Of a stretch of DNA of 62,618 bases, positions 1-62,618 are shown piece by piece. This DNA is from a virus. Below the pieces are notes generated by a model. The model had not been told where the DNA came from. It made no database searches and worked only from the letters and a program-made list of their open reading frames with translations. The stretch is taken from the IMG/VR virus record IMGVR_UViG_3300025151_000036, positions 1 through 62,618 of that record; one strand, written 5' to 3'. The position numbers and the translations under genes are program-made. Position 1 is the stretch's first letter. Each line of letters begins with the position of its first letter.

Positions 1-21
1 TGCGTCTAAATTAATTGCCAT
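1..21 (-). CDS. 5' end of an unassigned gene, cut by the window edge
   Basis: An ATG at 21 opens a frame reading MAINLDA before the window ends. AAAGGA lies about 7 bases upstream, a good ribosome binding site, so this is very likely a real start. Seven residues are too few to name it. Replication and recombination proteins of T4-like phages often begin with similar short sequences, but that is only suggestive. It would be the next gene downstream of the 77-codon gene. Confidence 0.6.
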
Positions 22-139
22 TTTTTTCCTTTTTTAATTATTAATGGTTATTTATTATTTGTTAATATAAGAAACTTATTTCACTCTACCAAAGGTTTTA
101 TAAAAAAAGTTTCAAAAAAGTTTATTTGTTAATTGTTAA

Positions 140-373
140 TTAAGCTATTGTCCACTGAGTAACACCTTCTACAATGTTAACGGCGGAAACTCTCCATGGA
201 ACTTGTATATTTTTTAAATATTCATTTGCTTGTTCTACCGTCGTACTAGTTAAAAAATCTGTTATAATTGTTTCTGGATATCCAAACCATAGATCCCAAT
301 TTTTTTGTACTTGATTTTCTGTGATTATTTGACCACTTTTAAATAATGAATAATTTGCTGAAAATACTTGCAT
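140..373 (-). CDS. small hypothetical protein (77 aa)
   Basis: I do not recognise this protein. It is 77 residues, rich in aromatic residues and polar, with WDLWFGYPE near residue 27 and no membrane segment or signal peptide. The ATG is preceded by AAGAAAG, a weak ribosome binding site. It sits last in a run of small genes that follows the polymerase and nuclease genes, with about 50 bases between it and its upstream neighbour. About 120 bases of non-coding, very AT-rich DNA follow it before the next start; I see no convincing terminator there. Confidence 0.6.
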   Translation of the reverse strand: MQVFSANYSLFKSGQIITENQVQKNWDLWFGYPETIITDFLTSTTVEQANEYLKNIQVPWRVSAVNIVEGVTQWTIA

Positions 374-422
374 AACTTTCTTTTTTTAAATATAATGAAT
401 ATTTTTCAATTATCCTAATCGT

Positions 423-740
423 TTACTTTGATGTTTCTACAAATTCAACATCATCATACTTAACCTCTACACTTTCACCGTCATCTGTAAGACCAAAAAA
501 GGATTCTGAGTCATTTGGATCAAATCCAGTAAGTTCTAATGAGACAAAAAATCCACTTTCAACTATTTTTTCTCCTCCAACAAAAGCTAAGGCACTATCA
601 TCTTTACGAGCAATGTCTGATAAGGTTTTATAATCGAATGGTCCATCAACTCGGCCTTCATTAATTAGGCTCACATCATTAGACATTGGCCGGCCTTTAA
701 ATAGTCTTGCATACTGTTCTTTTAATAAATTTTTTTTCAT
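423..740 (-). CDS. small acidic hypothetical protein (105 aa)
   Basis: Unassigned 105-residue acidic protein. It begins MKKNLLKEQYARLFKGR and continues as a likely beta-rich domain (GFFVSLELTGFDPND, then EVKYDDVEFVE). Its ATG overlaps the TAA of the upstream 88-codon gene as TAATG, so the two are probably translationally coupled. No catalytic motif, signal peptide or membrane segment is visible. The basic, helical first 20 residues followed by an acidic body resemble its upstream neighbour, which begins MIRLKSLLKE. Confidence 0.65.
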   Translation of the reverse strand: MKKNLLKEQYARLFKGRPMSNDVSLINEGRVDGPFDYKTLSDIARKDDSALAFVGGEKIVESGFFVSLELTGFDPNDSESFFGLTDDGESVEVKYDDVEFVETSK

Positions 741-1006
741 TATCTGTATTGCCCTGTTTTAATTGCCTTTATCTGTTGCATCATACCAGCTTTATCATCT
801 CCTAAATCGTAAAGGAATTCTTTGACTTCATCGTTATATGCAGCGAATGGTCGTTCAGCTTCTGAATCTATGTTCATGCGTATAAAGTTGCCATACTCTT
901 GTTTGTCCATATCCATTACCATGTCTTCTAATTGCACACTCATGGCAAATAACGGATCTGCTGAAAGCGGATTATTTTCTTTTAATAGCGATTTTAATCG
1001 TATCAT
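740..1006 (-). CDS. small hypothetical protein (88 aa)
   Basis: Unassigned. It opens with MIRLKSLLKE, a short basic amphipathic start that I have seen on many small proteins of T4-like marine phages; its meaning is unknown. The rest is acidic and probably helical (VQLEDMVMDMDKQEYG). It is coupled by TAATG to the 105-codon gene. A variant of the recurrent AT-rich upstream motif lies at 1018-1031, followed by TTGGAACAATT directly before the ATG, with GGA as a modest ribosome binding site. Confidence 0.65.
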   Translation of the reverse strand: MIRLKSLLKENNPLSADPLFAMSVQLEDMVMDMDKQEYGNFIRMNIDSEAERPFAAYNDEVKEFLYDLGDDKAGMMQQIKAIKTGQYR

Positions 1007-1017
1007 AATTGTTCCAA

Positions 1018-1031
1018 TTTAATATAAATAT
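1018..1031 (-). promoter_or_regulatory. variant of the recurrent AT-rich motif
   Basis: Coding strand ATATTTATATTAAA, 11 bases before the ATG of the 88-codon gene, in the short gap after the TTG-started gene. Confidence 0.4.
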
Positions 1032-1034
1032 GCG

Positions 1035-1421
1035 TTATAAATCAATTCTTTTGTATAAATTTAAATGTATATGCCGCACATCATTACCATCATTTAACAT
1101 TAATGAATTTTCATACACTGGCCAATTAATGATAAACTTTTTATCTAATATACCATTATTAGATTTTTTAATAATTGCATTCAAAGCATTTACTGTATAC
1201 AATGTGTTAGTTTCTTTTTTTCTATGTATCATTATGGTATTTGGCGTTTTACCATAATCATCTGGTTCTACGTTATAAGTCACATATAAGTCTGCTCTAT
1301 TATCTGCATCTTCAAACACAAACAATCTCTTTTCCGAGATAATATATGATTTTGCAACATAATCTGCTACTAGCTCCAAATCTCTTTTATGTGCAAATGT
1401 GCATAATAATTGCGTTTTCAA
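1035..1421 (-). CDS. hypothetical protein (128 aa) with a TTG start
   Basis: Unassigned 128-residue protein. The first in-frame ATG would lie near residue 72 and would remove over half of a frame that is otherwise open. The TTG at 1421 has AGGA six bases upstream, inside the end of the preceding nuclease gene (its TAG stop is part of the site), so TTG is the best start. The sequence suggests a mixed alpha/beta cytoplasmic protein with a basic C-terminus and no recognisable motif. The neighbouring polymerase and nuclease genes hint at DNA metabolism, but nothing in the protein shows this. Confidence 0.6.
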   Translation of the reverse strand: MKTQLLCTFAHKRDLELVADYVAKSYIISEKRLFVFEDADNRADLYVTYNVEPDDYGKTPNTIMIHRKKETNTLYTVNALNAIIKKSNNGILDKKFIINWPVYENSLMLNDGNDVRHIHLNLYKRIDL

Positions 1422-1429
1422 ATTTATTC

Positions 1430-2725
1430 CTACATTGCTTTTAATTGTACACTAGTCATTGAATCTTGACTAGTTGCTTTTGGTTTAGTATTAGGCGCAC
1501 CAATATTAAATTTATCTTTAAATATATCTGCCAACTCTTCAATTGAATTATCTTTTGACATTATAAAATAATCTTTATTGTAATTTAAAACCATAAACGC
1601 ATTCCATGGTTCTGAATCAGCGTAATATTTAAATTCTATTGCAGCAAATCTTGGAAGTAGTTCTGCAATATCTAATGAACCATCTGATTTAACGCTTGGT
1701 ACAAATATTTCAGTTTCTAAATTACCTTGATAATTTTTATATAATTTACGTACTGATCTACCATAAATATCAGCTATTTCATTGGTACGTAATTTTCCTT
1801 TTTTAACCAAATCTTTAAAATAAATATCAGCCAATGAATCTTTACCAGATTTAAAATATAATTGTATTCTATTATCTGATGCCACATCTGGGAAATCTTC
1901 TGGCAGTTCTTCTCCGTATGCAGCTTCTATAGCTTCAAATACTGTTAAAGCTACATCATATCCAGAGCCATATCCAGATTGACCTCGCATCCTAAATCCA
2001 GAAGATTTTGTTTGAGTAGCTTTTAATTCTATTTCTATTCCATCTGCGCCTACATCGCCTTTACTAGGAACGTGGCCACCTTTAAGTATAATACGTAACA
2101 TATTTTCGCCGGCACCGACATTTACACCGCCAATTGCTGGTCTATAGTTATAAAGCCATTCAGAATATTCTTTTGAAAATCCAATTTTATCAATTGCAGC
2201 TTGTAAATTACCTTCTAATCCTAGAGCATCAAAATCAATACCAGATACATCGCCTGTAACTAAATCTTGTAATTGTTTATAACTATCCATTTCAACCGCT
2301 TTATCAAACATTGCTTTTGCAGATGGTGAATCAAAATTACGTGATTCTAAACTTTTTATTGCACTTGTTTCTGATGTCGAACTGTCAATTAATCTAGAAA
2401 GATATGCTATAAGTTTATCTGGTAATGGTGTTTCTTTTATAACTGCTATAAGATCATCTTTTGTATATCCTTCCATTAGCAATTCATCAGTTGTTTGAAT
2501 TGTTTCTATAATCGATTCATTTGCCTCATCGTCAATGTCAACAGGTTTAGCATCATGAAATGCTTGATCTAATTGATCTACTTCTTTTACAAATATAGAA
2601 CCATTCAATCCATTCTCTGTCAGAACTTCATGTAACACGTCCATTTCTTTTTTTGAATAAGGTGGATTAGCATATCCATTAGGAAGACGGAAAAACCATT
2701 CGCGAATTATGTCTTGTTGATTCAT
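1430..2725 (-). CDS. putative PD-(D/E)XK-type nuclease
   Basis: Probable DNA endonuclease or exonuclease. Residues 205-240 (431-aa form) hold GENMLRIIL, then KGDVGADGIEIELKAT. This fits the D-x(n)-ExK active site of the PD-(D/E)XK fold, with Glu207, Asp224, Glu233 and Lys235 as candidate metal-binding and catalytic residues, followed by a Gly/Ser-rich stretch (GQSGYGSGY). The N-terminus carries WFFRLPNGYANPPYSKKE, a block I associate with uncharacterised T4-like marine phage proteins. The frame also allows a GTG two codons upstream (2731); I prefer the ATG at 2725, which gives MNQQDIIREW. It lies just downstream of a family A DNA polymerase, so a role in replication, repair or host DNA breakdown is plausible. 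The family fold call is an inference from the motif. Confidence 0.6.
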   Translation of the reverse strand: MNQQDIIREWFFRLPNGYANPPYSKKEMDVLHEVLTENGLNGSIFVKEVDQLDQAFHDAKPVDIDDEANESIIETIQTTDELLMEGYTKDDLIAVIKETPLPDKLIAYLSRLIDSSTSETSAIKSLESRNFDSPSAKAMFDKAVEMDSYKQLQDLVTGDVSGIDFDALGLEGNLQAAIDKIGFSKEYSEWLYNYRPAIGGVNVGAGENMLRIILKGGHVPSKGDVGADGIEIELKATQTKSSGFRMRGQSGYGSGYDVALTVFEAIEAAYGEELPEDFPDVASDNRIQLYFKSGKDSLADIYFKDLVKKGKLRTNEIADIYGRSVRKLYKNYQGNLETEIFVPSVKSDGSLDIAELLPRFAAIEFKYYADSEPWNAFMVLNYNKDYFIMSKDNSIEELADIFKDKFNIGAPNTKPKATSQDSMTSVQLKAM

Positions 2726-2736
2726 AAACACTTTCT

Positions 2737-2750
2737 TTTAAATAAATATT
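2737..2750 (-). promoter_or_regulatory. variant of the recurrent AT-rich motif
   Basis: Coding strand AATATTTATTTAAA, 11 bases before the nuclease ATG at 2725 and overlapping the polymerase stop. Confidence 0.35.
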
Positions 2751-4098
2751 AAACAATTTTAGAAGTCATGTCTGACATGGCATGGTAATTTACACCAGCT
2801 TTAATTTTAACCGGGAATTTACCAGCTTTGCTCATTACGGTACGTAACTTTATTAATAAATCTTTACCATCTGATACGTCATAGTCAAATAATAACGAAT
2901 CATAAGTATATAAAATTAATTTTGTGTTATATTCTGTCAATAATTCATTCACATCATTAATCACTGATAAATTATATTCTGTTTCAGATGCTTGAAGCAT
3001 ATAGTTAAATAATTTATTAGGATTCATTTCATGTAAATGCTTTTTATATAGAGGTCGTTTCATTAACGGAGTTTTAATATAACCTTTCGTTTTAAATATT
3101 TTCCATAAGAACTCTATAAACTGCTTTGTTTTTCCGAAAAACGGTACTTTTGCAAAGTCTTTGTCAATACCTCCATATAATAATCGAAATGTAATTTTTT
3201 TAGAGTCTTCATATTCTTGTTCTGATATATCTTCCTTACCAAAATATTGTCGTGCAAAATATTCATGAATAGAACCATCTGGTAAATTATATCCTATGAT
3301 ATCAGCAATAAGTCTAGGGTGATATGCATCAAAGTCCATTTCAATCAACATACCACGTTCCCATCGGCTTACAAATGATTCGCGGCAGCCATCATCTTTA
3401 TTCAATGCAGCATAATTTACTCCACCAAATTTATTGGATGGTCTACCAGTAGTGGTCCATATATTATATTCTGATTGCGCTTTATTATATTTTATACCAT
3501 TTGCTTTAAAATGATTCACAAATTTTCCATAATCTACTTGTAATCCAGATCTTTCAATTGATGCAAAATTATCTGTTACTACCTGTTCATATTCTTCAAA
3601 ATCTTTTGTCTTTTCAAATGTATTATATGATTTCATAAACTCTTCACGCATTGCAATGCACCGTTCTATATGACATGTCATTGGTAACCAATCATATGTA
3701 TTAGTTTCATTATGCCACCACCGGTTCCAAACATCATGAGCAACCGTATTTGTTTCATTTAATGGTAACATTCGATGAGTTTGCCACCATTCTACCATAT
3801 CAGCGTCATAACACTTTATACCGGTAAAATTAACAAACCGTTTTTTAGCTAAAACATAGATATCATGGAGACTAGTAAGGTCTTGTAAACGTTCGATATT
3901 GAGGTTTAAACAATCTGTATGATGGAAAGGAACGATATAATCAACATCATTTACAATTGAATAAATGTATATAAAACATATACGAGTATTTGTATAATGC
4001 TGAAAAGGATCTGAATATATTGGTATCCAGAATGATGCCCCGGCTTTAAGCGATATTAATACTTGTTGTAACTCTATTTCGTCTTCAATTATTTGCAT
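2749..4098 (-). CDS. divergent family A (Pol I-like) DNA polymerase
   Basis: DNA polymerase of family A, about 449 aa, much shorter than E. coli Pol I (928 aa). Polymerase signatures run in the right order: WTTTGRPSN (215-223), motif A DFDAYHPR (255-262, with Asp255 in the place of catalytic Asp705), motif B KKITFRLLYGG (300-310, with Lys300, Phe304 and Tyr308), and motif C YTYDSLLFD (397-405, with Asp400 in the place of Asp882). Two positions are unusual: the Glu of DYSxxELR is His260, and the HDE triad reads Tyr-Asp-Ser. The first 100 residues look like a decayed 3'-5' exonuclease fold (strand, then YIVPFHH) without the DxE pair. A TTG three codons upstream (4107) opens the frame, but ATG at 4098 is the natural start; I see no clear ribosome binding site. 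It probably replicates or repairs phage DNA; classical T4-like phages use family B instead. Confidence 0.8.
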   Translation of the reverse strand: MQIIEDEIELQQVLISLKAGASFWIPIYSDPFQHYTNTRICFIYIYSIVNDVDYIVPFHHTDCLNLNIERLQDLTSLHDIYVLAKKRFVNFTGIKCYDADMVEWWQTHRMLPLNETNTVAHDVWNRWWHNETNTYDWLPMTCHIERCIAMREEFMKSYNTFEKTKDFEEYEQVVTDNFASIERSGLQVDYGKFVNHFKANGIKYNKAQSEYNIWTTTGRPSNKFGGVNYAALNKDDGCRESFVSRWERGMLIEMDFDAYHPRLIADIIGYNLPDGSIHEYFARQYFGKEDISEQEYEDSKKITFRLLYGGIDKDFAKVPFFGKTKQFIEFLWKIFKTKGYIKTPLMKRPLYKKHLHEMNPNKLFNYMLQASETEYNLSVINDVNELLTEYNTKLILYTYDSLLFDYDVSDGKDLLIKLRTVMSKAGKFPVKIKAGVNYHAMSDMTSKIV

Positions 4099-4140
4099 GT
4101 ATAGCAATATAAGAAAAATATTTCATATTACCAAATAGAA

Positions 4141-4698
4141 TTACTTATAAAATTCTAACAGATCTGTTAAATATTCAAATACCTGCGTATTTGATAACGC
4201 CGTTATAGCTCGTTGATTTGCATTACGCACTTCTTCTACCGGACCGGTTATGGTCCATATTATAGATATTTTTTGATATAATCCACCATCTATACCACGA
4301 TTATTTTCATTGTTAACATTATCAAATGATTCTTTATTTATTTCAATTATTTGATCCAAATTATTCTTTTGTTGAACAAAATATCTAGTAAAATTAGCTA
4401 ATTTATAATCTGCATCTGATAATATAGGAAAATAATATTCAGGTTGCGTATAATTATTAAATCGTGTGCCAGTTAACTGATAATATACAGATGTATTCTC
4501 CGATGTTGATATATCTAAATATTGTGTTAATTCTATACTACGTTCATTTGGACTGGACTCGGAGTATATAGAGCCATTAGGAAATCGATGATATAATCCA
4601 ATATATTCTCGAGCAGTTAACAATCCCATCAACTCTTTACCAGAAGTATATAATCCCTTTTCAATTTTTTCTGTAGGTGTATAAATAGGTAATGCCAT
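4141..4698 (-). CDS. virion-associated hypothetical protein next to the baseplate hub (185 aa)
   Basis: Unassigned structural candidate. The protein starts MALPIYTPTEKIEKGLYTSGKELM and contains EYIGLYHRFPNGSIYSESSPNERS (about 31-54), a block I associate with tail-region proteins of marine myophages. Its last 60 residues look helical. The ATG overlaps the stop of the hub-like gene as TAATG, with AAAGGA six bases upstream. That coupling and its place at the end of the baseplate run argue for a baseplate role. No enzyme motif is visible. Confidence 0.6.
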   Translation of the reverse strand: MALPIYTPTEKIEKGLYTSGKELMGLLTAREYIGLYHRFPNGSIYSESSPNERSIELTQYLDISTSENTSVYYQLTGTRFNNYTQPEYYFPILSDADYKLANFTRYFVQQKNNLDQIIEINKESFDNVNNENNRGIDGGLYQKISIIWTITGPVEEVRNANQRAITALSNTQVFEYLTDLLEFYK

Positions 4699-6701
4699 TA
4701 ATCATCCTTTACTATTCGTGATACAGCTGTTAGATCAGTTTGCCAATCATTTTCTTTAATTGTATGTGTATATTTTGTCACTGTAAATACAACACGTGCG
4801 CCTCGAGGTAATCTATACCGTTCTGGCAAATAATCTGAGGTTATAGTGTCACCAAAATGAAATCCTTCAATTCCATCTAATGCAATTTCTACTGATAATG
4901 GATATGGAACTGGTTCTATAAATTTATTTCGTTCAGCTAAACCATCTGGTTCTAATGTTTCTACTAATTGTTTAATTACGCCTTTTGCTGCGGTTGTTGC
5001 ATCTGCTGAAAAGGATGTATCGTTAATTTTACTACGAGCGTCAGTTGATGCTGCTCTAACACGTGGTAAATCTTTGGTATATTGGTCAATTGCTGCATTT
5101 AAAGCCGCTTCATTTTCTGCAATAATATTTGTAGCTGTACGCGTTACATTAGGCGCACCACCAAATGCTTCGGCTTGAATATCTTTTGGTACTTGTGCAG
5201 ATAATTTTAAATCTCGTACTCCGTTAACTCCCCTTGCCGGTGATAATACTAATGGCTCTACTGTATCTTTAACGGGTGATTTTTTATTAACAATCCAAAT
5301 AGTCCCATCTGTATCGGATTCGTTTATTTCTAAAGATAAATTCCAATCACCTCCAGAATTATCACGTATTTTGGCAAATATTTTTCCAAAAAAGTCAATT
5401 AAATTTATCGACGAATCTGCTTTTTGTGCTTCTTCAGTAGTACTATCTTGAGCTAAAGGTTTATCACCAAATGCAGTCTGTATAGTACGTAACATGTCAC
5501 GTGATAGTAATATTCCTGCAGGTGTTCCGGTTATCATATTTCCTTCACTGGCAATACGATCGATACGAAAATCATTATATACATCACTATTGTTTGCATG
5601 AAATTTATCACAATTAATTACACCAGTAGTTTGTTGTTCAGTACTTTTTGCTACAGTCATAGATCTTTTCATTAACTGTCTTTCTTTAAAACTTATACTT
5701 GGGCTTTCATCAATAATCGCATTTACTGTTTCTGTTCTTTTTTTCATATCAGATGATGGTGGATATGCATTTTCAGGTGTTCCGTTTGCATATGGAAATA
5801 ACATTTCGAATGGAGATGGGCTCCATATACGACCAGCCGGGAACATTATATCTATTGCAGAATATCCATCATCAAATTTTATGTTATAATTGTTTTCATT
5901 ATTTGTTAAAATGAACTCATTTACAATATCAACTATCGACTGTAATGTTACATATATAATTCTATCAGATGACAGCCATCCTGTTTTTAATTTTGTAGGT
6001 GGATCATATTCATTTGGCGCAGTTAAAACTGCATAATGACCGTTAGTAGTTAATTTACCACATTCGCCATCATCTGGAGTAAATCTTTTTGAATCTAATC
6101 TTTGCAATTGAGATTGTACTTGATAATCGATATAATCAAATAAATTTTGCACATCCTGTGTTTCATTTGTATGCTCGTAATCGGTTACAAATGTTAATCC
6201 AGCCGGAAATGATTGTATACCATTAATTTCTAATCTATCAAATTCGGCTCCAGTACCTTTAGTAACTCCTTTCAATGAACATTCAAAATAATTTTCTTTA
6301 GTTATTTTAAACGAATAATCGTATACACGAAATTCATATGAACCACCTTCAGATGGTTTACTTGGCCCCACATACCCATATTTTACAGTAATTTCAGATC
6401 CAGGTATTAATAATGATTTTTCAGCAGCACTGAATGATTTTTCGTCAAAACATGTAAATGATAATTCTACTCGTCGTAATGAAGCAGCCTCTCCTTCTAA
6501 AGAAATTTTAACATCTTTAAGTACGGGCGCAGCTCGACCAGTACCTAACGGATTATATGTACTATCCATGGTCCAGGTTGGATATGGTAATTGAAAATCT
6601 TTACCTGTAACTGTTACAAATGCATTGCTACGTATACGATTAGACGTTTCAATATCTTCTTGTCTTACTTTGCTTTCTCTATAGTAAAAATTTCCAGCCA
6701 T
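4698..6701 (-). CDS. putative baseplate hub protein
   Basis: Large (667 aa) tail protein that most likely forms part of the central baseplate hub. Residues about 58-110 (LKDVKISLEGEAASLRRVELSFTCFDEKSF followed by IPGSEITVKYGYVG) match the beta-barrel pattern of hub proteins of the gp27/gpD type. The last 70 residues (GFHFGDTITSDYLPERY, then FTVTKYTHTIKENDWQTDLTAV) match their C-terminal barrel. The middle (about 520-600) is helical and Ala-rich. It is coupled by TAATG both to the LysM-like gene upstream and to the 185-codon gene downstream; GAGGA gives a good ribosome binding site. I see no lysozyme or needle domain, so a spike would have to be encoded elsewhere. Hub identity is inferred from pattern and position. 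Confidence 0.65.
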   Translation of the reverse strand: MAGNFYYRESKVRQEDIETSNRIRSNAFVTVTGKDFQLPYPTWTMDSTYNPLGTGRAAPVLKDVKISLEGEAASLRRVELSFTCFDEKSFSAAEKSLLIPGSEITVKYGYVGPSKPSEGGSYEFRVYDYSFKITKENYFECSLKGVTKGTGAEFDRLEINGIQSFPAGLTFVTDYEHTNETQDVQNLFDYIDYQVQSQLQRLDSKRFTPDDGECGKLTTNGHYAVLTAPNEYDPPTKLKTGWLSSDRIIYVTLQSIVDIVNEFILTNNENNYNIKFDDGYSAIDIMFPAGRIWSPSPFEMLFPYANGTPENAYPPSSDMKKRTETVNAIIDESPSISFKERQLMKRSMTVAKSTEQQTTGVINCDKFHANNSDVYNDFRIDRIASEGNMITGTPAGILLSRDMLRTIQTAFGDKPLAQDSTTEEAQKADSSINLIDFFGKIFAKIRDNSGGDWNLSLEINESDTDGTIWIVNKKSPVKDTVEPLVLSPARGVNGVRDLKLSAQVPKDIQAEAFGGAPNVTRTATNIIAENEAALNAAIDQYTKDLPRVRAASTDARSKINDTSFSADATTAAKGVIKQLVETLEPDGLAERNKFIEPVPYPLSVEIALDGIEGFHFGDTITSDYLPERYRLPRGARVVFTVTKYTHTIKENDWQTDLTAVSRIVKDD

Positions 6702-6988
6702 TATTTGTTTTCCTCAACCTCTCGCAAGCGGTCAAGCAAATCAGTAATTGGAAAAGGTATTCGTATTTGTAACCCAGCGGGTACCATCATTGTACCTTTA
6801 CCTATATTATTTGCATGTGCTAATACCCACCAATACCTTGGGTCTTTGTAAAATTCGTTTGCCAACAAGTCTAAACGATCTCCTTCGCGAGATATAATAT
6901 AAAGATCACTTTGTTGTTTTGGAAATTGCGGATATCGAGTGATATTATATTTATCGCGATCTGTTTTTGTGTATTGATATCTATCCAT
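6701..6988 (-). CDS. LysM-like baseplate wedge protein (gp53-like)
   Basis: A 95-residue protein with a single LysM-like domain at about 29-78: LYIISREGDRLDLLANEFY, PRYWWVLAHANNI, then MVPAGLQIRIP. In contractile tails such short LysM proteins (T4 gp53, P2 gpX) sit in the baseplate and help hold the wedges or hub together; here LysM is a structural fold and probably does not bind peptidoglycan. The start overlaps the end of the 487-codon gene by 8 bases and the stop overlaps the hub gene start as TAATG. This tight order of baseplate protein, LysM, hub is typical of contractile injection systems. The call rests on motif and context. Confidence 0.8.
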   Translation of the reverse strand: MDRYQYTKTDRDKYNITRYPQFPKQQSDLYIISREGDRLDLLANEFYKDPRYWWVLAHANNIGKGTMMVPAGLQIRIPFPITDLLDRLREVEENK

Positions 6989-8444
6989 TTGTTATAGACC
7001 CTTCTCTATCATTATCTACAGTTCCTTCAACTAAGTCTGGAATATCATATACTGGGCTGGTAGTTTGTGGTCTATCTCCTAGGACTACACATGACATGGC
7101 AACACTTGTATACATTGGATGTTGTCGATTTTCATCAATCTCCCATGGTGTTTCATTATCCCAATCATATCCTAGATCTTGTATAATCATTGGCCGTTCA
7201 TCGAATAACTTTCCTATAGTAACATTTACCGTATTACCAAAAAATCCTTGTGAGCCATATGTTGGATGAGTTAATAAAGCTAATTTTCGTAATTTTTTCC
7301 ATATCTCTAGACCATCATTTTTATTTTCGATTACTACCATAAAATCAAATGATATGTTACGTTCAAATCCTGAATATTGATATCTTAAATCGGCTCTGCC
7401 TTGGTCTGCTGCTGAATTCCAACTTGGTGCAAAATTATCAGATAACATACCTAAATATGCTTTAAATTTTATATCAATTTCTCTAAAAGAATTACTAAAT
7501 TGAAAATCTATTAATGAATAATTTTCAGGGTTGGATATATCTTCTGTTAATCTCGTTTTATCAATTGTATCTATCAATTGTAACGTGCTATTAAAATTAC
7601 TTTTACGAGATGTTACTGCGTCATAATGCGTATTATTACCTGTTTTTCCGTCTCGTATCTCTCGGAAATCTATAATTGTAGTACTATGGTTACGTCTTGG
7701 AATCTGTCCATAAGACACAGCTTTATATTTACCTAATAATGATACTTCTTTCTTTGTCTTTTCAAATCCAGATATTTCAGGTGCAGTATTTCCTAATAAA
7801 CCCGGGTCTGATTGTAATTTAATTTCAAACTGATCTTGTAAATTTGCTTTGGTTGTATCTTCATATCTACGTATTGTGGTGGCTCCTATACCACCAACCG
7901 ATTTTGGTCCCGTAAGTCCAGATAATGTTTGAATGGCCTTACCAGGGAAATTATTAATTAAATTAGACTTAATTTGTATTTGCTCTAATGTAGCATTTTG
8001 CGGTAAAACCGAGTTGCCTATTATTAATTCGTTTGTTAATCGAATTAATCGATTATTATCTATTTGTGAATGTAATGGTGATGATTTTCGTGCTTTATGA
8101 ATTCCTTCATATGTCGAGCCAGGTGCTCGTACCACCGGTGGCATAAGACGATCAGTTCGTAAACCTAATGGAGCTCCTATTGTATTTGTGATAGGCGATA
8201 TTGGATCATATATTTTAGTTAAACCTATACCAGCTCTACCTGCAATATTTTCTGTGTTAGGATTCATTAATTGTTGAGCAAATTGCTTGGCAGTAAATAT
8301 AAGACCTTTTGGTGATAATAAGAATTTGGTTACTCGTGCAGTATCTCGAATAATTGCACGCGGAGAAGGTCGTCCAATAATTTTATCAATTTTTTGTGGA
8401 GTATCTTTGCGAGATAGATCGGATGTTAATTCAATTAATGCCAT
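6981..8444 (-). CDS. putative baseplate/tail tube-associated protein (487 aa)
   Basis: Tail protein encoded between the tape measure and the LysM-like protein. The first 280 residues are basic, low in recognisable motifs and may be extended. The last 200 residues form a compact domain: YSLIDFQFSNSFREIDIKFKA, FAPSWNS, YQYSGFERNISFDFMVV, then LALLTHPTYGSQGFFGNTVNVTIG and DWDNETPWEID. I associate that series (PSW, GF.R..sF.F, ETPWEI) with baseplate proteins at the tube-baseplate junction of marine myophages, the position of T4 gp48 or gp54. The start overlaps the tape measure stop as TAATG with an AGGAG ribosome binding site. Assigning it to one specific T4 protein would be guesswork. Confidence 0.6.
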   Translation of the reverse strand: MALIELTSDLSRKDTPQKIDKIIGRPSPRAIIRDTARVTKFLLSPKGLIFTAKQFAQQLMNPNTENIAGRAGIGLTKIYDPISPITNTIGAPLGLRTDRLMPPVVRAPGSTYEGIHKARKSSPLHSQIDNNRLIRLTNELIIGNSVLPQNATLEQIQIKSNLINNFPGKAIQTLSGLTGPKSVGGIGATTIRRYEDTTKANLQDQFEIKLQSDPGLLGNTAPEISGFEKTKKEVSLLGKYKAVSYGQIPRRNHSTTIIDFREIRDGKTGNNTHYDAVTSRKSNFNSTLQLIDTIDKTRLTEDISNPENYSLIDFQFSNSFREIDIKFKAYLGMLSDNFAPSWNSAADQGRADLRYQYSGFERNISFDFMVVIENKNDGLEIWKKLRKLALLTHPTYGSQGFFGNTVNVTIGKLFDERPMIIQDLGYDWDNETPWEIDENRQHPMYTSVAMSCVVLGDRPQTTSPVYDIPDLVEGTVDNDREGSITNG

Positions 8445-10516
8445 TATCGTCTCCTATATGAATCTGATGTTCGTATTGTTTTAGCAACTAATTGACCGTC
8501 CATTTCTATAACAGTACCCATTGATATTAATTCTCGCAACAATGCATTTGTTTGAGCAATTGCTGCCGCCACATTTCCTCCGCCACCACTAGAACCATGG
8601 CTTGGACTCATAGAAACGCCATCATTTCGAGTACCTTGGAATAATCCGCCTTCTCTTGGAGACATTACAACTGGACCACCATTAGGATCAATTGACAGGT
8701 CACCTACTTTTGACGCGTTTTTTATCATACCTACTCCGGTTGCAACTGCAGCTGCTGCTAAACCAAAACCAAGTATTGGAACTTTACCGAATGTGTTAAA
8801 TGCATTTTCAGCCATAGAAGCAATAGCTGTGCCGATTTTCTTTCGATATATTACACCCATTGTAATTGCTATACCAGTTAACAATGGTGCCATTACAGTA
8901 AATCCATCTACCATATATCCAACAACATTGGCTATACCTGTAAATATTTGTAATAACACTTTTCCAATTGGCATCAATGCATTAGATAAATCATCAGCTG
9001 CTGCTGAAAAATCTTTTGCAATTTGTCCGGTAAGTTCTTGTTGTGCTACTAATGTCTGCAATTGTTGTGGTGACATGTTTGTTATTTCTGCTGTTGTTAA
9101 TCCTAAATCTTTAGCAGCTTTTACTCTGGCTTCGTCACTTGTACCTAATTTTTCTTGAATTGCCATTGATTTGGTTAACTCACTTACAGTCATTCCAGTT
9201 GCTTTAGCTAATTGACGTTGAGCCAATGGCCGCATAGCTTCAAATTCTGCTAAAGAACCTACATTGGATAAAACTTCTTGAGTTGCTTCTGCAATTTTAC
9301 CATCTAATGCCAATTGCCGTGCTAAATCAAAGTTTACCATTTTACCAGTCATTGCCTGGAATTCAAATTGAGCTGATATAGAATCTTCAAAATTTAACAA
9401 GCCATCAGCCACTTTGGCCATAGTAGATAATTCTACTCCTAATTTAGCAGCTTGAACGGCTGCTTCACGTAATGCTTTAACATTACCTCCAAAGTATTTG
9501 GAAACTTCTTTAGCATTAGCTGCTATATCCTCAGTTACTTTACCAACTGATACTCCGGCTTTTAATGCATCAGCTGATACGGCTTGCAATGCTAATGATG
9601 CATCCTCACCTCCCATACCCATACGCATGAATTCATTAGTAACTGCGGCTGCCTTCTCTGCTCCTATACCAAATGCCTTTCCTGTTTCTGCTATATTTCC
9701 AGCAATTGCTCCACTCAACATGTTGGCATTACCAAATTCTTTAACCGTAGCTTTTTGTACTTCTAATATATCAGTGGATGTTGCTAAATTTAATTCACTT
9801 GAACGAGCTACAGATTTTGCTTCTTTTACCAATGCTTTGGATTGTGATAATGTGAGGCCGGTAGCTTCAGCTATGCCTTTTGCTTTCTTTTCAAAGTTTA
9901 CAAATACAGCAACTAGACCAGCTACTAATGCAGCTATAATCGTAAATGGGTTTATAAGTCCTTTAGCCGCTCCACCAAAAGCTTTTAATCCATCTGCGAA
10001 AGTCGCACCTTCTTGCATCATAGCAGCGCCGGCTGCGTTGAAAGAAGCAGTTAATCCATCTGTCAACTCATCAAATCCTAACAATTTGTTTAATGCTGCA
10101 CCACCTGGTAAAGCTCCAATAAACGATTTTGCTCCTTCTACTAATCCGGCCATCTGATCATTAACATTACCTACCGTTTTTCGAATGTTCTGCATTGTTT
10201 TGTTTTGTTGTTTTAACCTTTCAAGTACTTTCTGATTAAGTTTGAACGCATTCATTTCTGCATCATATTGCTGCTTTGATATTTTATATTTTTTTTCTCT
10301 TAATTGAGACATTTCTCTTGCAAGATCGCGTTCAGTCTGTGCAATTTCTAAACGTTGATCAGCTGCTTGTAAAATTTTAGCTTCATCTCTTAAGAGTTGT
10401 TGTTGAAGATCGGCAGTTTCGCCCATGGCATCACGATATAATGTAGCTTGTGCTGCTGCGCGCTCTAAATTAGAGGCCTGCTGTTTAGCGTAATCTGCGG
10501 ATTTTTTGTCTGCCAT
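8444..10516 (-). CDS. tape measure protein
   Basis: The 690-residue protein fits a tail tape measure, which sets tail length and is expelled at injection. Residues 1-120 are strongly coiled coil (Gln, Glu, Lys and Ala rich). A hydrophobic segment lies near 187-210 (LINPFTIIAALVAGLVAVFVNF). The centre is Ala-rich and helical, a second hydrophobic stretch lies near 515-560, and a Gly/Ser linker (GSSGGGG) precedes the C-terminus. T4 gp29 has 590 residues, so the tail should be of similar length or a little longer. It lies directly after the chaperone-like pair and before baseplate genes, the canonical place. No ribosome binding site is obvious at the ATG. I see no peptidase or lytic domain. Confidence 0.85.
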   Translation of the reverse strand: MADKKSADYAKQQASNLERAAAQATLYRDAMGETADLQQQLLRDEAKILQAADQRLEIAQTERDLAREMSQLREKKYKISKQQYDAEMNAFKLNQKVLERLKQQNKTMQNIRKTVGNVNDQMAGLVEGAKSFIGALPGGAALNKLLGFDELTDGLTASFNAAGAAMMQEGATFADGLKAFGGAAKGLINPFTIIAALVAGLVAVFVNFEKKAKGIAEATGLTLSQSKALVKEAKSVARSSELNLATSTDILEVQKATVKEFGNANMLSGAIAGNIAETGKAFGIGAEKAAAVTNEFMRMGMGGEDASLALQAVSADALKAGVSVGKVTEDIAANAKEVSKYFGGNVKALREAAVQAAKLGVELSTMAKVADGLLNFEDSISAQFEFQAMTGKMVNFDLARQLALDGKIAEATQEVLSNVGSLAEFEAMRPLAQRQLAKATGMTVSELTKSMAIQEKLGTSDEARVKAAKDLGLTTAEITNMSPQQLQTLVAQQELTGQIAKDFSAAADDLSNALMPIGKVLLQIFTGIANVVGYMVDGFTVMAPLLTGIAITMGVIYRKKIGTAIASMAENAFNTFGKVPILGFGLAAAAVATGVGMIKNASKVGDLSIDPNGGPVVMSPREGGLFQGTRNDGVSMSPSHGSSGGGGNVAAAIAQTNALLRELISMGTVIEMDGQLVAKTIRTSDSYRRR

Positions 10517-10522
10517 AATATA

Positions 10523-10783
10523 TTACATTCTGTTAATCATTGCTTCTAAACGAGGATCGATTGATCCATGCTTTTTTTTGTATGTCTTTAAATCATTTTT
10601 GAGTTCTTTAGCTATTTTATTCATGCTATCAGTGGATGCAATAAACTCTGGATCGTTTTCTAACTTCTTTAATGCCTTTCGTACCATTGGCCTTAAGAAC
10701 CATTTTAATAATTTTAATGATAATCCTTCATCAATGCGATTAATTTCATTGAGAGCCTTTTTTTCAAATTTACTTGTAGCCAT
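10523..10783 (-). CDS. small basic helical protein before the tape measure (86 aa)
   Basis: Unassigned 86-residue, Lys-rich, probably all-helical protein (FEKKALNEINRIDEGLSLKLLKWFLRPMVRKALKKLE). AAAGGAT eight bases before the ATG is a good ribosome binding site, and a variant of the recurrent AT-rich motif precedes it. It stands between the frameshift candidate pair and the tape measure, so a role in tail assembly, for example binding the tape measure coiled coil, is possible. Nothing in the sequence proves this. Confidence 0.65.
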   Translation of the reverse strand: MATSKFEKKALNEINRIDEGLSLKLLKWFLRPMVRKALKKLENDPEFIASTDSMNKIAKELKNDLKTYKKKHGSIDPRLEAMINRM

Positions 10784-10795
10784 ACAGTATTATCC

Positions 10796-10810
10796 TTTTA
10801 AATAAATATT
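10796..10810 (-). promoter_or_regulatory. variant of the recurrent AT-rich motif
   Basis: Coding strand AATATTTATTTAAAA followed by GGATAATACTGT and the ATG of the 86-codon gene; it overlaps the stop of the +1-frame ORF. Confidence 0.35.
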
Positions 10811-11123
10811 AACGACGGTTGATTTTAGGGGCCATGGCACGAGATTTAGATTTCATCTCTTTTATAGATTTTTCTCGTGATTTGTTCTGATCTTCAAATA
10901 ATTTGTTAAGACGGCGCATATAATATAACCTCATATATATAGGCATATTGCGCACTTCAGTATAAGAAAATGCTCCTTGACTATGATAAGTTAAATCAAA
11001 TATTTGATCTGCAACATTTAATCTATATTTACGCGTCAGGCCAAAAAAAGTCGAGTCCGATGGCAATTGGACTGCGAAAGGTATCACCGGACTCTCCATC
11101 CGGTACTTCAACTGATAAATCAA
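10809..11123 (-). CDS. overlapping +1-frame ORF, probable frameshift extension of the gp26-like protein
   Basis: The open frame overlaps the end of the gp26-family gene by 95 bases in the +1 frame. Its first codon is TTG with no ribosome binding site, and its first 27 residues merely shadow the other gene. Real protein probably begins at 11042 as GLTRKYRLNV and adds 77 residues: a helical domain with GAFSYTEVRNMPIYMRLYYMRRL, then a basic tail. This resembles the second part of tail assembly chaperones and gp51-like proteins. A run of seven T at 11043-11049 lies exactly where a +1 (or -2) slip would join the frames, giving a fusion of about 357 residues. Position between tube and tape measure is where such chaperone pairs sit. 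Independent initiation at ATG 11099 is an alternative. Confidence 0.6.
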   Translation of the reverse strand: MIYQLKYRMESPVIPFAVQLPSDSTFFGLTRKYRLNVADQIFDLTYHSQGAFSYTEVRNMPIYMRLYYMRRLNKLFEDQNKSREKSIKEMKSKSRAMAPKINRR

Positions 11124-11883
11124 TTTCTGGAGTAATAGTTTTAAGATATTTTCTTATTGCACGAGAATCAATAGCTAATAGTTCTGTATCAATGAATTTG
11201 CGAACTTTTACAAGGTCTTTATCTCCATCAACCCCTATAATAACATGTTTCAATGTCGTTGTTAATGTGGCATTACGCTTTAATTTCATTAAATTTTTAA
11301 TTTCAGCATCTATTTTACGTTGTTCTCTTTGAGTTAACAATTGTAACAATACTTTGCGTTTACTGGCCGGAAGTTGAAATTCGAATTCATTTTTGCCAGA
11401 TTCATGTGCAGACCAATCAATTTCTTTTTCTGCTAATTTAGTTAAGTCAACAGTAACCTTATGCTCCTCACCGGTCTTTGGATGAGTAATTGTAATCTCA
11501 TAATCTTTACCATATCCTAAAACTCTAGCAGCTATCATTACTGCATTTTTATCACATAATAACAAATCATTATATTCGATTGGAGTTACTATCAAAGCTT
11601 TAAATAATTTATCTAATACTACGCCTTGCTTAATAAATGAATCATTTGTAAGAATATCTTCTTCTTTTGCAGACATATACTTCATTTCTATTGTACCAGA
11701 ACGAAGTGGTGAACCTTCTGGATATAATTTTCCTTTACTTGGTAATTCAACCATTTCGGTTGGAAAATCGTAAACGTTTGTTTCTTCTGTAACATTTGAT
11801 TCATATTTTGCTTTTGCAATATCTTTTAATTGTTTATCAGATAGCGGCTTGATCGGATAATCATCGTTAACTTGTTGCGACAT
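11029..11883 (-). CDS. gp26-family baseplate hub/tail assembly protein
   Basis: A 284-residue protein of the family of T4 gp26-type baseplate proteins. The block MVELPSKGKLYPEGSPLRSGTIEMKYMSAKEEDILTNDSFIKQG (about 44-87) is its clear signature, followed by VLDKLFKALI and a domain with THPKTGEEHKVTVDLTKL. T4 gp26 (208 aa) acts in baseplate hub assembly. AAAGGA five bases upstream gives a good ribosome binding site. It is the first gene after the terminator that closes the sheath-tube group, and it runs into an overlapping +1 frame through a T7 run near its last codons (DFFWPDA). By position between tube and tape measure it could equally act as a tail assembly chaperone with a longer frameshifted form. 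Confidence 0.75.
   Translation of the reverse strand: MSQQVNDDYPIKPLSDKQLKDIAKAKYESNVTEETNVYDFPTEMVELPSKGKLYPEGSPLRSGTIEMKYMSAKEEDILTNDSFIKQGVVLDKLFKALIVTPIEYNDLLLCDKNAVMIAARVLGYGKDYEITITHPKTGEEHKVTVDLTKLAEKEIDWSAHESGKNEFEFQLPASKRKVLLQLLTQREQRKIDAEIKNLMKLKRNATLTTTLKHVIIGVDGDKDLVKVRKFIDTELLAIDSRAIRKYLKTITPEIDLSVEVPDGESGDTFRSPIAIGLDFFWPDA
11043..11049 (-). other. candidate slippery site, run of seven T
   Basis: In the gp26-family gene the codons GAC TTT TTT TGG hold seven T in a row, four codons before the stop. Reading on in the +1 (or -2) frame gives GGC CTG ACG CGT and joins the 77-residue downstream domain. Confidence 0.5.
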
Positions 11884-11906
11884 AATGTTCCTTTAATAAC
11901 TTTTAT

Positions 11907-11919
11907 TTAATATAAATAT
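11907..11919 (-). promoter_or_regulatory. variant of the recurrent AT-rich motif, before the gp26-family gene
   Basis: Coding strand ATATTTATATTAA followed by ATAAAAG and AAAGGA. It lies just after the strong terminator and would restart transcription for the baseplate genes. Confidence 0.45.
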
Positions 11920-11925
11920 GAGTAT

Positions 11926-11960
11926 AGTAAAAAAGCCCTAATTTCTTAGGACTTTTTACT
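11926..11960 (-). terminator. strong hairpin terminator after the tail tube gene
   Basis: AGTAAAAAGTCCTAA and AGTAAAAAAGCCCTAA arms form a stem of about 15 bp with a TTTC/GAAA loop, with one small imperfection. T runs lie in both arms, so it could terminate in either direction. It lies 14 bases past the tube stop and upstream of the gp26-family gene, splitting highly expressed sheath-tube messages from baseplate genes. Confidence 0.8.
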
Positions 11961-11974
11961 AAATATAAAATTAA

Positions 11975-12463
11975 TTAGAATTGTAATATTGCATAATCAT
12001 ATTTCAATGTTAATTCGATATTAACTGGATCTTCAGTTGCCCAATCCATATCACCAAATGTTGCTGCTGATATAAATGCTCCTTTCAAAGTCCATTCTTC
12101 AACTTTGTCCCCAACCGGACCTAAAGTATTAAAAGTAATATCCTTTTTATAGAAATCTGAATATCCATCTCTACCTGTTACAGATTCATGATGTAAACGA
12201 ACCCATTCCATTACTGCCTGCGCTCCTGATGGAACAACTGGATCATATAATGTTACAGTTACATCTTGCCATCTAGATTTACCTTTTAACTTACGTTCAA
12301 CGTTAATATGGTCAAGAATAACTTCTCCTTGATCAATTGATGGACGTGATGCAGCTTTTATAAGGTACGCTGGAATACCTTCAATATACATGATAAACCT
12401 ATTAGCCATTTTAGGCTCATAAGCTGTATAAAATATTTCGGTTGGGTCAAGTAATTCTGCCAT
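11975..12463 (-). CDS. gp19: tail tube protein (gp19-like)
   Basis: At 162 residues this matches T4 gp19 (163 aa), which stacks in hexameric rings to form the inner tail tube. Characteristic parts are EPKMANRFIMYIEGIPAYLIKAASRPS (17-43), LDHINVERKLKGKSRWQDVTVTLYDPV (50-76) and the C-terminal VNIELTLKYDYAIL. It follows the sheath gene by about 40 bases, the usual order, and is followed by a strong hairpin terminator. AGAGGA lies about ten bases before the ATG, with an exact copy of the recurrent 14-base motif just before that. It should be among the most abundant virion proteins. Confidence 0.93.
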   Translation of the reverse strand: MAELLDPTEIFYTAYEPKMANRFIMYIEGIPAYLIKAASRPSIDQGEVILDHINVERKLKGKSRWQDVTVTLYDPVVPSGAQAVMEWVRLHHESVTGRDGYSDFYKKDITFNTLGPVGDKVEEWTLKGAFISAATFGDMDWATEDPVNIELTLKYDYAILQF

Positions 12464-12478
12464 CTTTTAATTTTCCTC

Positions 12479-12492
12479 TTTTATATAAATAT
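12479..12492 (-). promoter_or_regulatory. recurrent AT-rich upstream motif (exact copy), before the tube gene
   Basis: Coding strand ATATTTATATAAAA, followed by GAGGAAAATTAAAAG and the tube ATG. An extra message for the abundant tube protein would make sense here. Confidence 0.55.
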
Positions 12493-12507
12493 CACATTTT
12501 TCAGATT

Positions 12508-14637
12508 TTATTCTGGAAATGATGCACCAGTTGGTAATATATTAAAGTCAACTACAATGAATTCAGCTGTTTTTGCCGGCTGCATGAATATTTGACCTTT
12601 CATTTGGTTTCTATCAATTACATCTGCAGTATTGTTTGATTCATCCATTACTACTTTAAATGCATATAAACCTTGTCTTTGTTGTATGTTTTCAAAATAT
12701 GGATTAACAATACTTAAGAATCTATTTCTAGTTGCTGCCGTATTATTTTCAAATACTAAGAATTTAGTAGACGATGCAATGAATTTCTTAGCAGCTATTA
12801 ACAATCTACGCACATTTACACGATCTAATGCCGATGCTTTCTTTTGTAACGTTTTTTGTCCAAATACGGTAACACCTGCATTAGGGAACGTTGCAATAGG
12901 ATTCACATTTGAATCATACAAAGTATCTCTGTTAGCATGAGTTAATTTACGTTCTGCCTGAACTGCGATATCAATACCACCTCTATTTAATCCTGCAGGT
13001 GCAAACCATGGTGCCGCTACTCGATCATTAAATGCATATACCGAAGGTATCACAGTAGATGCTGGTACCCATACATTACGTCCTAATTCATTATCAGGTA
13101 TTTTTATCCATGGCCAATATTCAGCTACATAATTAGAATCTCTTGCTTCTGCCTTAGCAGTTACATTTGGTATAGATGTTTCACCGTATTTAACTGGATC
13201 CATTACTAGGAAACAATCACCGCGATCTTCTACCATATTAACTGCTTCTGTTAATACAGCAGCATGATTAGTTTCACTATCACATAATCCTGGTAAAGTT
13301 AATAAATTAATATCATATTCATCTTGATTTTTTAATAATCGAATTGCATCGATATATGCATTTTTATCTGATGTTAATCCTAAATTAAATCCTTGTACAT
13401 TTGTATCTTCAATTTCATTATAGAACTTTCTAGGATGCTGAACTGCCCCATCTGCTCCTCCTGCAAATGCACCAGATGTTGCTGCTGGCAATGATGCAGA
13501 TAAATCAGCATTTCTAATGTTTCCATTTTCATCCAAGTAATTTAATGTTTTTTGATTTACATTACTAACACGTACAAATTTAGATCGATTTGGATAATCA
13601 CCTTGATATGCAATATAAGGATCGGTAGTACCAACACCTGCTATTGTCGCTTTTTGATCGCCTATCACTCTAGCAATATAATTTGTTGAATTAGGATCTA
13701 ACGTAACATTATTATATTGTTCTACAATTTTCATTCTATTTTTTGTATCATCGCCACGACGTATCAATAATTGGAAAGTACCTTTATTTGCATTTACATT
13801 ATTAATTTCCCATCGTAAATTGTTTGCTGTACCATTTGATAGTAATTCATTTGTACCAATAGTTCCTACACTATTTTGATCTAAACCAAAAGATAATGTT
13901 TCTAAAGTAAAACAATTTCCATTTGATGTTTTTCCGGCGCCACCTGCCAATGTTAATACATCGCTCATATTATTAGCTGATCCAGTATCAACAGATATTG
14001 AATTTCCTTCAGAACCAGCACTTGATGCAGATAATCCTAATTTAGTAGTTAAATCAACTGCTGTTACTCCAATGGCCGCGGTATTTATTTCAGATACTAA
14101 TTTATCTAATACGTCTTCGGCATTTGAACCAGTATTAAAGTAGTATATATTTCCAGTATCAACAGGAATACCGCCGGCTGGATCAGCTGCTATAAATCTA
14201 TATTCTGATCCACCTACTGTAATTTGAAATTCATCATCAGGTGTTTGACCATGGTCATTCAGAAGTACAAATTCTCCAACTGCTTTACTAGCATCAGAGC
14301 CACCCACAGTAGATCCAGAAACGGTTGCTGTTGCTGGTGCTGCTGAAGCATGCATTGTACGTACAACTGTTAACGTATCAGCGTATTTTAAATACTCTTG
14401 AGCAGAATAATTAGTTAAATATTTATATGAATCTTTACTAGTACCAGATCCGGATTCAAAAACTCCTCCAAATATATTAACAAATTCTGAATAACTTGAT
14501 ACGGTTACTGGTATATTCGCCGGACCTTTTGCTGTAGGTCCAATTACCGCAGCGCCTATTGCTGCGACACCTGCCGGTAAAAACGATTGGTCTACTTCGT
14601 TAGTAAAAACGCCCGGTGATATTATTTTTTCGGCCAT
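12508..14637 (-). CDS. gp18: tail sheath protein (gp18-like)
   Basis: Contractile tail sheath subunit, 709 aa (T4 gp18 has 659). The N-terminus ISPGVFTNEVDQSFLPAGVAAIGAAVIGPTAKGPANIPVTVSSYSEFVNIFGG is typical of the family. The C-terminal core has LIAAKKFIASSTKFLVFENN, NRFLSIVNPYFENIQQRQGLYAFKVVMDE and ending FIVVDFNILPTGASF, the segment that exchanges strands between subunits and touches the tube. Between them is a variable beta-rich insertion (about 90-330) that would face outward. TAGGAG supplies the ribosome binding site. Placed directly before the tube gene, as in T4. Confidence 0.95.
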   Translation of the reverse strand: MAEKIISPGVFTNEVDQSFLPAGVAAIGAAVIGPTAKGPANIPVTVSSYSEFVNIFGGVFESGSGTSKDSYKYLTNYSAQEYLKYADTLTVVRTMHASAAPATATVSGSTVGGSDASKAVGEFVLLNDHGQTPDDEFQITVGGSEYRFIAADPAGGIPVDTGNIYYFNTGSNAEDVLDKLVSEINTAAIGVTAVDLTTKLGLSASSAGSEGNSISVDTGSANNMSDVLTLAGGAGKTSNGNCFTLETLSFGLDQNSVGTIGTNELLSNGTANNLRWEINNVNANKGTFQLLIRRGDDTKNRMKIVEQYNNVTLDPNSTNYIARVIGDQKATIAGVGTTDPYIAYQGDYPNRSKFVRVSNVNQKTLNYLDENGNIRNADLSASLPAATSGAFAGGADGAVQHPRKFYNEIEDTNVQGFNLGLTSDKNAYIDAIRLLKNQDEYDINLLTLPGLCDSETNHAAVLTEAVNMVEDRGDCFLVMDPVKYGETSIPNVTAKAEARDSNYVAEYWPWIKIPDNELGRNVWVPASTVIPSVYAFNDRVAAPWFAPAGLNRGGIDIAVQAERKLTHANRDTLYDSNVNPIATFPNAGVTVFGQKTLQKKASALDRVNVRRLLIAAKKFIASSTKFLVFENNTAATRNRFLSIVNPYFENIQQRQGLYAFKVVMDESNNTADVIDRNQMKGQIFMQPAKTAEFIVVDFNILPTGASFPE

Positions 14638-14667
14638 TTGTATGCTCCTATTTTATAAATCAATTTC

Positions 14668-14679
14668 TTATAAATATTA
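14668..14679 (-). promoter_or_regulatory. variant of the recurrent AT-rich motif, before the sheath gene
   Basis: Coding strand AATATTTATAAG, then a second TTTATAAAA before the TAGGAG ribosome binding site of the sheath gene. Confidence 0.35.
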
Positions 14680-14697
14680 ACGTAATACGCCAAACAA

Positions 14698-14973
14698 TCA
14701 ATTTTCAGGAACAAACTCTCCGGTATTTATATCAACAGTACCTATACCATATTTTTCATTTAATGAACCGACTAGTTCTGTTTCTTCAACTCGTAAATCT
14801 TTAAATTGTCCTTGTAATGCAGATTTTATTTTTTGAAGCTCTTCAAGTTCTTCATTAACTAAAAATAATTGCAATTCTACTCGACCTAATTCTGATATTA
14901 TTCTAGAATTCCCAGTTTGTAGGTCTGTAACTTTTTTTAATTCTTCTTCTGTAAACTTTTTTGTTTCTGCCAT
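14698..14973 (-). CDS. small coiled-coil protein before the tail sheath (91 aa)
   Basis: Unassigned 91-residue protein. Residues 5-75 are a predicted long coiled coil (EEELKKVTDLQTGNSRIISELGRVELQLFLVNEELEELQ), ending in a short acidic tail with a GIGTVDINTGEF turn. AAAAGGA gives a good ribosome binding site. It lies between the gp15-like gene and the sheath gene; small coiled-coil proteins in this place are common in marine T4-like phages as I recall them, but their function is unknown. It may be a minor virion or assembly protein. Confidence 0.7.
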   Translation of the reverse strand: MAETKKFTEEELKKVTDLQTGNSRIISELGRVELQLFLVNEELEELQKIKSALQGQFKDLRVEETELVGSLNEKYGIGTVDINTGEFVPEN

Positions 14974-14990
14974 AACTTATTTTCCTTTTT

Positions 14991-15809
14991 TTAATATCCA
15001 TTTGGCGGTGGATCTGTTATATTGGTATTATCAGTTTCATATTCATTTCCAAACGTAATACGTTTAACTGAATATTTTTTTTGTATTGTTGATTTGCGCA
15101 ATTCATCTGACATTAACAATGTGGCTTTACATGTTAATGGTAATGTGGCTCTTACTATACGATCTTCCCCAGTTGCGTTTAATGTTTCAAATGTATAATC
15201 AGAAATGTAAGTTGGAAATTTCCATGTAGTTCCCCACGCAAACCCACCAGTTGGCATTATCTGTTCTATCAATGAATTCATTTGTTCTGTATATTCTGTC
15301 CATAGCAATAATTCATATGCAACGTCAATGTATTCTGGTACTGCTGCTACATAATATTCGTTTAATGGCTTTGATCCTTGTTGCACAGAAAATCGATCAT
15401 ATCTATTTACTTTTGTATGTTTATTTTGTAATATTTGAGCATTACCAGCCGGGTTATTATTAACATCTAATTTTTTTAACATATCACGTTCAGTAATAGA
15501 ATTACGCCGTATACTAATAATAGGCGTCATAATTTTACCTTTACGATCTCTCATATATCCTCGCGACTGTACTTGTGCCCATTTTTCTCCATTAGAATAC
15601 ATTACAGGCACATCGATTGTTTGCCCATTTTCTATAATTTGAGGATGTATTATATCTTGTATGTATGACATAATAGCCCAATCGACATCTTCTATAGTAC
15701 ATTTTGGTGTTTTTATAATATCATTATCACGACGCACATGATTTGCTCGATTAACTTCAGCATTGCGAGAAAAACTACTATATGTTTGTTTTATTTCCTT
15801 TTTAGCCAT
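14991..15809 (-). CDS. putative tail completion/sheath stabiliser protein (gp15-like)
   Basis: At 272 residues it equals T4 gp15 in length, the protein that caps the sheath and tube where the tail meets the neck. The block PVMYSNGEKWAQVQSRGYMRDRKGKIMTPIISIRRN (about 68-103) is characteristic of this family in marine T4-like phages as I know it, and the C-terminal half has YELLLWTEYTEQMNSLIEQ and a terminal beta region. Gene order gp13-like, gp14-like, this gene, then sheath, is the T4 order 13-14-15-18. The start overlaps the gp14-like stop as TAATG with AGGAAC upstream. The family call is weaker than those for sheath or tube. Confidence 0.65.
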   Translation of the reverse strand: MAKKEIKQTYSSFSRNAEVNRANHVRRDNDIIKTPKCTIEDVDWAIMSYIQDIIHPQIIENGQTIDVPVMYSNGEKWAQVQSRGYMRDRKGKIMTPIISIRRNSITERDMLKKLDVNNNPAGNAQILQNKHTKVNRYDRFSVQQGSKPLNEYYVAAVPEYIDVAYELLLWTEYTEQMNSLIEQIMPTGGFAWGTTWKFPTYISDYTFETLNATGEDRIVRATLPLTCKATLLMSDELRKSTIQKKYSVKRITFGNEYETDNTNITDPPPNGY

Positions 15810-16336
15810 TACAAGTTCCTAGGTATATGTTTTGTCGGATTAATACCAGTTCTTACTTCTTGTATATTTAATCGATTTCTTCTAGTTACATGTGCAGTTA
15901 CTTTAATTGCAACAGATAATCCAAATTCGCCTCTGTCAGATTTACCTATATCAGATTCTGGATTTCGACCAGTCCAATATTGAGAAGATCCTACCCCATC
16001 TATTTCATAAAACTCGTTATCATATTCTAATATATCACCTTCTTCTACTATAATATTTTTATCTTTAAGATCTGCGCGTAAAAAGCTAAATTCTCCTAAT
16101 CGTGTTGAATCATATGCATCATCACCAGTATATGTTTTATCTTCTTTTAATATTAAACAATTAAGACGCATTGGAGCATAATAAGTTTTACTATCAGATT
16201 CATCATACATATTAGCCTGCGTATCATTTAAACTTAATTTGTAAAAAGCAACCTCTGTATCAATAAATCGATTAATTAGTTCACGATTTATCGATTTAAT
16301 TAAACTTGCGTCTCGCGATGAACCAAATAATGCCAT
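15809..16336 (-). CDS. gp14: neck protein (gp14-like)
   Basis: A 175-residue head-completion or neck protein. It opens with a block typical of gp14 of T4-like marine phages (SLIKSINRELINRFIDTEVAFYKLSLNDTQANMYDES, then YYAPMRLNCLI), continues with SFLRADLKDKNIIVEEGDILEYDNEFYEIDGV and ends in a basic tail. T4 gp14 is 256 aa, so this is a short form. gp13 and gp14 together seal the filled head and join it to the tail. ATAGGA provides the ribosome binding site two bases after the gp13-like stop. Confidence 0.75.
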   Translation of the reverse strand: MALFGSSRDASLIKSINRELINRFIDTEVAFYKLSLNDTQANMYDESDSKTYYAPMRLNCLILKEDKTYTGDDAYDSTRLGEFSFLRADLKDKNIIVEEGDILEYDNEFYEIDGVGSSQYWTGRNPESDIGKSDRGEFGLSVAIKVTAHVTRRNRLNIQEVRTGINPTKHIPRNL

Positions 16337-16338
16337 TA

Positions 16339-17502
16339 TTATCCTATATAAATTTTAAGTGGTATCTTATTCATTTGTTGTAACATTGCATCCGATTCCG
16401 CTTGTTTACGTTCTAATTGTGCTTGTCTAGACATTGTATCAAGCGTGTCTTTAAGTTCTGTTATAAGAGCCTCTTTTTCAGTTTGTCCGGCTGATAATAA
16501 GTCGCTTCCATTTAAAGTTACTTCAGCGTTTGGAATTGGTATACTAGAATATTTTCCTCTAATAAATCCTAACATTTCTTTTGCTAAAGCTAATGTGTAT
16601 TTACGAATCCATTGTTTACCAACATCATTTACATTTTTATATACTACGTTATTATACGGTACATTTGAAAAATCTGAAACTGAGCCAATATTACTTTTTA
16701 AAGGATTACTGCGATCCGATTTTAAAATATAATCAAAATATATTTTTGTAAAATTAACACCATCTGGTATTGGATGAATTTTAAGTCTATTATTTGACAT
16801 TTCAAATGACCAACCAGATTTTCGTATTTGGTCATTAAATTCAATTGCTTGTAATCGCAACATATCGGCATATAAAGGCATCATCATAAATGATACACCA
16901 GGTGAATAGTTGCCCCAACCAAAAGTTTCCATCATTTGCTGAGAACCTAATCCTGTTCCTACTAATGGATCAAAATATTTTACTATTGCCGGTGGTGGAA
17001 AATGTAGTAATTGTTTTATTTCTATGGCATCTGTACCCGGAGTACCAGATTCTAAAGATATTATTGATGGATCTGTTAGATCATATATTTGTTGATTTTT
17101 AGTTACAGAAATTGAACCAGTGTAATATGTAACATTACCACCAGATCCGGCTTCAGTTCCATATTCTTCTGCCAATTCAATTAACCCACCAAAATTTGGT
17201 GATACTTTTTTACCTGTTAAATTTGAACCAGTTGCTGAACCGTATAAATTTAACATATTATCACGTATATTATATGTATTTAATTGACATCCATATTCAG
17301 AAACAGCTTCTTCAAAACATGCAAAAAAGTTTGTAGATTGCAATTCTATATCATTGATAGGATACCCCATACGTTTTGCGCACCATTCGGCTACTTTTTC
17401 TGCATCTGATTGAAATGATGAATCCGTATCATATAAACCAAAAGGTGTATCACCAGTAAAAAATGATGATGAACCGGGCCATATCGCGATATTTTGTGCC
17501 AT
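16339..17502 (-). CDS. gp13: neck protein (gp13-like)
   Basis: A 387-residue neck protein that partners the gp14-like protein at the head-tail joint (T4 gp13 is 309 aa). Typical parts are EWCAKRMGYPINDIELQSTNFFACFEEAVSEYG near 40-72, the central SFMMMPLYADMLRLQAIEFND, and the C-terminal YTLALAKEMLGFIRGKYSSIPIPNAEVTLNGSDLLSAGQTEKEALI, followed by a helical, Gln-rich end. AAAGGA lies before the ATG and an exact copy of the 14-base motif before that. It starts the conserved tail block right after the fibre cluster and a hairpin terminator. Confidence 0.8.
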   Translation of the reverse strand: MAQNIAIWPGSSSFFTGDTPFGLYDTDSSFQSDAEKVAEWCAKRMGYPINDIELQSTNFFACFEEAVSEYGCQLNTYNIRDNMLNLYGSATGSNLTGKKVSPNFGGLIELAEEYGTEAGSGGNVTYYTGSISVTKNQQIYDLTDPSIISLESGTPGTDAIEIKQLLHFPPPAIVKYFDPLVGTGLGSQQMMETFGWGNYSPGVSFMMMPLYADMLRLQAIEFNDQIRKSGWSFEMSNNRLKIHPIPDGVNFTKIYFDYILKSDRSNPLKSNIGSVSDFSNVPYNNVVYKNVNDVGKQWIRKYTLALAKEMLGFIRGKYSSIPIPNAEVTLNGSDLLSAGQTEKEALITELKDTLDTMSRQAQLERKQAESDAMLQQMNKIPLKIYIG

Positions 17503-17511
17503 TACAAATCC

Positions 17512-17525
17512 TTTTATATAAATAT
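17512..17525 (-). promoter_or_regulatory. recurrent AT-rich upstream motif (exact copy), before gp13
   Basis: Coding strand ATATTTATATAAAA, followed by GGATTTGTA and the gp13-like ATG. It lies after the hairpin ending the fibre cluster, so it is well placed to start the neck-sheath-tube message. Confidence 0.55.
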
Positions 17526-17570
17526 TATAAAGATGAAGAATAATGTGGTTCTACAGATGGTAGATCATAA

Positions 17571-17597
17571 AAAATGAAGATGATACCATCGTATCAT
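17571..17597 (-). terminator. hairpin terminator after the fibre cluster
   Basis: The minus strand reads ATGATAC, loop GATG, GTATCAT (perfect 7-bp stem at 17580-17597), then CTTCATTTTTT. The stem overlaps the stop codon of the 286-codon gene. It separates the fibre cluster from the neck genes, which have their own upstream motif. Confidence 0.6.
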
Positions 17598-18454
17598 TGT
17601 AAAGCTGTTCCTACGCTTTGATTGGTAGCAGAAAAATAACCAAGCGTTTTTCCAAAACTAATATGATGTGGTATAAGTCGTGGGTTAGCAAATGCTATAA
17701 GCTTTCCGTTATTATTATTGTCTACTCTCGCAGAAAGATAAAGTATGGATTCATTGGAAAATTTTACATACATTCTAAGTCGGTTCCAAACGCCGGCATG
17801 TACGTCTTGTCTCCTAGAATAAAATGTAGCGCCAGTACGTGGAGAATCCAGGCGAAATCCAGTGTCGCCTGACCATGGGTTAAAATCACCATCAATTTGT
17901 GAATGTTGATTGCCATCAAAATCATAATTACCTTGTCCATCACATCCAAACAAGAATAACTCTACTGACAGAGGCGAATTTGGAGGATTTGTATCAGCAA
18001 AAGGAGCCCAAGTGTAACTAGATATTCCAGTTTCAGTTTCGGTCCATGTATTAGATTGAATAATACGTGCCCATATACTAAATTCCCAAACTACATCAGC
18101 TGCTTGGTCATAACCAAAAAAACCTACAAAATTATGTGCTATCATATAATTTAGATCGCCGGTGTATTGATTTGTATAAGTATCATTATTACCAGCTAAT
18201 ACTGCAAAATCATAAGTACTAGGATCGTTTTGTGGTGATACAGCTGATATACGTTTAACAAAACCAGTATTAGTAGTTTGCCATGGGATAGGGGGAGTGA
18301 ATGCATTCGGTGGCATCCAAGCTTCATAGTTTGTATAAGGCTGTGCTAATGCAGTTGATTGCATTGCTCTACATCTGGATGATCCTAGGTATATAGGATA
18401 TGACGGGTCCCGGGCGCTTCGGCTACCACTTAAGAATGATAGATTACTTGGCAT
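17594..18454 (-). CDS. virion-associated protein, possible adhesin (286 aa)
   Basis: Unassigned 286-residue protein. It is rich in aromatic residues, Asn, Ser and Thr with almost no charge clusters, and probably forms a beta-sandwich (VWEFSIWARIIQSNTW, WNRLRMYVKFSNESILYLSARVDNN, which look like jelly-roll strands). Its start lies 11 bases inside the end of the giant 3701-codon fibre gene, with AGAGGT upstream, so the two are translationally coupled. Such coupling after a long fibre is typical of receptor-binding tips or fibre assembly factors. A hairpin terminator overlaps its stop codon. Function is inferred from position and composition only. Confidence 0.65.
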   Translation of the reverse strand: MPSNLSFLSGSRSARDPSYPIYLGSSRCRAMQSTALAQPYTNYEAWMPPNAFTPPIPWQTTNTGFVKRISAVSPQNDPSTYDFAVLAGNNDTYTNQYTGDLNYMIAHNFVGFFGYDQAADVVWEFSIWARIIQSNTWTETETGISSYTWAPFADTNPPNSPLSVELFLFGCDGQGNYDFDGNQHSQIDGDFNPWSGDTGFRLDSPRTGATFYSRRQDVHAGVWNRLRMYVKFSNESILYLSARVDNNNNGKLIAFANPRLIPHHISFGKTLGYFSATNQSVGTALQ

Positions 18455-21400
18455 CGTTTAACCTCTTTTTGAGAACGTCTACTTCAGTTTTTAATTCTTT
18501 AATGGCCTCGATTAAATGAGGAACTAACTGTTCATATTGCACTGTTTTATATTCAGAATCATCTCCGGCGGGTGCATGTAAAGGTAACTGCATTTCTTTC
18601 ACAACTTCTGGTACATGTGGTTCCACTTGCTGGGCAATTACTCCTAATTGAGGTCCGGTGTCTCGATATTTCCAATCATATCGAACTCCTTCCAAGTTAC
18701 AGATGGTATCCAAGCTACCGGTTAACAATTGTATATTTGTTTTTAATCGTTTATCTGATACAGTAGTTGAAAATGCGATAAGATCATCTGCAAAATGCAC
18801 ATGCTGATCTTGATTAACACGTATTACTTCGTTTGATGTGGTATGCGGATCTTGCCCATTTGGAGCAGTACCAATAGATAAATACCCACCTTTTGCACTC
18901 GAGCCATGAGCCTCTGATGCAAATGCTGCTATATATGCAGATGATTGTAAAATATTATCTGGTATTGTGGTGGTATCGTTATCTGCAGAATCAAATCCTA
19001 TACCTCCTAATAATTCATCGGTACCGGTGTTAGAATCGTTACGTATAATTTGTATTCCTTGACTACCGTCATTTCCAGATGTAATAATATCTAATTTATT
19101 AACTGGTTCCCAGCCATTATCACCTATAGTCATGTTTCCGGCAGTTTTAATTGCGGTATTGGTAATTTTAGCTCTTAACGTATTATTCGTTACAAATTGA
19201 ATTTCGTTGTCGAAAACGAAAGATATAGTGTCACTGGTATCACGTCCTAACACTAAGGAGCTATTATATATTCCAGATACATGATTTAATGTTGACTCTA
19301 TACTTACTGCACCAGTAGCTGAATTATAATCTATATCATTACCTGCAGTTATTAGAGTCGGCGTGCCGCCTCCACCAGAACCATAACTACCGGTATACAT
19401 TAATTCATCAGTTGAAGTATCGTATACCAATGCCATAATATTATCATTATGAGTAGTTGTTTCAGATAACCCGGCAAATAACTTTCCAGATGCACTTATG
19501 TCACCAGTTACTGTCAATGCTTTAGTTGGTTTAGTTGTTCCTATACCAACTTGCTGATCATGATCAATATACATTGCTCTGGTAACGGTACCTCCATTCT
19601 TAGTCCAAAAAGACAACGCTCCTTCACTTTCAGAGCCGGCATCATCAGAATTATCATTTACCCAAGATATCCTAGCCCATTCGTTACTGTTATTAGAATC
19701 ACTAGCCCACATGGAAATATGACCTTCTGTAGTTGCTTTAATATCTCCTCCGGGTACATCTCTTTCTAATTTTACTACTTGTACAGATGGTTGACCTGAT
19801 GAAAAGGCTGTATTGTCTACTACATGTAGCTTGGCTGCCGGAGATGGTGTTCCTATACCTACATTACCACTAACTATGAGGTGACCTGATGCACTTATGT
19901 TACCGGAGGCTGTTATATGGCTCTGAGCAATAATTGGTTTATAAAATGTAGATTTTGATTCAGATATTTCTAATACCGGTACGCTATCATTCTGAAATGC
20001 ATGTTTTGTAGATTCGTATATTATCCTACTAGATGCTCCGGAGGATGCATCTGCTATCAAAATTTGATTTTTCAGTTCTCCTGATACGTTTCCTAATTTA
20101 AGTTGTTTACTAACATCCATTAGAATTCCATTGGCAGGAGTTCCTATGCCGGCGGTGTTATCTCGTCGACCTATAAAAGCATCAAATCCACCAAACATTA
20201 ATATTGGGAAAAAGCTAGCTACATCGTCTGCAAAAGACTCTGAATATGAAAAGTCTATAAGATTAGACTCATTATCTATACCATATGGCCGTATCTGTAA
20301 TGCCGATGCGGTTATGCTAGTATGCACTTTCAATGATCCAGAAATTCCCACATCTACAGATGATGTTAATTCTTGACCGGAATCATGCCAATGTGTATTT
20401 GTAACATAAGATGCGGTAACTGCGTTTGTAACCGTACCAATTATATTATACGGAGCACCATGTATCTGAATTTCTTTAATTGCAACACCAGACGTTCCAT
20501 GGAAGCCATCAAAAAAGCGAAATTCAATATAATTAAATGGTTCAGCATTATTAAACGTTATGGTACGATCATGATTTGCAACTGCAGTAGTGAAAACATC
20601 TCCTGCATCTAGTACAGTCTCGTTAATATATTCTCCAGTCTCAGTGTTATAATCATCAAAGCCTACTACAGTGATTTTAGTAGCGTTATTGCCGGAATCA
20701 AACTGTACAATCCTATATGAGATAGGAATTGGTGCATATCCTAATTTTTTTTCTAACTTATATATTATCTTAGGATTACTATTCATTCTGGCGGCATTCC
20801 ACCTAAGATGTTGGCCTATGGAAGTCGCAGATGAAACAGGAAACGCATTATCAAATGCCTTTTCAGAGCTGTCTGCATCACCGGTGGTAATAAGAACTTT
20901 AGAATCATCATTAAACCCGGTATTAAAATCGTTACCTAAGCCCAGATAACTTTCTTCTTCTTTCCATATATCTGCTGCAGTAAGATCGTTAAGTGGTAAT
21001 ATACCGTTAGTGCTGCTAAGGTCTGGGGTAACAGTTAATGTACCGTTAATAACTGCATTACCATAATATGGAAATGTATCTTGTGCATTTTCAGCATAAG
21101 ATGCGGTCATAACATAAGATGCGGTTGCAGCATAAGATGCGGAAGTTACAAATGATGCGGTTGCAGCATAAGATGCGGAAGTTACAAATGATGCAGATAC
21201 CGCATATGATGCAGAGTTTGCTGATTCTGCATATAAAGCATAAGAACCGGTTCCTACAAATTGAGTTGCTGTAACAATACCAGCATCAAAATATTTAATA
21301 TCATAAACTATAATTCCAGTGTCTAATGCAGATTTTGGTACAGAATATCGTATATAATTAAATGTTTGATGATTTTCAAATTGGAAAGTACGAGTCGGAG

Positions 21401-24400
21401 AAGTATTATATCCAGAACTATCAACTGGTCCTCTATATATTCCTGTCCAATTAGTACCGTCCTGTGAACCAGAAAGTTGGTGTTGGCTTGGCCACCAGCT
21501 GTTAGTCCAGCTTGGGAATAAGACTTCAAATTTATTTATTATAGGTGAATATCCTAGTTTTGATTCTACGTTATAATCAATAGTAACTGAATCAGTTATA
21601 TCACTTTTGCTTATTCCATAACCAGTTGATATTAGACCATCAAATACGCGACCTAAACCATGGTAAATTGCATCCATACCTGTTGTAGACGGGTCTGGAC
21701 TTTGTGTAACAAATAATGAATCTACAGAAGTCAATAAATCTAATTCAGTAGTTTTAAACTCAATTGAGCCAGTAAACTCTGCTCTTCCTGTATACGGAAA
21801 TACCGGTGCTGCATTTAATGCATGAGATGCTGTTACTGCGGTTAATGCAGTTAATGCATGAGATGCAGTTACTGCTGTTGCTGCTGTTGTTGCATTTTCA
21901 ACGGTACCAAATATATTTGTTTCTGATGAATATAATATAATTTCTTCTATTTTTACACCATCCGTTCCATGGTATCCATCAAGGAATTGAAACATTATAA
22001 ATTTAAATGGCATGTTATTATCAAACTCCACAGTGCGATCATGAGCTAGGCTGTACTCAGTAGTACCAGGGTCTAAAGTTGTAATACCTGCCATACCGGT
22101 ACTATTGAATCCGTATACTTTAATTTTAGTAGCGCTCGAATTAGGGTTTAAAAAAGATATATAATATTTGTTAAGGATCGGAGCATATCCTAATTTTCTT
22201 TCTAAGTTATATATTAAATAAGGACTTTCATCTAATTGTGATGTCGTCCATTGTAGGTAGTTTGCACTAATGCCAACAATACTGTCAAATGCATAATGTG
22301 GATTATCTGGATTCATACCAACTGAAAGAACAATAGACTCACTAACGTCAAAGGCTCCTATTATATCGCCAACCACATTACCTTCTTCAATATTCACATC
22401 ATCTTCAGTAAGATCGCGGATCGGTAGTACACCCGATCCATTATCTACAGTTAATATACCATTAATAACTGCTCCACCATAATATGGAAATGGATCTTGT
22501 GCATTTTCAGCATAAGATGCGGTCATAGCATAAGATGCGGTACCTTGCAAACTACCCGTAAATGAATATGCATTAACAGAACCTGAAATACCAATTGATT
22601 TTGATGATGTTAATTCAGTACCAGTATCATACCAAGACCTAGATGCTTCTGTTAAAATATTTTCACCGTTATAAGTAAATGTGCTACCAGTAATGCTCAC
22701 TGAACCAGTAAATGAATGTTGAGTAACTGCCGCATCTGATCCAGAACCAAAATTAGTTGAACCTGACGTTACTGCAAGATCATCAATAGTTACTGCTATT
22801 CCTTGCAATCCAAATATGCTACCGCCAATTCCTAAATCTCCTTGAACATTTGCACCACCAGTTAATGTTAAACTAGACGCTGTTATATTAGATGAAGCAG
22901 ATATGTTAGTAGCAGATATATCGGTAGTTACATAAATGTTCTGTGCATATATATTAGCGCTAGAGGATATATCACCTATCACTTCTAATGATGCACTTGG
23001 ATTAATTGTTCCTACGCCTATTCGTCGATGAGTAAATGCATCAGCTTCTGTTACATCATATACAGTACAAGATGCTAAGAACCAATGAACTGGCTCAGTA
23101 TATACTAATCCATCTGATGGTACAATATAAACATATCCAGCATCGTCATAAGTATCGGTGGTACTAGATCCTACATGATTTATACGTGCATACCATTCCC
23201 ATTTACCAGTACCAATACGATCAGTTAGCCAATATGTGGTTTTGTCTGTACCTTGATGATTTTCTTCGTGTACTAACTCGTGACCAACTGGTACCAATGC
23301 TTTAAATATCTGCACATATGTATGATTCATTTGGTTGGAAGATTGAACAAAGAGATCGGTAGAATTAGAATTTGGATTACGATATCGTTGTATAAATCCA
23401 CCTAATCCCGGTGTAACTGTTCCAACGTTACCTGTTCCATCATATGATATACGTAACACATAACCAGATGAATTCGGTACACCTAACGAATCTAAATTAG
23501 TTTCTCCATTACCTTCATGTAGTAAATTTGCCCAATTAACAGAATCTGCATCAAAGTTAGTTGGATTAGCTAAATCTAGATTCCATTTGAATCGCGTAAT
23601 TGTTACTACATCACTGCCGGCGTTATTATATACTAAAACTCCATTTGTACCATCTGTAAAATCTGTATCTAATCTTAAACATTTACCAGAATTACGTATT
23701 GATGACACAATAGGATTGAATGCTCCTCGTGTAATATTGGCATTACTAAAATCTAATATTTTACGATTATTGAAAGCCAAATTACCAATAATATCAACTG
23801 TTTCTGTCGGGCTTTCAGTTCCTATACCAACTCTATGGTTTGAATTATCTGGTATTAACATTAGACGGCCATCATGTTGATCAGTACCTCTAACTCGTAA
23901 TAATACATTTCCTTTGCCGGTATTATCATTTGCAGCATCTGTTATCTCTAATTCATTTCCTCCTGACGCTACTTGCAAGAAAACGGCATTTGCTTTTTTA
24001 CCAATTACTAAACGACTTCCATGGAAAGATGCTAATTTAGCGAATGTACTATCATTAGACAATGGACGAATATGTATTGCATCTTCACTATATATTGCTC
24101 CGGATGCTGATACTTCGCCAGTAACTGTTAATTTTTTTGCTGGAGATGAATTTCCTATACCAACGTAAGAATTACCGGTAAGTATGTTCATGTTACTAAC
24201 ATGAGATCCATTTGTTGGACCAATAGATATTCTTCCGTTTTCAGCTGAAACATATCCTATTGTATCATTATCTGCAATTTGTATACATGCTTTATTATTT
24301 GTTGATACGAATGAAGCAACTGTACCACTTTCTGATATTTCTACATCCAATTTATAACTTGGTGATATCGTTCCTATACCAACTGAACCAGAAAAATAGA

Positions 24401-27400
24401 AATCGTTAGAATTATATTTATATCCAGCTACAAAATAATCTTTTGGTACTACTAAAAATCCTCCGGTTTCATCTTCAACTAGTTCTCTATTTCGACGATA
24501 CAAACTTGTATATTCTACACTTGGAGATCCTATTATCCGTGTTGGTGAGTTATCACCTTCAAAAATAATACCACCACCTACTTCATCAGATTCTCCTAGG
24601 TATAATTTTCCAGTACCATTAGCATTACCTCGAATTTCTACAGTGGCTATTTGATCATCTGCACCATTCTGTATTCTTAATGTGGAACTACTTGGCTCAA
24701 ATAAGAATTGTTCATCCACATACAGCTTTTCATGTGCTGTACCACTACCACTTACAAACGGTATACGATGAAATTCTTTTACAGAGTCTGGTACTAAAGT
24801 GATGTCAATATTATCTGCGTTTGCTGTGGAATTAGCAGATTCTAGCGCGGCAATAGATTTGCTAACATCTGCATATCCAGTTATTGACAACGTACCGCTC
24901 ACATCCAAAGAACCAGTAATTTTAGTGTCTAGTGATGATGTGATATATGTTGTGGCATCATGCCAAATGTATCCATCTGCGTTAGCCGCAAATTCTGCAT
25001 AACTGGCAGTATCTGCAACTAATGCATGAGAAGCTGATACGGCAAATGATGCAGTACCTTGCAGGCTTCCAGTAAATGATGTGGCTTTAACATTGCCATT
25101 AACTTCTAATTTTGCATCAGGCTCTGTAGTTCCTATACCTACGTTACCACCATTGAAATAGGATTTGCCATAACCTCTTACAACAACATTTTGAGTTCCT
25201 GCTTCATTATATAAATTAATTAAACCTCCATTTGCGTTATCGTACCCTATTAATGCTTTTTGAACTCCAGAAGAATTAAGTATATTTATTTTAGAATCTC
25301 CACCTGAACCTGGCTTTAGTTCTAATAATTCAGTTGGGCTAATCGTTCCAATACCAACTTTACCAACTCCAATTTTATCGCGGTCTGCTTCAACAGTTAA
25401 TATTGCGCTAGGAGTTGCTGCGGCATTTGCATCTCCACTGCCTTCTGAACCACTATGATATCCTACATGCCAAGTTTTACCATCGTTGTTATATCCAACT
25501 CCGCTAAACCATTGTTTGGTATTAACAGTATCTCTCCAATAAACTCCTCCGCCTCTTGTAGAATTTGTTGAGTCTATTACTACTCGGCCATGTGTATGCC
25601 CATTGCCGGATGAGTTTAAATATAAAGTAGCTTGTGATGAAGTGATTTGCGCGTCACCGTAAACATCTAACTTATAAGCTGGTGATGTAGTTCCTATACC
25701 TAAGCCAGTCGATGTCAAACGCATTTTTTCTGTAGCATTTCCTGTAGAGAAAGAAATACTATCGTTACTATTAGCCGTTCCTATTTCTAGTAATTGAGCA
25801 CTGTGACCCCACCTGATAAATGCTCCAAAGTTATCACTTGGAGATGTCCAAACTAAACCACCAGTTGCAGAGTCCGGATTGATAAATCTTAAATAATTAG
25901 TTGTATTGCTTTCAACCAACATGGATGTTCCAGTGTCAACACTGCTAACACCAGAACTACCAGCTGTTACTTGTAATTTAGCTAAAGGTGAAGTTGCTCC
26001 TATACCAACATTACCATCATGAGTAATTCTCATTCTTTCTCGTGATCCACTGGTAGCAAATGCAATATGAGAACCTGCTTGATTTGATTTATTTGATAAA
26101 CGTAAATAACCACCATTACCATCGTATTGAAGCTCACCAAAATAACCAAACATCATTGTTGAATGATACGTTTCATCATATTTTAATTCAAATTGCTGAT
26201 ATGTATCTTGATATGCTTTAAAAGCACTTGTAGCTCCAGTAGTAGAAATATGTAGTTTTGATGAAGGACTTGGTTCTCCTATACCAACTTCGCCAGTATC
26301 AAGAATACGAACTCTTTCAGTATTGTTTGTGAACATACGTATGTGTTCATTAGCAGTTGTTCCTATCTGAAAATGTTCATCATCAATTTTAACGAATGCT
26401 TCGTTTGAGTAATTGTTATGAGCATATAATTTAATACCGGCTGCATTTTCATTGCCGGCACTGCCAGTTGCATGTATGTAAAGTTGTGCGTCACTATTTC
26501 CTGCTTCATATAAATGTAATAGATTGGATGGCGAAGTTGCTCCTATACCAACTTTACCCGTAGAATCAACACGTAGCCTTTCGGTATCAGATGTTCTGAT
26601 TATAAAATCTCCATCTGAAGCGTTACCAAGTTGAACTCTATTTAAACCATCGTTATAAATATCTAAAAAAGTAAAGGTGTTATTAGAGTTTAAAATTGCT
26701 GTTACATTTTCTGAAGAAGAGATTTCTAATTTTGCACCAGGCGTAGCAGTTCCTTTTCCAATACCAACCTTTCCTTGATAAAACCACATGTCATAGTTTG
26801 AGTTATTGACATCGTAGAAACCGTAACCATGATTACTTGCATGAGGGACTAATTTGAATTGAGCTCCGGCAGGTTTTCCTACTCTAATATAACCATCTTG
26901 CACATCTAATTTATCTTGAGGGTTATCTGTTCCAATACCAACTTTACCGCCGTCCATTATTAATTTGCTACCAGTAATAAATACGGATCCGGTAAAACGG
27001 TGATTTGTTTGTGCAGGATTTGATCCAGAACCAAAATTAGTAGATCCGGATAACACTGATACTTGATCAAGTGTAATTCCAAAGCCATTTAAACCAAATA
27101 TTGAGCCACCTTCTATAGATAAATTACCTCCTATTGTGGCATCTTCAGTTGTATTCAATGTTCCGGAAACTAGTAAAGATCCAGTTATTTGCACATCTGT
27201 AGATGCTGTAATATAAGTAGTTCCGTTATACCATAATGCATCTTCAATATTTAATGCAGTATCTGCAACTAATGCGTGAGAAGCTGATACGGCAAATGAT
27301 GCGGTACCTTGCAGGCTTCCGGTAAATGATGTGGCTTTTATATTGCCATTAACTTCTAATTTTGCATCAGGTTCTGTAGTTCCGATACCAAATTTACCGG

Positions 27401-29549
27401 CTGCTGTTATTCTGGCTCTTTCGTTATCACCATTAGTTTTGAATTGTAATTCTCCGCCACTTCTAACTACATATGTATTTGTATTAAGGAAATATTTAGT
27501 TGTTGATCCTAAATTAGAAGTTATATTAGATATAGGTAATATATCATTATTTACATTGAAATCTTCTGCTAAAATTGTTCCACTTGCACTTATATTACTT
27601 GAGGCTGTTATATTGCCTATATTACTTAAATTAAGAACTGCTTCAGGGCCACTAATATCTCTTGTACCTAAAGGTAGGTATATTTCTTGTGCCTTGTTTA
27701 ATAATGTAATATTACCTTTTAATTGTATAAGAGGGGTTGTTAAATTATTTGTTGCATTTACACTTACAGCAGTTAAACTATCAATACCAGTTAGATCGCC
27801 AGATATATCAGCAGCACCATTTATGTCTAAACTAGCTCCTTTAATTACCCCACTTGCACTTATATTACCTACAACTTCTAATTTTTCTCCAGGTGATGGA
27901 GTTCCAATACCAACATTACCTGCACCTTTTATTGTAAGTCTATCTTGATTATGAGTTATAAAATTTATATCTCTTCCATCACTATCATGACCAATATCAA
28001 GACCTGTAACATCCATATTAAATGTTGTGGCATATCCTGCCGCATTATCGTTAATTAGGAATTTATAATTAGGTGTTTTATTATCGCTAGTTTTAGATAC
28101 TAATTGTAGTAAATTACTACCTGGTGAACCTGATATATGTAATTTTGCTGTCGGTGATATAATTCCTATACCAACATTACCACCATTAAACCAAGAATCA
28201 CCATTAGCAGCTAATTTTATAGCTTCTGTAGTTCCATCTTGATCATATATTTTTAAATTTGGATCGTTACCACTTGCTCCAACATAAAATCTAAATCTTT
28301 CTTCTCCATTATCTGCTCTAAATTTTACAAGTCTGTTGTTGACGGTAGTAAGAACGTCTAATCTAGCATCTGGGGTAGTAGTTCCTATACCAACAGAACC
28401 TGATTCAGATATTGCAACTAAATCACCATTATTATTTTTAAATCGATAACCTCGTATACCACTAGATAAATCAAACTCACCTCCATTACCAGTAGATCCT
28501 ATTATCAAGTTATTAGTACCTCTGAGTTTTATGTTACCATTAACATCTAATTTTTCTGTGGGTTCTGTGCCTATACCGACGTTGCCATTGTTTAAAATAG
28601 ATAATTGTGTTCTTCTTGAACCATCATCATCCATAGAACCAAGTTCAAGCACTCCTGCTTGACTTAACACAAATTTAACTTTTTGATCTGCAGAGGCATT
28701 ACTATGATTCATTATAAATTCAGCAAAACTTGTACCTTCAGTTATAGTTCTACCAAGAGTTCCAAATTTTGTATGTAAGCCAACCCCTGAAAAAGGAACT
28801 CCATTTATTGTCCCAGGGGTAGTAGTTCCGATACCAACTTGGCCACTGCTATTGACTATTACGTGTTCTTCGCCAGATGTAAGAATTTTAAATGTAGGTG
28901 TATCGACATCAACGTTGGTCCATTCATTTGATCCTGAATAACCTATGTTAAGAGAACCACCACGATCTGTTACTGGTCTTAAGTAAGCTTCACCTCTACT
29001 TATCTCTATACCATAACCTGTGTATAAACCATATTCACCATCAGTATGGTAAGCTGTTAGTTTTTGTGTTGCCGTAGAACCAGATAGTTTTATGTTTCCA
29101 GCAACTTCTAATTTTTCATCTGGTGATGGAGTTCCGATACCGATATTTCCGGTGGCGTCTATAGTCATGCTATGAGATATATCAGCATCTTCTATAGTGG
29201 TGCCTTTTGTTGAAAAATGTAATTTAGCTTTACCATTGTTACCAACACGTTCCGTGACTATTGCTGCACCTATATTACTTTCATTTGTAGAAACAGAAAA
29301 TCCTATTCCTACTCCGGCACCAGTTGTATTTTCATTATGATTAAATATAGCGGCAAGTTTAGAAACATCTGCTAACCCACTGCTTGTCATTGCATTACCG
29401 CCAGAAACTTGTAATGGAAATTCAGGTGTAGAAGTTCCTATTCCGATTTGATCAAATTCTGAAAAACTGGTTACTTGGAACGTAGATGCAGTTAACTGAT
29501 TAAGTTCTGCATTGCTTCCACTATATATTAATTTTTTCCAATTTGTCAT
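18444..29549 (-). CDS. giant modular tail fibre with S74 chaperone C-terminus
   Basis: A 3701-residue fibre. Residues 1-25 (MTNWKKLIYSGSNAELNQLTAS) match the start of the 634-codon fibre and probably dock it. About 22 copies of VGIGTxxPxxKLxVxGN follow, mostly before residue 2200 with a few near 3200, forming a repetitive shaft. Two copies of IFGLxGxGIxxD with FGSGSxxxxTxHxFTGS are present. A distinct domain lies at about 1976-2170 (WLTDRIGTGKWEWYARINHVG). Three discoidin-like domains follow at about 2383-2548, 2595-2761 and 2863-3035. The end is a Peptidase_S74 intramolecular chaperone: VSDKRLKTNI, YDWKYRDTGPQLGVIAQQVE and a heptad helix. Known S74 domains cut themselves off before the Ser of SDxRLK, here Ser3598, releasing about 104 residues after trimer folding. 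No strong ribosome binding site; the start follows a TAG by one base. Confidence 0.88.
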   Translation of the reverse strand: MTNWKKLIYSGSNAELNQLTASTFQVTSFSEFDQIGIGTSTPEFPLQVSGGNAMTSSGLADVSKLAAIFNHNENTTGAGVGIGFSVSTNESNIGAAIVTERVGNNGKAKLHFSTKGTTIEDADISHSMTIDATGNIGIGTPSPDEKLEVAGNIKLSGSTATQKLTAYHTDGEYGLYTGYGIEISRGEAYLRPVTDRGGSLNIGYSGSNEWTNVDVDTPTFKILTSGEEHVIVNSSGQVGIGTTTPGTINGVPFSGVGLHTKFGTLGRTITEGTSFAEFIMNHSNASADQKVKFVLSQAGVLELGSMDDDGSRRTQLSILNNGNVGIGTEPTEKLDVNGNIKLRGTNNLIIGSTGNGGEFDLSSGIRGYRFKNNNGDLVAISESGSVGIGTTTPDARLDVLTTVNNRLVKFRADNGEERFRFYVGASGNDPNLKIYDQDGTTEAIKLAANGDSWFNGGNVGIGIISPTAKLHISGSPGSNLLQLVSKTSDNKTPNYKFLINDNAAGYATTFNMDVTGLDIGHDSDGRDINFITHNQDRLTIKGAGNVGIGTPSPGEKLEVVGNISASGVIKGASLDINGAADISGDLTGIDSLTAVSVNATNNLTTPLIQLKGNITLLNKAQEIYLPLGTRDISGPEAVLNLSNIGNITASSNISASGTILAEDFNVNNDILPISNITSNLGSTTKYFLNTNTYVVRSGGELQFKTNGDNERARITAAGKFGIGTTEPDAKLEVNGNIKATSFTGSLQGTASFAVSASHALVADTALNIEDALWYNGTTYITASTDVQITGSLLVSGTLNTTEDATIGGNLSIEGGSIFGLNGFGITLDQVSVLSGSTNFGSGSNPAQTNHRFTGSVFITGSKLIMDGGKVGIGTDNPQDKLDVQDGYIRVGKPAGAQFKLVPHASNHGYGFYDVNNSNYDMWFYQGKVGIGKGTATPGAKLEISSSENVTAILNSNNTFTFLDIYNDGLNRVQLGNASDGDFIIRTSDTERLRVDSTGKVGIGATSPSNLLHLYEAGNSDAQLYIHATGSAGNENAAGIKLYAHNNYSNEAFVKIDDEHFQIGTTANEHIRMFTNNTERVRILDTGEVGIGEPSPSSKLHISTTGATSAFKAYQDTYQQFELKYDETYHSTMMFGYFGELQYDGNGGYLRLSNKSNQAGSHIAFATSGSRERMRITHDGNVGIGATSPLAKLQVTAGSSGVSSVDTGTSMLVESNTTNYLRFINPDSATGGLVWTSPSDNFGAFIRWGHSAQLLEIGTANSNDSISFSTGNATEKMRLTSTGLGIGTTSPAYKLDVYGDAQITSSQATLYLNSSGNGHTHGRVVIDSTNSTRGGGVYWRDTVNTKQWFSGVGYNNDGKTWHVGYHSGSEGSGDANAAATPSAILTVEADRDKIGVGKVGIGTISPTELLELKPGSGGDSKINILNSSGVQKALIGYDNANGGLINLYNEAGTQNVVVRGYGKSYFNGGNVGIGTTEPDAKLEVNGNVKATSFTGSLQGTASFAVSASHALVADTASYAEFAANADGYIWHDATTYITSSLDTKITGSLDVSGTLSITGYADVSKSIAALESANSTANADNIDITLVPDSVKEFHRIPFVSGSGTAHEKLYVDEQFLFEPSSSTLRIQNGADDQIATVEIRGNANGTGKLYLGESDEVGGGIIFEGDNSPTRIIGSPSVEYTSLYRRNRELVEDETGGFLVVPKDYFVAGYKYNSNDFYFSGSVGIGTISPSYKLDVEISESGTVASFVSTNNKACIQIADNDTIGYVSAENGRISIGPTNGSHVSNMNILTGNSYVGIGNSSPAKKLTVTGEVSASGAIYSEDAIHIRPLSNDSTFAKLASFHGSRLVIGKKANAVFLQVASGGNELEITDAANDNTGKGNVLLRVRGTDQHDGRLMLIPDNSNHRVGIGTESPTETVDIIGNLAFNNRKILDFSNANITRGAFNPIVSSIRNSGKCLRLDTDFTDGTNGVLVYNNAGSDVVTITRFKWNLDLANPTNFDADSVNWANLLHEGNGETNLDSLGVPNSSGYVLRISYDGTGNVGTVTPGLGGFIQRYRNPNSNSTDLFVQSSNQMNHTYVQIFKALVPVGHELVHEENHQGTDKTTYWLTDRIGTGKWEWYARINHVGSSTTDTYDDAGYVYIVPSDGLVYTEPVHWFLASCTVYDVTEADAFTHRRIGVGTINPSASLEVIGDISSSANIYAQNIYVTTDISATNISASSNITASSLTLTGGANVQGDLGIGGSIFGLQGIAVTIDDLAVTSGSTNFGSGSDAAVTQHSFTGSVSITGSTFTYNGENILTEASRSWYDTGTELTSSKSIGISGSVNAYSFTGSLQGTASYAMTASYAENAQDPFPYYGGAVINGILTVDNGSGVLPIRDLTEDDVNIEEGNVVGDIIGAFDVSESIVLSVGMNPDNPHYAFDSIVGISANYLQWTTSQLDESPYLIYNLERKLGYAPILNKYYISFLNPNSSATKIKVYGFNSTGMAGITTLDPGTTEYSLAHDRTVEFDNNMPFKFIMFQFLDGYHGTDGVKIEEIILYSSETNIFGTVENATTAATAVTASHALTALTAVTASHALNAAPVFPYTGRAEFTGSIEFKTTELDLLTSVDSLFVTQSPDPSTTGMDAIYHGLGRVFDGLISTGYGISKSDITDSVTIDYNVESKLGYSPIINKFEVLFPSWTNSWWPSQHQLSGSQDGTNWTGIYRGPVDSSGYNTSPTRTFQFENHQTFNYIRYSVPKSALDTGIIVYDIKYFDAGIVTATQFVGTGSYALYAESANSASYAVSASFVTSASYAATASFVTSASYAATASYVMTASYAENAQDTFPYYGNAVINGTLTVTPDLSSTNGILPLNDLTAADIWKEEESYLGLGNDFNTGFNDDSKVLITTGDADSSEKAFDNAFPVSSATSIGQHLRWNAARMNSNPKIIYKLEKKLGYAPIPISYRIVQFDSGNNATKITVVGFDDYNTETGEYINETVLDAGDVFTTAVANHDRTITFNNAEPFNYIEFRFFDGFHGTSGVAIKEIQIHGAPYNIIGTVTNAVTASYVTNTHWHDSGQELTSSVDVGISGSLKVHTSITASALQIRPYGIDNESNLIDFSYSESFADDVASFFPILMFGGFDAFIGRRDNTAGIGTPANGILMDVSKQLKLGNVSGELKNQILIADASSGASSRIIYESTKHAFQNDSVPVLEISESKSTFYKPIIAQSHITASGNISASGHLIVSGNVGIGTPSPAAKLHVVDNTAFSSGQPSVQVVKLERDVPGGDIKATTEGHISMWASDSNNSNEWARISWVNDNSDDAGSESEGALSFWTKNGGTVTRAMYIDHDQQVGIGTTKPTKALTVTGDISASGKLFAGLSETTTHNDNIMALVYDTSTDELMYTGSYGSGGGGTPTLITAGNDIDYNSATGAVSIESTLNHVSGIYNSSLVLGRDTSDTISFVFDNEIQFVTNNTLRAKITNTAIKTAGNMTIGDNGWEPVNKLDIITSGNDGSQGIQIIRNDSNTGTDELLGGIGFDSADNDTTTIPDNILQSSAYIAAFASEAHGSSAKGGYLSIGTAPNGQDPHTTSNEVIRVNQDQHVHFADDLIAFSTTVSDKRLKTNIQLLTGSLDTICNLEGVRYDWKYRDTGPQLGVIAQQVEPHVPEVVKEMQLPLHAPAGDDSEYKTVQYEQLVPHLIEAIKELKTEVDVLKKRLNDAK
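21121..21192 (-). repeat. perfect tandem repeat, 36 bp x 2
   Basis: Two identical 36-base units in the 3701-codon fibre gene, coding for the SASYAATASFVT series. Partial copies (cataagatgcggt) flank it. Confidence 0.9.
25003..25140 (-). repeat. near-identical copy of 27259-27395 within the giant fibre gene
   Basis: About 135 bases with only a handful of differences recur 2.25 kb apart, coding for GTASFAVSASHALVADTA and the following IGTTEPDAKLEVNGN unit. This points to a recent internal duplication or gene conversion. Confidence 0.85.
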
Positions 29550-29726
29550 CTATTCAGTTATCTGTTTTTGCAATTTTACTGTTAAATCGTAAATTAATTG
29601 CAAATCTTTTCCTTGGAATGCGGAATTTGCTATCAATTTTAATACAAATTCTAATTCTGGTTTTGTTAATGCATTTGCATTTACTTTACCTTCTTTATTT
29701 TTTCTTGATTTTTGTAATATTCCCAT
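29550..29726 (-). CDS. small hypothetical protein between two fibres (58 aa)
   Basis: Unassigned 58-residue helical protein (MGILQKSRKNKEGKVNANAL, then LEFVLKLIANSAFQGKDLQLIYDLTVKLQKQITE). The frame is open from an ATG at 29759, inside the previous gene, but AAAGGAG five bases before the ATG at 29726 makes that the clear start. It lies between the 634-codon fibre and the giant 3701-codon fibre that share an N-terminus. A small chaperone or linker for fibre assembly is possible; there is no direct evidence. Confidence 0.7.
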   Translation of the reverse strand: MGILQKSRKNKEGKVNANALTKPELEFVLKLIANSAFQGKDLQLIYDLTVKLQKQITE

Positions 29727-29740
29727 TGTAACTCCTTTTA

Positions 29741-31645
29741 TTAATCTACGTAAATCCATATATCACCGCTCCCTGTATTAACCCATATATTTCCAGATCC
29801 TTTTCCTAATCTTCCATATTCTGGTGCAGAAGTTTGACTTGGTGCTTCATTTGATATATTTGTGGTTACCATAAATGCATCTGGGGATAATGATGTAGCA
29901 TTATGGCCTAAACCTTTTTGTAATACCCAACGAAAATGAGAAGTATCAAAACCAAATGCGCTACCACTAGTAGCACCAGTTTGTACAATAATTCCACCAT
30001 CATTAGTTGTTGATCCAGATGATAACATTAAAAATGCATCTTCTACTAATAAATTTGATGTATGCAGTAATGTTGTTTCACCAGCAACTTGAAAATTACC
30101 ACCTACAAATAAATCGCCACTTGCTGTTATTGTACCATTTACCCGTAATCCACTTGCTGTTATCTCTGTTGCATCAATACTAGTAATACCAGAAATATTG
30201 TCTGCTAATCGTAAATGTATTGTATTATCGCCTTGAGATCCAGATACGGTTATCTGATTATCACTACCACTTATAGGTATTTTAGCAACAATGTTATTTG
30301 TGGCAGCTGAACTAGTTAAAACTAACGGTACGCCGTTACCTTTATCAGCAGTTACTGATCCTGTATGTATACCTAATGCTAACGTTGGTGGTAAATCTCT
30401 AAAAGATGCTGTGAAGGCATTTTCATCTCCATGTACTGTTAATACTTGTCCGTCTGTTCCAATTGGAATAATATATGGATGATTACTACCACTATACCAT
30501 GATATTATTCCTCCGGCATTCGATGCAGTTGCCAATTGATCGACACGTAATGAATGACCAGGTATATATAATCCATCTACACTTGAAGTTATTTCAGATC
30601 CTGATATATGTACATTTAATGTTATTGATGATGTAGGATTATATACACTGCCAGCTGATGCTGTTAATCCATATCCCCAAGATAAATTGTGTACATTAAA
30701 TAATGCATCTGCATCTAAATTTATAAGGTTGGTACCGTCACCGGTAAATATACCATCCTGTAAAATTAAATCACTACCAGTAATACTAACTGATCCGGTA
30801 AAACGGTGATTTGTTTGTGCAGGATTTGATCCAGAACCAAAATTAGTAGATCCGGAAATAGCTGCAATATCATCAATAACGACACCAAAGCCAGTTAATC
30901 CAAATACATTTCCACCTAATCCTAAATTACCGCCTATTTCAGCATCACCTTTTACTAGTAATGCACTAGCAGTAATAGTTCCTGATGCGGTAATATCTCC
31001 GGTAACTTCTAACCCATTGGCGTCAATATGAACGCGTCTAGTAGCTCCAGTTGTAATATTAACTTCATTTGTACCAAATCCAATTTTTGTATCTGTATCT
31101 CCTATATGAATAATTTCGCCGGCAATGTTTAAATTAGCACCAGTAATATCACCACTTGAGCTAACAGTACCAAATGCAACGTTAGAACCAGTTGTAATAT
31201 CTTGCACGGTACCTACGGTGTATACAGTTCCGGCATGAGTTACTGTTGTTTGATGTTCAACAGGTGCTACAGAAGATGTTATTGCATTTATTTTAATATA
31301 TCCTACTGTTTCTGATGATGCATCGTTGAGTGATTGTGATGTTTCTAATGTAACATTAGATCCGGAAACAAATACTAATTCATTAAGACCAGGGCGAGCA
31401 ATAAATGTATCGACTCCAAATTCACCTAAACCAGTGTGTCCAGAAACTGACATGGATTGAAATGCAGATCCAATAGTTTTTGGATCTAACCTTTCGACGC
31501 TCCCACCTCCATCAACTGTTAATATATAATTCGTTGGCTCTCCGTCCAGTAATGATGCAGTAGGTATATATATACCAGAACTAGCAGTTACTTGATTAAG
31601 TTCTGCGTTACTACCTGATACTATTACCTTTTTCCAATTTGCCAT
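29741..31645 (-). CDS. tail fibre protein sharing the N-terminus of the giant fibre (634 aa)
   Basis: Fibre-like protein of 634 residues. It begins MANWKKVIVSGSNAELNQVTAS, nearly the same as the 3701-residue fibre, which suggests a common attachment site. It contains one copy of the shared module NVFGLTGFGVVIDD with FGSGSNPAQTNHRFTGS (about 235-285), many short ASG/TASG beta turns, and a C-terminal domain with LLVEDAFLMLSSGSTTNDGGIIVQTG, a fibre-tip block, ending NIWVNTGSGDIWIYVD. AAGGAT gives the ribosome binding site. There is no S74 domain, so it must fold or assemble otherwise. Confidence 0.8.
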   Translation of the reverse strand: MANWKKVIVSGSNAELNQVTASSGIYIPTASLLDGEPTNYILTVDGGGSVERLDPKTIGSAFQSMSVSGHTGLGEFGVDTFIARPGLNELVFVSGSNVTLETSQSLNDASSETVGYIKINAITSSVAPVEHQTTVTHAGTVYTVGTVQDITTGSNVAFGTVSSSGDITGANLNIAGEIIHIGDTDTKIGFGTNEVNITTGATRRVHIDANGLEVTGDITASGTITASALLVKGDAEIGGNLGLGGNVFGLTGFGVVIDDIAAISGSTNFGSGSNPAQTNHRFTGSVSITGSDLILQDGIFTGDGTNLINLDADALFNVHNLSWGYGLTASAGSVYNPTSSITLNVHISGSEITSSVDGLYIPGHSLRVDQLATASNAGGIISWYSGSNHPYIIPIGTDGQVLTVHGDENAFTASFRDLPPTLALGIHTGSVTADKGNGVPLVLTSSAATNNIVAKIPISGSDNQITVSGSQGDNTIHLRLADNISGITSIDATEITASGLRVNGTITASGDLFVGGNFQVAGETTLLHTSNLLVEDAFLMLSSGSTTNDGGIIVQTGATSGSAFGFDTSHFRWVLQKGLGHNATSLSPDAFMVTTNISNEAPSQTSAPEYGRLGKGSGNIWVNTGSGDIWIYVD

Positions 31646-31660
31646 TTCTATTTATCCTTA

Positions 31661-33037
31661 TTAACTAGATGTAAATGATAAACCATTCCATCTAGGAGCA
31701 GCGGTTATTAATGATGCTGTTGATTCATGAGCTGAATTAAATGGATTCGCAAAATATTTAGACCCTGTAGTAGAATTTCCTAATATTCCATCTCCAGCTA
31801 CATGTACTGTATATCCTGTAGATACACTATTTGTCTGGCCAATAAACATTGTTGAATAATATCCTCCTGATGCTGGCATTGTCAATTCTTTATTTAAAAA
31901 TAAATGTGATCCAGATGCCATACCAGTTACGTCAAATCCAGTTGCTTCTGAAGTATTATCTGGTATCATCGTACTTGGAGATATTGATCCAGATAATCCA
32001 TTTGAACCTAATAATCCACCAGAACCGGATGCCCAATATAAAGTTACTACCTTTGCAGGACGAAAACCTAAGGAAGTTCCTTGACGAAAACCTGGTAATA
32101 CTAAATGCGTAAAGTTATGAGCAAAGTCAAATGATCCGCTAGCCACTACAGTATCATAAGGAAATGTTATTATTTCGCGTGATGCTGCATACATTGCCGA
32201 TGTTGGTTCTGCAAATTGAGCGGCAAAAGTAGTTTCATTCCCATCTCCAAACACATTTGCATTTAAAATGGTACGATTATATCTAGCAGAAGATGCTAAA
32301 ATTCCGCCACTTCCGGTGTAAAAATAATGTAAAGTTTGTCCAGAATCTACGCGAGATGCTGTTTGTAATGCTGATACTTGTCCTATATAAGAGCCAGAAT
32401 TTGAACCAGATGAATATGTTCGAACAATAAATGATGATGTATACTCTGCTTGATGGAATTCATTTCCAGATACGCCATCACCATAAACAGAACTAGTATT
32501 TGCAAATGACCATGAAGCTCCAGTTGCAGTAGGCGATTGATTATTTATTGTACGATCTAAATAACCATTTTCATTTGCTATACCAGAATAATAGAAATTA
32601 CTTCCGGAAGTTATAGTATATGAACCAGTAAATGGTGTATCTTCTGATAATATCATTATTATGTTAGGTAAATCTGCAAGTTTAGTTATTACTTGAGCGC
32701 GTAATGAATTATATACTGAAGTAGACATATCTGAACCACGTCTAGCATTTGCTCCTGATATTTCTGTTAATAAGTTACGTTCTAACTTTGCTTGATAATC
32801 TGCTTTGGTCATACGTATATAACTAAACGTATCATCTAATTTAATAATTACAGGATCAGTTATACCTTGAGATGGTTGTATGTCAGATTTTTTAAATCCC
32901 CGGGACTGATTACCACGCTGTAAACGAAATGGTATACGTTGTTTACTATTAATAATACGACGACGATCTGATAGATCTGCAGATCCGGTTAAATAATCCC
33001 AACTTCGTATATCATATTTTCCTAAAAACTTTGCCAT
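31661..33037 (-). CDS. virion structural protein of the fibre cluster (458 aa)
   Basis: Unassigned structural protein. The first 100 residues are basic (AKFLGKYDIRSWDYLTGSADLSDRRRIINSKQRIPFRLQRGNQSRGF) and may bind another tail protein. The remaining 360 are rich in Gly, Ser, Thr and Tyr with repeated TGS/SGS turns, typical of beta-structured fibres or baseplate-peripheral proteins. No enzyme motif is seen. An exact copy of the recurrent 14-base motif lies about 18 bases before the ATG, with a weak AAGAAAG ribosome binding site, so this gene may open its own transcript. Confidence 0.65.
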   Translation of the reverse strand: MAKFLGKYDIRSWDYLTGSADLSDRRRIINSKQRIPFRLQRGNQSRGFKKSDIQPSQGITDPVIIKLDDTFSYIRMTKADYQAKLERNLLTEISGANARRGSDMSTSVYNSLRAQVITKLADLPNIIMILSEDTPFTGSYTITSGSNFYYSGIANENGYLDRTINNQSPTATGASWSFANTSSVYGDGVSGNEFHQAEYTSSFIVRTYSSGSNSGSYIGQVSALQTASRVDSGQTLHYFYTGSGGILASSARYNRTILNANVFGDGNETTFAAQFAEPTSAMYAASREIITFPYDTVVASGSFDFAHNFTHLVLPGFRQGTSLGFRPAKVVTLYWASGSGGLLGSNGLSGSISPSTMIPDNTSEATGFDVTGMASGSHLFLNKELTMPASGGYYSTMFIGQTNSVSTGYTVHVAGDGILGNSTTGSKYFANPFNSAHESTASLITAAPRWNGLSFTSS

Positions 33038-33054
33038 ATAACTAGTCTTTCTTG

Positions 33055-33068
33055 TTTTATATAAATAT
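33055..33068 (-). promoter_or_regulatory. recurrent AT-rich upstream motif (exact copy)
   Basis: Coding strand ATATTTATATAAAA, touching the stop of the 165-codon gene and 17 bases before the ATG of the 458-codon gene. Confidence 0.5.
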
Positions 33069-33565
33069 CATGAACCTAAATAAAACTCACCTGACGCACT
33101 GTAGAACATTCCTCCTTCTACAGGTGTCGGTGTTTCGTTAAATGCCCCCAAAACTGTAACACCTTCAAGATTAATAACAAATTTATTATCCGCAGAATCT
33201 GTAGATCGTACTAAAAATAAATGATCAGATGTTGAGCTTGTCGGTGCCGTTACTACTGTAGGTCCAATAACTGATAAACTTCCGGACATAATTGCAGAAC
33301 CGGTGAATGGAAATGTTTCTGCATTATTAGCTGTAGTTAATATTGACCATGCCTGACCAGCCGCGCCAACGCCTGTTTGTGTTAAAACGTGTATGGTATT
33401 AGTATCTTTTTGATAGCATATCAATCCTTCATATTGGGCATATAATGGTATCTCTGCACGACCTGCTGCATTTTCTACAACAATCCTATTGTCAATAGGC
33501 ATATTAACTCCAACTAAAAATGGAGCTCCTAATGGTGTACCAATACTATTATTAAAATTTGACAT
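33068..33565 (-). CDS. short fibre/adhesin component (165 aa)
   Basis: A 165-residue fibre-type protein. The block VGVNMPIDNRIVVENAAGRAEIPLYAQYEGLICYQKDTNTIHVL (about 18-61) is a common head module of phage fibres. It continues with FPFTGSAIMSGSLSVIGPTVV and a short C-terminal beta segment (GGMFYSASGEFYLGS). AAGGAAT precedes the ATG. It directly follows the 1157-codon fibre by about 10 bases and ends at an AT-rich motif copy. It probably decorates or terminates a neighbouring fibre. Confidence 0.65.
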   Translation of the reverse strand: MSNFNNSIGTPLGAPFLVGVNMPIDNRIVVENAAGRAEIPLYAQYEGLICYQKDTNTIHVLTQTGVGAAGQAWSILTTANNAETFPFTGSAIMSGSLSVIGPTVVTAPTSSTSDHLFLVRSTDSADNKFVINLEGVTVLGAFNETPTPVEGGMFYSASGEFYLGS

Positions 33566-33574
33566 TACTATTCC

Positions 33575-36500
33575 TTAAAATGATATTCTATATCTAAACG
33601 TTAATCCGGTTGGGTCATTCTTTTGATATATTTTATATTTTTCATCACTGGTAGTGGTACCAGTAAATACTGATATTTCTTCATATCCTGAATCTACATT
33701 AAATATTGAACTTAAATTTCCTAACTCTGCATTATATACTATAAATATATAGTCTCCATATATTGGATCTGTAGGATTAAATACCATGGTTACGCCTTCT
33801 ATTTCAGATTTTGTTTGAAATCCTGCTTTAATAGTACCAGTCCAATTATTTAACTGTAATAATTCAGCACCGCTAGGGAGAGATGGAGATGTACTAGTTT
33901 GGTATCTTAACGATCGTACACGTTCCCATGAATCATCTACTGAACGCGTTCTGTATATTACAGGATCATTATCAGTACCAGATGTCCAATACTGTTCTAT
34001 TTTTCCAGTTTCTACATCATTTGTATTATTACCAAGAATATTTAAAGTTGTACTAACTGAATTAAAATGTACTGGAGCTGGGGTCCATCCGTTAGCTTGG
34101 CCATCGTTAATAGAAAATAAAATGGTTCCGGTTGCGCCCTCTTCAATTTCTCTTTGCGATGTACGATATGCATCTTTATCAATAGTTGGAGTCTGATATG
34201 TAATTGTCGGATTGCTTGGTAATGATTTATTTAATTGTAAATCTAATATTTCAGTCATTATATGAGTAGAATTATCTGCCAATCGTGTATATACTTTAGC
34301 TGTAAATGTATGACTACCAGAATGATATGATGCTGAATTAGAATTAATTGTAACATTTTCTCCATCACCAAATGAAGTAACAAATACCGGTGCTCCTCCG
34401 TTAGTAGACGCTGACACCTCTCCTTTTAGAAAAGTATTACCATTTAAATTATAGTTTATATTTAAAGTATAATCTTGTGTTTGTCGATTAAATCGATCTG
34501 TATTGAAAGTTGGTGATTGGAATGATGTAAAATATGGTAATGTAGGTGTACCAAATGTTATTTGTAGCACACCATTATCCGTAGTCACTGATACATCATC
34601 ACTGTAATCGTTAATTATTAATTTAGTTAAATCTATAGGCGTTCCAAACGAAGATGTAGCATATTGTGTAGTACCGCCGCTAGTTGTAGTTGTTGTCGAT
34701 GATCCTCCATAACTACTAGTAAAATAAAATCGTTTTGCATCAGAGTTATATACTACTACATTATTATCTGGATCTGATGAAAAATCAATATTATTAAATG
34801 CTCCAGATATTTCTGATGCGATTTGTGCTGATCCAGATATCAATGTATTATCTAATTCAGTTAATTCCGATTCTATTGTATTTAGTCGTGTTTGTATTGA
34901 CGAACTTACATTTGTAAATGCTCCAGATATTTCTGTGGCAATTTGAGCAGAGCCAGATATCAATGTTTTAGAAGTACTACCAGCTTCCACATCAGATAAT
35001 CTGGTTTGTAATGAATGACTGACATCAGCAAATGCTCCAGATATTTCTGTGGCAATTTGAGCAGAGCCTGATACCAATGTATTGTTTAATTCAGATTCAG
35101 TGGATGATAATCTGCTTTGTAATGAATGACTGACATCAGCAAATGCTCCAGATATTTCAGTTCTAATTTGAGCAGATCCAGAAATTAAAACATTTTCTAA
35201 TTCAGTTTCTATTGTATTTAATCGTGTTTGTATTGATGAACTTACATTTACAAATGCACCAGATATATCCGTCTCAATTTGCGTAGAACTACTTATTGCT
35301 CCTTCAAAAATTCCTTTAAATGTTTTTGCTGATACTGACCCAGAAACAGTTAATGATCCAGAAATATTCATAGATCCTGTAAATCCATGTGTACTTAAAC
35401 TGGAAGATCCGAATTGAGTAGAACCTGATCTTACAGATATGTCATCGATAAGAATACCTGCACCACTTAAACCAAATATATTACCACCTTCTACAGATAA
35501 ATTTCCACCAATTTGTATATCAGCAGTTGTACGGATACCGGATGCGGATATTTCAGTTGCATGTAATTTATTCCAACGTCTTGTAGGGGTTCCTAAACCA
35601 ACAGTTAAATCACCAGATGGAATTAGATCGCCGGCGGCTTGGATATCTTTCCCGGTACCATACTGTAAGAATAAAGATGCATTTGAACTTATATTTGAGT
35701 ATATATGACCTGATGTGCCGGTACCACCTAATGTTAAAAATCTACTACCAGAAACATGTACTGTTAATCCACTTGAATTTATATTTCCACTTGCACTTAT
35801 ATTACCAGATGCTGTTATATGATTAAACGTTTTATTAGCTGTTGTATCTTCTAGTTCTGTTACACGTGTTGAAAAAGAAGATGATGCAATTTCTACTACT
35901 GATACACGAGATTGCAATGATTCACTTGTTGGAATAAAAGCTCCAGATATTTCTGATGCGATTTGTGCTGATCCAGATATCAATGTTTTAGAAGTACTAC
36001 CAGCTTCCACATCAGATAATCTACTTTGTAATGACGAACTTACATTTGTAAATGCACCAGATATTTCTGTGGCAATTTGTGATGAACCGGATATCAATGT
36101 TTTGGTAGTAACTGCATTATTTATATTTGTTTCTACAGTAGATAATCTATCTTGTATTGAATGGCTTGTTATTACAAATGCGCCAGATATTTCTGCTGCT
36201 ATCTGAGCCGATCCAGATATCAATGATTTAGATGAAATTGCGTTATCTATATTTGTTTCTACAGTAGAAACACGTGATTGTAGTGATGCACTAACAAATG
36301 TCTGTGCACTTATTAATGATAAATGAGAAGCAAGAGTTGCAGTATTAGTTACTATACTAGACGATAGACTACCAGTCATAGTTTCGATTGCAGATAATCG
36401 TGATATAGATGTATTTATATTACTAGTGTTACTTGATATATTAGCTGCATTATCAGATATATCATCTGCATGACTTGATATATTTGATTGATTAGTAGTT

Positions 36501-37048
36501 ACTATGTTAGATAAATTTGTAAATGCTCCAGATATTTCACTTTTAATTTGAGCAGAACTTGATAATACTCCTACAAATGTTCCAGTAAAAGTCGTAGCAT
36601 TTACATTTCCTACAACATCTAACGAATGATTTGGGTCAGAAGTGCCAATTCCTACATTTCCATCTGTATAATGAGCATTAAAACCAGACTGGTCCCATAT
36701 AGAATCGACGGCAGTAATACCACGCATTTTACGTGTAGCGGCTTCTGTTGCGGCAGTTACAATAGAAATGTTATCTGTAACTTCAATGACATTAGTATCA
36801 GTAGTTATAATAGTAACTGTATTAGAATTAATTTCGTTTACAGATATATTAATTACTTCATCTGCTTTTAGTTCAACTGTACGTATTTCTGTAGAGGTAT
36901 CTACGGTGTCTTCTGCAATTTCTGATACGTCTTCTGTTATTTGAACTAATCCTGGAACACTTAAATCTTTGACATGTATAGTAAATACATTAACATCGTT
37001 AATATCAATTGAATTTTCATCTTCTGTAACATTTATATTAACTGCCAT
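33575..37048 (-). CDS. large repetitive tail fibre (1157 aa)
   Basis: Long fibre. Residues 1-110 form an Asp/Val/Ile-rich beta domain. One VGIGTSDPNHSLDVVGN unit follows, then nine units built on (S/T)QIxxE/DISGAF plus SSLQSRLSxVE in two blocks (about 165-400 and 590-760), which look like alternating beta and coiled-coil trimer segments. Between the blocks lies one NIFGLSGAGILIDDISV module. The C-terminal 370 residues are Ig-like beta domains (FTSFQSPTFNTDRFNRQTQDYTLNINYNL) and a tip ending YKIYQKNDPTGLTFRYRISF. Repeats share over 50 bp of identical DNA with the 641-codon fibre gene 24 kb away. The ribosome binding site is weak. Confidence 0.82.
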   Translation of the reverse strand: MAVNINVTEDENSIDINDVNVFTIHVKDLSVPGLVQITEDVSEIAEDTVDTSTEIRTVELKADEVINISVNEINSNTVTIITTDTNVIEVTDNISIVTAATEAATRKMRGITAVDSIWDQSGFNAHYTDGNVGIGTSDPNHSLDVVGNVNATTFTGTFVGVLSSSAQIKSEISGAFTNLSNIVTTNQSNISSHADDISDNAANISSNTSNINTSISRLSAIETMTGSLSSSIVTNTATLASHLSLISAQTFVSASLQSRVSTVETNIDNAISSKSLISGSAQIAAEISGAFVITSHSIQDRLSTVETNINNAVTTKTLISGSSQIATEISGAFTNVSSSLQSRLSDVEAGSTSKTLISGSAQIASEISGAFIPTSESLQSRVSVVEIASSSFSTRVTELEDTTANKTFNHITASGNISASGNINSSGLTVHVSGSRFLTLGGTGTSGHIYSNISSNASLFLQYGTGKDIQAAGDLIPSGDLTVGLGTPTRRWNKLHATEISASGIRTTADIQIGGNLSVEGGNIFGLSGAGILIDDISVRSGSTQFGSSSLSTHGFTGSMNISGSLTVSGSVSAKTFKGIFEGAISSSTQIETDISGAFVNVSSSIQTRLNTIETELENVLISGSAQIRTEISGAFADVSHSLQSRLSSTESELNNTLVSGSAQIATEISGAFADVSHSLQTRLSDVEAGSTSKTLISGSAQIATEISGAFTNVSSSIQTRLNTIESELTELDNTLISGSAQIASEISGAFNNIDFSSDPDNNVVVYNSDAKRFYFTSSYGGSSTTTTTSGGTTQYATSSFGTPIDLTKLIINDYSDDVSVTTDNGVLQITFGTPTLPYFTSFQSPTFNTDRFNRQTQDYTLNINYNLNGNTFLKGEVSASTNGGAPVFVTSFGDGENVTINSNSASYHSGSHTFTAKVYTRLADNSTHIMTEILDLQLNKSLPSNPTITYQTPTIDKDAYRTSQREIEEGATGTILFSINDGQANGWTPAPVHFNSVSTTLNILGNNTNDVETGKIEQYWTSGTDNDPVIYRTRSVDDSWERVRSLRYQTSTSPSLPSGAELLQLNNWTGTIKAGFQTKSEIEGVTMVFNPTDPIYGDYIFIVYNAELGNLSSIFNVDSGYEEISVFTGTTTSDEKYKIYQKNDPTGLTFRYRISF
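35030..35083 (-). repeat. 54-bp block identical to 59529-59582 in another fibre gene
   Basis: A perfect match of 54 bases, extended by a further 60 or so near-identical bases, joins the 1157-codon and 641-codon fibre genes over 24 kb. It encodes NTLVSGSAQIATEISGAF and flanks. Confidence 0.85.
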
Positions 37049-37049
37049 G

Positions 37050-37436
37050 TCATCTGGTCACTTCTTTTGAAAGTTTTATTCGTCCTTGTAATAATCTGGT
37101 GACTATATTTCCATTTTGTATTTCTAAGTCATACACTGCTTGATCAAATGTATATAATGAAGATGATTCATGATGTATATGAAGTTCAATGGTTCCAGAT
37201 GCAGCATTAGATGATCCAGATGTTGCTAATATGTTTAATCCTCTAACTTCATGCGTAGCTCCATTATAAGTTAAATTATCTATCGGATCTCCTGTTGCTC
37301 CTACTGCTGATCGTATTTGCATACGAGCATTGTAACCTTTTAAATCAACAACAGTTCCTGCCGAATCTTTGTATGTGAATTGTTTTTTTAGAGTTGCACC
37401 TTGCTCTATTGTGAAATTGTATTGTCCTGCAGCCAT
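37050..37436 (-). CDS. small virion protein with a BppU-like N-terminal fold (128 aa)
   Basis: A 128-residue structural protein. The pattern YNFTIEQGATLKKQFTYKDSAGTVVDLKGYNARMQIRSAVG (about 5-45), then GTIELHIHHESSSL and YDLEIQNGNIVTRLLQGRIKLSKE, is a common beta-sandwich of phage baseplate and fibre proteins, where it usually forms an adaptor that carries receptor-binding proteins. AAAGGA before the ATG is a good ribosome binding site and an exact 14-base AT-rich motif lies just upstream. It ends one base before the 1157-codon fibre starts, suggesting it is that fibre's adaptor. Confidence 0.7.
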   Translation of the reverse strand: MAAGQYNFTIEQGATLKKQFTYKDSAGTVVDLKGYNARMQIRSAVGATGDPIDNLTYNGATHEVRGLNILATSGSSNAASGTIELHIHHESSSLYTFDQAVYDLEIQNGNIVTRLLQGRIKLSKEVTR

Positions 37437-37449
37437 AGCATTTCCTTTA

Positions 37450-37463
37450 TTTTATATAAATAT
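37450..37463 (-). promoter_or_regulatory. recurrent AT-rich upstream motif (exact copy)
   Basis: Coding strand ATATTTATATAAAA, followed by TAAAGGAAATGCT and the ATG of the 128-codon BppU-like gene; it lies in the 63-base gap after the 206-codon gene. Confidence 0.55.
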
Positions 37464-37499
37464 TGGAATGATATGATACAATGAGAGTTTAGTTGTGGA

Positions 37500-38120
37500 T
37501 TAACTTATTTTTTCAATTAAAGCGGAACTACCTGCTTTTATTGTCATTGATTGGCCTGCAGTATTTCCTAGGACTCTAAAAGTAATTGTATTAGAAGCAC
37601 TGCTATTGGTTACAATATTAAAAATTGTAGCATATCCAACTGATCCTGCGGCTCTAACCGTATCTCTATGAACTCTAGTAGATCTTACGTATGTGTCAAC
37701 GGCTAACTCCATTGGTCTTGTTGCTGAGTAATGCAAATTCAAAGTGATTTTATAAGTTCCAACTTCTAATGATGAAAATTCTACTCCGGGGGATCCTATT
37801 GCTACTGCGAAATTTCCATTGGTAGCTGTTCCAGAAGCACCGCCAAATAATTTTCCAAGAGAGTTAGTTACTGCTATAGAATCTGTTGTTGTTTTTAAAT
37901 AAGAAAATCCATTTGCAGTCACTTCAGATCCCAAATAACGATGAAGCTCTTTTATTTCATCGTTCATTTTTTGCATCTTATATAACATGGCACGTTCAGC
38001 TGGGAACGCATCCAATTCCAAATGTTTTGCTTCTGCAAATGAAGATGACATTGCTCTTAATTTTGTCACATCTGTTACTCTATGGTCATCTAATTGGTCA
38101 TCTCGTTCTGCTCTTGCCAT
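37500..38120 (-). CDS. fibre-tip-like protein with coiled coil and beta-sandwich (206 aa)
   Basis: A 206-residue protein of two parts. Residues 1-70 are charged and helical (RVTDVTKLRAMSSSFAEAKH, then MLYKMQKMNDEIKELHRYLG), a likely trimeric coiled coil. Residues 80-206 are a beta-sandwich with GTYKITLNLHYSATRPMELAVDTYVRS and TIFNIVTNSSASNTITFRV, reminiscent of C1q/TNF-like receptor-binding heads. AAGGAAT provides the ribosome binding site. It sits among fibres and may be a short tail fibre or a tip. The C1q-like reading is by pattern only. Confidence 0.65.
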   Translation of the reverse strand: MARAERDDQLDDHRVTDVTKLRAMSSSFAEAKHLELDAFPAERAMLYKMQKMNDEIKELHRYLGSEVTANGFSYLKTTTDSIAVTNSLGKLFGGASGTATNGNFAVAIGSPGVEFSSLEVGTYKITLNLHYSATRPMELAVDTYVRSTRVHRDTVRAAGSVGYATIFNIVTNSSASNTITFRVLGNTAGQSMTIKAGSSALIEKIS

Positions 38121-38128
38121 AATATTCC

Positions 38129-39856
38129 TTATACTGCTTCTATTGTTACATATCCACCATAAACTTCTTCACCTGAAGCTTGGGCTAATTCTAATAATAA
38201 ATAATTTGTTGTATCACTTGTAACATCAGTTATATCCAATTCAGTTCCAATATTCCCAGTTCCTTTACTAGTCACTGTTTTACTATTAATATCGGCTTCA
38301 TAAACTTCTAATGCCGATGTTCCACTTCCATAAATATGAACATGTGTTGCTTTGAATCCTGTTGGTATTGGTATAGAAGCAAATAGTTTACCGGTACTAT
38401 GAGATTCTAACCATCGGTCACTTCCCGTATCATCAATCATTGCTGGTCTACCAACATCATCTGGTATAAAGTCACTTACTAAGATTTTTATTCTTGTGGT
38501 TGATCCATGCCAACCTGATTGAATATTATCTGATACTACTTTGTCTGCTGTAATTGTACCACTTGAACTTATAGCTCCTGAGGCTGTTATTGCTCCATTT
38601 GTAAAAATAGAAGGAGTTTGGTTTCCTTTTCCTAAACTAATTTTGTTGCTAGCAAAGCCACCAAATAAAGTTGCAACATCACCTGCAATTTCTAAAGCTT
38701 GTACTTGATCTACAAAAACACGAGTAGTAAAAATTTGACCACTTGCACTTATATCACCTATAACTTCTAATTTTTCTCCAGGTGCGTTAGTTCCTATACC
38801 TACATTACCATCTGTATCAATAGTAACACGAGCATTATTTCCTGTTCCAAATTGTATTCCCCTAGATGCACCTGAACCCGAATGTGCTATAATTAAATGG
38901 TTACCTTTACCTCCTGTAAAAGTTGTTGCATCTGGATATTCATTATCTCCACCGGCATGTCCTATTATAGATCTAATACCTCCCCCATCTTGTTCAAATA
39001 ACATAAAGGGGTTATCTGCTTCATCGTTATTATCAGTGTCTGCTTGAAGTATTAAATTTGCATCTCCTGCTGTACCTGCTGTAATTGTAACTGTGTTAGA
39101 AGGAATAGATAAACTATTTCCAGGTGAAGATAAAGTATCTGTAAATATAGTACCACTTGCACTTATATGACTCGAAGCTGTTACTGCACCATACATGGTA
39201 ATTGGTAGAGTCATGTTAGATCTATTGATTGATACACCACCAGAAAATAAACCTGATTCATTAATTAATAAATAATCATTATTAGATGCAATTGCTTCTT
39301 GATTATCAATATGAATTTCCTCTGCAAATATATGACCACTTGCACTTATATTACCGGAGGCTGTTATATGAGAAGTTACTTTTAAATTACCATCAACTTG
39401 TACATTTAAACCTTGATCAGATACAGTTAATATATCTGTATCATCTGGAGCGATAATAATGGTATTACTGGTTTGATAAATTTTATCATCATTTGTTCCA
39501 AAAGTAATTATTGGATCACCACCAGCACCATGTAGGTTTAAATGTGCACCAAAAATATTATTACTTGCACTTACAAGGCCTGTAACTCTCATATTGCCTA
39601 TAAACTGGTGCGTATCATCTGCAGAATCACCAAATGCAGTTGAACCTGAAAGTGTTTGAGTTGTTATATTGCTAACTGATGAACAAACAATATAATTTTC
39701 TGCTGTTATACTATCAACTCGAAAATCACTTGAAACTGCGGAACCATTACCATAATAAAATTTTCCCGAGTCTACATTGATTGCTAATTCTCCGGCTGCT
39801 AAACTACTTGGAACTGCGGAACCGGTACCTCTTCGTATTTGTATTGTTTGTGCCAT
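38129..39856 (-). CDS. tail fibre protein (575 aa)
   Basis: Fibre of 575 residues. The N-terminus IQIRRGTGSAVPSSLAAGELAINVDSGKFYYGNG is a widespread fibre head module that usually binds the baseplate or a partner fibre. The shaft carries HITASGNISASGHIFAEE-type repeats, one VGIGTNAPGEKLEVIGD unit and an FGDSADDTHQFIGN block. The C-terminal 120 residues (from about GWHGSTTRIKILVSDFIPDD) form a separate beta domain with KATHVHIYGSGTSALEVYEAD. No S74 domain is present. An exact 14-base AT-rich motif precedes the ATG; the ribosome binding site is weak. Confidence 0.8.
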   Translation of the reverse strand: MAQTIQIRRGTGSAVPSSLAAGELAINVDSGKFYYGNGSAVSSDFRVDSITAENYIVCSSVSNITTQTLSGSTAFGDSADDTHQFIGNMRVTGLVSASNNIFGAHLNLHGAGGDPIITFGTNDDKIYQTSNTIIIAPDDTDILTVSDQGLNVQVDGNLKVTSHITASGNISASGHIFAEEIHIDNQEAIASNNDYLLINESGLFSGGVSINRSNMTLPITMYGAVTASSHISASGTIFTDTLSSPGNSLSIPSNTVTITAGTAGDANLILQADTDNNDEADNPFMLFEQDGGGIRSIIGHAGGDNEYPDATTFTGGKGNHLIIAHSGSGASRGIQFGTGNNARVTIDTDGNVGIGTNAPGEKLEVIGDISASGQIFTTRVFVDQVQALEIAGDVATLFGGFASNKISLGKGNQTPSIFTNGAITASGAISSSGTITADKVVSDNIQSGWHGSTTRIKILVSDFIPDDVGRPAMIDDTGSDRWLESHSTGKLFASIPIPTGFKATHVHIYGSGTSALEVYEADINSKTVTSKGTGNIGTELDITDVTSDTTNYLLLELAQASGEEVYGGYVTIEAV

Positions 39857-39867
39857 ATGTTATTCTA

Positions 39868-39881
39868 TTTTATATAAATAT
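39868..39881 (-). promoter_or_regulatory. recurrent AT-rich upstream motif (exact copy)
   Basis: Coding strand ATATTTATATAAAA, 11 bases before the ATG of the 575-codon fibre gene. Confidence 0.5.
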
Positions 39882-39885
39882 ATCA

Positions 39886-41154
39886 TTAATCGATTAATGG
39901 TTTTATACTACGCCTATCATTGGCAAAAAACCAATTATCAATTTTTTCTGTTGTTTTTATTTGATATCCATGACCCGGAAGAAGATCTCCAATACCATTA
40001 AAGCCCCATTCAGGGAGATAGGCCGCTCCAAAATTGTCTTTGGCTATTATTATTTTTGCCGTTAAATCATATACTTGTTGAACTGTTCCTCTTTTATAAT
40101 ATGAATCAAATGAATCAAACTCTTCTAACGGAACTCCAAACGTGCCGGCTCGTTCTGCATGAGAAAATTGGGTTGTTATTTGGGTATCTGATTCAATAGA
40201 TGCAATAGATGTAATTACTGTAGTTCCATTTTGAATAAATCCAATTTCGTCTAAAGGCTCAAAATCGTTAACGAAAGATGTGTCAATTCCAATTATCTGA
40301 TTTGTACCTATAAGTGTGATACGACCGCGTAAAGAATTGCGAGCCTGTTCTGGTGTAGATTCGGTATCGTCCACTGTTGGGAAAGCATCAAATGTTACCT
40401 GTATGCCATTCTGGAAAGCTTCTACTAAATCACGCGGTCCATCTAATCTAGGATAAGAGATATTTTGCCAGCCTTGACAAAAATAATTTGGCGCGACTAC
40501 AGAATTACCAGCAAGAGACGTATTTTGATATTGTTCATAATCTTGCAAAGCTTCTATCATATCCACTTCAGATCGAAAATTTTCCAAGTTATTTTCGCGA
40601 GATAAATTTCCTGGTTGCCTAACATCGTTTATAACCATGGTGCTAACGTTTACATAAACATCATCAGTTACTATAAATTGTATTGGTCCTTCTAAAGGGC
40701 TGTCCTTTGGAAGTTTTATTTGATATGCTTTATTTGGTATAAAATTTCCTACACCGTTAAAGTCAAATTCTGGTAATATAGCTCCTCCTCCGGCATCCTT
40801 TAAAATAATGAAATGGGTTTCATCTAATACGTCTGGTAAAACTCCGGTTTTAAATTCTATCATAGCAGCTAATTGATCGGCTATATCTTGTTCATATGGT
40901 AACATATAACCTATAAAGTTCCAACCTTGTTGCAATGTGGCATCGCAATTAATAACTTTGAATTCTTGGCCAGATGCTCCTACGGCTGTTAAAACCACTG
41001 TACTTTCAAATGATTCTACGACAAAATCGCCGGCTCCATGAGCTGTATCGCGTGTTAAACTACCAACAAATTGTTCTGGTGCTAGACCATTAGGATCTAA
41101 TCCTTCCACATTATTCACTTCCACATTTAAATTATCTAATTCACGTAAGCTCAT
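39886..41154 (-). CDS. structural protein with two GW..Y / KD..GA.LPE.xFNGIG repeats (422 aa)
   Basis: Virion protein with two copies of one domain. Copy 1 (about 76-154) has QGWNFIGYMLPYEQDIADQL, then FIILKDAGGGAILPEFDFNGVGNFIPNKAYQIKL. Copy 2 has QGWQNISYPRLDGPRDLVEAF near 228-248, then KIIIAKDNFGAAYLPEWGFNGIGDLLPGHGYQIKT near 367-401, with about 120 extra residues between its halves. Such blocks are known from secreted or adhesion-related proteins of Bacteroidota and some phages. GGAGGT is the strongest ribosome binding site in the fibre region, and the start overlaps the upstream fibre stop as TAATG. It is probably an exposed adhesin-like part; the host hint is weak. Confidence 0.7.
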   Translation of the reverse strand: MSLRELDNLNVEVNNVEGLDPNGLAPEQFVGSLTRDTAHGAGDFVVESFESTVVLTAVGASGQEFKVINCDATLQQGWNFIGYMLPYEQDIADQLAAMIEFKTGVLPDVLDETHFIILKDAGGGAILPEFDFNGVGNFIPNKAYQIKLPKDSPLEGPIQFIVTDDVYVNVSTMVINDVRQPGNLSRENNLENFRSEVDMIEALQDYEQYQNTSLAGNSVVAPNYFCQGWQNISYPRLDGPRDLVEAFQNGIQVTFDAFPTVDDTESTPEQARNSLRGRITLIGTNQIIGIDTSFVNDFEPLDEIGFIQNGTTVITSIASIESDTQITTQFSHAERAGTFGVPLEEFDSFDSYYKRGTVQQVYDLTAKIIIAKDNFGAAYLPEWGFNGIGDLLPGHGYQIKTTEKIDNWFFANDRRSIKPLID

Positions 41155-44100
41155 TAGAACGTACCTCCGTCAATAGCAGTTGTGGTTGTTACAAACGATG
41201 CAGTTGCAGAATTTAATACAACAGTACCAGTAGTTGCAACACCAGTTAAATTAGTTCCATCTCCTACAAATGCATTTGCTGTAATTGTAGCACTTGAACT
41301 TATGCTTAATGATGTTGTAACATTACTTTCTAATACAATGCTAGTATACGGAAATGTTTGACCTTTAATTGTATCAACTCGCATAGTTCCAGTAGATCGG
41401 ATATCTCCAGCTACATCTAATGGGTATGCAGGATCATTTGATTGTAATATAGCAACTTTATTATTTTTTATACTAAATGGAGCAAAGCCTGAATTTTCAT
41501 TTAAATACGTTCCTTCTGCAATTTTAAATGTACTATCATGAGAATCAATACCCATTGCAAATGTAGTACTACTACGATCTGCTTGAAATTTTATAAATGC
41601 ATCAGCGTTATCTACTGGTGATCCAAAATATGTAATATTACTTCCGCCGGTGTTTCTTACTGTTAATGCAGGTCGAGTACTAGCTGCAAATAATATATTA
41701 TAATCATCTGTAGTAAATGTACGTGTATTTGATAAATCTCCTAGATTAACAAGACTGGCAGTAAATTCAGTAGTTGTTATTTTCGTTGGATTAAATATAG
41801 TAGTATGAAAGTTACTTGCACTTATTGTACCAGCAACATTAATATTACTCGATGATATTTGACCAAATATCACATCACTGCCGGTTACTGCAAAACTACC
41901 GGTAGCGTTCAAAATTCTTTGCACTGATGTTGTACTAGCTTTTAGACCAACATCACTTTGTAGTTCTTCAAATGAAGCAGTAGTTATGAATGATGAGTGA
42001 TCTATTGATTCTATAGTGTTTATTCGCGATTCTAATGATGCAGATACTAAATTAAATGCTCCAGAAACTGCAGATTTTAATGCATATGTATTGTGATTAT
42101 GAACTTCTAAAGTTATTAATCTATTTTGTAATGATGATGATATTGGTGTAAATGCACCGCTAATCTCTGCTGCGATTTGTGCTGATCCAGATAACAAAGT
42201 GTTTCCTAATTCAGATTCTGCGCTAGCAATTCTAGATTGTAATGAATTTGATACTTCATTAAATGCGCCGCTAATATCAGTTGAAATTTGAGCTGAACTT
42301 GATAAAGCTCCAGAAAATATACCAGTAAATGAATTAGCATTAACGCTTTGAGATACATTTAAATATCCATATGCTTTTGTTTCGCCACTTTCGCTTACTT
42401 GAAATAATAATTGAGCATTAGAGAAAAATTCGCTATTACTCATTACTGTAAATTTAGAACGAGCATTATTTTGATTCACAGCATCTAATATAATTGCAAA
42501 ACTACCGGATCCTTTTTGAGTCAAACTTCCGTGTACTGAATCTGATCCTAATAATGGTCCATATGATTGATTTTCTGCTCTCAATATAGTCGCATATTTA
42601 CCAGAATCACTCATTACAGCAATAAATCCTACATCGCTTTGATCAGATAATTGCACATTTGGAGTGGTTGAACCAGAAGGTGTTAGATCAATTCTACCGG
42701 CTTTAATTGTCTGAAATTCACTACCAGATTTAAACTGTATTTTTTTATCAGAATCTACTGACATGTTAATTACTTCTTTCTGCCCATCGTAAAATCTAAT
42801 AGTACCATCTGACACATGTATGTCATGCCAAGCTGCTGTACTACTACCTAAATCAAATGATGATGTTAAAATATTGGGTGCAGTATTTGGAATTATCGAT
42901 CCAGAAATACGTAATGGACCAGATAATTGCATTCCATGGCTTGCGGTAATACTTCCTGCAAAAATACTTTGCGATGTATATAAAGATCCGGATACATGTG
43001 TTTGCGGTGACTGTAATACAATTTTTCCTAATGTAGGGTGTAATGTGCGTATATCTACTTTTGCATCGGAAATTGCATAAATACGATATGCATCTAAATA
43101 CATGTCACTTACGCCTCCTACGTCTACATAATTTCCAAATATACGTGCTGAAAACTCATCTGTTCCATCTGAACCGTCTTGTCGTTTATTTGTCAAGAAA
43201 ATGTTGTTGTCAGACCCGAGTATAATATCACTTCCAGAAACATTTAATGTTTCTCCTAATATTAAATGTGATATACTGGCAGTATCTGGAAAAAATGCAA
43301 AACCATTAGCTTGTAACTCATTGAATGATGCATTTCCGTTGGCAGCAATACTATATGCAGGTCCATCAATTTGATTAACATTTAAAGTATCAGTTTTAAT
43401 GTTAGAACTTGCTGATACAATACTAGCAGTTATCGATGTTGCTCCTTTAATATGTGTTTCGCCAATACCTGAAGTGAAAGTTAAATTACCAGCTAAATTT
43501 ATAGAATTTGCAATGTCTCCTCCGGTGAAAAAACTAACCTCTGGTGGAACAAATTCTACGTAACCAACCTTAGCAGCTGATTGAGATACCAATAAGTCAA
43601 ATTCTGTCAATGGTTCGCCAGTTACATGAGAAGTGATTCCTGTAAGTGTATTATTAAATTTAACGTTTAATTGTTTTCTATTGGTAGGACCAAAATCTAA
43701 ATTTTCCCACATATCAAAATGATGCAATGCCATTGTACGAGTGAATGAACTATCTCCATTTTCTACTCGCAATCCGCCACTCACATACAATCTAAAAAAT
43801 TGGTATGCAGTATCTGCCGGCATATCAACTGACGCTGTGGCACAATAAACCCGTACTTCAGCAGTTGATTCGCCACCAGAATTATTTAGCCAGTAATATT
43901 GACTTCCATCTGTATTATTGTCATTAAATTTTATATGTGGTATACCCGGAAGTTTATCAATCGTACCGTTCAATGTGTTAGTACGTATACCAGATGCCGA
44001 TGCAATTTTTGTGTAAACTTGTCCATCTACACTTCCTTCCAATATATAACCTGCAGGATATTTTGTTGATTCTGGAAAATCGTTACCAGTAAGTCCTATG

Positions 44101-45422
44101 TTAAGATTATTGGTATCGCTATAAAATAATCCTACTCGTGCTAGTCGCTTTTGAGCTCCTAGGTCAAAACTTTGTGTAATCCATAATTGATTTAATCCGG
44201 ATTCTAAAGGAGGTGTTTCATATAATGCAAATGATGAAAGATCTGGTACATTTAAATCTGGTAATGAAGCGGTAGCAGAAAATTTAAATATGTTACCGGT
44301 GTTATATATACCGACACTTTCTTGCATGTATGGCCATTCAGTATATGTTATATCATTATAAGATGATGAACCTAATCGTACAACTAAATCACGTTCACCA
44401 AAAGATTTAGAAACCATAACAATACCATCTTTTGATACATATTCTATTATATCTTTAGAATCTGTTGCCGTAAATGTATTTTCTTTGTACCAACTATATT
44501 TATTAACATCATATGCACTTTCAAATTGATCGGCTACAGATACTAACGTTGTCGATACTCCGCCGGTACCGGAACTACCAGCCGTTCCAGCATTTAATGC
44601 ATAGCTAGCGGTCGCGACTGTCATATTCGATCCGGTCGGTCCAATGTAACGGTATGCTTGTATCCATAATGGATGAGTCTTACTTGATATATTAACAGGA
44701 TCATCTTGACTAGCAGCATCTATATCTAATCCTAAATATAATGCACCTTGACCATAATCAAATACATAGCCACCATATGAATTATTTTCATTATTGAAAG
44801 TATTATTTAATAAACTAGTCGCTGAAATTGTTGGGTGATCTGGATCTGTAAGACTAGTTAATTTAATTTGACATTGATATGCACTACCATACCTAGCTGG
44901 ATTGATCCAAGATTTTAATCTTTGTGAATCTGTATTAAATACAGTTCCTTGAACTATCTCTCGATCATATTCCTGTTGAACTAATACCCACGGAGCTTCT
45001 TCTGGGTCAGATTCTTGTATTGCCACATTACCAGATTGTTTTGGATCATATGCAAAATACATTTGGTTATTAGTATTAACTAGTTTTGCTAATGGCATTA
45101 TCACTAATTCTACATTAGGATTAGCACCGCTTGTATCATAAATTGATTCTGAAAAATATCCATCCCAAAGCGCATCATAACCTGTCCCAGAGCCAGTAAC
45201 CCATGTACGTATTTTATAAGGTAATACATTGGATGCATTTTTATTTCCAGTTTTTCTAGCAATATCTCCAGTAATTAACGCATCAGAATAAATTTGAGGC
45301 CCAGTTTCGAACTGTTCACCTGATACATCGGATGAAGCATTTGTCTGTAATACATTAAATACATATTTAAATGCCGATTTCCTTTTTTCAATTTCTAAAA
45401 ATTTACCTTCGCCTACAGCCAT
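41154..45422 (-). CDS. large tail fibre with discoidin-like domain (1422 aa)
   Basis: Long fibre. The first 300 residues form a globular domain (FLEIEKRKSAFKYVFNVLQTN, then ILVQQEYDREIVQGT-type and DYGQGALYLGLDIDAASQ blocks) that may attach it to the baseplate. A discoidin-like beta-sandwich lies at about 345-580 (LWITQSFDLGAQKRLARVGLFYSD, YILEGSVDGQVYTKIAS, YQFFRLYVSGG). The shaft has ASG-type turns, two full AQIxxEISGAF units shared with other fibres, and a tip region near 1250-1420 ending in SATASFVTTTTAIDGGTF. AAAAGGT gives the ribosome binding site. There is no S74 domain. Confidence 0.8.
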   Translation of the reverse strand: MAVGEGKFLEIEKRKSAFKYVFNVLQTNASSDVSGEQFETGPQIYSDALITGDIARKTGNKNASNVLPYKIRTWVTGSGTGYDALWDGYFSESIYDTSGANPNVELVIMPLAKLVNTNNQMYFAYDPKQSGNVAIQESDPEEAPWVLVQQEYDREIVQGTVFNTDSQRLKSWINPARYGSAYQCQIKLTSLTDPDHPTISATSLLNNTFNNENNSYGGYVFDYGQGALYLGLDIDAASQDDPVNISSKTHPLWIQAYRYIGPTGSNMTVATASYALNAGTAGSSGTGGVSTTLVSVADQFESAYDVNKYSWYKENTFTATDSKDIIEYVSKDGIVMVSKSFGERDLVVRLGSSSYNDITYTEWPYMQESVGIYNTGNIFKFSATASLPDLNVPDLSSFALYETPPLESGLNQLWITQSFDLGAQKRLARVGLFYSDTNNLNIGLTGNDFPESTKYPAGYILEGSVDGQVYTKIASASGIRTNTLNGTIDKLPGIPHIKFNDNNTDGSQYYWLNNSGGESTAEVRVYCATASVDMPADTAYQFFRLYVSGGLRVENGDSSFTRTMALHHFDMWENLDFGPTNRKQLNVKFNNTLTGITSHVTGEPLTEFDLLVSQSAAKVGYVEFVPPEVSFFTGGDIANSINLAGNLTFTSGIGETHIKGATSITASIVSASSNIKTDTLNVNQIDGPAYSIAANGNASFNELQANGFAFFPDTASISHLILGETLNVSGSDIILGSDNNIFLTNKRQDGSDGTDEFSARIFGNYVDVGGVSDMYLDAYRIYAISDAKVDIRTLHPTLGKIVLQSPQTHVSGSLYTSQSIFAGSITASHGMQLSGPLRISGSIIPNTAPNILTSSFDLGSSTAAWHDIHVSDGTIRFYDGQKEVINMSVDSDKKIQFKSGSEFQTIKAGRIDLTPSGSTTPNVQLSDQSDVGFIAVMSDSGKYATILRAENQSYGPLLGSDSVHGSLTQKGSGSFAIILDAVNQNNARSKFTVMSNSEFFSNAQLLFQVSESGETKAYGYLNVSQSVNANSFTGIFSGALSSSAQISTDISGAFNEVSNSLQSRIASAESELGNTLLSGSAQIAAEISGAFTPISSSLQNRLITLEVHNHNTYALKSAVSGAFNLVSASLESRINTIESIDHSSFITTASFEELQSDVGLKASTTSVQRILNATGSFAVTGSDVIFGQISSSNINVAGTISASNFHTTIFNPTKITTTEFTASLVNLGDLSNTRTFTTDDYNILFAASTRPALTVRNTGGSNITYFGSPVDNADAFIKFQADRSSTTFAMGIDSHDSTFKIAEGTYLNENSGFAPFSIKNNKVAILQSNDPAYPLDVAGDIRSTGTMRVDTIKGQTFPYTSIVLESNVTTSLSISSSATITANAFVGDGTNLTGVATTGTVVLNSATASFVTTTTAIDGGTF

Positions 45423-45430
45423 TAATTACC

Positions 45431-45448
45431 TTTTATACATATAAATAT
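45431..45448 (-). promoter_or_regulatory. variant of the recurrent AT-rich motif
   Basis: Coding strand ATATTTATATGTATAAAA, an expanded form, directly followed by the GGTAATTA leader of the 1422-codon fibre gene. Confidence 0.4.
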
Positions 45449-45453
45449 CTATT

Positions 45454-48400
45454 CTAAATACTTGTATCTTCTATTTTAAATGATGTAATATTTAAATTAG
45501 TTGCACTACTTTTTATTCGTATACGACTTAATACTGTTCCTCTAGTAAGTGATGTATTCCATGTACCAAACGACATTCGTATAATATGAGTATTAACTCC
45601 AGAATTAGATGTTACTTCATATTCTGAAACTCCAAATGCAAGAAGTGATGACCAATTTGGTTCGGATGGCGAACCTCTCGATCCTTCATCACCACTACCG
45701 CCGGTTGCAGTTGCCCAATCAGTACCTGGCGTTTCAGTATCAGATACTCCGGCAATGCCTCCTGGAATTTTTACATCTATACGTATTGGCAACCCATCGT
45801 AATGTGCTTGAGTTCCTTCGCCATCTATATCATCTGCATATAAATCAGCACGATCAAAGTTTCCAACTATAGTTATTTGTAATGCTGAATTATTTCCTTT
45901 CTTACCAATGTAAAAACCTCTATAATAATATCTATCACCAGTTGCATTTGAATAATCAATTAAAGTTGGTATACTAGTTACATAATCAGTATTTGGATAT
46001 ATTAACGATCCATACCAAGCAACTTGCAAGTCAGTTGTATCACTTATATTAGCATTTGAATTGTAATCCGCGAAAGCAGAACCGGTCCACCATGCAAAAT
46101 TATTTTTAGTTTGATTACCAGAATATCCTAACCCACCTGGATCGTTACTTGTACTTAAAGTATCAATAGTATTTTTATCCCATCGATAATCTTCAGACCA
46201 AAAATATTCATGTTCATCTGTAGATGCTTGGAATCCGGAACGGTTATCCGAATCGATAAATCGACCTAAATTTATTTCGGTACCAGTAGCATCTTTATCA
46301 AATGAATTTGCTGCACTGTAGTTACGCGAAAAATGTTTTATTGATACGGCACGAATATCTCCAGTTGGTGATACAGTGTTACCGGATGAAAGATCTTTTA
46401 TAGTTGTATCAAAACTTGCCGAATCATTAACAGATGGTAACAAATCACCATCAGTACCAAAATTAAGTCCAGAATCAGTTGTTAAATTATGATCCGTAGC
46501 TAAATTACTGCCGGCAAATAATAAAACGGAATCTGGTGTAGTTTCCATTATGGTATTGGCTTTATCTGGATATGTTGAACCAACAATTCCAGTAAATGCA
46601 TCTTTCAAAGTAATGTTAACATCTTGACCTTTTTCAAAGAAACTTACTCCGGATAAACTAAATGTTGGTTCTGTACCAGTTGTTGAATAACTTGCTGTTG
46701 CCGTTGCACGCGTTATTGGTAAAGTTGTATTATCATCGTAATACCATTCAAATGGTTGCCAATGCTGATTAGGCTTATCATCAGAGAATGAATGAGTGAA
46801 ATCAAGTCTGTTATAGCCATCGTACAATTTATCATCTATTTCAATACGAGCTGACCAACCTTGATATCCATGGCGATAAAACGTTCCAGCGTTATGTATA
46901 CTTTGCGATACTCCATTAAATGGTCGTACCTGCGTTATAATTAATCGACCTTTACCTGAATGCAAGTGATCGCCATTTGGTGCTGCAAATGATGCTGTTC
47001 CTTGATCTGGCCAGATATTATATATAGGTTGCGGACTTTCTTTCCATGATGGAATAAATGATGATGATAAATCATAATTTACTACAACACGTCCATTAAT
47101 TTTAACTATTAAAGATCCACTATCACCAAAATCAAATAACCTGTTATTATCACCATAATTTCCGGTAGATGCCGGAGTGAATGGATTAAACGACATTGAA
47201 TAATTTGTAGGCCCAGTTTCTGTATCTTTTGCCATTACAATATTATCAACAACTGTTCCTGCAGGTTCATTACTTTTATAATTGTTATTTTCAAATCCTT
47301 CTGGTAATGTGGCTCTGTATAATCGTCTAGTATTACCGTCGACGGATGGCACACTTATTCCAGTAGCGCTATATACAATTCCAGTTGTATTATGACTGCC
47401 TGCACCTGCTGCGCCCCAATATTTACCTTCCATACTTTGCGGTTTAGCAGGAATTACTGCAAATGTTAACGGAGAATTGCCAGATGAACCACTACCAGGT
47501 AATATATCAGAACCAGATACATTAATAGTAAAGTATTCTACTTTGGTATAATCATCCATGTAACTATTATATATTGTTAAAGAACCGGTATCCTGGCCAG
47601 AGGCGTTCGCATTTACAGGACTGAAGTCCAGATCTGGATCTGTCTCTTTATATAATATATTTAAATGATCAGGAAATGTTAATACACTTTCTGATGTTAT
47701 GGTCGGTGCTGATGCTGATATACCTGATATTATACCTACTACTAAATTTGATGCTTTATTATATGTAACATACTTATCAATATCTACAGATGATGACCAA
47801 TACACATTAGTTAGAGTCGGCGTTACAAATACAGATGCGGTAGGCGAACCAGTGACTGCTAATATGGCATGTGATAATTCATCCGATGATTTATTGTTTT
47901 CAAATTCATGTTGTATATTGTTAATATTTAACGTTTTTTCACCAGGCGTTGTTTGTATAGGTATAAACGATGATGTATAAGCAACGCTCGAAGAACCATG
48001 TGTATTATACATTTGTTGTGATAAAATTGATGCGATATCGGCAGAACCAGTATGTAATCGTACTGTATGTGATCCACCATATCCAGCAATTGTGAATATA
48101 CTTGCGGTATGATGAGGTCCAAATGGTTCTGCGATATCTGCTAATAATCGTACACTTGTTAATTGTTGTTTTGCAGTTGTATTTGGATATCCGGTATTTG
48201 CTGTATGATCTGTTTCTGTTACAGTATTACCATGCAGTATTGTAGTGGCACGCGATACCGTTCCTACACGTGATCCAGAAAATGTTTCTGCTTCTATGCG
48301 AATATTTGTTATTTCGGTAGGCGGTGTATTAGAAATCTGTATGGTACAATCGTTGGGGGCACCAAATTCAATACCATCAGAATCCATATATATACCAGTA

Positions 48401-51400
48401 ACATCACTTCCAGTTCGGTTGGTAGCGATGGCGAATCCGTAAGTTCCTTCCGCAAATGTGAATCCATCTGTATATGATCCTACATATGTGGTTACATGTT
48501 CACCGGTTGTTGTGTTTAGAACACGCTCAGAACGACTTGCCGTTTCTAGACTTGCGGTATGAAATTTGTAAGCGCGTGATTTGTTTTCTGGACCAGTGTT
48601 ATTACTCATTGTCACTTCGGTCGTGAAATGACGGAATCCTAATGGCTCTGTTATTGTAACGGTTGGTTGTAAACGTATTGCAGCGCTTCCGGACCAGATA
48701 TCACCTATGGTATTGGCATCAGAAGCTGATAAGGTGCGATTGAATCCGTATAATATGTTTTCTTGTCTAAAGCTGGTATTAACACTCGAACTGTAAAATG
48801 TTTCTGTTTCAAAAGTAGTTGCTACTTGGATTGGTTTAGATGCTGATACCACCATGTATAAATTATCTGGCGATGCCTTTGTTACACCGCTATCATCTTT
48901 AGGATTATGAAGTACATTGTTAACTGTGTCAATTTCAATTGCCCAATAACCGTCAGATAAAACTCTTGACGGCGATAATGATTCACCATACCATGATGAT
49001 GTATATGATGATATCAAATGTTTAGTATTAGTATCATATGCAACATTAGAAGATGCAGTTTGAGTTGAACTAGTACTAAATATTATATATTCACCTAATC
49101 CGTCACCGGTGGCAACAGTTACACTTGGTTGTTTATTATATGCGATCATTGAACCAGTATGATGTGGTCCTAATGGTTCTTCAATTTTAGCAAGTATTCG
49201 GAATCGTGTTACTGATTTTTCTGCGAACACAGAATTTAATCCTTCAAATGATGCAGAGTTTGCAAATGATACAGTTTCACCGTATAATATACTACGAGTT
49301 ACAGCGCTATGATTTGCCTGAATTGAATTTTGTATACCTATACCAGAATGACCCACTGTTTCAGTTTCTATCTGCATTTTATGTATAATGGTATTCACAG
49401 TATCATAAACTGTTATATTAACGTCGTTCACATCGCCAATTGTAAACGAATTTTCATTTTCTGGTTCATGTGATATTGTACCGGATGTATATGTCCATAC
49501 AGTGCTGGTAGCTGGCTCGCCTTCCAATGAAGCATATAAACTTTTTCCAAGCCATGATGATGTGTAATGTGATACTAACCTATTTGATGAGTCATATGCG
49601 ATATCAGACGATGCAGTGGTGTTAACAGATGCTGAACTAAAATGTATTGATTCGGATAATACTGTTCCTAGGCCGGCAGCTTCATCTCCTATAACATGAA
49701 TATTATCTACGGCAACATCGCTAGTATAACTAGTACCAGATAAAGAACTTATGTAAAGATAGAAATTACCAGTATTTCTGAGAGAACTAATATCACATTC
49801 TAATCTATAATACTGTCCAGTAAAACGAGTATTAGCATCATAATTAGAACTAGCTAGACCAGAATGTGTATTTCCAGTTATTGGACCATCTACCATATCA
49901 CTACCATTAAAATATTTATAGTCAAGTTCTGTAATACCAGAATCAGAGTCGGCAGACGTTCCATGATAAATTTTTAAAGGCTCAGCAGATGTAGTAGATC
50001 CATGTACCACAAAGTAAAGCACTAATTTTTCATTGGTAGTGTTTTGGTCTAAATTTAATTGCGGAGTTCTCAAAGTAAAAACTTTATTGGTATGATTACT
50101 AGCTTCGGTATGTGCATATCTTTGATTTGCAGTCGAAGATTCTGCATTAGAACTTGTAGCATTTGGTGAAAGACCTCGGGCTGGGCCGGTGTTACTACTG
50201 GCACCATTATAATCTACTTTCCATACAGCGCCGGCGTCACCTACATTTCTGAATTGACCTGGCCCCGTTGTACTAATATTACCGGCCGAAAAATCTTCAA
50301 AACTTTCTACATCTAAATAATGATAAGTACCTGACTCACCGGTGGTAACCCCTGGAGATGTCCATGTTTTATCAAATCGGGAAGCAGTATGTAACGGACC
50401 TACTGGTTCAGTTATAGTTGCTAATATTCTGAACCGAGTAACTGATTGTGATGCATATGTGTCTGCATTCGTGTGTCCTGCAAATGAAGCAGATCCGGTA
50501 CATGTATAGTATTGGTCTCCATATAATACTTTTCTAGTTGTATTTGTTGATGGTTCTCCAGAATATCCATGCGTTTCAGTTTCATACCGTACATTTGTGA
50601 TTTCTGTAGGTGCTGTATTACGAACTGTCATAGTTGTAGCACTTGAATTTGCATTTGTAGGATTTGTTTCTCCTACAGGAACATGTGCTACAAAATTATT
50701 TTGTATAGTCCATGTAGTTTCAGAGTTGCCAGATTCCAATGATTTGGTAACCCATGATGAAGTATATTCTGTAATAAATTCTCCTAATGTGTTAAAAGAT
50801 GAATTTTTTACGACCATATCTATGGATTGCGTACCAAAAATCATATTTTGAGATTTTTGAGTTCCACCAGTAAACAATAATTGAGATATAGATGCAGTAT
50901 GCACTAATGGACCAACCGGTTCTGTTATAGTTACTTTTGTACGGAATCTGGACACCGATTGAGATGCATATGATCCGGAATTAGGATGATTTGCATAACT
51001 TGAAGAATTGATATCAGTTGCCTGATTATTACCATATAGCACAGTACGTACTGTATTTTGTATTGGTTCTCCAGAATATCCAAATGTTTCTGTTTCAGTT
51101 TTATAATTTTCATATTTTGGTGCTGCCGTTGCATATACATTTAATGATGATGTTCTAGATGCAGATGCAAAAGATATTGCACTATTATCTATAGGACTAT
51201 GTATTATTTGTGATGGTCTGTATTGCCATCGTGCAATGTCATCCACATTTGATGATGATAATTGTACACCAAAATATGATGATGTATATGTAGATACTTT
51301 TCTTGTTAAATTATCAAAATATGATTGAGATGACACAATTGCTTCATTATACGTATCTAAACTGAATACAGTGTTATGATAAATTATCGAGTCAATGAAA

Positions 51401-54400
51401 TTTAGTCTGTAAAATTCTATATCGTTTATAAAAATATCAGATGTATTGTGAAATAAAATTTTAAAATAACGATAAGATCGATTCGGTGTAATTGTATTTC
51501 CAATAATATTTTGAATTTCTTCATAAAAGATATTGTCAAAACTAGCTTGTATTTCTATAGGCGATACATTTGCAGGATCAGACAAATCAAATTCAACTCG
51601 GGCTATCATTTGTGGTTCAGCAAATACAATTTGCATTTCATGTGAAGCAACATTTGTTTCATAACTTTGCCCGTTAATAAATGCATTTTCTGGCGATCCG
51701 GCGTTGATTGAATTTACATTAATAATAGATACTTCTGGAGTTGACATATTTTCAATTTTTACAGGTTCGCCTAACGATTTTGGTGTAAATTCTTGTCGTA
51801 TAATTGATCCTGTATGATATGGCCCCATCGGTTCAATTATAGTTGCAAATATTCTGAACCGAGTAACTGATTGAGATGCATATAATGATGCTTTTGCACT
51901 TCCAGACCAATATAAACTTTCTGTAGTTGCTAGTGTATGATGAGGTACACCATACAATACTTTTCGCGAACCAGAGGTAGTACTTATATTAGAATATCCA
52001 TGTGTTTCTGTTTCTAATGCCACATTAGTAAATTGAGTTGGTTGAGTATCATAAACAATGATTGTACTGGATTGGCCTGATGCTGTTGTGAATCCAGTTT
52101 CTCCCGTAGGTGTATGTAAAATACTTCCTGATGTATATGTCCAAGCTTGGCCATTTACATTATCATCTTTTACATATATAGAAGAAGATAATCCAACTCC
52201 TTTCCATTCAGATGTATAATCTACTACTAATCTATTTGACGAGTCATATGCAATTGCAGATGAAGCAGTATCTGTTGATGCGGTACTAAAATGTATCACA
52301 TCAGTCATAATTGGCACAGAACCGGTTTGCCAAACTCTTTCAAATCGAGAAGCAGTATGCAAAGTACCTACTGGCTCTGTTATTTTTGCACGAACTCTAA
52401 ATCTAGTAACTGAATGAGATGCGTATAATGATGCTGATGTATGTGATGCCCAATCTTCTCCAGATTCATTAGACCCAGTACCAGTATTAGTTACTTGTTT
52501 ATCACCGTATAATATTCTACGAATTGTACTTGTCGATGGTATATCCGAATATCCAAATGTTTCTGTTTCATATTTTATATCTGATATTTGAGTTGGTGCT
52601 GTATCATGTACAATTATAGATCCATTCGTTTCATCTTCTTGTATTAACCCATTTTCACCGGAAGTAAGTTCGATAAACTTACCAGTTAAATTATGAGTTT
52701 TTTGATCGCCGGCGATAGTATCAAATTCACGTCCAATAAATGAAGATGTATAAAATGTGACCAACTTATTATCTATGTAAAGAGAAGATGAAGTACCACC
52801 ATTTTCAATCGATCCGGTCTGTATCTCAAAGTTTGTAGTCGTAGTTCCATAAGTAAACTCAGCACGTAATTTATTTACGGCCGGGCCAATTGGTTCTGTT
52901 ACTCGTGCTCTAAATCTAACTCTTGATACTGATTGCGATGCATATGATCCGGAATTAGGATGATTTGCATAACTTGAAGAATTAATATCAGTTGTTTTAT
53001 CATTTCCATATAATACTGTACGTGTACTATTTGATGTTTCTATATTAGAATATCCATGAGTTTCAGTTTCCCAAAATATTTTTTCAATTTTTACTTGTGC
53101 AGTATCATTAACTATTAATTGAGTTGATTCGCCCGATGCCGTTATAAATCCTGGTTCACCGGTAGGTGTATGTAAAATACTTCCTGATGTATATGTCCAT
53201 GTTTTTGGAGCGCCTTCATTTGATGATAATTGCTGGCCAATCCAAGATGATGTGTAATTTACTATTAATCTTTTAGTAGAATCATAATGCAAACTTTGTG
53301 TTAATAAATCATTAGATGCAGTTTGAAAATGTATTACCGAATTAATTATTTCTGAATTATCTGACCATACTTGATCAAATCTTGACGCTGTATGTAATGG
53401 TCCTGCCGGTTCAGTTATTCTTGCGCGAACTCTAAATCTAGTAACTGAATGAGATACGTAAAGCGATGCCGAATCATGGCCATCAAATGATGACGAGTCA
53501 ATATTAGTTACATGCGGATCACCATATAATACAGTACGCATCGCATTTGTACTACCAGTATAAGAATGACCAAACGTTTCAGTTTCATAAATAATATTAT
53601 CAATTGTTGTGTTATCAGTATTTCGAACTGTCACAAATGTCGCAGTAAATGAACTCGAATCTGCAGAATTTTCACCTGGCGGATTATGTGTTACAGAACC
53701 AGTTGATATAGACCAAGGCATTTCTCCTTTTGCATCTGATGTAGTAGTTAATGATTCTCCAATCCATGACGATGTATATTCTGTTACAAATTCTCCTAAT
53801 GTAGTCCAATATGAATGTGATGATTCAAATCCAATTGATTCTGTACTAAATATAATCGTATCTGTTTTACCACCTTGTACTACATTTGACATTGCAAAAG
53901 TTTTTTCAACAATAGATGCTATATGTTGTAATGGTCCTACCGGTTCAGTTATTCTAGCAAGCATACGGAATCGTGATACCGATTGAGATGCATATGTATC
54001 TGCATTTACATGTCCTGCAAATGAAGATGAATCAATAATTGTTTGTGCGTTAACACCATATAATACATCACGTATTGCGTTTTGACTTGGTTCTTTAGAA
54101 TAACCATGAGTTTCTGTTTCAGTTTTAAAGTTTGAAAATACAGTTGGTTGAGTATCATATACAGTAATAGTAGTTGAATTTCCTGATGCGGTTGTGAATC
54201 CATTTTCATTTGTTGGTTCATGTAATATAGAACCAGATGTATATTTCCATTGCTCGCCAGTAACAAAATTATTTGATGTCAATTCTTTACCAATCCAAGA
54301 TGAAGTATAATGTGCAACTAAACGGTTTGAAGAATCATATGCAATTGCAGATGATGCCGTATCAGTAGATGCAGAATTAAAATGTATTACATCCGTTATT

Positions 54401-57400
54401 TGTGATTCATTTAGTGCAGTCCATACTTTTTCAAATCGAGAAGCAGTATGTAGAGGACCTACCGGTTCAGTAATAGTTGCTAATACACGGAATTGAGTCA
54501 CAGATTGTGATGCATATAATGATGCACTTGCATGAGTTGCATATGACGATGAATCTTTATTTGTATGATGTGCAACTCCATACAATACTTTTCTAGTTGT
54601 ATTTGTAGATGGCTCTCCAGAATATCCATGCGTTTCAGTTTCATACCGTACATTTGTTATCTCAGTTGGTACAGTATCACGTATTATCATTGTTGCAGGT
54701 GTAGGCATTCCTTTATCAATTCCATTTTCTTCGCCAGCAAATGTAGATGTAGGAATTGTAGAATCGTCAATAAATACAGCTGTCACTGTTTTGTCTACTC
54801 CTGGAGAGTCTAATGAAATTGATTCTCCATGCCAAGATTCTGTATAATGAGCCACTAATCTTTTTTGTGAATCGTACGCATAATAAATGCTTTCAAAATC
54901 GTCTGAACTAGTATGTGCAGTTAAAGTTCGGTTAGTATTAAATACTCCAATAAATTGCACTGAACCTACTCTAGGACCTACTGGTTCTGTTATACGAGTT
55001 CGCATTCGTATTCGTGACACTGACTGAGATGCATATGCAGACTTTCTTGGATGTCCTTCTAAAGAAGATGAATTTGCTAATGTTGTACGATTACTTCCAT
55101 ATAACACAGTACGCACAGTATTAGTAACTCCAGAGTCAATTGCATTTGACGCGCTATGGCCATATTCTTCAAATTCTTGTATACGATTACTTATTTGTAC
55201 TTGAGCTGTATCATTTACTTTTAATTGAGTTGATTGTCCAGATGAAGTTGTAAATCCACTTAAGTCAATTGGATTATGTGTTATACTTCCTGACGTGTAT
55301 GTCCATGTTTTTGAAGCGTTAATACTTGATGATAATTGACGACCAATCCAAGATGATGTGTAATGTGCCAATAAACGATTAGCCGAATCATATGCAATTG
55401 CAGATGATGCTGTATCAGTTGAACCGGTACTAAAATGTATTACTGAATTAAATGGAGTTTCTCCAGGCGCAGTCCAAACTTTTTCAAATTGCGATGCTAT
55501 ATGATACGGTCCAAATGGCTCTTTAATACTTGCCAATACTCGGAATCGTGATACTGAATGAGATGCATATACTGATGCCGATGTATGGCTAGCAAAAGAT
55601 TCAGAATTTACTAATGTATGCCTAGGTACTCCATACAATACTGTTCTTAATGCATCATAACTTGGTTCTTCAGAATATCCTGATGTTTCAGTCTGATATC
55701 GAATATTTGTTATTTCTGTTGCCGGTGTAGCATTTACAAGAACAGATGCATATATACCGGTATCTGTATTACGGCCAGTATTAGTATCAGAATTAAATGT
55801 TGAACTAAAATTATATGTACCAGGTATTAAATTAAAATCGATCCAAGAAGATGTATAATTACCAACTAATCTATCCTGATCATCGTATACAATTGCCGAT
55901 GATGCCGTTTCTGTGGATCCGGTATAAAATGCAAACGTACGTGTATGTATTCCGCCTTGCAAATCAGAACAATGTAATGTTGAATTCATTTCTGCATGAT
56001 GAGGTCCAAAAGGTTCTGTTATAGTTGCCAATAAACGTACTCTCACAACTGATTCGCTTATATATTCTGCAGTCTTTTCATATCCTTCTAAACTAGATGT
56101 TTCTGCAATTCGTAATGATGATGTATATCCGTACAATACGCTTGCAGTTCTTTCAAATGCTCCAACGCCGGTCAAAAATGATCCAGATTCAACTTCTACA
56201 CGCACATTTGATATTTCAATATTTGGTACTGGCGTTACTGTTAATGTAGTTGTAGGTCCTTGAGGTGCATCAGAAATATGATCATAAGTTCCATGTCGTA
56301 AATTATTTCTGGTATCACCTGAAAAGTTTTTTATTTCTGATGTACCAACTGTATATTGTATTGGCGAAAATCCTAAACTTTCTGTCACATTAGTAAAGTC
56401 AAAATTTGCTCCAAATGCTGATGCAGTTGCACGAAATAAACCGGTAGCTGTACTTCCGCTAAATCTAAAAGTTTTATAATGTAATGCATTATTAGTATCA
56501 CCGGTATCATTTAATTTTATTTCTGTAAAATGTGTTCCATCTGGTTCATAATCCGTAGGCTCTGTTATATCAGCCATTACAGATACACGTACTAATGATG
56601 CGGTATAACGAGGATGTAATCCATCCTTACTAGTACGAGTAGCAGTATCATCATACAGTATTGGGGTAGAAAATGTATCTGTTCCAATACCGGTAAATGA
56701 TCCAGACTCTATATGCGCTCTTATGTTACTAATACTTGCAGTATTTGGTGGCACAATTGACATGCTATATTCTAAAGATGAAGAATGATCTACGTACCAG
56801 TTATCAAACAATGTTATTGTGAAACGTTCTTCGCGTGGTTGTATTGATTCTGCATGAATAGTATTACCATTTGTGACATCATAATTAGAAATACTCGCAG
56901 TAAATGCTAACACAGAATTTGGTATTGGTGATGATAATGGTCCGGCTCCATACACTGCAGTAGGATTAGTTGGATCGACAGATCCTGTAGCAATTAAATT
57001 ATCCGAATCTGCAATATTCAATTGATGATGTTTCATTGTCAAATCATATGCAGCTGTAGTTGTTGATGGTGTTCCTGGATCAGATGTGGATCGACTCGCA
57101 GAAAATACTCTAATATAATCACCTTCTCCTTGATTTGGTTCAAAAGATTCGGTAAAATGTAATATATGTGTTAATGAGTTTTGATCATGTCCAATTTGCA
57201 CAACACCAAAAGATTGTGACGGTGCAACAATTGTTGGTTCTACATTAACATATCCTTTAATAAATGCAGATGTATACACTGCATGAGTCTCACCAGCACT
57301 ACCAGTATTTGTAGCGTAAACAATATATCTATGTACACCAGAAGCTAAATCATTTGTAAATGGTTTTACGCCAGCTGTATCAGGCGGAACTGTCCTATCC

Positions 57401-57774
57401 GATCCTGTATAAAAATTTTGAGGTCCAGATTGAAGAGTATCAAATCCATTTTCAACTAACTTGATAAAGACAAAATGATTAGGATCAAATCCAGCTGATG
57501 ATGTTGTTTCAATTCGAAAATAATCAGCTGGTGCTACTAAACTGCCGGCATCTAATTCTGTTACATGATCGACAGATGATGGCGATGATGCAGATATTCC
57601 AGATCCAGATCCAGCAAAGAATACAGCGCCGGCTAATCCTGTAAGTCCAGAACCATCTCCTATAAATTTTGTCGCAGTTACATTACCGGTAACTTGAATA
57701 CCGCTCTGGAATGTAGCAGGAGAGCTTCCTGATTGTATCCATACACTACTTGTAAATTTATGAGTTCCAGCCAT
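45454..57774 (-). CDS. giant modular adhesin/fibre with about 15 Ig-like repeats (4106 aa)
   Basis: The largest gene, 12.3 kb. Residues 1-50 (MAGTHKFTSSVWIQSG, PATFQSGIQVTGNVTATKFIGDG) match the start of the 160-codon gene. From about 345 to 3250 run some 15 modules of 120-250 residues, each with ITNVRYETETHGYS, SASLYASQSVTRFRVLATITEPVGPLHTAS, SAIAYDSSNRLVAHYTSSWIG and SGSILHEPTGE, probably beta-sandwiches in a long rod. Two modules carry extra domains in the same loop: a discoidin-like one (about 2003-2126) and a MAM/jelly-roll-like one (about 2478-2698). Residues 3350-4106 form a distinct C-terminal region (WYGSLIYPNTDYVTSIPTLIDYSN, YYYRGFYIGKKG). There is no S74 domain, signal peptide or membrane anchor. 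AAAGG-type ribosome binding is poor; GGAT lies upstream. Likely a host-binding filament. Confidence 0.85.
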   Translation of the reverse strand: MAGTHKFTSSVWIQSGSSPATFQSGIQVTGNVTATKFIGDGSGLTGLAGAVFFAGSGSGISASSPSSVDHVTELDAGSLVAPADYFRIETTSSAGFDPNHFVFIKLVENGFDTLQSGPQNFYTGSDRTVPPDTAGVKPFTNDLASGVHRYIVYATNTGSAGETHAVYTSAFIKGYVNVEPTIVAPSQSFGVVQIGHDQNSLTHILHFTESFEPNQGEGDYIRVFSASRSTSDPGTPSTTTAAYDLTMKHHQLNIADSDNLIATGSVDPTNPTAVYGAGPLSSPIPNSVLAFTASISNYDVTNGNTIHAESIQPREERFTITLFDNWYVDHSSSLEYSMSIVPPNTASISNIRAHIESGSFTGIGTDTFSTPILYDDTATRTSKDGLHPRYTASLVRVSVMADITEPTDYEPDGTHFTEIKLNDTGDTNNALHYKTFRFSGSTATGLFRATASAFGANFDFTNVTESLGFSPIQYTVGTSEIKNFSGDTRNNLRHGTYDHISDAPQGPTTTLTVTPVPNIEISNVRVEVESGSFLTGVGAFERTASVLYGYTSSLRIAETSSLEGYEKTAEYISESVVRVRLLATITEPFGPHHAEMNSTLHCSDLQGGIHTRTFAFYTGSTETASSAIVYDDQDRLVGNYTSSWIDFNLIPGTYNFSSTFNSDTNTGRNTDTGIYASVLVNATPATEITNIRYQTETSGYSEEPSYDALRTVLYGVPRHTLVNSESFASHTSASVYASHSVSRFRVLASIKEPFGPYHIASQFEKVWTAPGETPFNSVIHFSTGSTDTASSAIAYDSANRLLAHYTSSWIGRQLSSSINASKTWTYTSGSITHNPIDLSGFTTSSGQSTQLKVNDTAQVQISNRIQEFEEYGHSASNAIDSGVTNTVRTVLYGSNRTTLANSSSLEGHPRKSAYASQSVSRIRMRTRITEPVGPRVGSVQFIGVFNTNRTLTAHTSSDDFESIYYAYDSQKRLVAHYTESWHGESISLDSPGVDKTVTAVFIDDSTIPTSTFAGEENGIDKGMPTPATMIIRDTVPTEITNVRYETETHGYSGEPSTNTTRKVLYGVAHHTNKDSSSYATHASASLYASQSVTQFRVLATITEPVGPLHTASRFEKVWTALNESQITDVIHFNSASTDTASSAIAYDSSNRLVAHYTSSWIGKELTSNNFVTGEQWKYTSGSILHEPTNENGFTTASGNSTTITVYDTQPTVFSNFKTETETHGYSKEPSQNAIRDVLYGVNAQTIIDSSSFAGHVNADTYASQSVSRFRMLARITEPVGPLQHIASIVEKTFAMSNVVQGGKTDTIIFSTESIGFESSHSYWTTLGEFVTEYTSSWIGESLTTTSDAKGEMPWSISTGSVTHNPPGENSADSSSFTATFVTVRNTDNTTIDNIIYETETFGHSYTGSTNAMRTVLYGDPHVTNIDSSSFDGHDSASLYVSHSVTRFRVRARITEPAGPLHTASRFDQVWSDNSEIINSVIHFQTASNDLLTQSLHYDSTKRLIVNYTSSWIGQQLSSNEGAPKTWTYTSGSILHTPTGEPGFITASGESTQLIVNDTAQVKIEKIFWETETHGYSNIETSNSTRTVLYGNDKTTDINSSSYANHPNSGSYASQSVSRVRFRARVTEPIGPAVNKLRAEFTYGTTTTNFEIQTGSIENGGTSSSLYIDNKLVTFYTSSFIGREFDTIAGDQKTHNLTGKFIELTSGENGLIQEDETNGSIIVHDTAPTQISDIKYETETFGYSDIPSTSTIRRILYGDKQVTNTGTGSNESGEDWASHTSASLYASHSVTRFRVRAKITEPVGTLHTASRFERVWQTGSVPIMTDVIHFSTASTDTASSAIAYDSSNRLVVDYTSEWKGVGLSSSIYVKDDNVNGQAWTYTSGSILHTPTGETGFTTASGQSSTIIVYDTQPTQFTNVALETETHGYSNISTTSGSRKVLYGVPHHTLATTESLYWSGSAKASLYASQSVTRFRIFATIIEPMGPYHTGSIIRQEFTPKSLGEPVKIENMSTPEVSIINVNSINAGSPENAFINGQSYETNVASHEMQIVFAEPQMIARVEFDLSDPANVSPIEIQASFDNIFYEEIQNIIGNTITPNRSYRYFKILFHNTSDIFINDIEFYRLNFIDSIIYHNTVFSLDTYNEAIVSSQSYFDNLTRKVSTYTSSYFGVQLSSSNVDDIARWQYRPSQIIHSPIDNSAISFASASRTSSLNVYATAAPKYENYKTETETFGYSGEPIQNTVRTVLYGNNQATDINSSSYANHPNSGSYASQSVSRFRTKVTITEPVGPLVHTASISQLLFTGGTQKSQNMIFGTQSIDMVVKNSSFNTLGEFITEYTSSWVTKSLESGNSETTWTIQNNFVAHVPVGETNPTNANSSATTMTVRNTAPTEITNVRYETETHGYSGEPSTNTTRKVLYGDQYYTCTGSASFAGHTNADTYASQSVTRFRILATITEPVGPLHTASRFDKTWTSPGVTTGESGTYHYLDVESFEDFSAGNISTTGPGQFRNVGDAGAVWKVDYNGASSNTGPARGLSPNATSSNAESSTANQRYAHTEASNHTNKVFTLRTPQLNLDQNTTNEKLVLYFVVHGSTTSAEPLKIYHGTSADSDSGITELDYKYFNGSDMVDGPITGNTHSGLASSNYDANTRFTGQYYRLECDISSLRNTGNFYLYISSLSGTSYTSDVAVDNIHVIGDEAAGLGTVLSESIHFSSASVNTTASSDIAYDSSNRLVSHYTSSWLGKSLYASLEGEPATSTVWTYTSGTISHEPENENSFTIGDVNDVNITVYDTVNTIIHKMQIETETVGHSGIGIQNSIQANHSAVTRSILYGETVSFANSASFEGLNSVFAEKSVTRFRILAKIEEPLGPHHTGSMIAYNKQPSVTVATGDGLGEYIIFSTSSTQTASSNVAYDTNTKHLISSYTSSWYGESLSPSRVLSDGYWAIEIDTVNNVLHNPKDDSGVTKASPDNLYMVVSASKPIQVATTFETETFYSSSVNTSFRQENILYGFNRTLSASDANTIGDIWSGSAAIRLQPTVTITEPLGFRHFTTEVTMSNNTGPENKSRAYKFHTASLETASRSERVLNTTTGEHVTTYVGSYTDGFTFAEGTYGFAIATNRTGSDVTGIYMDSDGIEFGAPNDCTIQISNTPPTEITNIRIEAETFSGSRVGTVSRATTILHGNTVTETDHTANTGYPNTTAKQQLTSVRLLADIAEPFGPHHTASIFTIAGYGGSHTVRLHTGSADIASILSQQMYNTHGSSSVAYTSSFIPIQTTPGEKTLNINNIQHEFENNKSSDELSHAILAVTGSPTASVFVTPTLTNVYWSSSVDIDKYVTYNKASNLVVGIISGISASAPTITSESVLTFPDHLNILYKETDPDLDFSPVNANASGQDTGSLTIYNSYMDDYTKVEYFTINVSGSDILPGSGSSGNSPLTFAVIPAKPQSMEGKYWGAAGAGSHNTTGIVYSATGISVPSVDGNTRRLYRATLPEGFENNNYKSNEPAGTVVDNIVMAKDTETGPTNYSMSFNPFTPASTGNYGDNNRLFDFGDSGSLIVKINGRVVVNYDLSSSFIPSWKESPQPIYNIWPDQGTASFAAPNGDHLHSGKGRLIITQVRPFNGVSQSIHNAGTFYRHGYQGWSARIEIDDKLYDGYNRLDFTHSFSDDKPNQHWQPFEWYYDDNTTLPITRATATASYSTTGTEPTFSLSGVSFFEKGQDVNITLKDAFTGIVGSTYPDKANTIMETTPDSVLLFAGSNLATDHNLTTDSGLNFGTDGDLLPSVNDSASFDTTIKDLSSGNTVSPTGDIRAVSIKHFSRNYSAANSFDKDATGTEINLGRFIDSDNRSGFQASTDEHEYFWSEDYRWDKNTIDTLSTSNDPGGLGYSGNQTKNNFAWWTGSAFADYNSNANISDTTDLQVAWYGSLIYPNTDYVTSIPTLIDYSNATGDRYYYRGFYIGKKGNNSALQITIVGNFDRADLYADDIDGEGTQAHYDGLPIRIDVKIPGGIAGVSDTETPGTDWATATGGSGDEGSRGSPSEPNWSSLLAFGVSEYEVTSNSGVNTHIIRMSFGTWNTSLTRGTVLSRIRIKSSATNLNITSFKIEDTSI
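47840..56760 (-). repeat. array of about 15 diverged Ig-like coding modules
   Basis: Within the 4106-codon gene the block ITEPxGPxHTAS recurs about 15 times, each time preceded by ETETxGYS, VLYG and YASQSVTRFR and followed by SAIAYDSSNRL and YTSSW. Modules are about 360-450 bases, longer where domains are inserted. Both outer ends have drifted most, and the central modules are most alike. Confidence 0.85.
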
Positions 57775-58257
57775 TTATATTAAATCCGGATTAATTATAA
57801 CTGTTGCACCTGCAGTAACTGTCTCTTTTGATGCAGTACTCATTGCTAATAATAAATATTCATGCACCCCAGTACCTAGGTTTTGTAACAATGTTTTAGG
57901 AGATTCTAAACCGTTTTTAGTTCCTGCATAATCTGATTGTTCTACCCATCCATTTGATTCCAATTTTAAAAATGTAAAATGGTTAAATGTGCCATTAGAA
58001 GCAGATGTGGATAATAAAATTGTTTGGTTGCCTCCGGTACCGGTAATCCAATTTCCATACGTTGGTGGATTACTCAATGATTCAGATCCAAAGAATAAAT
58101 TTGTAGTTGATACTCCAAAATTTAAATTAGTAAGTAATGCACCATTACCTATAAATTTACCAGTAACAACTCCAGATGATGATACTCCGGATTGAAATGT
58201 TGCCGGTGTAGATCCAGAATGAGAAAAAGATCCAGAAAATTTATGTATACCAGCCAT
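57775..58257 (-). CDS. short paralogue of the giant adhesin N-terminus (160 aa)
   Basis: A 160-residue structural protein that copies the start of the 4106-residue protein: MAGIHKFSGSFSHSGSTPATFQSGVSSSGVVTGKFIGNGALLTNL against MAGTHKFTSS..., and FNHFTFLKLESNGW with GVHEYLLLAMST matching PNHFVFIKLVENGF with GVHRYIVYATNT. It ends where the repeat modules begin in the giant. The start overlaps the 641-codon stop as TAATG with AAGGAAA upstream, and the giant gene starts one base after its stop. It could compete for or cap the same docking site, or form a heteromeric base for the giant fibre. Confidence 0.75.
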   Translation of the reverse strand: MAGIHKFSGSFSHSGSTPATFQSGVSSSGVVTGKFIGNGALLTNLNFGVSTTNLFFGSESLSNPPTYGNWITGTGGNQTILLSTSASNGTFNHFTFLKLESNGWVEQSDYAGTKNGLESPKTLLQNLGTGVHEYLLLAMSTASKETVTAGATVIINPDLI

Positions 58258-60182
58258 TACATTTTCCTTATCATTGCCTTGATAGATCCTCCAGATAAAT
58301 TTGTTTCTAATGATTGTGCAATTATTTTTCCAAATAATTGCTGTTCATATATTTTATCTGGCGGAATGGCCATACCATATCCTATTCGATTACTAGTAAT
58401 AATATAATCGCCTTCATAAACAGCGCCATCTACTAAAACAGGTTCTGCTCCCATTACTACTGGATAATCAGAACCGGTGCTTGCTACACCCATAACCAAT
58501 GCATCTCCTTTGGTATCACATGGTACCATTTGACCGGCTTTTGAGACCAGTACAGTACCAGTTTGTAGTTGGCTTATACCAGTAGTTTCTAAATTAATCT
58601 CATGTATACCACCAAAGAACGTATTGGTTGCAAAGACCGCATTCCATTTTTTTGTTGACGTGCCTAATGTATATTCATCATCATTGCCTGGTATAACATC
58701 TGCAAATAATGTAACATCTTGAGTTACTGTACTACCAGATACAGTTAAAGATCCGGTAATAACTGCATTTCCTTCGAAAGGAAATCCTGCACCAGTCCCG
58801 CTTCCACCACCGCCGCCATAACTACCAGTATGATATATTCTTCCGGTACCAGCATCATACATTAACGTTTTTAAATCAGTACTAGAATTTAAAGATGCAC
58901 TAAAATATAATGGGCCACTTCCACTTATAATATTAGACACTATCAAATCACCTTTTATACGACCTTGATCGGCGTTAATAGTACCAGACGCTGATATATT
59001 TGAAGCTGTTATTTGACCAAATATACGATTAGCAGTCGTTGATTCTAATGATACTATTCGCGTACTGAGCGATGTCGAAACTTCTGTAAATGAACCTGAT
59101 ATTCCGTTTTTAGTTAAACTTCTTATAACTGATGCATTAGATCCTAATGATTGAGATATAGATGTTCTGGTTAAACTTCTTATAACTGATGCATTAGATC
59201 CTAATGATTGAGATATAGCTGTGCTAGTAAAAGGTAAAAGATCTACTCCATTTAATTGTATACCACTACCAGATATAAATACAGATCCAGTAAATTGATG
59301 ATTATCATCAGATGTGTTACCTATACGAGATGATCCGCTAGCAAATATAACAGATGATGTTACAAATTCAGTATGGAATTCTTCTGCTGTTATTTTACCA
59401 GTAACAGTTAAATTGCCTACTAACGTATCAGTTGTATTTAATAGATATGAACTAGTAGCAGATATTAATGATGTTATATTAGTTTTATTAGTTGTTATTC
59501 GAGACTGTAACGAATGACTAACTGCATTAAATGCTCCAGATATTTCTGTGGCAATTTGAGCAGAGCCTGATACCAATGTATTATTTAACTCAGATTCAGC
59601 AGATGATAATCTGCTTTGTAATGAATGACTAACTGTATTAAATGCACCTGATATTTCAGATGCAATTTGAACAGAGCCTGATATTATATTTGCTGAATGT
59701 ATTACAGTTGTAACGGCTGCATCTGTATATCCTACCTTTGCTTCGTTTACAACAATTCTACTTTGTAATGAATGACTGGCATCTGTAAATGCTCCGGAGA
59801 TTTCAGATGCAATTTGAACAGATCCTGATACGGTACCGGTATGTATATGTTCTTCTGTTGATTCTAATGTTACTAACCGTGCCGATATTGATGATGATGC
59901 ATTATAAAATGCTCCAGATATTTCAGATGCAATTTGAGCAGAGCCTGATACCAATGTATTATTTAACTCAGATTCAGCAGATGATAATCTGCTTTGTAAT
60001 GAATGACTGGCATCGGCAAATGCTCCGGAAATAGCAGATTTATATGCAAAAGATCCAGTTTCATTAGATGTAATTATTTTTATTTTATTACCAGAACCGT
60101 CAGCAAATTCACCAGACTCGTGTTGAACTAGCCGTTGAAATGTATCTCTTATTCTTTGGCCAGATAAGTTATCGAGAGCCAT
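58257..60182 (-). CDS. tail fibre protein with EISGAF repeats (641 aa)
   Basis: Fibre of 641 residues and the first gene of the fibre cluster. The head MALDNLSGQRIRDTFQRLVQHESGEFADGSG is a common fibre N-terminus. The shaft has four (A/V)QIASEISGAF units with SHSLQSRLSSAESEL, then two tandem 19-residue units SISQSLGSNASVIRSLT encoded by a 57-bp direct repeat. The C-terminal 130 residues (LQTGTVLVSKAGQMVPCDTKGDALVMGVAS, PVVMGAEPVLVDGAVYEGDYIITSNRIGYGMAIP) form a tip domain reminiscent of self-processing fibre ends of the G2-peptidase type, though I cannot identify the active site. AAAGGT precedes the ATG. Confidence 0.8.
   Translation of the reverse strand: MALDNLSGQRIRDTFQRLVQHESGEFADGSGNKIKIITSNETGSFAYKSAISGAFADASHSLQSRLSSAESELNNTLVSGSAQIASEISGAFYNASSSISARLVTLESTEEHIHTGTVSGSVQIASEISGAFTDASHSLQSRIVVNEAKVGYTDAAVTTVIHSANIISGSVQIASEISGAFNTVSHSLQSRLSSAESELNNTLVSGSAQIATEISGAFNAVSHSLQSRITTNKTNITSLISATSSYLLNTTDTLVGNLTVTGKITAEEFHTEFVTSSVIFASGSSRIGNTSDDNHQFTGSVFISGSGIQLNGVDLLPFTSTAISQSLGSNASVIRSLTRTSISQSLGSNASVIRSLTKNGISGSFTEVSTSLSTRIVSLESTTANRIFGQITASNISASGTINADQGRIKGDLIVSNIISGSGPLYFSASLNSSTDLKTLMYDAGTGRIYHTGSYGGGGGSGTGAGFPFEGNAVITGSLTVSGSTVTQDVTLFADVIPGNDDEYTLGTSTKKWNAVFATNTFFGGIHEINLETTGISQLQTGTVLVSKAGQMVPCDTKGDALVMGVASTGSDYPVVMGAEPVLVDGAVYEGDYIITSNRIGYGMAIPPDKIYEQQLFGKIIAQSLETNLSGGSIKAMIRKM
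59113..59218 (-). repeat. direct repeat, 57-bp period x 2
   Basis: A 49-base identical block recurs with a 57-base period in the 641-codon fibre gene and codes for two SISQSLGSNASVIRSLT units. Confidence 0.9.
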
Positions 60183-60193
60183 CTACATAACCT

Positions 60194-60757
60194 TTATTTT
60201 TTATATAAACCTTTGAGAACTCCTTTAATAACTTCTCGTTGTTTAGTCTCTGTCAAAGGTTTATATTTTCTATACGTTGCAACTATTTTATTTAATCGAT
60301 CTTTCTTAACATTTAAATTATTAATATTAATATTTTCACGTACTAATAATTTTAAAATATTTTTAACATGATCAACTTCTTGGTCTGTAATCTGTTGTTT
60401 AATATTTGATATTTGTACTTTATCTTCTTTTATAATAGTCGGCGTTTTTTGTGTACGTACTTCAACTGTCACTTGTTTGCTAGCCTGAATATCAAAATCT
60501 GATTGCCATGGCGTAAAATATGTATCTTCTGCAATAACTTCTAAACGTATATTACCTTTTGTACTTTCATCTATAAGTCCTTTAAGTTTACGTATAGGAA
60601 TTTCACATTTACCATCTTTGGAAATTTTTCCATTAAACATTAAACTATAATCAGATGTTTCAACAACTAATCGTGCAGTTGATCTAGATAAACTTGCGCC
60701 TTCTATTTTTATATCACATTCAAATAGTTCTGGTTTATCAGTATATAATTTATACAT
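60194..60757 (-). CDS. conserved-looking phage protein, beta domain plus helical tail (187 aa)
   Basis: Unassigned 187-residue protein. Residues 1-95 are a probable beta-sandwich: LYTDKPELFECDIKIEGASLSRSTARLVVET, then GKCEIPIRKLKGLIDE, IRLEVIAEDTYFTPWQSDF. I recall similar sequences in marine T4-like phages without a proven role. Residues 115-187 are basic and helical (VDHVKNILKLLVRENININNLNVKKDRL). The start overlaps the end of the 115-codon gene by 8 bases and has GGAG upstream. It could be a minor capsid or scaffold protein; this is not shown by the sequence. Confidence 0.65.
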   Translation of the reverse strand: MYKLYTDKPELFECDIKIEGASLSRSTARLVVETSDYSLMFNGKISKDGKCEIPIRKLKGLIDESTKGNIRLEVIAEDTYFTPWQSDFDIQASKQVTVEVRTQKTPTIIKEDKVQISNIKQQITDQEVDHVKNILKLLVRENININNLNVKKDRLNKIVATYRKYKPLTETKQREVIKGVLKGLYKK

Positions 60758-61097
60758 GTATATTCTCCACTGTTAAATCTATTCCTAATACTTCTTTTGC
60801 TACTAATTTTACATCTTCCGCCGTTATTTCAATATCATCACGAATTGATTTTTGACCAGAATATGTTTCAATTCCTTTAACTTTACAAATTAAACGTATA
60901 TATCTACGTTTCTTTTCCGGTTCAATTTTATCATACCATTGGATATCATCGCCATCGGAAAAATGGTCCATCATATCATTTGCGTCCCACCAATTCTCCC
61001 ATGTATATGGTTGGTTATCCCATTCTGCTAGGCCAACGTTTTTCCATCGCATTGGCCCACCAATATCTTTAGGATATATAGAACTGTTGATACTCAT
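60750..61097 (-). CDS. hypothetical protein with Trp-rich N-terminus (115 aa)
   Basis: Unassigned 115-residue protein with many Trp residues (MRWKNVGLAEWDNQPYTWENWWDANDMMDHF) and a C-terminal part with EKKRRYIRLICKVKGIETYSG and EDVKLVAKEVLGIDL. It overlaps the next gene by 8 bases. The ATG at 61097 lies at the very end of an exact copy of the recurrent AT-rich motif with no ribosome binding site, so the true start may be Met16 (61052) or the message may begin further upstream. No catalytic motif is visible. Confidence 0.6.
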   Translation of the reverse strand: MSINSSIYPKDIGGPMRWKNVGLAEWDNQPYTWENWWDANDMMDHFSDGDDIQWYDKIEPEKKRRYIRLICKVKGIETYSGQKSIRDDIEITAEDVKLVAKEVLGIDLTVENIHV

Positions 61098-61110
61098 TTT
61101 ATATAAATAT
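61097..61110 (-). promoter_or_regulatory. recurrent AT-rich upstream motif (exact copy)
   Basis: Coding strand ATATTTATATAAAA; its last base is the A of the annotated ATG of the 115-codon gene, so as a promoter it would leave no leader for that start. Confidence 0.5.
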
Positions 61111-61115
61111 ACTCA

Positions 61116-61781
61116 TTAATGATAACCGTTCAATAATTCTAATAAATCATCAATTGCTCCATGTCTATGTGAATCTTCTAGTACAGTTTTAAATACATAT
61201 TTTGAATTAGTTAATTTTGACATATCATGATAAGCTGAATAATTTTTATCTTTTAAATCAATCTGATATGAATCGCCGCAAAAAATCATTTTAGAATCTT
61301 TACCTAATCTACCAATTGCCATGGCTAATTGAGACCGAGTTAAATTTTGAAATTCATCTACAATAACTACCGCATTATCAAATGTACGTCCACGGAAATG
61401 TGCTAACGAACATAATTCAATTGATTCATTTTTTTCCATAGATTCTAATTTATCTGGTTTATTATACACTTTTCGCATATTAGACCGAATAGGTACTAGC
61501 CATGGTTCCATTTTTTCTTTTTCTGATCCTGGTAAGAAACCGTTATCTTCTGTTGCAATTGTTGGCCGAGTAATTACTATTTTATTATACTGGCGTTTAA
61601 AAAATTGATCTAAAGCTACTTGTACTGCTAATAATGTTTTTCCGGAACCTGCTTTACCGACAATAAAATTGAACGGATGTTCTAAAATTTGTGTTTTAGC
61701 TTTTTTCTGTTCTTCTGATAATGATAATGAAAACCGAACTGCACCTTTTGGTGGAGTTTTTTCTGTATTTGATTTTGCCAT
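61116..61781 (-). CDS. phoH: PhoH-like P-loop ATPase
   Basis: PhoH-family ATPase of 221 residues. Walker A is GKAGSGKT (42-49); the switch block TRPTIATEDNGFLPGSEKEKMEPWL (71-95) is diagnostic of PhoH; Walker B is VVIVDEFQN (138-146, Asp142 and Glu143); a sensor-like MIFCGDSYQID follows (165-175). PhoH genes are frequent in marine phages. The cellular role is unsettled, with proposed links to phosphate stress and to nucleic acid unwinding or RNA turnover. AAGGGG gives a ribosome binding site and an exact 14-base AT-rich motif lies about 24 bases before the ATG. No PIN nuclease domain is attached. Confidence 0.92.
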   Translation of the reverse strand: MAKSNTEKTPPKGAVRFSLSLSEEQKKAKTQILEHPFNFIVGKAGSGKTLLAVQVALDQFFKRQYNKIVITRPTIATEDNGFLPGSEKEKMEPWLVPIRSNMRKVYNKPDKLESMEKNESIELCSLAHFRGRTFDNAVVIVDEFQNLTRSQLAMAIGRLGKDSKMIFCGDSYQIDLKDKNYSAYHDMSKLTNSKYVFKTVLEDSHRHGAIDDLLELLNGYH

Positions 61782-61804
61782 CTCGTGACCCCTTTAGTTA
61801 ACTA

Positions 61805-61818
61805 TTTTATATAAATAT
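61805..61818 (-). promoter_or_regulatory. recurrent AT-rich upstream motif (exact copy), before phoH
   Basis: Coding strand ATATTTATATAAAA with palindromic core TTTATATAAA. It lies about 24 bases before the PhoH ATG and just after the hairpin that ends the AAA gene, a good place for a promoter. Confidence 0.55.
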
Positions 61819-61830
61819 GTAACAGTGAAA

Positions 61831-61851
61831 GAGCCGGCTATAAACCGACTC
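61831..61851 (-). terminator. hairpin after the AAA ATPase gene
   Basis: On the minus strand GAGTCGG, a loop TTTATAG, then CCGGCTC pairs over 7 bp with one G-U pair, followed by TTTCACTG. The stem is GC-rich in an otherwise AT-rich genome and lies 14 bases past the AAA ATPase stop. The T run is short, so termination may be partial. Confidence 0.6.
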
Positions 61852-61864
61852 CCACAACAACACA

Positions 61865-62605
61865 CTAACAACCCATTACTTGTTCCGCTACCATTTGTCT
61901 CCAATTTGGAAATCCCATTTGACGAATTCTAATTGCTTTAATTAATGACCGGAAATTTAATTCAACATTATCAAATTTCTTAAATGCTGATTTCAAAGCA
62001 CTTAAAGCATCTTTTTTAATTTTCATATCTTTAATTTCTGGCTCAATTGCTGGAAGTAATTCTGCCATTCTTTTTATCATTTGTTCCGGAGTTAATGTAA
62101 TATCTAAAACAAATGCACGACTACGAATTGCACTATCCACTTTATTAATTGGTAAATTAGATATAAAAATTATCTTACCAGTAAATTCAAAAGATCTAGG
62201 AAGCATTTCACCATCCGAATCTTTAAGAGGCTTAGCTGACATCCAACTAATAACACGTTTATCGTAACTATCTAAAGCACCTTTCAATAAGTTAACACCA
62301 TCTTGATCTTTAAAGACTGAATCGCAATCATCAAATATAATTAGTTTATCACTATTTTCAAACAATGTAATAAACATACCCGCTGCAGTACAACGTCCTT
62401 TTACATGTACAAAATCAATTCCTTCTTCAAAATCAACATCTGCTAATGTTCTTGTAATATTAAATGTCTTTCCTAATCCTGGCATTCCGGTAACAACTAA
62501 TGATGGAGAAACTCCGGCTGCTACCATTTTTGTCAAATTATTCATATCATCAAACATTGCCGATGGACGTTTCTTTTCTTGGAAAGATTTAAAATTCATT
62601 TTCAT
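61865..62605 (-). CDS. AAA family ATPase
   Basis: AAA+ ATPase of 246 residues. Walker A GMPGLGKT (40-47), Walker B LIIFDDCD (88-95), sensor 1 IIFISN (145-150) and a candidate arginine finger in RSR (161-163) are all present, and the C-terminal 70 residues form a helical lid. Similar stand-alone AAA proteins occur in T4-like marine phages; their substrate is unknown and could be a remodelled protein complex or DNA. The ATG at 62605 allows MKMNFKSFQEKKRP; ATG two codons on is an alternative. The upstream region is cut at 62618. A hairpin terminator follows the stop. Confidence 0.85.
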   Translation of the reverse strand: MKMNFKSFQEKKRPSAMFDDMNNLTKMVAAGVSPSLVVTGMPGLGKTFNITRTLADVDFEEGIDFVHVKGRCTAAGMFITLFENSDKLIIFDDCDSVFKDQDGVNLLKGALDSYDKRVISWMSAKPLKDSDGEMLPRSFEFTGKIIFISNLPINKVDSAIRSRAFVLDITLTPEQMIKRMAELLPAIEPEIKDMKIKKDALSALKSAFKKFDNVELNFRSLIKAIRIRQMGFPNWRQMVAEQVMGC

Positions 62606-62618
62606 GTTTTTGGTTTTT

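Follow-up and report, generated by a model that had tools for sequence, protein, structure and literature searches.

A probable programmed +1 frameshift linking the two parts of a tail assembly chaperone gene in an uncultivated T4-related phage lineage

Can a phage protein domain that has no convincing start codon of its own be made as the extension of a protein encoded just upstream in another frame? This question is raised by two overlapping open reading frames (ORFs) on the minus strand of the IMG/VR virus record IMGVR_UViG_3300025151_000036, which was analysed as one stretch of 62,618 nucleotides (the window). The upstream ORF (11883..11029) encodes a protein of the gp26 family of 284 residues; the ORF that follows lies in the +1 frame (which equals -2) relative to it and ends at 10809. 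An earlier note, made from the letters alone, had given the coordinates and frames of both ORFs correctly and had taken the pair for the chaperone of the phage. Our analysis leads us to conclude with high confidence that a single gene encodes both forms of a tail assembly chaperone, a programmed +1 frameshift extending a short form (TAC-N) into a long one (TAC-NC). We hold it very probable that the frameshift occurs and that the two ORFs form the tail assembly chaperone. The features that carry this reading belong to the sequence, namely the frames, the slip site and the offset, the relatives that lack a start, the selection in the +1 frame, the gene order and the family.

The +1-frame ORF opens with a TTG (11121-11123) that is preceded by no AGGAGG-like sequence, as had been observed before. 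In the 0 frame the junction reads GAC TTT TTT TGG CCT GAC GCG TAA, i.e. the T7 run (TTT TTT T, 11043..11049, minus strand) is located where the earlier note had put it, and four sense codons separate the second Phe codon from the TAA that ends the short form (11029..11031). If one base is skipped, the reading becomes GAC TTT TTT [T] GGC CTG ACG CGT AAA TAT and leads into a domain of 77 residues, termed here TAC-C (10812..11042), whose stop codon is at 10809-10811. We infer both the occurrence of the slip and its efficiency, as follows. Most ribosomes would stay in the gp26 frame, stop at the TAA (11029) and produce TAC-N. In a minority, the tRNA-Phe would be in the P site on UUU (11044-11046) with the next codon, UGG, undecoded, and it would slip forward by one base, from UUU to UUU across U7, so that base 11043 is skipped. 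Reading would then resume with GGC CUG ACG and give TAC-NC of about 357 residues, with the helical TAC-C. If lambda gpG/gpGT is a guide, the tape measure protein would be coated by TAC-N, and TAC-NC would bring in the tube subunits. No phage-encoded tRNA genes bearing on the slip were found in the window.

We note that the T7 run alone is unremarkable, as TTTTTTTGG occurs twice in the AT-rich window against a mean of 1.7 in shuffled sequences; it is the conservation of the run, not its occurrence, that exceeds chance. A scan of IMG/VR gave 80 homologous loci, and the usable set of 82 is made up of IMG/VR loci, two isolate phages (Flavobacterium phage immuto and Microcystis phage Mel-JY01) and the window. 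The loci are 46-100% identical, and 48 non-redundant representatives were retained that share less than 85% nucleotide identity with each other. The downstream domain begins at the T run and lies in the same +1 frame in all 82 loci, in other words the slippery site shortly 5' of the first-frame stop and the frame offset are both kept; this is the alignment of homologues that the earlier note had named as a check. At each of the two slippery positions 47 of the 48 representatives have TTT and one has CTT, and the base after the second codon is T in 48/48. The strongest synonymous-conservation window of the whole gp26 gene coincides with the slip region (difference +0.27; the 262 windows have a mean of 0 and an sd of 0.06, which puts this one about 4.4 SD above the mean). 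A DNA search for the exact sequence GGAYTSGACTTTTTTTGGCCTGA found 77 stretches; among the 73 newly fetched IMG/VR stretches that carry it, 70 continue into the +1 domain and 3 end at the contig end. Variant slip sites (CTTTTTT, TTTCTTT, TTTTTTC and TTCTTTC) occur in other loci.

The upstream ORF belongs to PF12322 (E=3.6e-7, 30.5 bits against a curated cut-off of 24.5) and matches the baseplate hub family phrog_150 (E=2.9e-10). TAC-N and TAC-C were folded as separate parts. The AlphaFold model of the gp26-family part (pLDDT 82.7) has the fold of the SP-15 baseplate hub subunit (Foldseek E=5.5e-18), and its further matches include proteins annotated as 'Baseplate hub assembly protein, T4-like'. 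The TAC-C model (pLDDT 87) consists of a helix, a short helix and a long helix; a structure search with it gave nothing below E 0.001 (best E 6.6e-3), and among its weak matches is the 'tape measure chaperone' of Citrobacter phage Moogle (E 0.5). No homologues with a solved structure were found. In the alignment of 38 TAC-C sequences homology starts from the first residues, FGL, at the T run, and the pN/pS of 0.20 indicates purifying selection; the second frame is selected at the protein level and has no start of its own at a conserved place.

The TAC-C ORF of the window has no match in Pfam or PHROGs. Its profile matches a cyanophage domain (E=1.2e-4, profile-match probability 55%), which in turn matches the profile of the T4 gp51 tail (E=1.5e-6, 90%); when the window-clade proteins were compared directly with T4 gp51 or its tail, the profile match did not reach significance. 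At the level of sequence profiles, the link of TAC-C to the T4 gp51 tail runs via cyanophage gp51. The 'gp51/chaperone-like' domain of the earlier note corresponds to TAC-C alone and not to gp51 as a whole, since T4 gp51 is a full gp26-like domain (PF12322 at 1-201, E=3.9e-52) plus such a tail (phrog_634 at 147-246), encoded in a single frame.

The neighbouring genes, all on the minus strand, place the pair in a tail module. Upstream there are a tail sheath gene (12508..14637; phrog_23, E=9e-74) and a tail tube gene (11975..12463; phrog_4542, E=2.8e-25). The downstream neighbour (8444..10516, 690 residues) is a probable tape measure gene judging from its position, its size and the way in which its syntenic counterpart in Flavobacterium phage immuto is annotated; its product has no direct family match in Pfam or PHROGs. 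The order is thus sheath, tube, gp26, TAC-C domain and tape measure. The pair therefore lies between the tail tube and tape measure genes, as it also does in loci L001 and L002 (immuto), and this is the canonical place for tail assembly chaperone genes. An ORF of 86 codons (10523-10783, minus strand), with sub-threshold family matches only, separates TAC-C from the tape measure gene, and a small ORF is found at the equivalent place, after TAC-C, in HTVC008M and phiM19 as well. The gene order and the family assignment, together with the published T4 gp26/gp51 chaperone pair, are the grounds on which we regard the two parts as very probably a tail assembly chaperone, as had been proposed.

A further conserved element of 12 nucleotides lies directly 5' of the slip site (11050..11061, minus strand); it reads ATCGGACTCGAC in the window and ATCGGATTGGAC in the clade consensus. 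Its codons run against the bias of the gene: ATC is used in 24/33 homologues against a background of 13%, GGA in 34/41 against 40%, TTG in 26/30 against 17% and GAC in 32/32 against 17%, where the representatives are related and the binomial values are not to be read as probabilities. The stretch is also kept in loci L052, L053 and L056, none of which has a start codon in the +1 frame, so a +1-frame protein initiated upstream fails to explain it. A signal at the RNA level would explain its conservation. A search of the window clade for RNA structure 3' of the slip was negative: the mean MFE z was -0.52, RNAalifold gave no consensus pairs and there was no Rfam match. Nor was a strong Shine-Dalgarno-like stimulator recognised. 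A purine stretch (GAG GTA TCA TTT, in L068 and L086) was considered as a Shine-Dalgarno-like stimulator and rejected, as it is absent from the window's own group.

The earlier note had left the direction open as '+1 (or -2)'. The frame offset stands, and between the two directions the variant slip sites lead us to favour +1. A -2 shift at the same U7, in which the P-site tRNA would move back by two bases and give DFFFGLTR with one extra Phe, lands in the same frame; the back-slip from UUU to UUU is feasible in the window and in most homologues, and -2 shifts are known from phage Mu tail genes and at GUU_UUU sites (PMC5009743, PMC10885494). However, re-pairing after -2 would be mismatched in Streptococcus phage GXN1 (TTC TTT CGT, L004) and in an uncultured huge phage (TTT CTA TTC, L003), whereas a +1 move from UUU to UUC is cognate in both. 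All variants (CTT TTT T, TTT CTT T, TTT TTT C and, with the slip on the first codon, TTT TTT A) fit +1, and we regard the -2 shift as unlikely. The interrupted or shorter runs also bear on transcriptional slippage, by which a mixed mRNA pool would be made at the homopolymer of seven T and the long form would be translated from altered mRNA. A run of seven bases is short for this process, and the +1 arrangement is kept in TTTCTTT (immuto), in TTCTTTC (GXN1) and where there are six T (L031), which makes slippage of this kind very improbable. A homopolymer is an error-prone place too, but 82 loci from independent assemblies agree, the isolate genomes of Flavobacterium immuto and Microcystis Mel-JY01 agree with them, and the downstream part is under purifying selection, i.e. 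a sequencing error or a broken gene is already refuted in practice.

There is also the view that the two parts are separate proteins, TAC-C being translated by coupling from an internal start inside gp26. Candidate +1-frame TTG, ATG and GTG codons do exist upstream in the window (11123, 11099 and others) and in many relatives, and the distant relatives Pseudomonas Cygsa01 and Vibrio D495 have a TAATG restart. Since 26 of the 48 representatives carry a +1-frame ATG upstream of or near the slip, internal initiation may occur in some of them. On the other hand, six of the 48 have no ATG, GTG or TTG from the opening of the frame to 10 codons past the slip, and elsewhere the position of the candidate starts is not fixed. 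The +1-frame peptide 5' of the slip shows no family-wide conservation, and a Shine-Dalgarno sequence is absent; the codon-independent conservation has its centre at the slip site. Homologues in which the two parts are always separate and have clear starts, which the earlier note had named as the case against a frameshift, are not what the window clade presents: several loci have no usable start, and homology begins at the T run. In our judgement separate translation is very improbable, to nearly the same degree as transcriptional slippage. The programmed +1 frameshift is also in agreement with distant relatives, as SP-15, LIS04, GXN1 and RM378 have a +1-frame continuation at UUU-Y or UUU-U. 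When the joined window-clade product is aligned with that of SP-15/GXN1, the match spans most of its length (E=3.7e-25); the last domain alone gives E=1.4e-7.

T4 gp26 and gp51 have been identified as TAC-N and TAC-NC, and poly-T -1 signals have been described in T4-like TAC-N genes (Vladimirov, Gautam and Davidson 2022, as cited in PMC10885494 and PMC12846349); an earlier review had listed T4 as the exception to G-T frameshifting (PMC5009743). As the citing papers attribute the T4 gp26/gp51 relation to Vladimirov et al. 2022, we dropped it as a new finding. The T4 pair resembles the window in its gp26-family domain, the tail-domain extension, the location in a tail-assembly gene block and the presence of a short and a long form, but T4 has two paralogous genes on opposite strands whereas the window has one gene and a frameshift.

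Closer in layout are the gp26-gp51 loci of cyanophages and pelagiphages (S-PM2, HTVC008M and 80 IMG/VR loci), where a poly-T slip site likewise ends gp26 and an overlapping TAC-C has no upstream start. In these loci, however, the slip site is U UUU UUY and TAC-C lies in the -1 frame, whereas in the window clade it is in the +1 frame, not the -1 frame, in 82/82 loci. All 80 cyanophage-type loci (L095-L174) carry TTT TTC shortly 5' of the gp26 stop and encode the gp51 domain in the -1 frame. This layout is shared by HTVC008M, Aeromonas CC2 and Desulfovibrio phage 7757, and these three lack any start codon within 15 codons of the slip. In the cyanophage-type loci the residue that follows TTT TTC in the 0 frame can be Ala, Glu, Val, Gly or Asp, but the -1 codon is CGN (Arg) in nearly every locus, an indication that ribosomes are reading the -1 frame before they reach any ATG. 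A hairpin is located about 10 bases 3' of U UUU UUC in these loci, e.g. GGUCC-AUAU-GGACC; its 5 base pairs covary, with changes on both sides in 5/5 pairs and a covariation score above all 500 shuffles, whereas no structure was found in the window clade. In Synechococcus phage S-SCSM1 (L090) an 11-nt insertion after the gp26 stop (around 3685-3700), absent in relatives, shifts gp51 out of the -1 frame; it is either a sequencing error or a lost frameshift.

Among the G-T frameshifts of long-tailed phages, lambda gpG/gpGT differs from the window in direction, lambda being -1 and the window +1, and we claim no sequence similarity. Known +1 sites are CUU-U in E. coli prfB (RF2) and CCC-U in Listeria phages. 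These sites and the window are alike in that a single P-site tRNA moves +1 onto an overlapping cognate codon, and CUU-U, as in E. coli prfB, is also present in Flavobacterium immuto. They differ in that the waiting codon of the window clade is UGG or UAY rather than a stop or rare codon, and in that no Shine-Dalgarno-like stimulator was recognised. We found no published description of the +1 direction in the uncultivated clade or of the 12-nt element that violates codon bias, Vladimirov et al. 2022 being represented here by the papers that cite it. As far as the literature shows, with the same limit on that source, the kind of system is known, and what is new is the +1 direction in the window clade and the conserved upstream element. 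We tentatively suggest, with somewhat more doubt than belief, that the 12-nt element AUCGGAUUGGAC 5' of U7 may stimulate the +1 slip without a 3' structure or a classical Shine-Dalgarno sequence, and that, in the course of gp26-family history, the chaperone frameshift may have changed its direction from -1 to +1 or the reverse.

With these results, tail assembly chaperones made by frameshifting would be known from a further T4-related lineage, which is widespread and uncultivated and to which this marine tailed phage belongs. One chaperone family would then reach its two forms by four routes, i.e. a +1 shift, a -1 shift, a TAATG restart and gene duplication, which would make the gp26 family a natural series for studying how the direction of recoding switches, and the conserved upstream element a testable candidate for a +1 stimulator. 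The TAC-C part is absent from, or mis-started in, the GenBank annotation of Flavobacterium immuto (L002), Pelagibacter HTVC008M (L177), Aeromonas CC2 (L181) and Listeria LIS04 (L093). Elsewhere in the window there are two very large minus-strand ORFs. One, of 4106 residues (45454-57774), has no Pfam match; the other, of 3701 residues (18444-29549), carries a C-terminal Peptidase_S74 chaperone domain (PF13884) and is probably a giant tail fibre or spike.

Follow-up and report, generated by a model that had tools for sequence, protein, structure and literature searches.

We describe a giant gene in a 62,618-nucleotide stretch of DNA (the window) from an uncultured virus of bacteria. Its product, fibre W, starts with an N-terminal region (residues 1-344), continues through 15 homologous modules (345-3309) and ends in a C-terminal region (3310-4106). 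Both terminal regions align with those of relatives, in which the C-terminal region is conserved. The features discussed here are:

45454..57774, minus strand: giant fibre or adhesin gene, 4106 aa, with the reading frame open throughout.
54151..54678, minus strand: module m5, residues 1033-1208, the nearest insert-free relative of m12.
51136..52050, minus strand: module m10, residues 1909-2213 (305 aa), split by insert 1.
51373..51774, minus strand: insert 1, residues ~2001-2134, only suggestively discoidin-like and a likely homologue of the insert in module m11 of the related fibre L010.
50617..51135, minus strand: module m11, residues 2214-2386, insert-free, an Ig-like sandwich by prediction.
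49420..50616, minus strand: module m12, residues 2387-2785 (399 aa), split by insert 2.
49660..50352, minus strand: insert 2, residues ~2475-2705, MAM-like, with a predicted jelly-roll fold.

No Pfam family matches the whole fibre above cut-off, and the sole match, a sub-threshold one to a hantavirus glycoprotein, is taken as chance. A PHROGs scan (E 0.01) returned only phrog_28668, of unknown function, at residues 11-50. We regard the 4106-aa protein as a tail fibre or adhesin of a phage, very long and with a shaft that would be a chain of Ig-like modules, a view that belongs to the explanation developed below and shares its status as probable.

A profile made from ten insert-free modules is interrupted in exactly two modules of fibre W. 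In m10, profile positions 1-99 match residues 1909-2006 and positions 94-168 match residues 2133-2208; in m12, positions 2-90 match residues 2387-2475 and positions 92-174 match residues 2704-2791. The extra length, about 132 residues in m10 and about 227 in m12, sits at one hairpin loop. The initial annotation had placed two inserts in a single intramodule loop, at residues ~2003-2126 and ~2478-2698 and two modules apart, and each of these points agrees with the profile-derived boundaries (2001-2134 and 2475-2705) and with the insert-free m11 in between. It had also ascribed the motif pair RFxKxW/VIHFSTAST to most modules, which is an overstatement: even a loose pattern, RFxKxW ... VIHF, finds the pair in 5 of the 15 (m3, m5, m7, m9 and m12), and in modules lacking it the sameness of the loop rests on alignment.

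The same loop takes whole domains in relatives, all of which are IMG/VR contigs. Our survey covered 58 modules from seven fibres (W, L010, partial L012, L013, L014, L019 and L033), and inserts of at least 130 aa occur in five modules, at several ranks and always at that loop: the two in fibre W and three more in L010 m11, L014 m3 and L014 m8. Among the 58 modules, these five are also the only ones with an insertion of at least 12 aa within the profile-covered part; a sixth long extension, of about 60 aa in L010 m14, lies elsewhere than at the socket. In pairwise alignments, the insert comes after module residue 86 in m12, 92 in L014 m3 and 85 in L014 m8; for L014 m8 the HMM alone points to profile position 154, and we relied on global alignment to W m15 and to L013 m6, which points to the socket. 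Because two related viruses also carry extra domains in this loop, it resembles a socket into which binding parts are added. We rejected ordinary module extension as a description of the inserts: the profile picks up again past them, and homologues of insert 2 exist in other genes.

We assign insert 2 to the MAM-like jelly rolls, by sequence for its homology to MAM proteins and by a low-confidence model for its fold. Against a MAM profile built without it, insert 2 scores 71.5 bits, a value reached by 0 of 2000 shuffles, and a profile search finds the MAM structure 8yt7 at E 1.9e-6. The model, built on seven aligned rows selected through a placement test, has a poor mean pLDDT of 48; Foldseek nevertheless ranks MAM structures first, second and fourth among its matches. 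In VIA-align, the best Z (8.5) belongs to the carbohydrate-binding domain 8jiy, and MAM-bearing chains reach Z 6.7-7.2, no better than Eph and reelin domains, with which they tie. Homologues of insert 2 occur in two other genes of the related phage record G002, one of them above Pfam's MAM cut-off; the homologue L038 scores 48.5 bits to MAM (PF00629; gathering cut-off 26.4). Insert 2 is thus like the MAM family in its homologues and best Foldseek match, and differs from it in its own score of 13.7 bits, below the same cut-off, and in its single cysteine. The profile score, the 8yt7 match, the Foldseek ranks and the G002 homologues all bear out the original label of MAM/jelly-roll-like. In the phage collection, tblastn with the MAM domain of L038 found no match, and tblastn with the L036 fibre found five records, all outside the MAM-like stretch of L036.

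The case for insert 1 as discoidin-like is much weaker, and we use the term suggestively. Alone, insert 1 has no discoidin match in Pfam (PF00754) or the PDB, and none of the four non-MAM inserts exceeds the PF00754 family cut-off. Taken as one profile with insert 1 included, the four match 4uap (E 7e-4), which we take to be a discoidin-type CBM, and strand and motif order are presumably a likeness to the F5/8 type C (discoidin, CBM32) family; the profile of the three other inserts has no match in the PDB. Against that three-insert profile, insert 1 scores 9.1 bits (5 of 2000 shuffles do as well), falling to 5.1 bits (49 of 2000) when a PF00754-like domain is added, and hhalign links it weakly to the other inserts (probability 3.2, P 0.014). 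When each member is left out in turn, the L010 insert outscores all 2000 shuffles, and the scores of the L014 m8 insert, the L014 m3 insert and the PF00754-like domain are reached by 28, 222 and 314 of 2000, respectively; these scores therefore do not establish the discoidin-like set as one family. In a different fibre of the same phage, a PF00754 match comes close to threshold. Matches of the L010 insert in phmmer, the best 60 of 139 being designed 'Cake' proteins and antibody chains, were taken as chance. The block of insert 1 in our m10-m11 model has a pLDDT of ~37-65. Of the earlier claim of two different extra domains, the MAM/jelly-roll assignment stands much better than the discoidin one.

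We favour as probable the explanation that the Ig-like shaft modules contain a permissive socket, loaded with side domains that serve as accessory binding heads. The hairpin turn of the module would be the socket, and a complete beta-sandwich domain inserted there, in m10 perhaps a discoidin-like one and in m12 a MAM-like one, would make the module a split domain, bearing a side domain without interrupting the shaft. Such side domains would most likely be accessory receptor- or glycan-binding heads, offering several weak contacts along the shaft beside the role of the conserved C-terminal region. During evolution, modules would have multiplied by duplication, and the socket would have gained or lost side domains or had them replaced. 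Both fold classes frequently serve sugar binding, from which the initial annotation had argued; such binding may be expected on the same grounds for insert 2 and less surely for insert 1; lateral display of the inserts and their exchange by recombination we infer. It is possible, and we propose it tentatively, that the socket is reloadable, with mutually unrelated beta-sandwich domains for binding, some of which also occur in other tail genes, plugged in and out along the shaft and displayed laterally.

The inserts could instead be structural, bracing neighbouring chains or modules or protecting the fibre, rather than receptor-binding. MAM-like and discoidin-like assignments name folds, not functions, and MAM domains elsewhere also mediate protein-protein contacts. 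However, 53 of the 58 modules, including all those examined in L013, L019, L033 and partial L012, carry no such insert, so the shaft can do without them, and the inserts of W m10 and L010 m11 are 24% identical against 55% and 38% in their flanks, as expected for a fast-changing recognition part. We consider a structural role unlikely and retain accessory binding as the preferred function.

Another alternative is that most inserted modules derive from one ancient insertion, spread by module duplication and followed by many losses, in which case the socket would not be generally permissive. In its favour, W m10 and L010 m11 are sisters in the module tree (98/96), their inserts are weakly linked by phmmer (E ~0.007, 455 ORFs), and AU tests do not reject one clade of four inserted modules (all but L014 m8; p 0.22) or one of W m10, L010 m11 and L014 m3 (p 0.68, the held tree being even better). 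Yet a single origin of all five is rejected (AU p 0.0105), and m12 is sister to the insert-free m5 (98/97), with which it shares 80% DNA identity across the first 252 bases. Moreover, L014 m3 groups with the insert-free m3 of L010, L012 and W (98/75), and L014 m8 with the insert-free L013 m6 (93/78), inside a 100/100 clade of last modules. Insert gain and loss amounts to four changes on this tree, of which the starred branches force at least three, and one change is obtained in 0% of 200 bootstrap trees. The MAM-like insert would need at least a replacement of content, given the low cross-profile scores, themselves a weak test: insert 1 reaches 0.8 bits with the MAM profile, a score matched or exceeded in 99 of 2000 shuffles, and insert 2 reaches 2.2 bits with the discoidin-like profile (152 of 2000). 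One ancient insertion therefore appears rather improbable, and a permissive socket remains our preferred reading. The insert pattern is, on these comparisons, one of gain or loss at the loop rather than exchange between close relatives. Aligning homologues, as had been suggested, thus revealed recurrence of inserts at the loop in L010 and L014 and no swapping between close relatives. Searches of an annotated phage collection (tblastn with the m10-m12 region and with m5-m9), of viral contigs (m10-m12 protein, and insert 2 alone) and of genome contigs (module alignment) gave no match.

The module itself is by prediction an Ig-like beta-sandwich, with the socket at the hairpin turn between its fourth and fifth predicted strands; its sequence has no match in the PDB better than E ~1. 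In the m10-m11 model, the range ~312-478 (m11, across the socket at 395-398) aligns with single VH domains of antibodies (chain residues 1-113), and the range 307-478 to residues 437-594 of the integrin 6avu (VIA-align, Z 7.7, rmsd 3.5, 125 aligned), each range giving the first and last aligned residue only and the Z, below 8, denoting fold class, not kinship. A BFVD search with this model returned viral proteins, some of them Ig-like; two had E <0.001. The two halves of a module seem to share a single Ig-like fold. It is highly improbable that a module is two successive domains with the inserts as ordinary extra domains between them: a loop and a linker are indistinguishable from sequence alone, but the ranges that straddle the socket match single Ig-like domains, good if not final evidence at Z <8, on which we also reject, less firmly than module extension, a location of the inserts between modules.

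In phages, host recognition is generally assigned to the tip of the fibre. If our explanation is correct, a natural insertion socket in a shaft module adds side heads along the fibre and helps explain the diversification of giant fibres. The loop marks a site in a phage protein where nature has inserted whole domains. Should the socket also prove reloadable, host range could change through replacement of side domains, with the tip unchanged.

Parallels exist in phages and bacteria. The LKA1 tailspike carries a discoidin-like domain at its C-terminus, so such domains are known in phage tails (PMC5701251). Within the accessible text of the literature covered, which includes few subscription papers, we found no split-domain Ig-like phage tail and no MAM domain in phage tails, nor did the accessible text of PMC12923769 and PMC13320782 yield a split Ig-like fibre module. 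'Evolved Dit' proteins of siphophages carry CBMs in loops of a structural domain, with reported host binding (PMC7291167, PMC6669499). Fibre W resembles them as a phage protein with domains in loops of a structural domain; there the CBMs sit in the galectin domain of the baseplate Dit, whereas here the carrier is a repeated Ig-like module with MAM-like content, and the fibre matches no Dit family in PHROGs at E 0.01.

In the RTX adhesins FrhA, MpIBP and AhLap, split Ig-like domains carry a ligand-binding domain, a CBM or other, which is described as projecting off the axis (PMC10865825, PMC12077191). These adhesins share with fibre W a very long protein, tandem Ig-like modules, a discontinuous Ig-like domain and different inserted domains in one protein. 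Unlike fibre W, they are bacterial, with RTX repeats and a type I secretion signal, and the Pfam scan of the whole fibre contains no RTX match; here, in contrast, the gene is viral, the array of repeats itself includes the split modules, and three fibres share the insertion site. The chain of AhLap, in its RTX-like case, exits the split domain once the first strand is complete, whereas here it does so after the fourth predicted strand. The module fits the definition of a split Ig-like domain, its discontinuity being found by profile and its fold by prediction, with insert 2 a putative domain of its own. If the socket explanation holds, a split Ig-like architecture would be common to phages and bacterial adhesins.

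The 62,618-base window is an entire IMG/VR virus record. Among its PHROGs matches are a head-tail adaptor and a tail sheath, along with a PhoH-like protein and relatives of clamp-loader and DNA-polymerase proteins, from which we infer a T4-like myovirus. Several tail-fibre matches lie in the neighbourhood of the 4106-aa fibre gene, where we note the following ORFs.

45454-57774, minus strand: the 4106-aa fibre ORF
57775-58257, minus strand: 160-aa ORF directly upstream of the fibre, a paralogue of its N-terminal region (34% identity, E 3e-15)
39886-41154, minus strand: 422-aa ORF close to the fibre genes, its two halves alike by eye (QGWNFIGY..., QGWQNISY...)

Homologues of the 160-aa ORF stand directly upstream of the fibre in all six related contigs examined (L010, L012, L013, L014, L019, and L033), and this protein is possibly an adaptor sharing the fibre's docking head.

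The fibre's 15 modules (m1-m15) span residues 345-3309; 13 are 160-194 aa long, while m10 has 305 and m12 399. The initial annotation had placed two extra segments in one loop of m10 and m12, and a profile built from ten insert-free modules of the protein itself bears this out: it matches all 15 modules, m1 and m14 only partially, and is interrupted at profile positions 90-99 of m10 and m12 and nowhere else. In the alignments, the extra segments follow a strand ending in RQEF (m10) or RFDKTW (m12). The shared loop stands by alignment, but the motif pair RFxKxW/VIHFSTAST, said to mark most modules, is present in only 5 of 15.

Scans of viral contigs with module, N-terminal, and C-terminal alignments yielded nine other records, to which a final scan of these contigs with the N-terminal alignment added none. 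Near-duplicates were left out (L009, 99.6% identical to L010; L011, which matches L012 exactly along 863 aa; and the L020 fibre, whose length and profile scores equal those of the L019 fibre), leaving seven fibres: that of the window (W) and those of L010 (4139 aa), L014 (2913), L013 (2226), L019 (2020), L033 (1913), and L012 (partial), with relatives' lengths given as open-frame lengths. In the profile-covered part of their 58 modules, which takes in 36-57% of the first module in six of the seven, we found five insertions of at least 12 aa.

Insertions and their position; the socket is a single hairpin loop of the module
W m12: 227 aa, socket
L014 m8: 182 aa by profile, 187-188 by global alignment; socket by global alignment
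L014 m3: 153 aa, socket
L010 m11: 136 aa, socket
W m10: 132 aa, socket

Given the placement of L014 m8 by global alignment with insert-free relatives, all five share one loop; alignment of homologues, as had been proposed, thus locates socket inserts also in L010 m11, L014 m3, and L014 m8. L010 m14 (residues 2747-2983) measures 237 aa where the median module has 174, with an extra stretch of about 60 aa in its C-terminal part, past profile position 141 and away from the socket. It is outside the count because profile coverage stopped there; with it included, the socket holds five of the six long extensions.

An AF2 model of m10-m11, made from a 45-row alignment, has a mean pLDDT of 78.2, with values of mostly 76-96 in the module blocks, and shows two regions rich in sheet. 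The m11 socket is modelled as the turn 395-398, flanked by strands 387-394 and 399-405; the m10 insert comes after strand 82-90. Foldseek and VIA-align searches with this model returned Ig-like proteins (integrin alpha chains, NCX1 calcium-binding domains, antibodies, and streptococcal antigen I/II), a match that, with Z under 8, reflects a common fold rather than kinship.

The MAM/jelly-roll assignment proposed for the m12 segment (insert 2) was upheld by a fold-database search led by MAM structures, albeit with a poor model (mean pLDDT 48; the jelly roll better, mostly 58-82 per block). In Foldseek, MAM structures take ranks 1, 2, and 4 (8yt7, E 6e-5; 2c9a; 5l73), with low TM-scores, and the third is a meprin beta, a protein with a MAM domain. 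The top VIA-align match is the carbohydrate-binding domain 8jiy (Z 8.5, rmsd 4.2, 142 aligned); below it, the rows for Eph, reelin, and MAM domains are tied. A profile of insert 2 and two homologues matches 8yt7 with E 1.9e-6 over the full sequence and 0.003 in its best stretch, and a profile of the two homologues without insert 2 gives it 71.5 bits, a score reached by none of 2000 shuffles. These homologues lie in two other genes, of the 147-kb phage record G002, and indicate that the MAM-like domain is common to different genes of related phages.

L036 379-2337, minus strand: 652-aa ORF with MAM-like domain (Pfam MAM 14.5 bits, under cut-off)
L038 1498-2313, minus strand: 271-aa ORF with MAM-like domain (Pfam MAM 48.5 bits, over cut-off)

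The discoidin assignment of the m10 segment (insert 1) fared less evenly. Its closest relative found is the L010 m11 insert (phmmer E ~0.007 among 455 ORFs). A profile of all four non-MAM inserts matches 4uap (E 7e-4), but insert 1 alone has no discoidin among the matches listed; the same holds for the L010 and L014 m3 inserts, and the profile of the three inserts without insert 1 has no 4uap match. In Pfam, the L014 m8 insert reaches 0.041 at best. In leave-one-out comparisons with 2000 shuffles each, the L010 insert beats every shuffle, while insert 1 is reached by 5 (49 with a PF00754-like domain added), L014 m8 by 28, and L014 m3 by 222; the L014 results weaken the set. Given these weak profile, single-sequence, Pfam, and leave-one-out results, we keep "discoidin-like" only as a suggestion for this group. 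Elsewhere in the window lie:

18444-29549: 3701-aa giant fibre, with a near-threshold PF00754 (F5/8 type C) match at 21330-21590, minus strand (25.5 bits; cut-off 28.2)
43623-44285, minus strand: stretch of a 1422-aa ORF, discoidin-like by eye in its strand order; no Pfam match at E 1

A maximum-likelihood tree was built from 51 of the 58 modules, with inserts cut and the seven first modules omitted. W m12 has as its sister W m5, which carries no insert (98/97), and W m10 has insert-bearing L010 m11 (98/96); L014 m3 groups with four insert-free modules (98/75), and L014 m8 adjoins insert-free L013 m6 (93/78) inside a 100/100 clade of last modules; an earlier quick tree (52 modules) had put the insert-bearing modules in broadly similar company. 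Four changes of the insert label, of which starred branches require at least three, are the best count from the tree; 0% of 200 bootstrap trees need one change only, and 49 of 500 label shuffles need as few as four. We consider it unlikely that most inserted modules descend from one ancient insertion. That alternative gained ground from the leave-one-out scores of the L014 inserts, and the AU test leaves room for a single clade of four insert-bearing modules (without L014 m8, p 0.22) or of W m10, L010 m11, and L014 m3 (p 0.68, the held tree being better than the free one), but it rejects a clade of all five (p 0.0105). By this test two places of insert gain are firm, and the MAM-like content of m12 suggests a further event.

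At the DNA level, m12 and m5 are 80% identical over the first 252 bases and 70% over 200 past the insert. The G+C content of insert 1 (0.287) is lower than that of the modules (0.337-0.370), and that of insert 2 (0.371) is module-like. In the tree, m3, m5, m7, m9, m10, and m12 group together (weak support), m4 with m8, and m6 with m11; four of the five inserts fall within the first group. Module kinds alternate over part of the window shaft (m3-m12), which would fit duplication in units of two modules. In L010, m6, m8, and m12 are near copies (end branches 0.03-0.08), which would point to recent internal duplication.

Most likely, the fibre shaft is built of Ig-like modules and bears side heads, which would sit at the socket, a hairpin turn of the module. 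As a whole, an Ig-like-module shaft with a socket loop and inserted side domains acting as putative binding heads is probably the best explanation of our data. Fold class, patchy presence, and quicker change than the flanks (between W m10 and L010 m11, 24% identity in the insert against 55% and 38%) suggest that the inserts bind host glycans. That the socket is a general, reloadable one for unrelated binding domains along the shaft is a more tentative idea, and a somewhat doubtful one.

Jelly-roll folds, as proposed for the inserts, have neighbouring ends. In the literature searched, whose coverage is incomplete, we found no description of split Ig-like modules in phage fibres. Bacterial RTX adhesins are reported to project ligand-binding domains by split Ig-like domains (PMC10865825, PMC12077191), and adjoining ends are called typical of the domains that bud from them (PMC12077191); the likeness lies in the split Ig-like domains, which here belong to a phage fibre. 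Phages of lactic-acid bacteria are reported to carry CBMs within loops of Dit galectin domains (PMC7291167, PMC6669499); the likeness there is that of domains in loops, whereas the carrier is a galectin domain rather than an Ig-like module. A phage fibre whose Ig-like modules are split in this way would unite both parallels, the split domains of RTX adhesins and the CBM-loaded loops of Dit.
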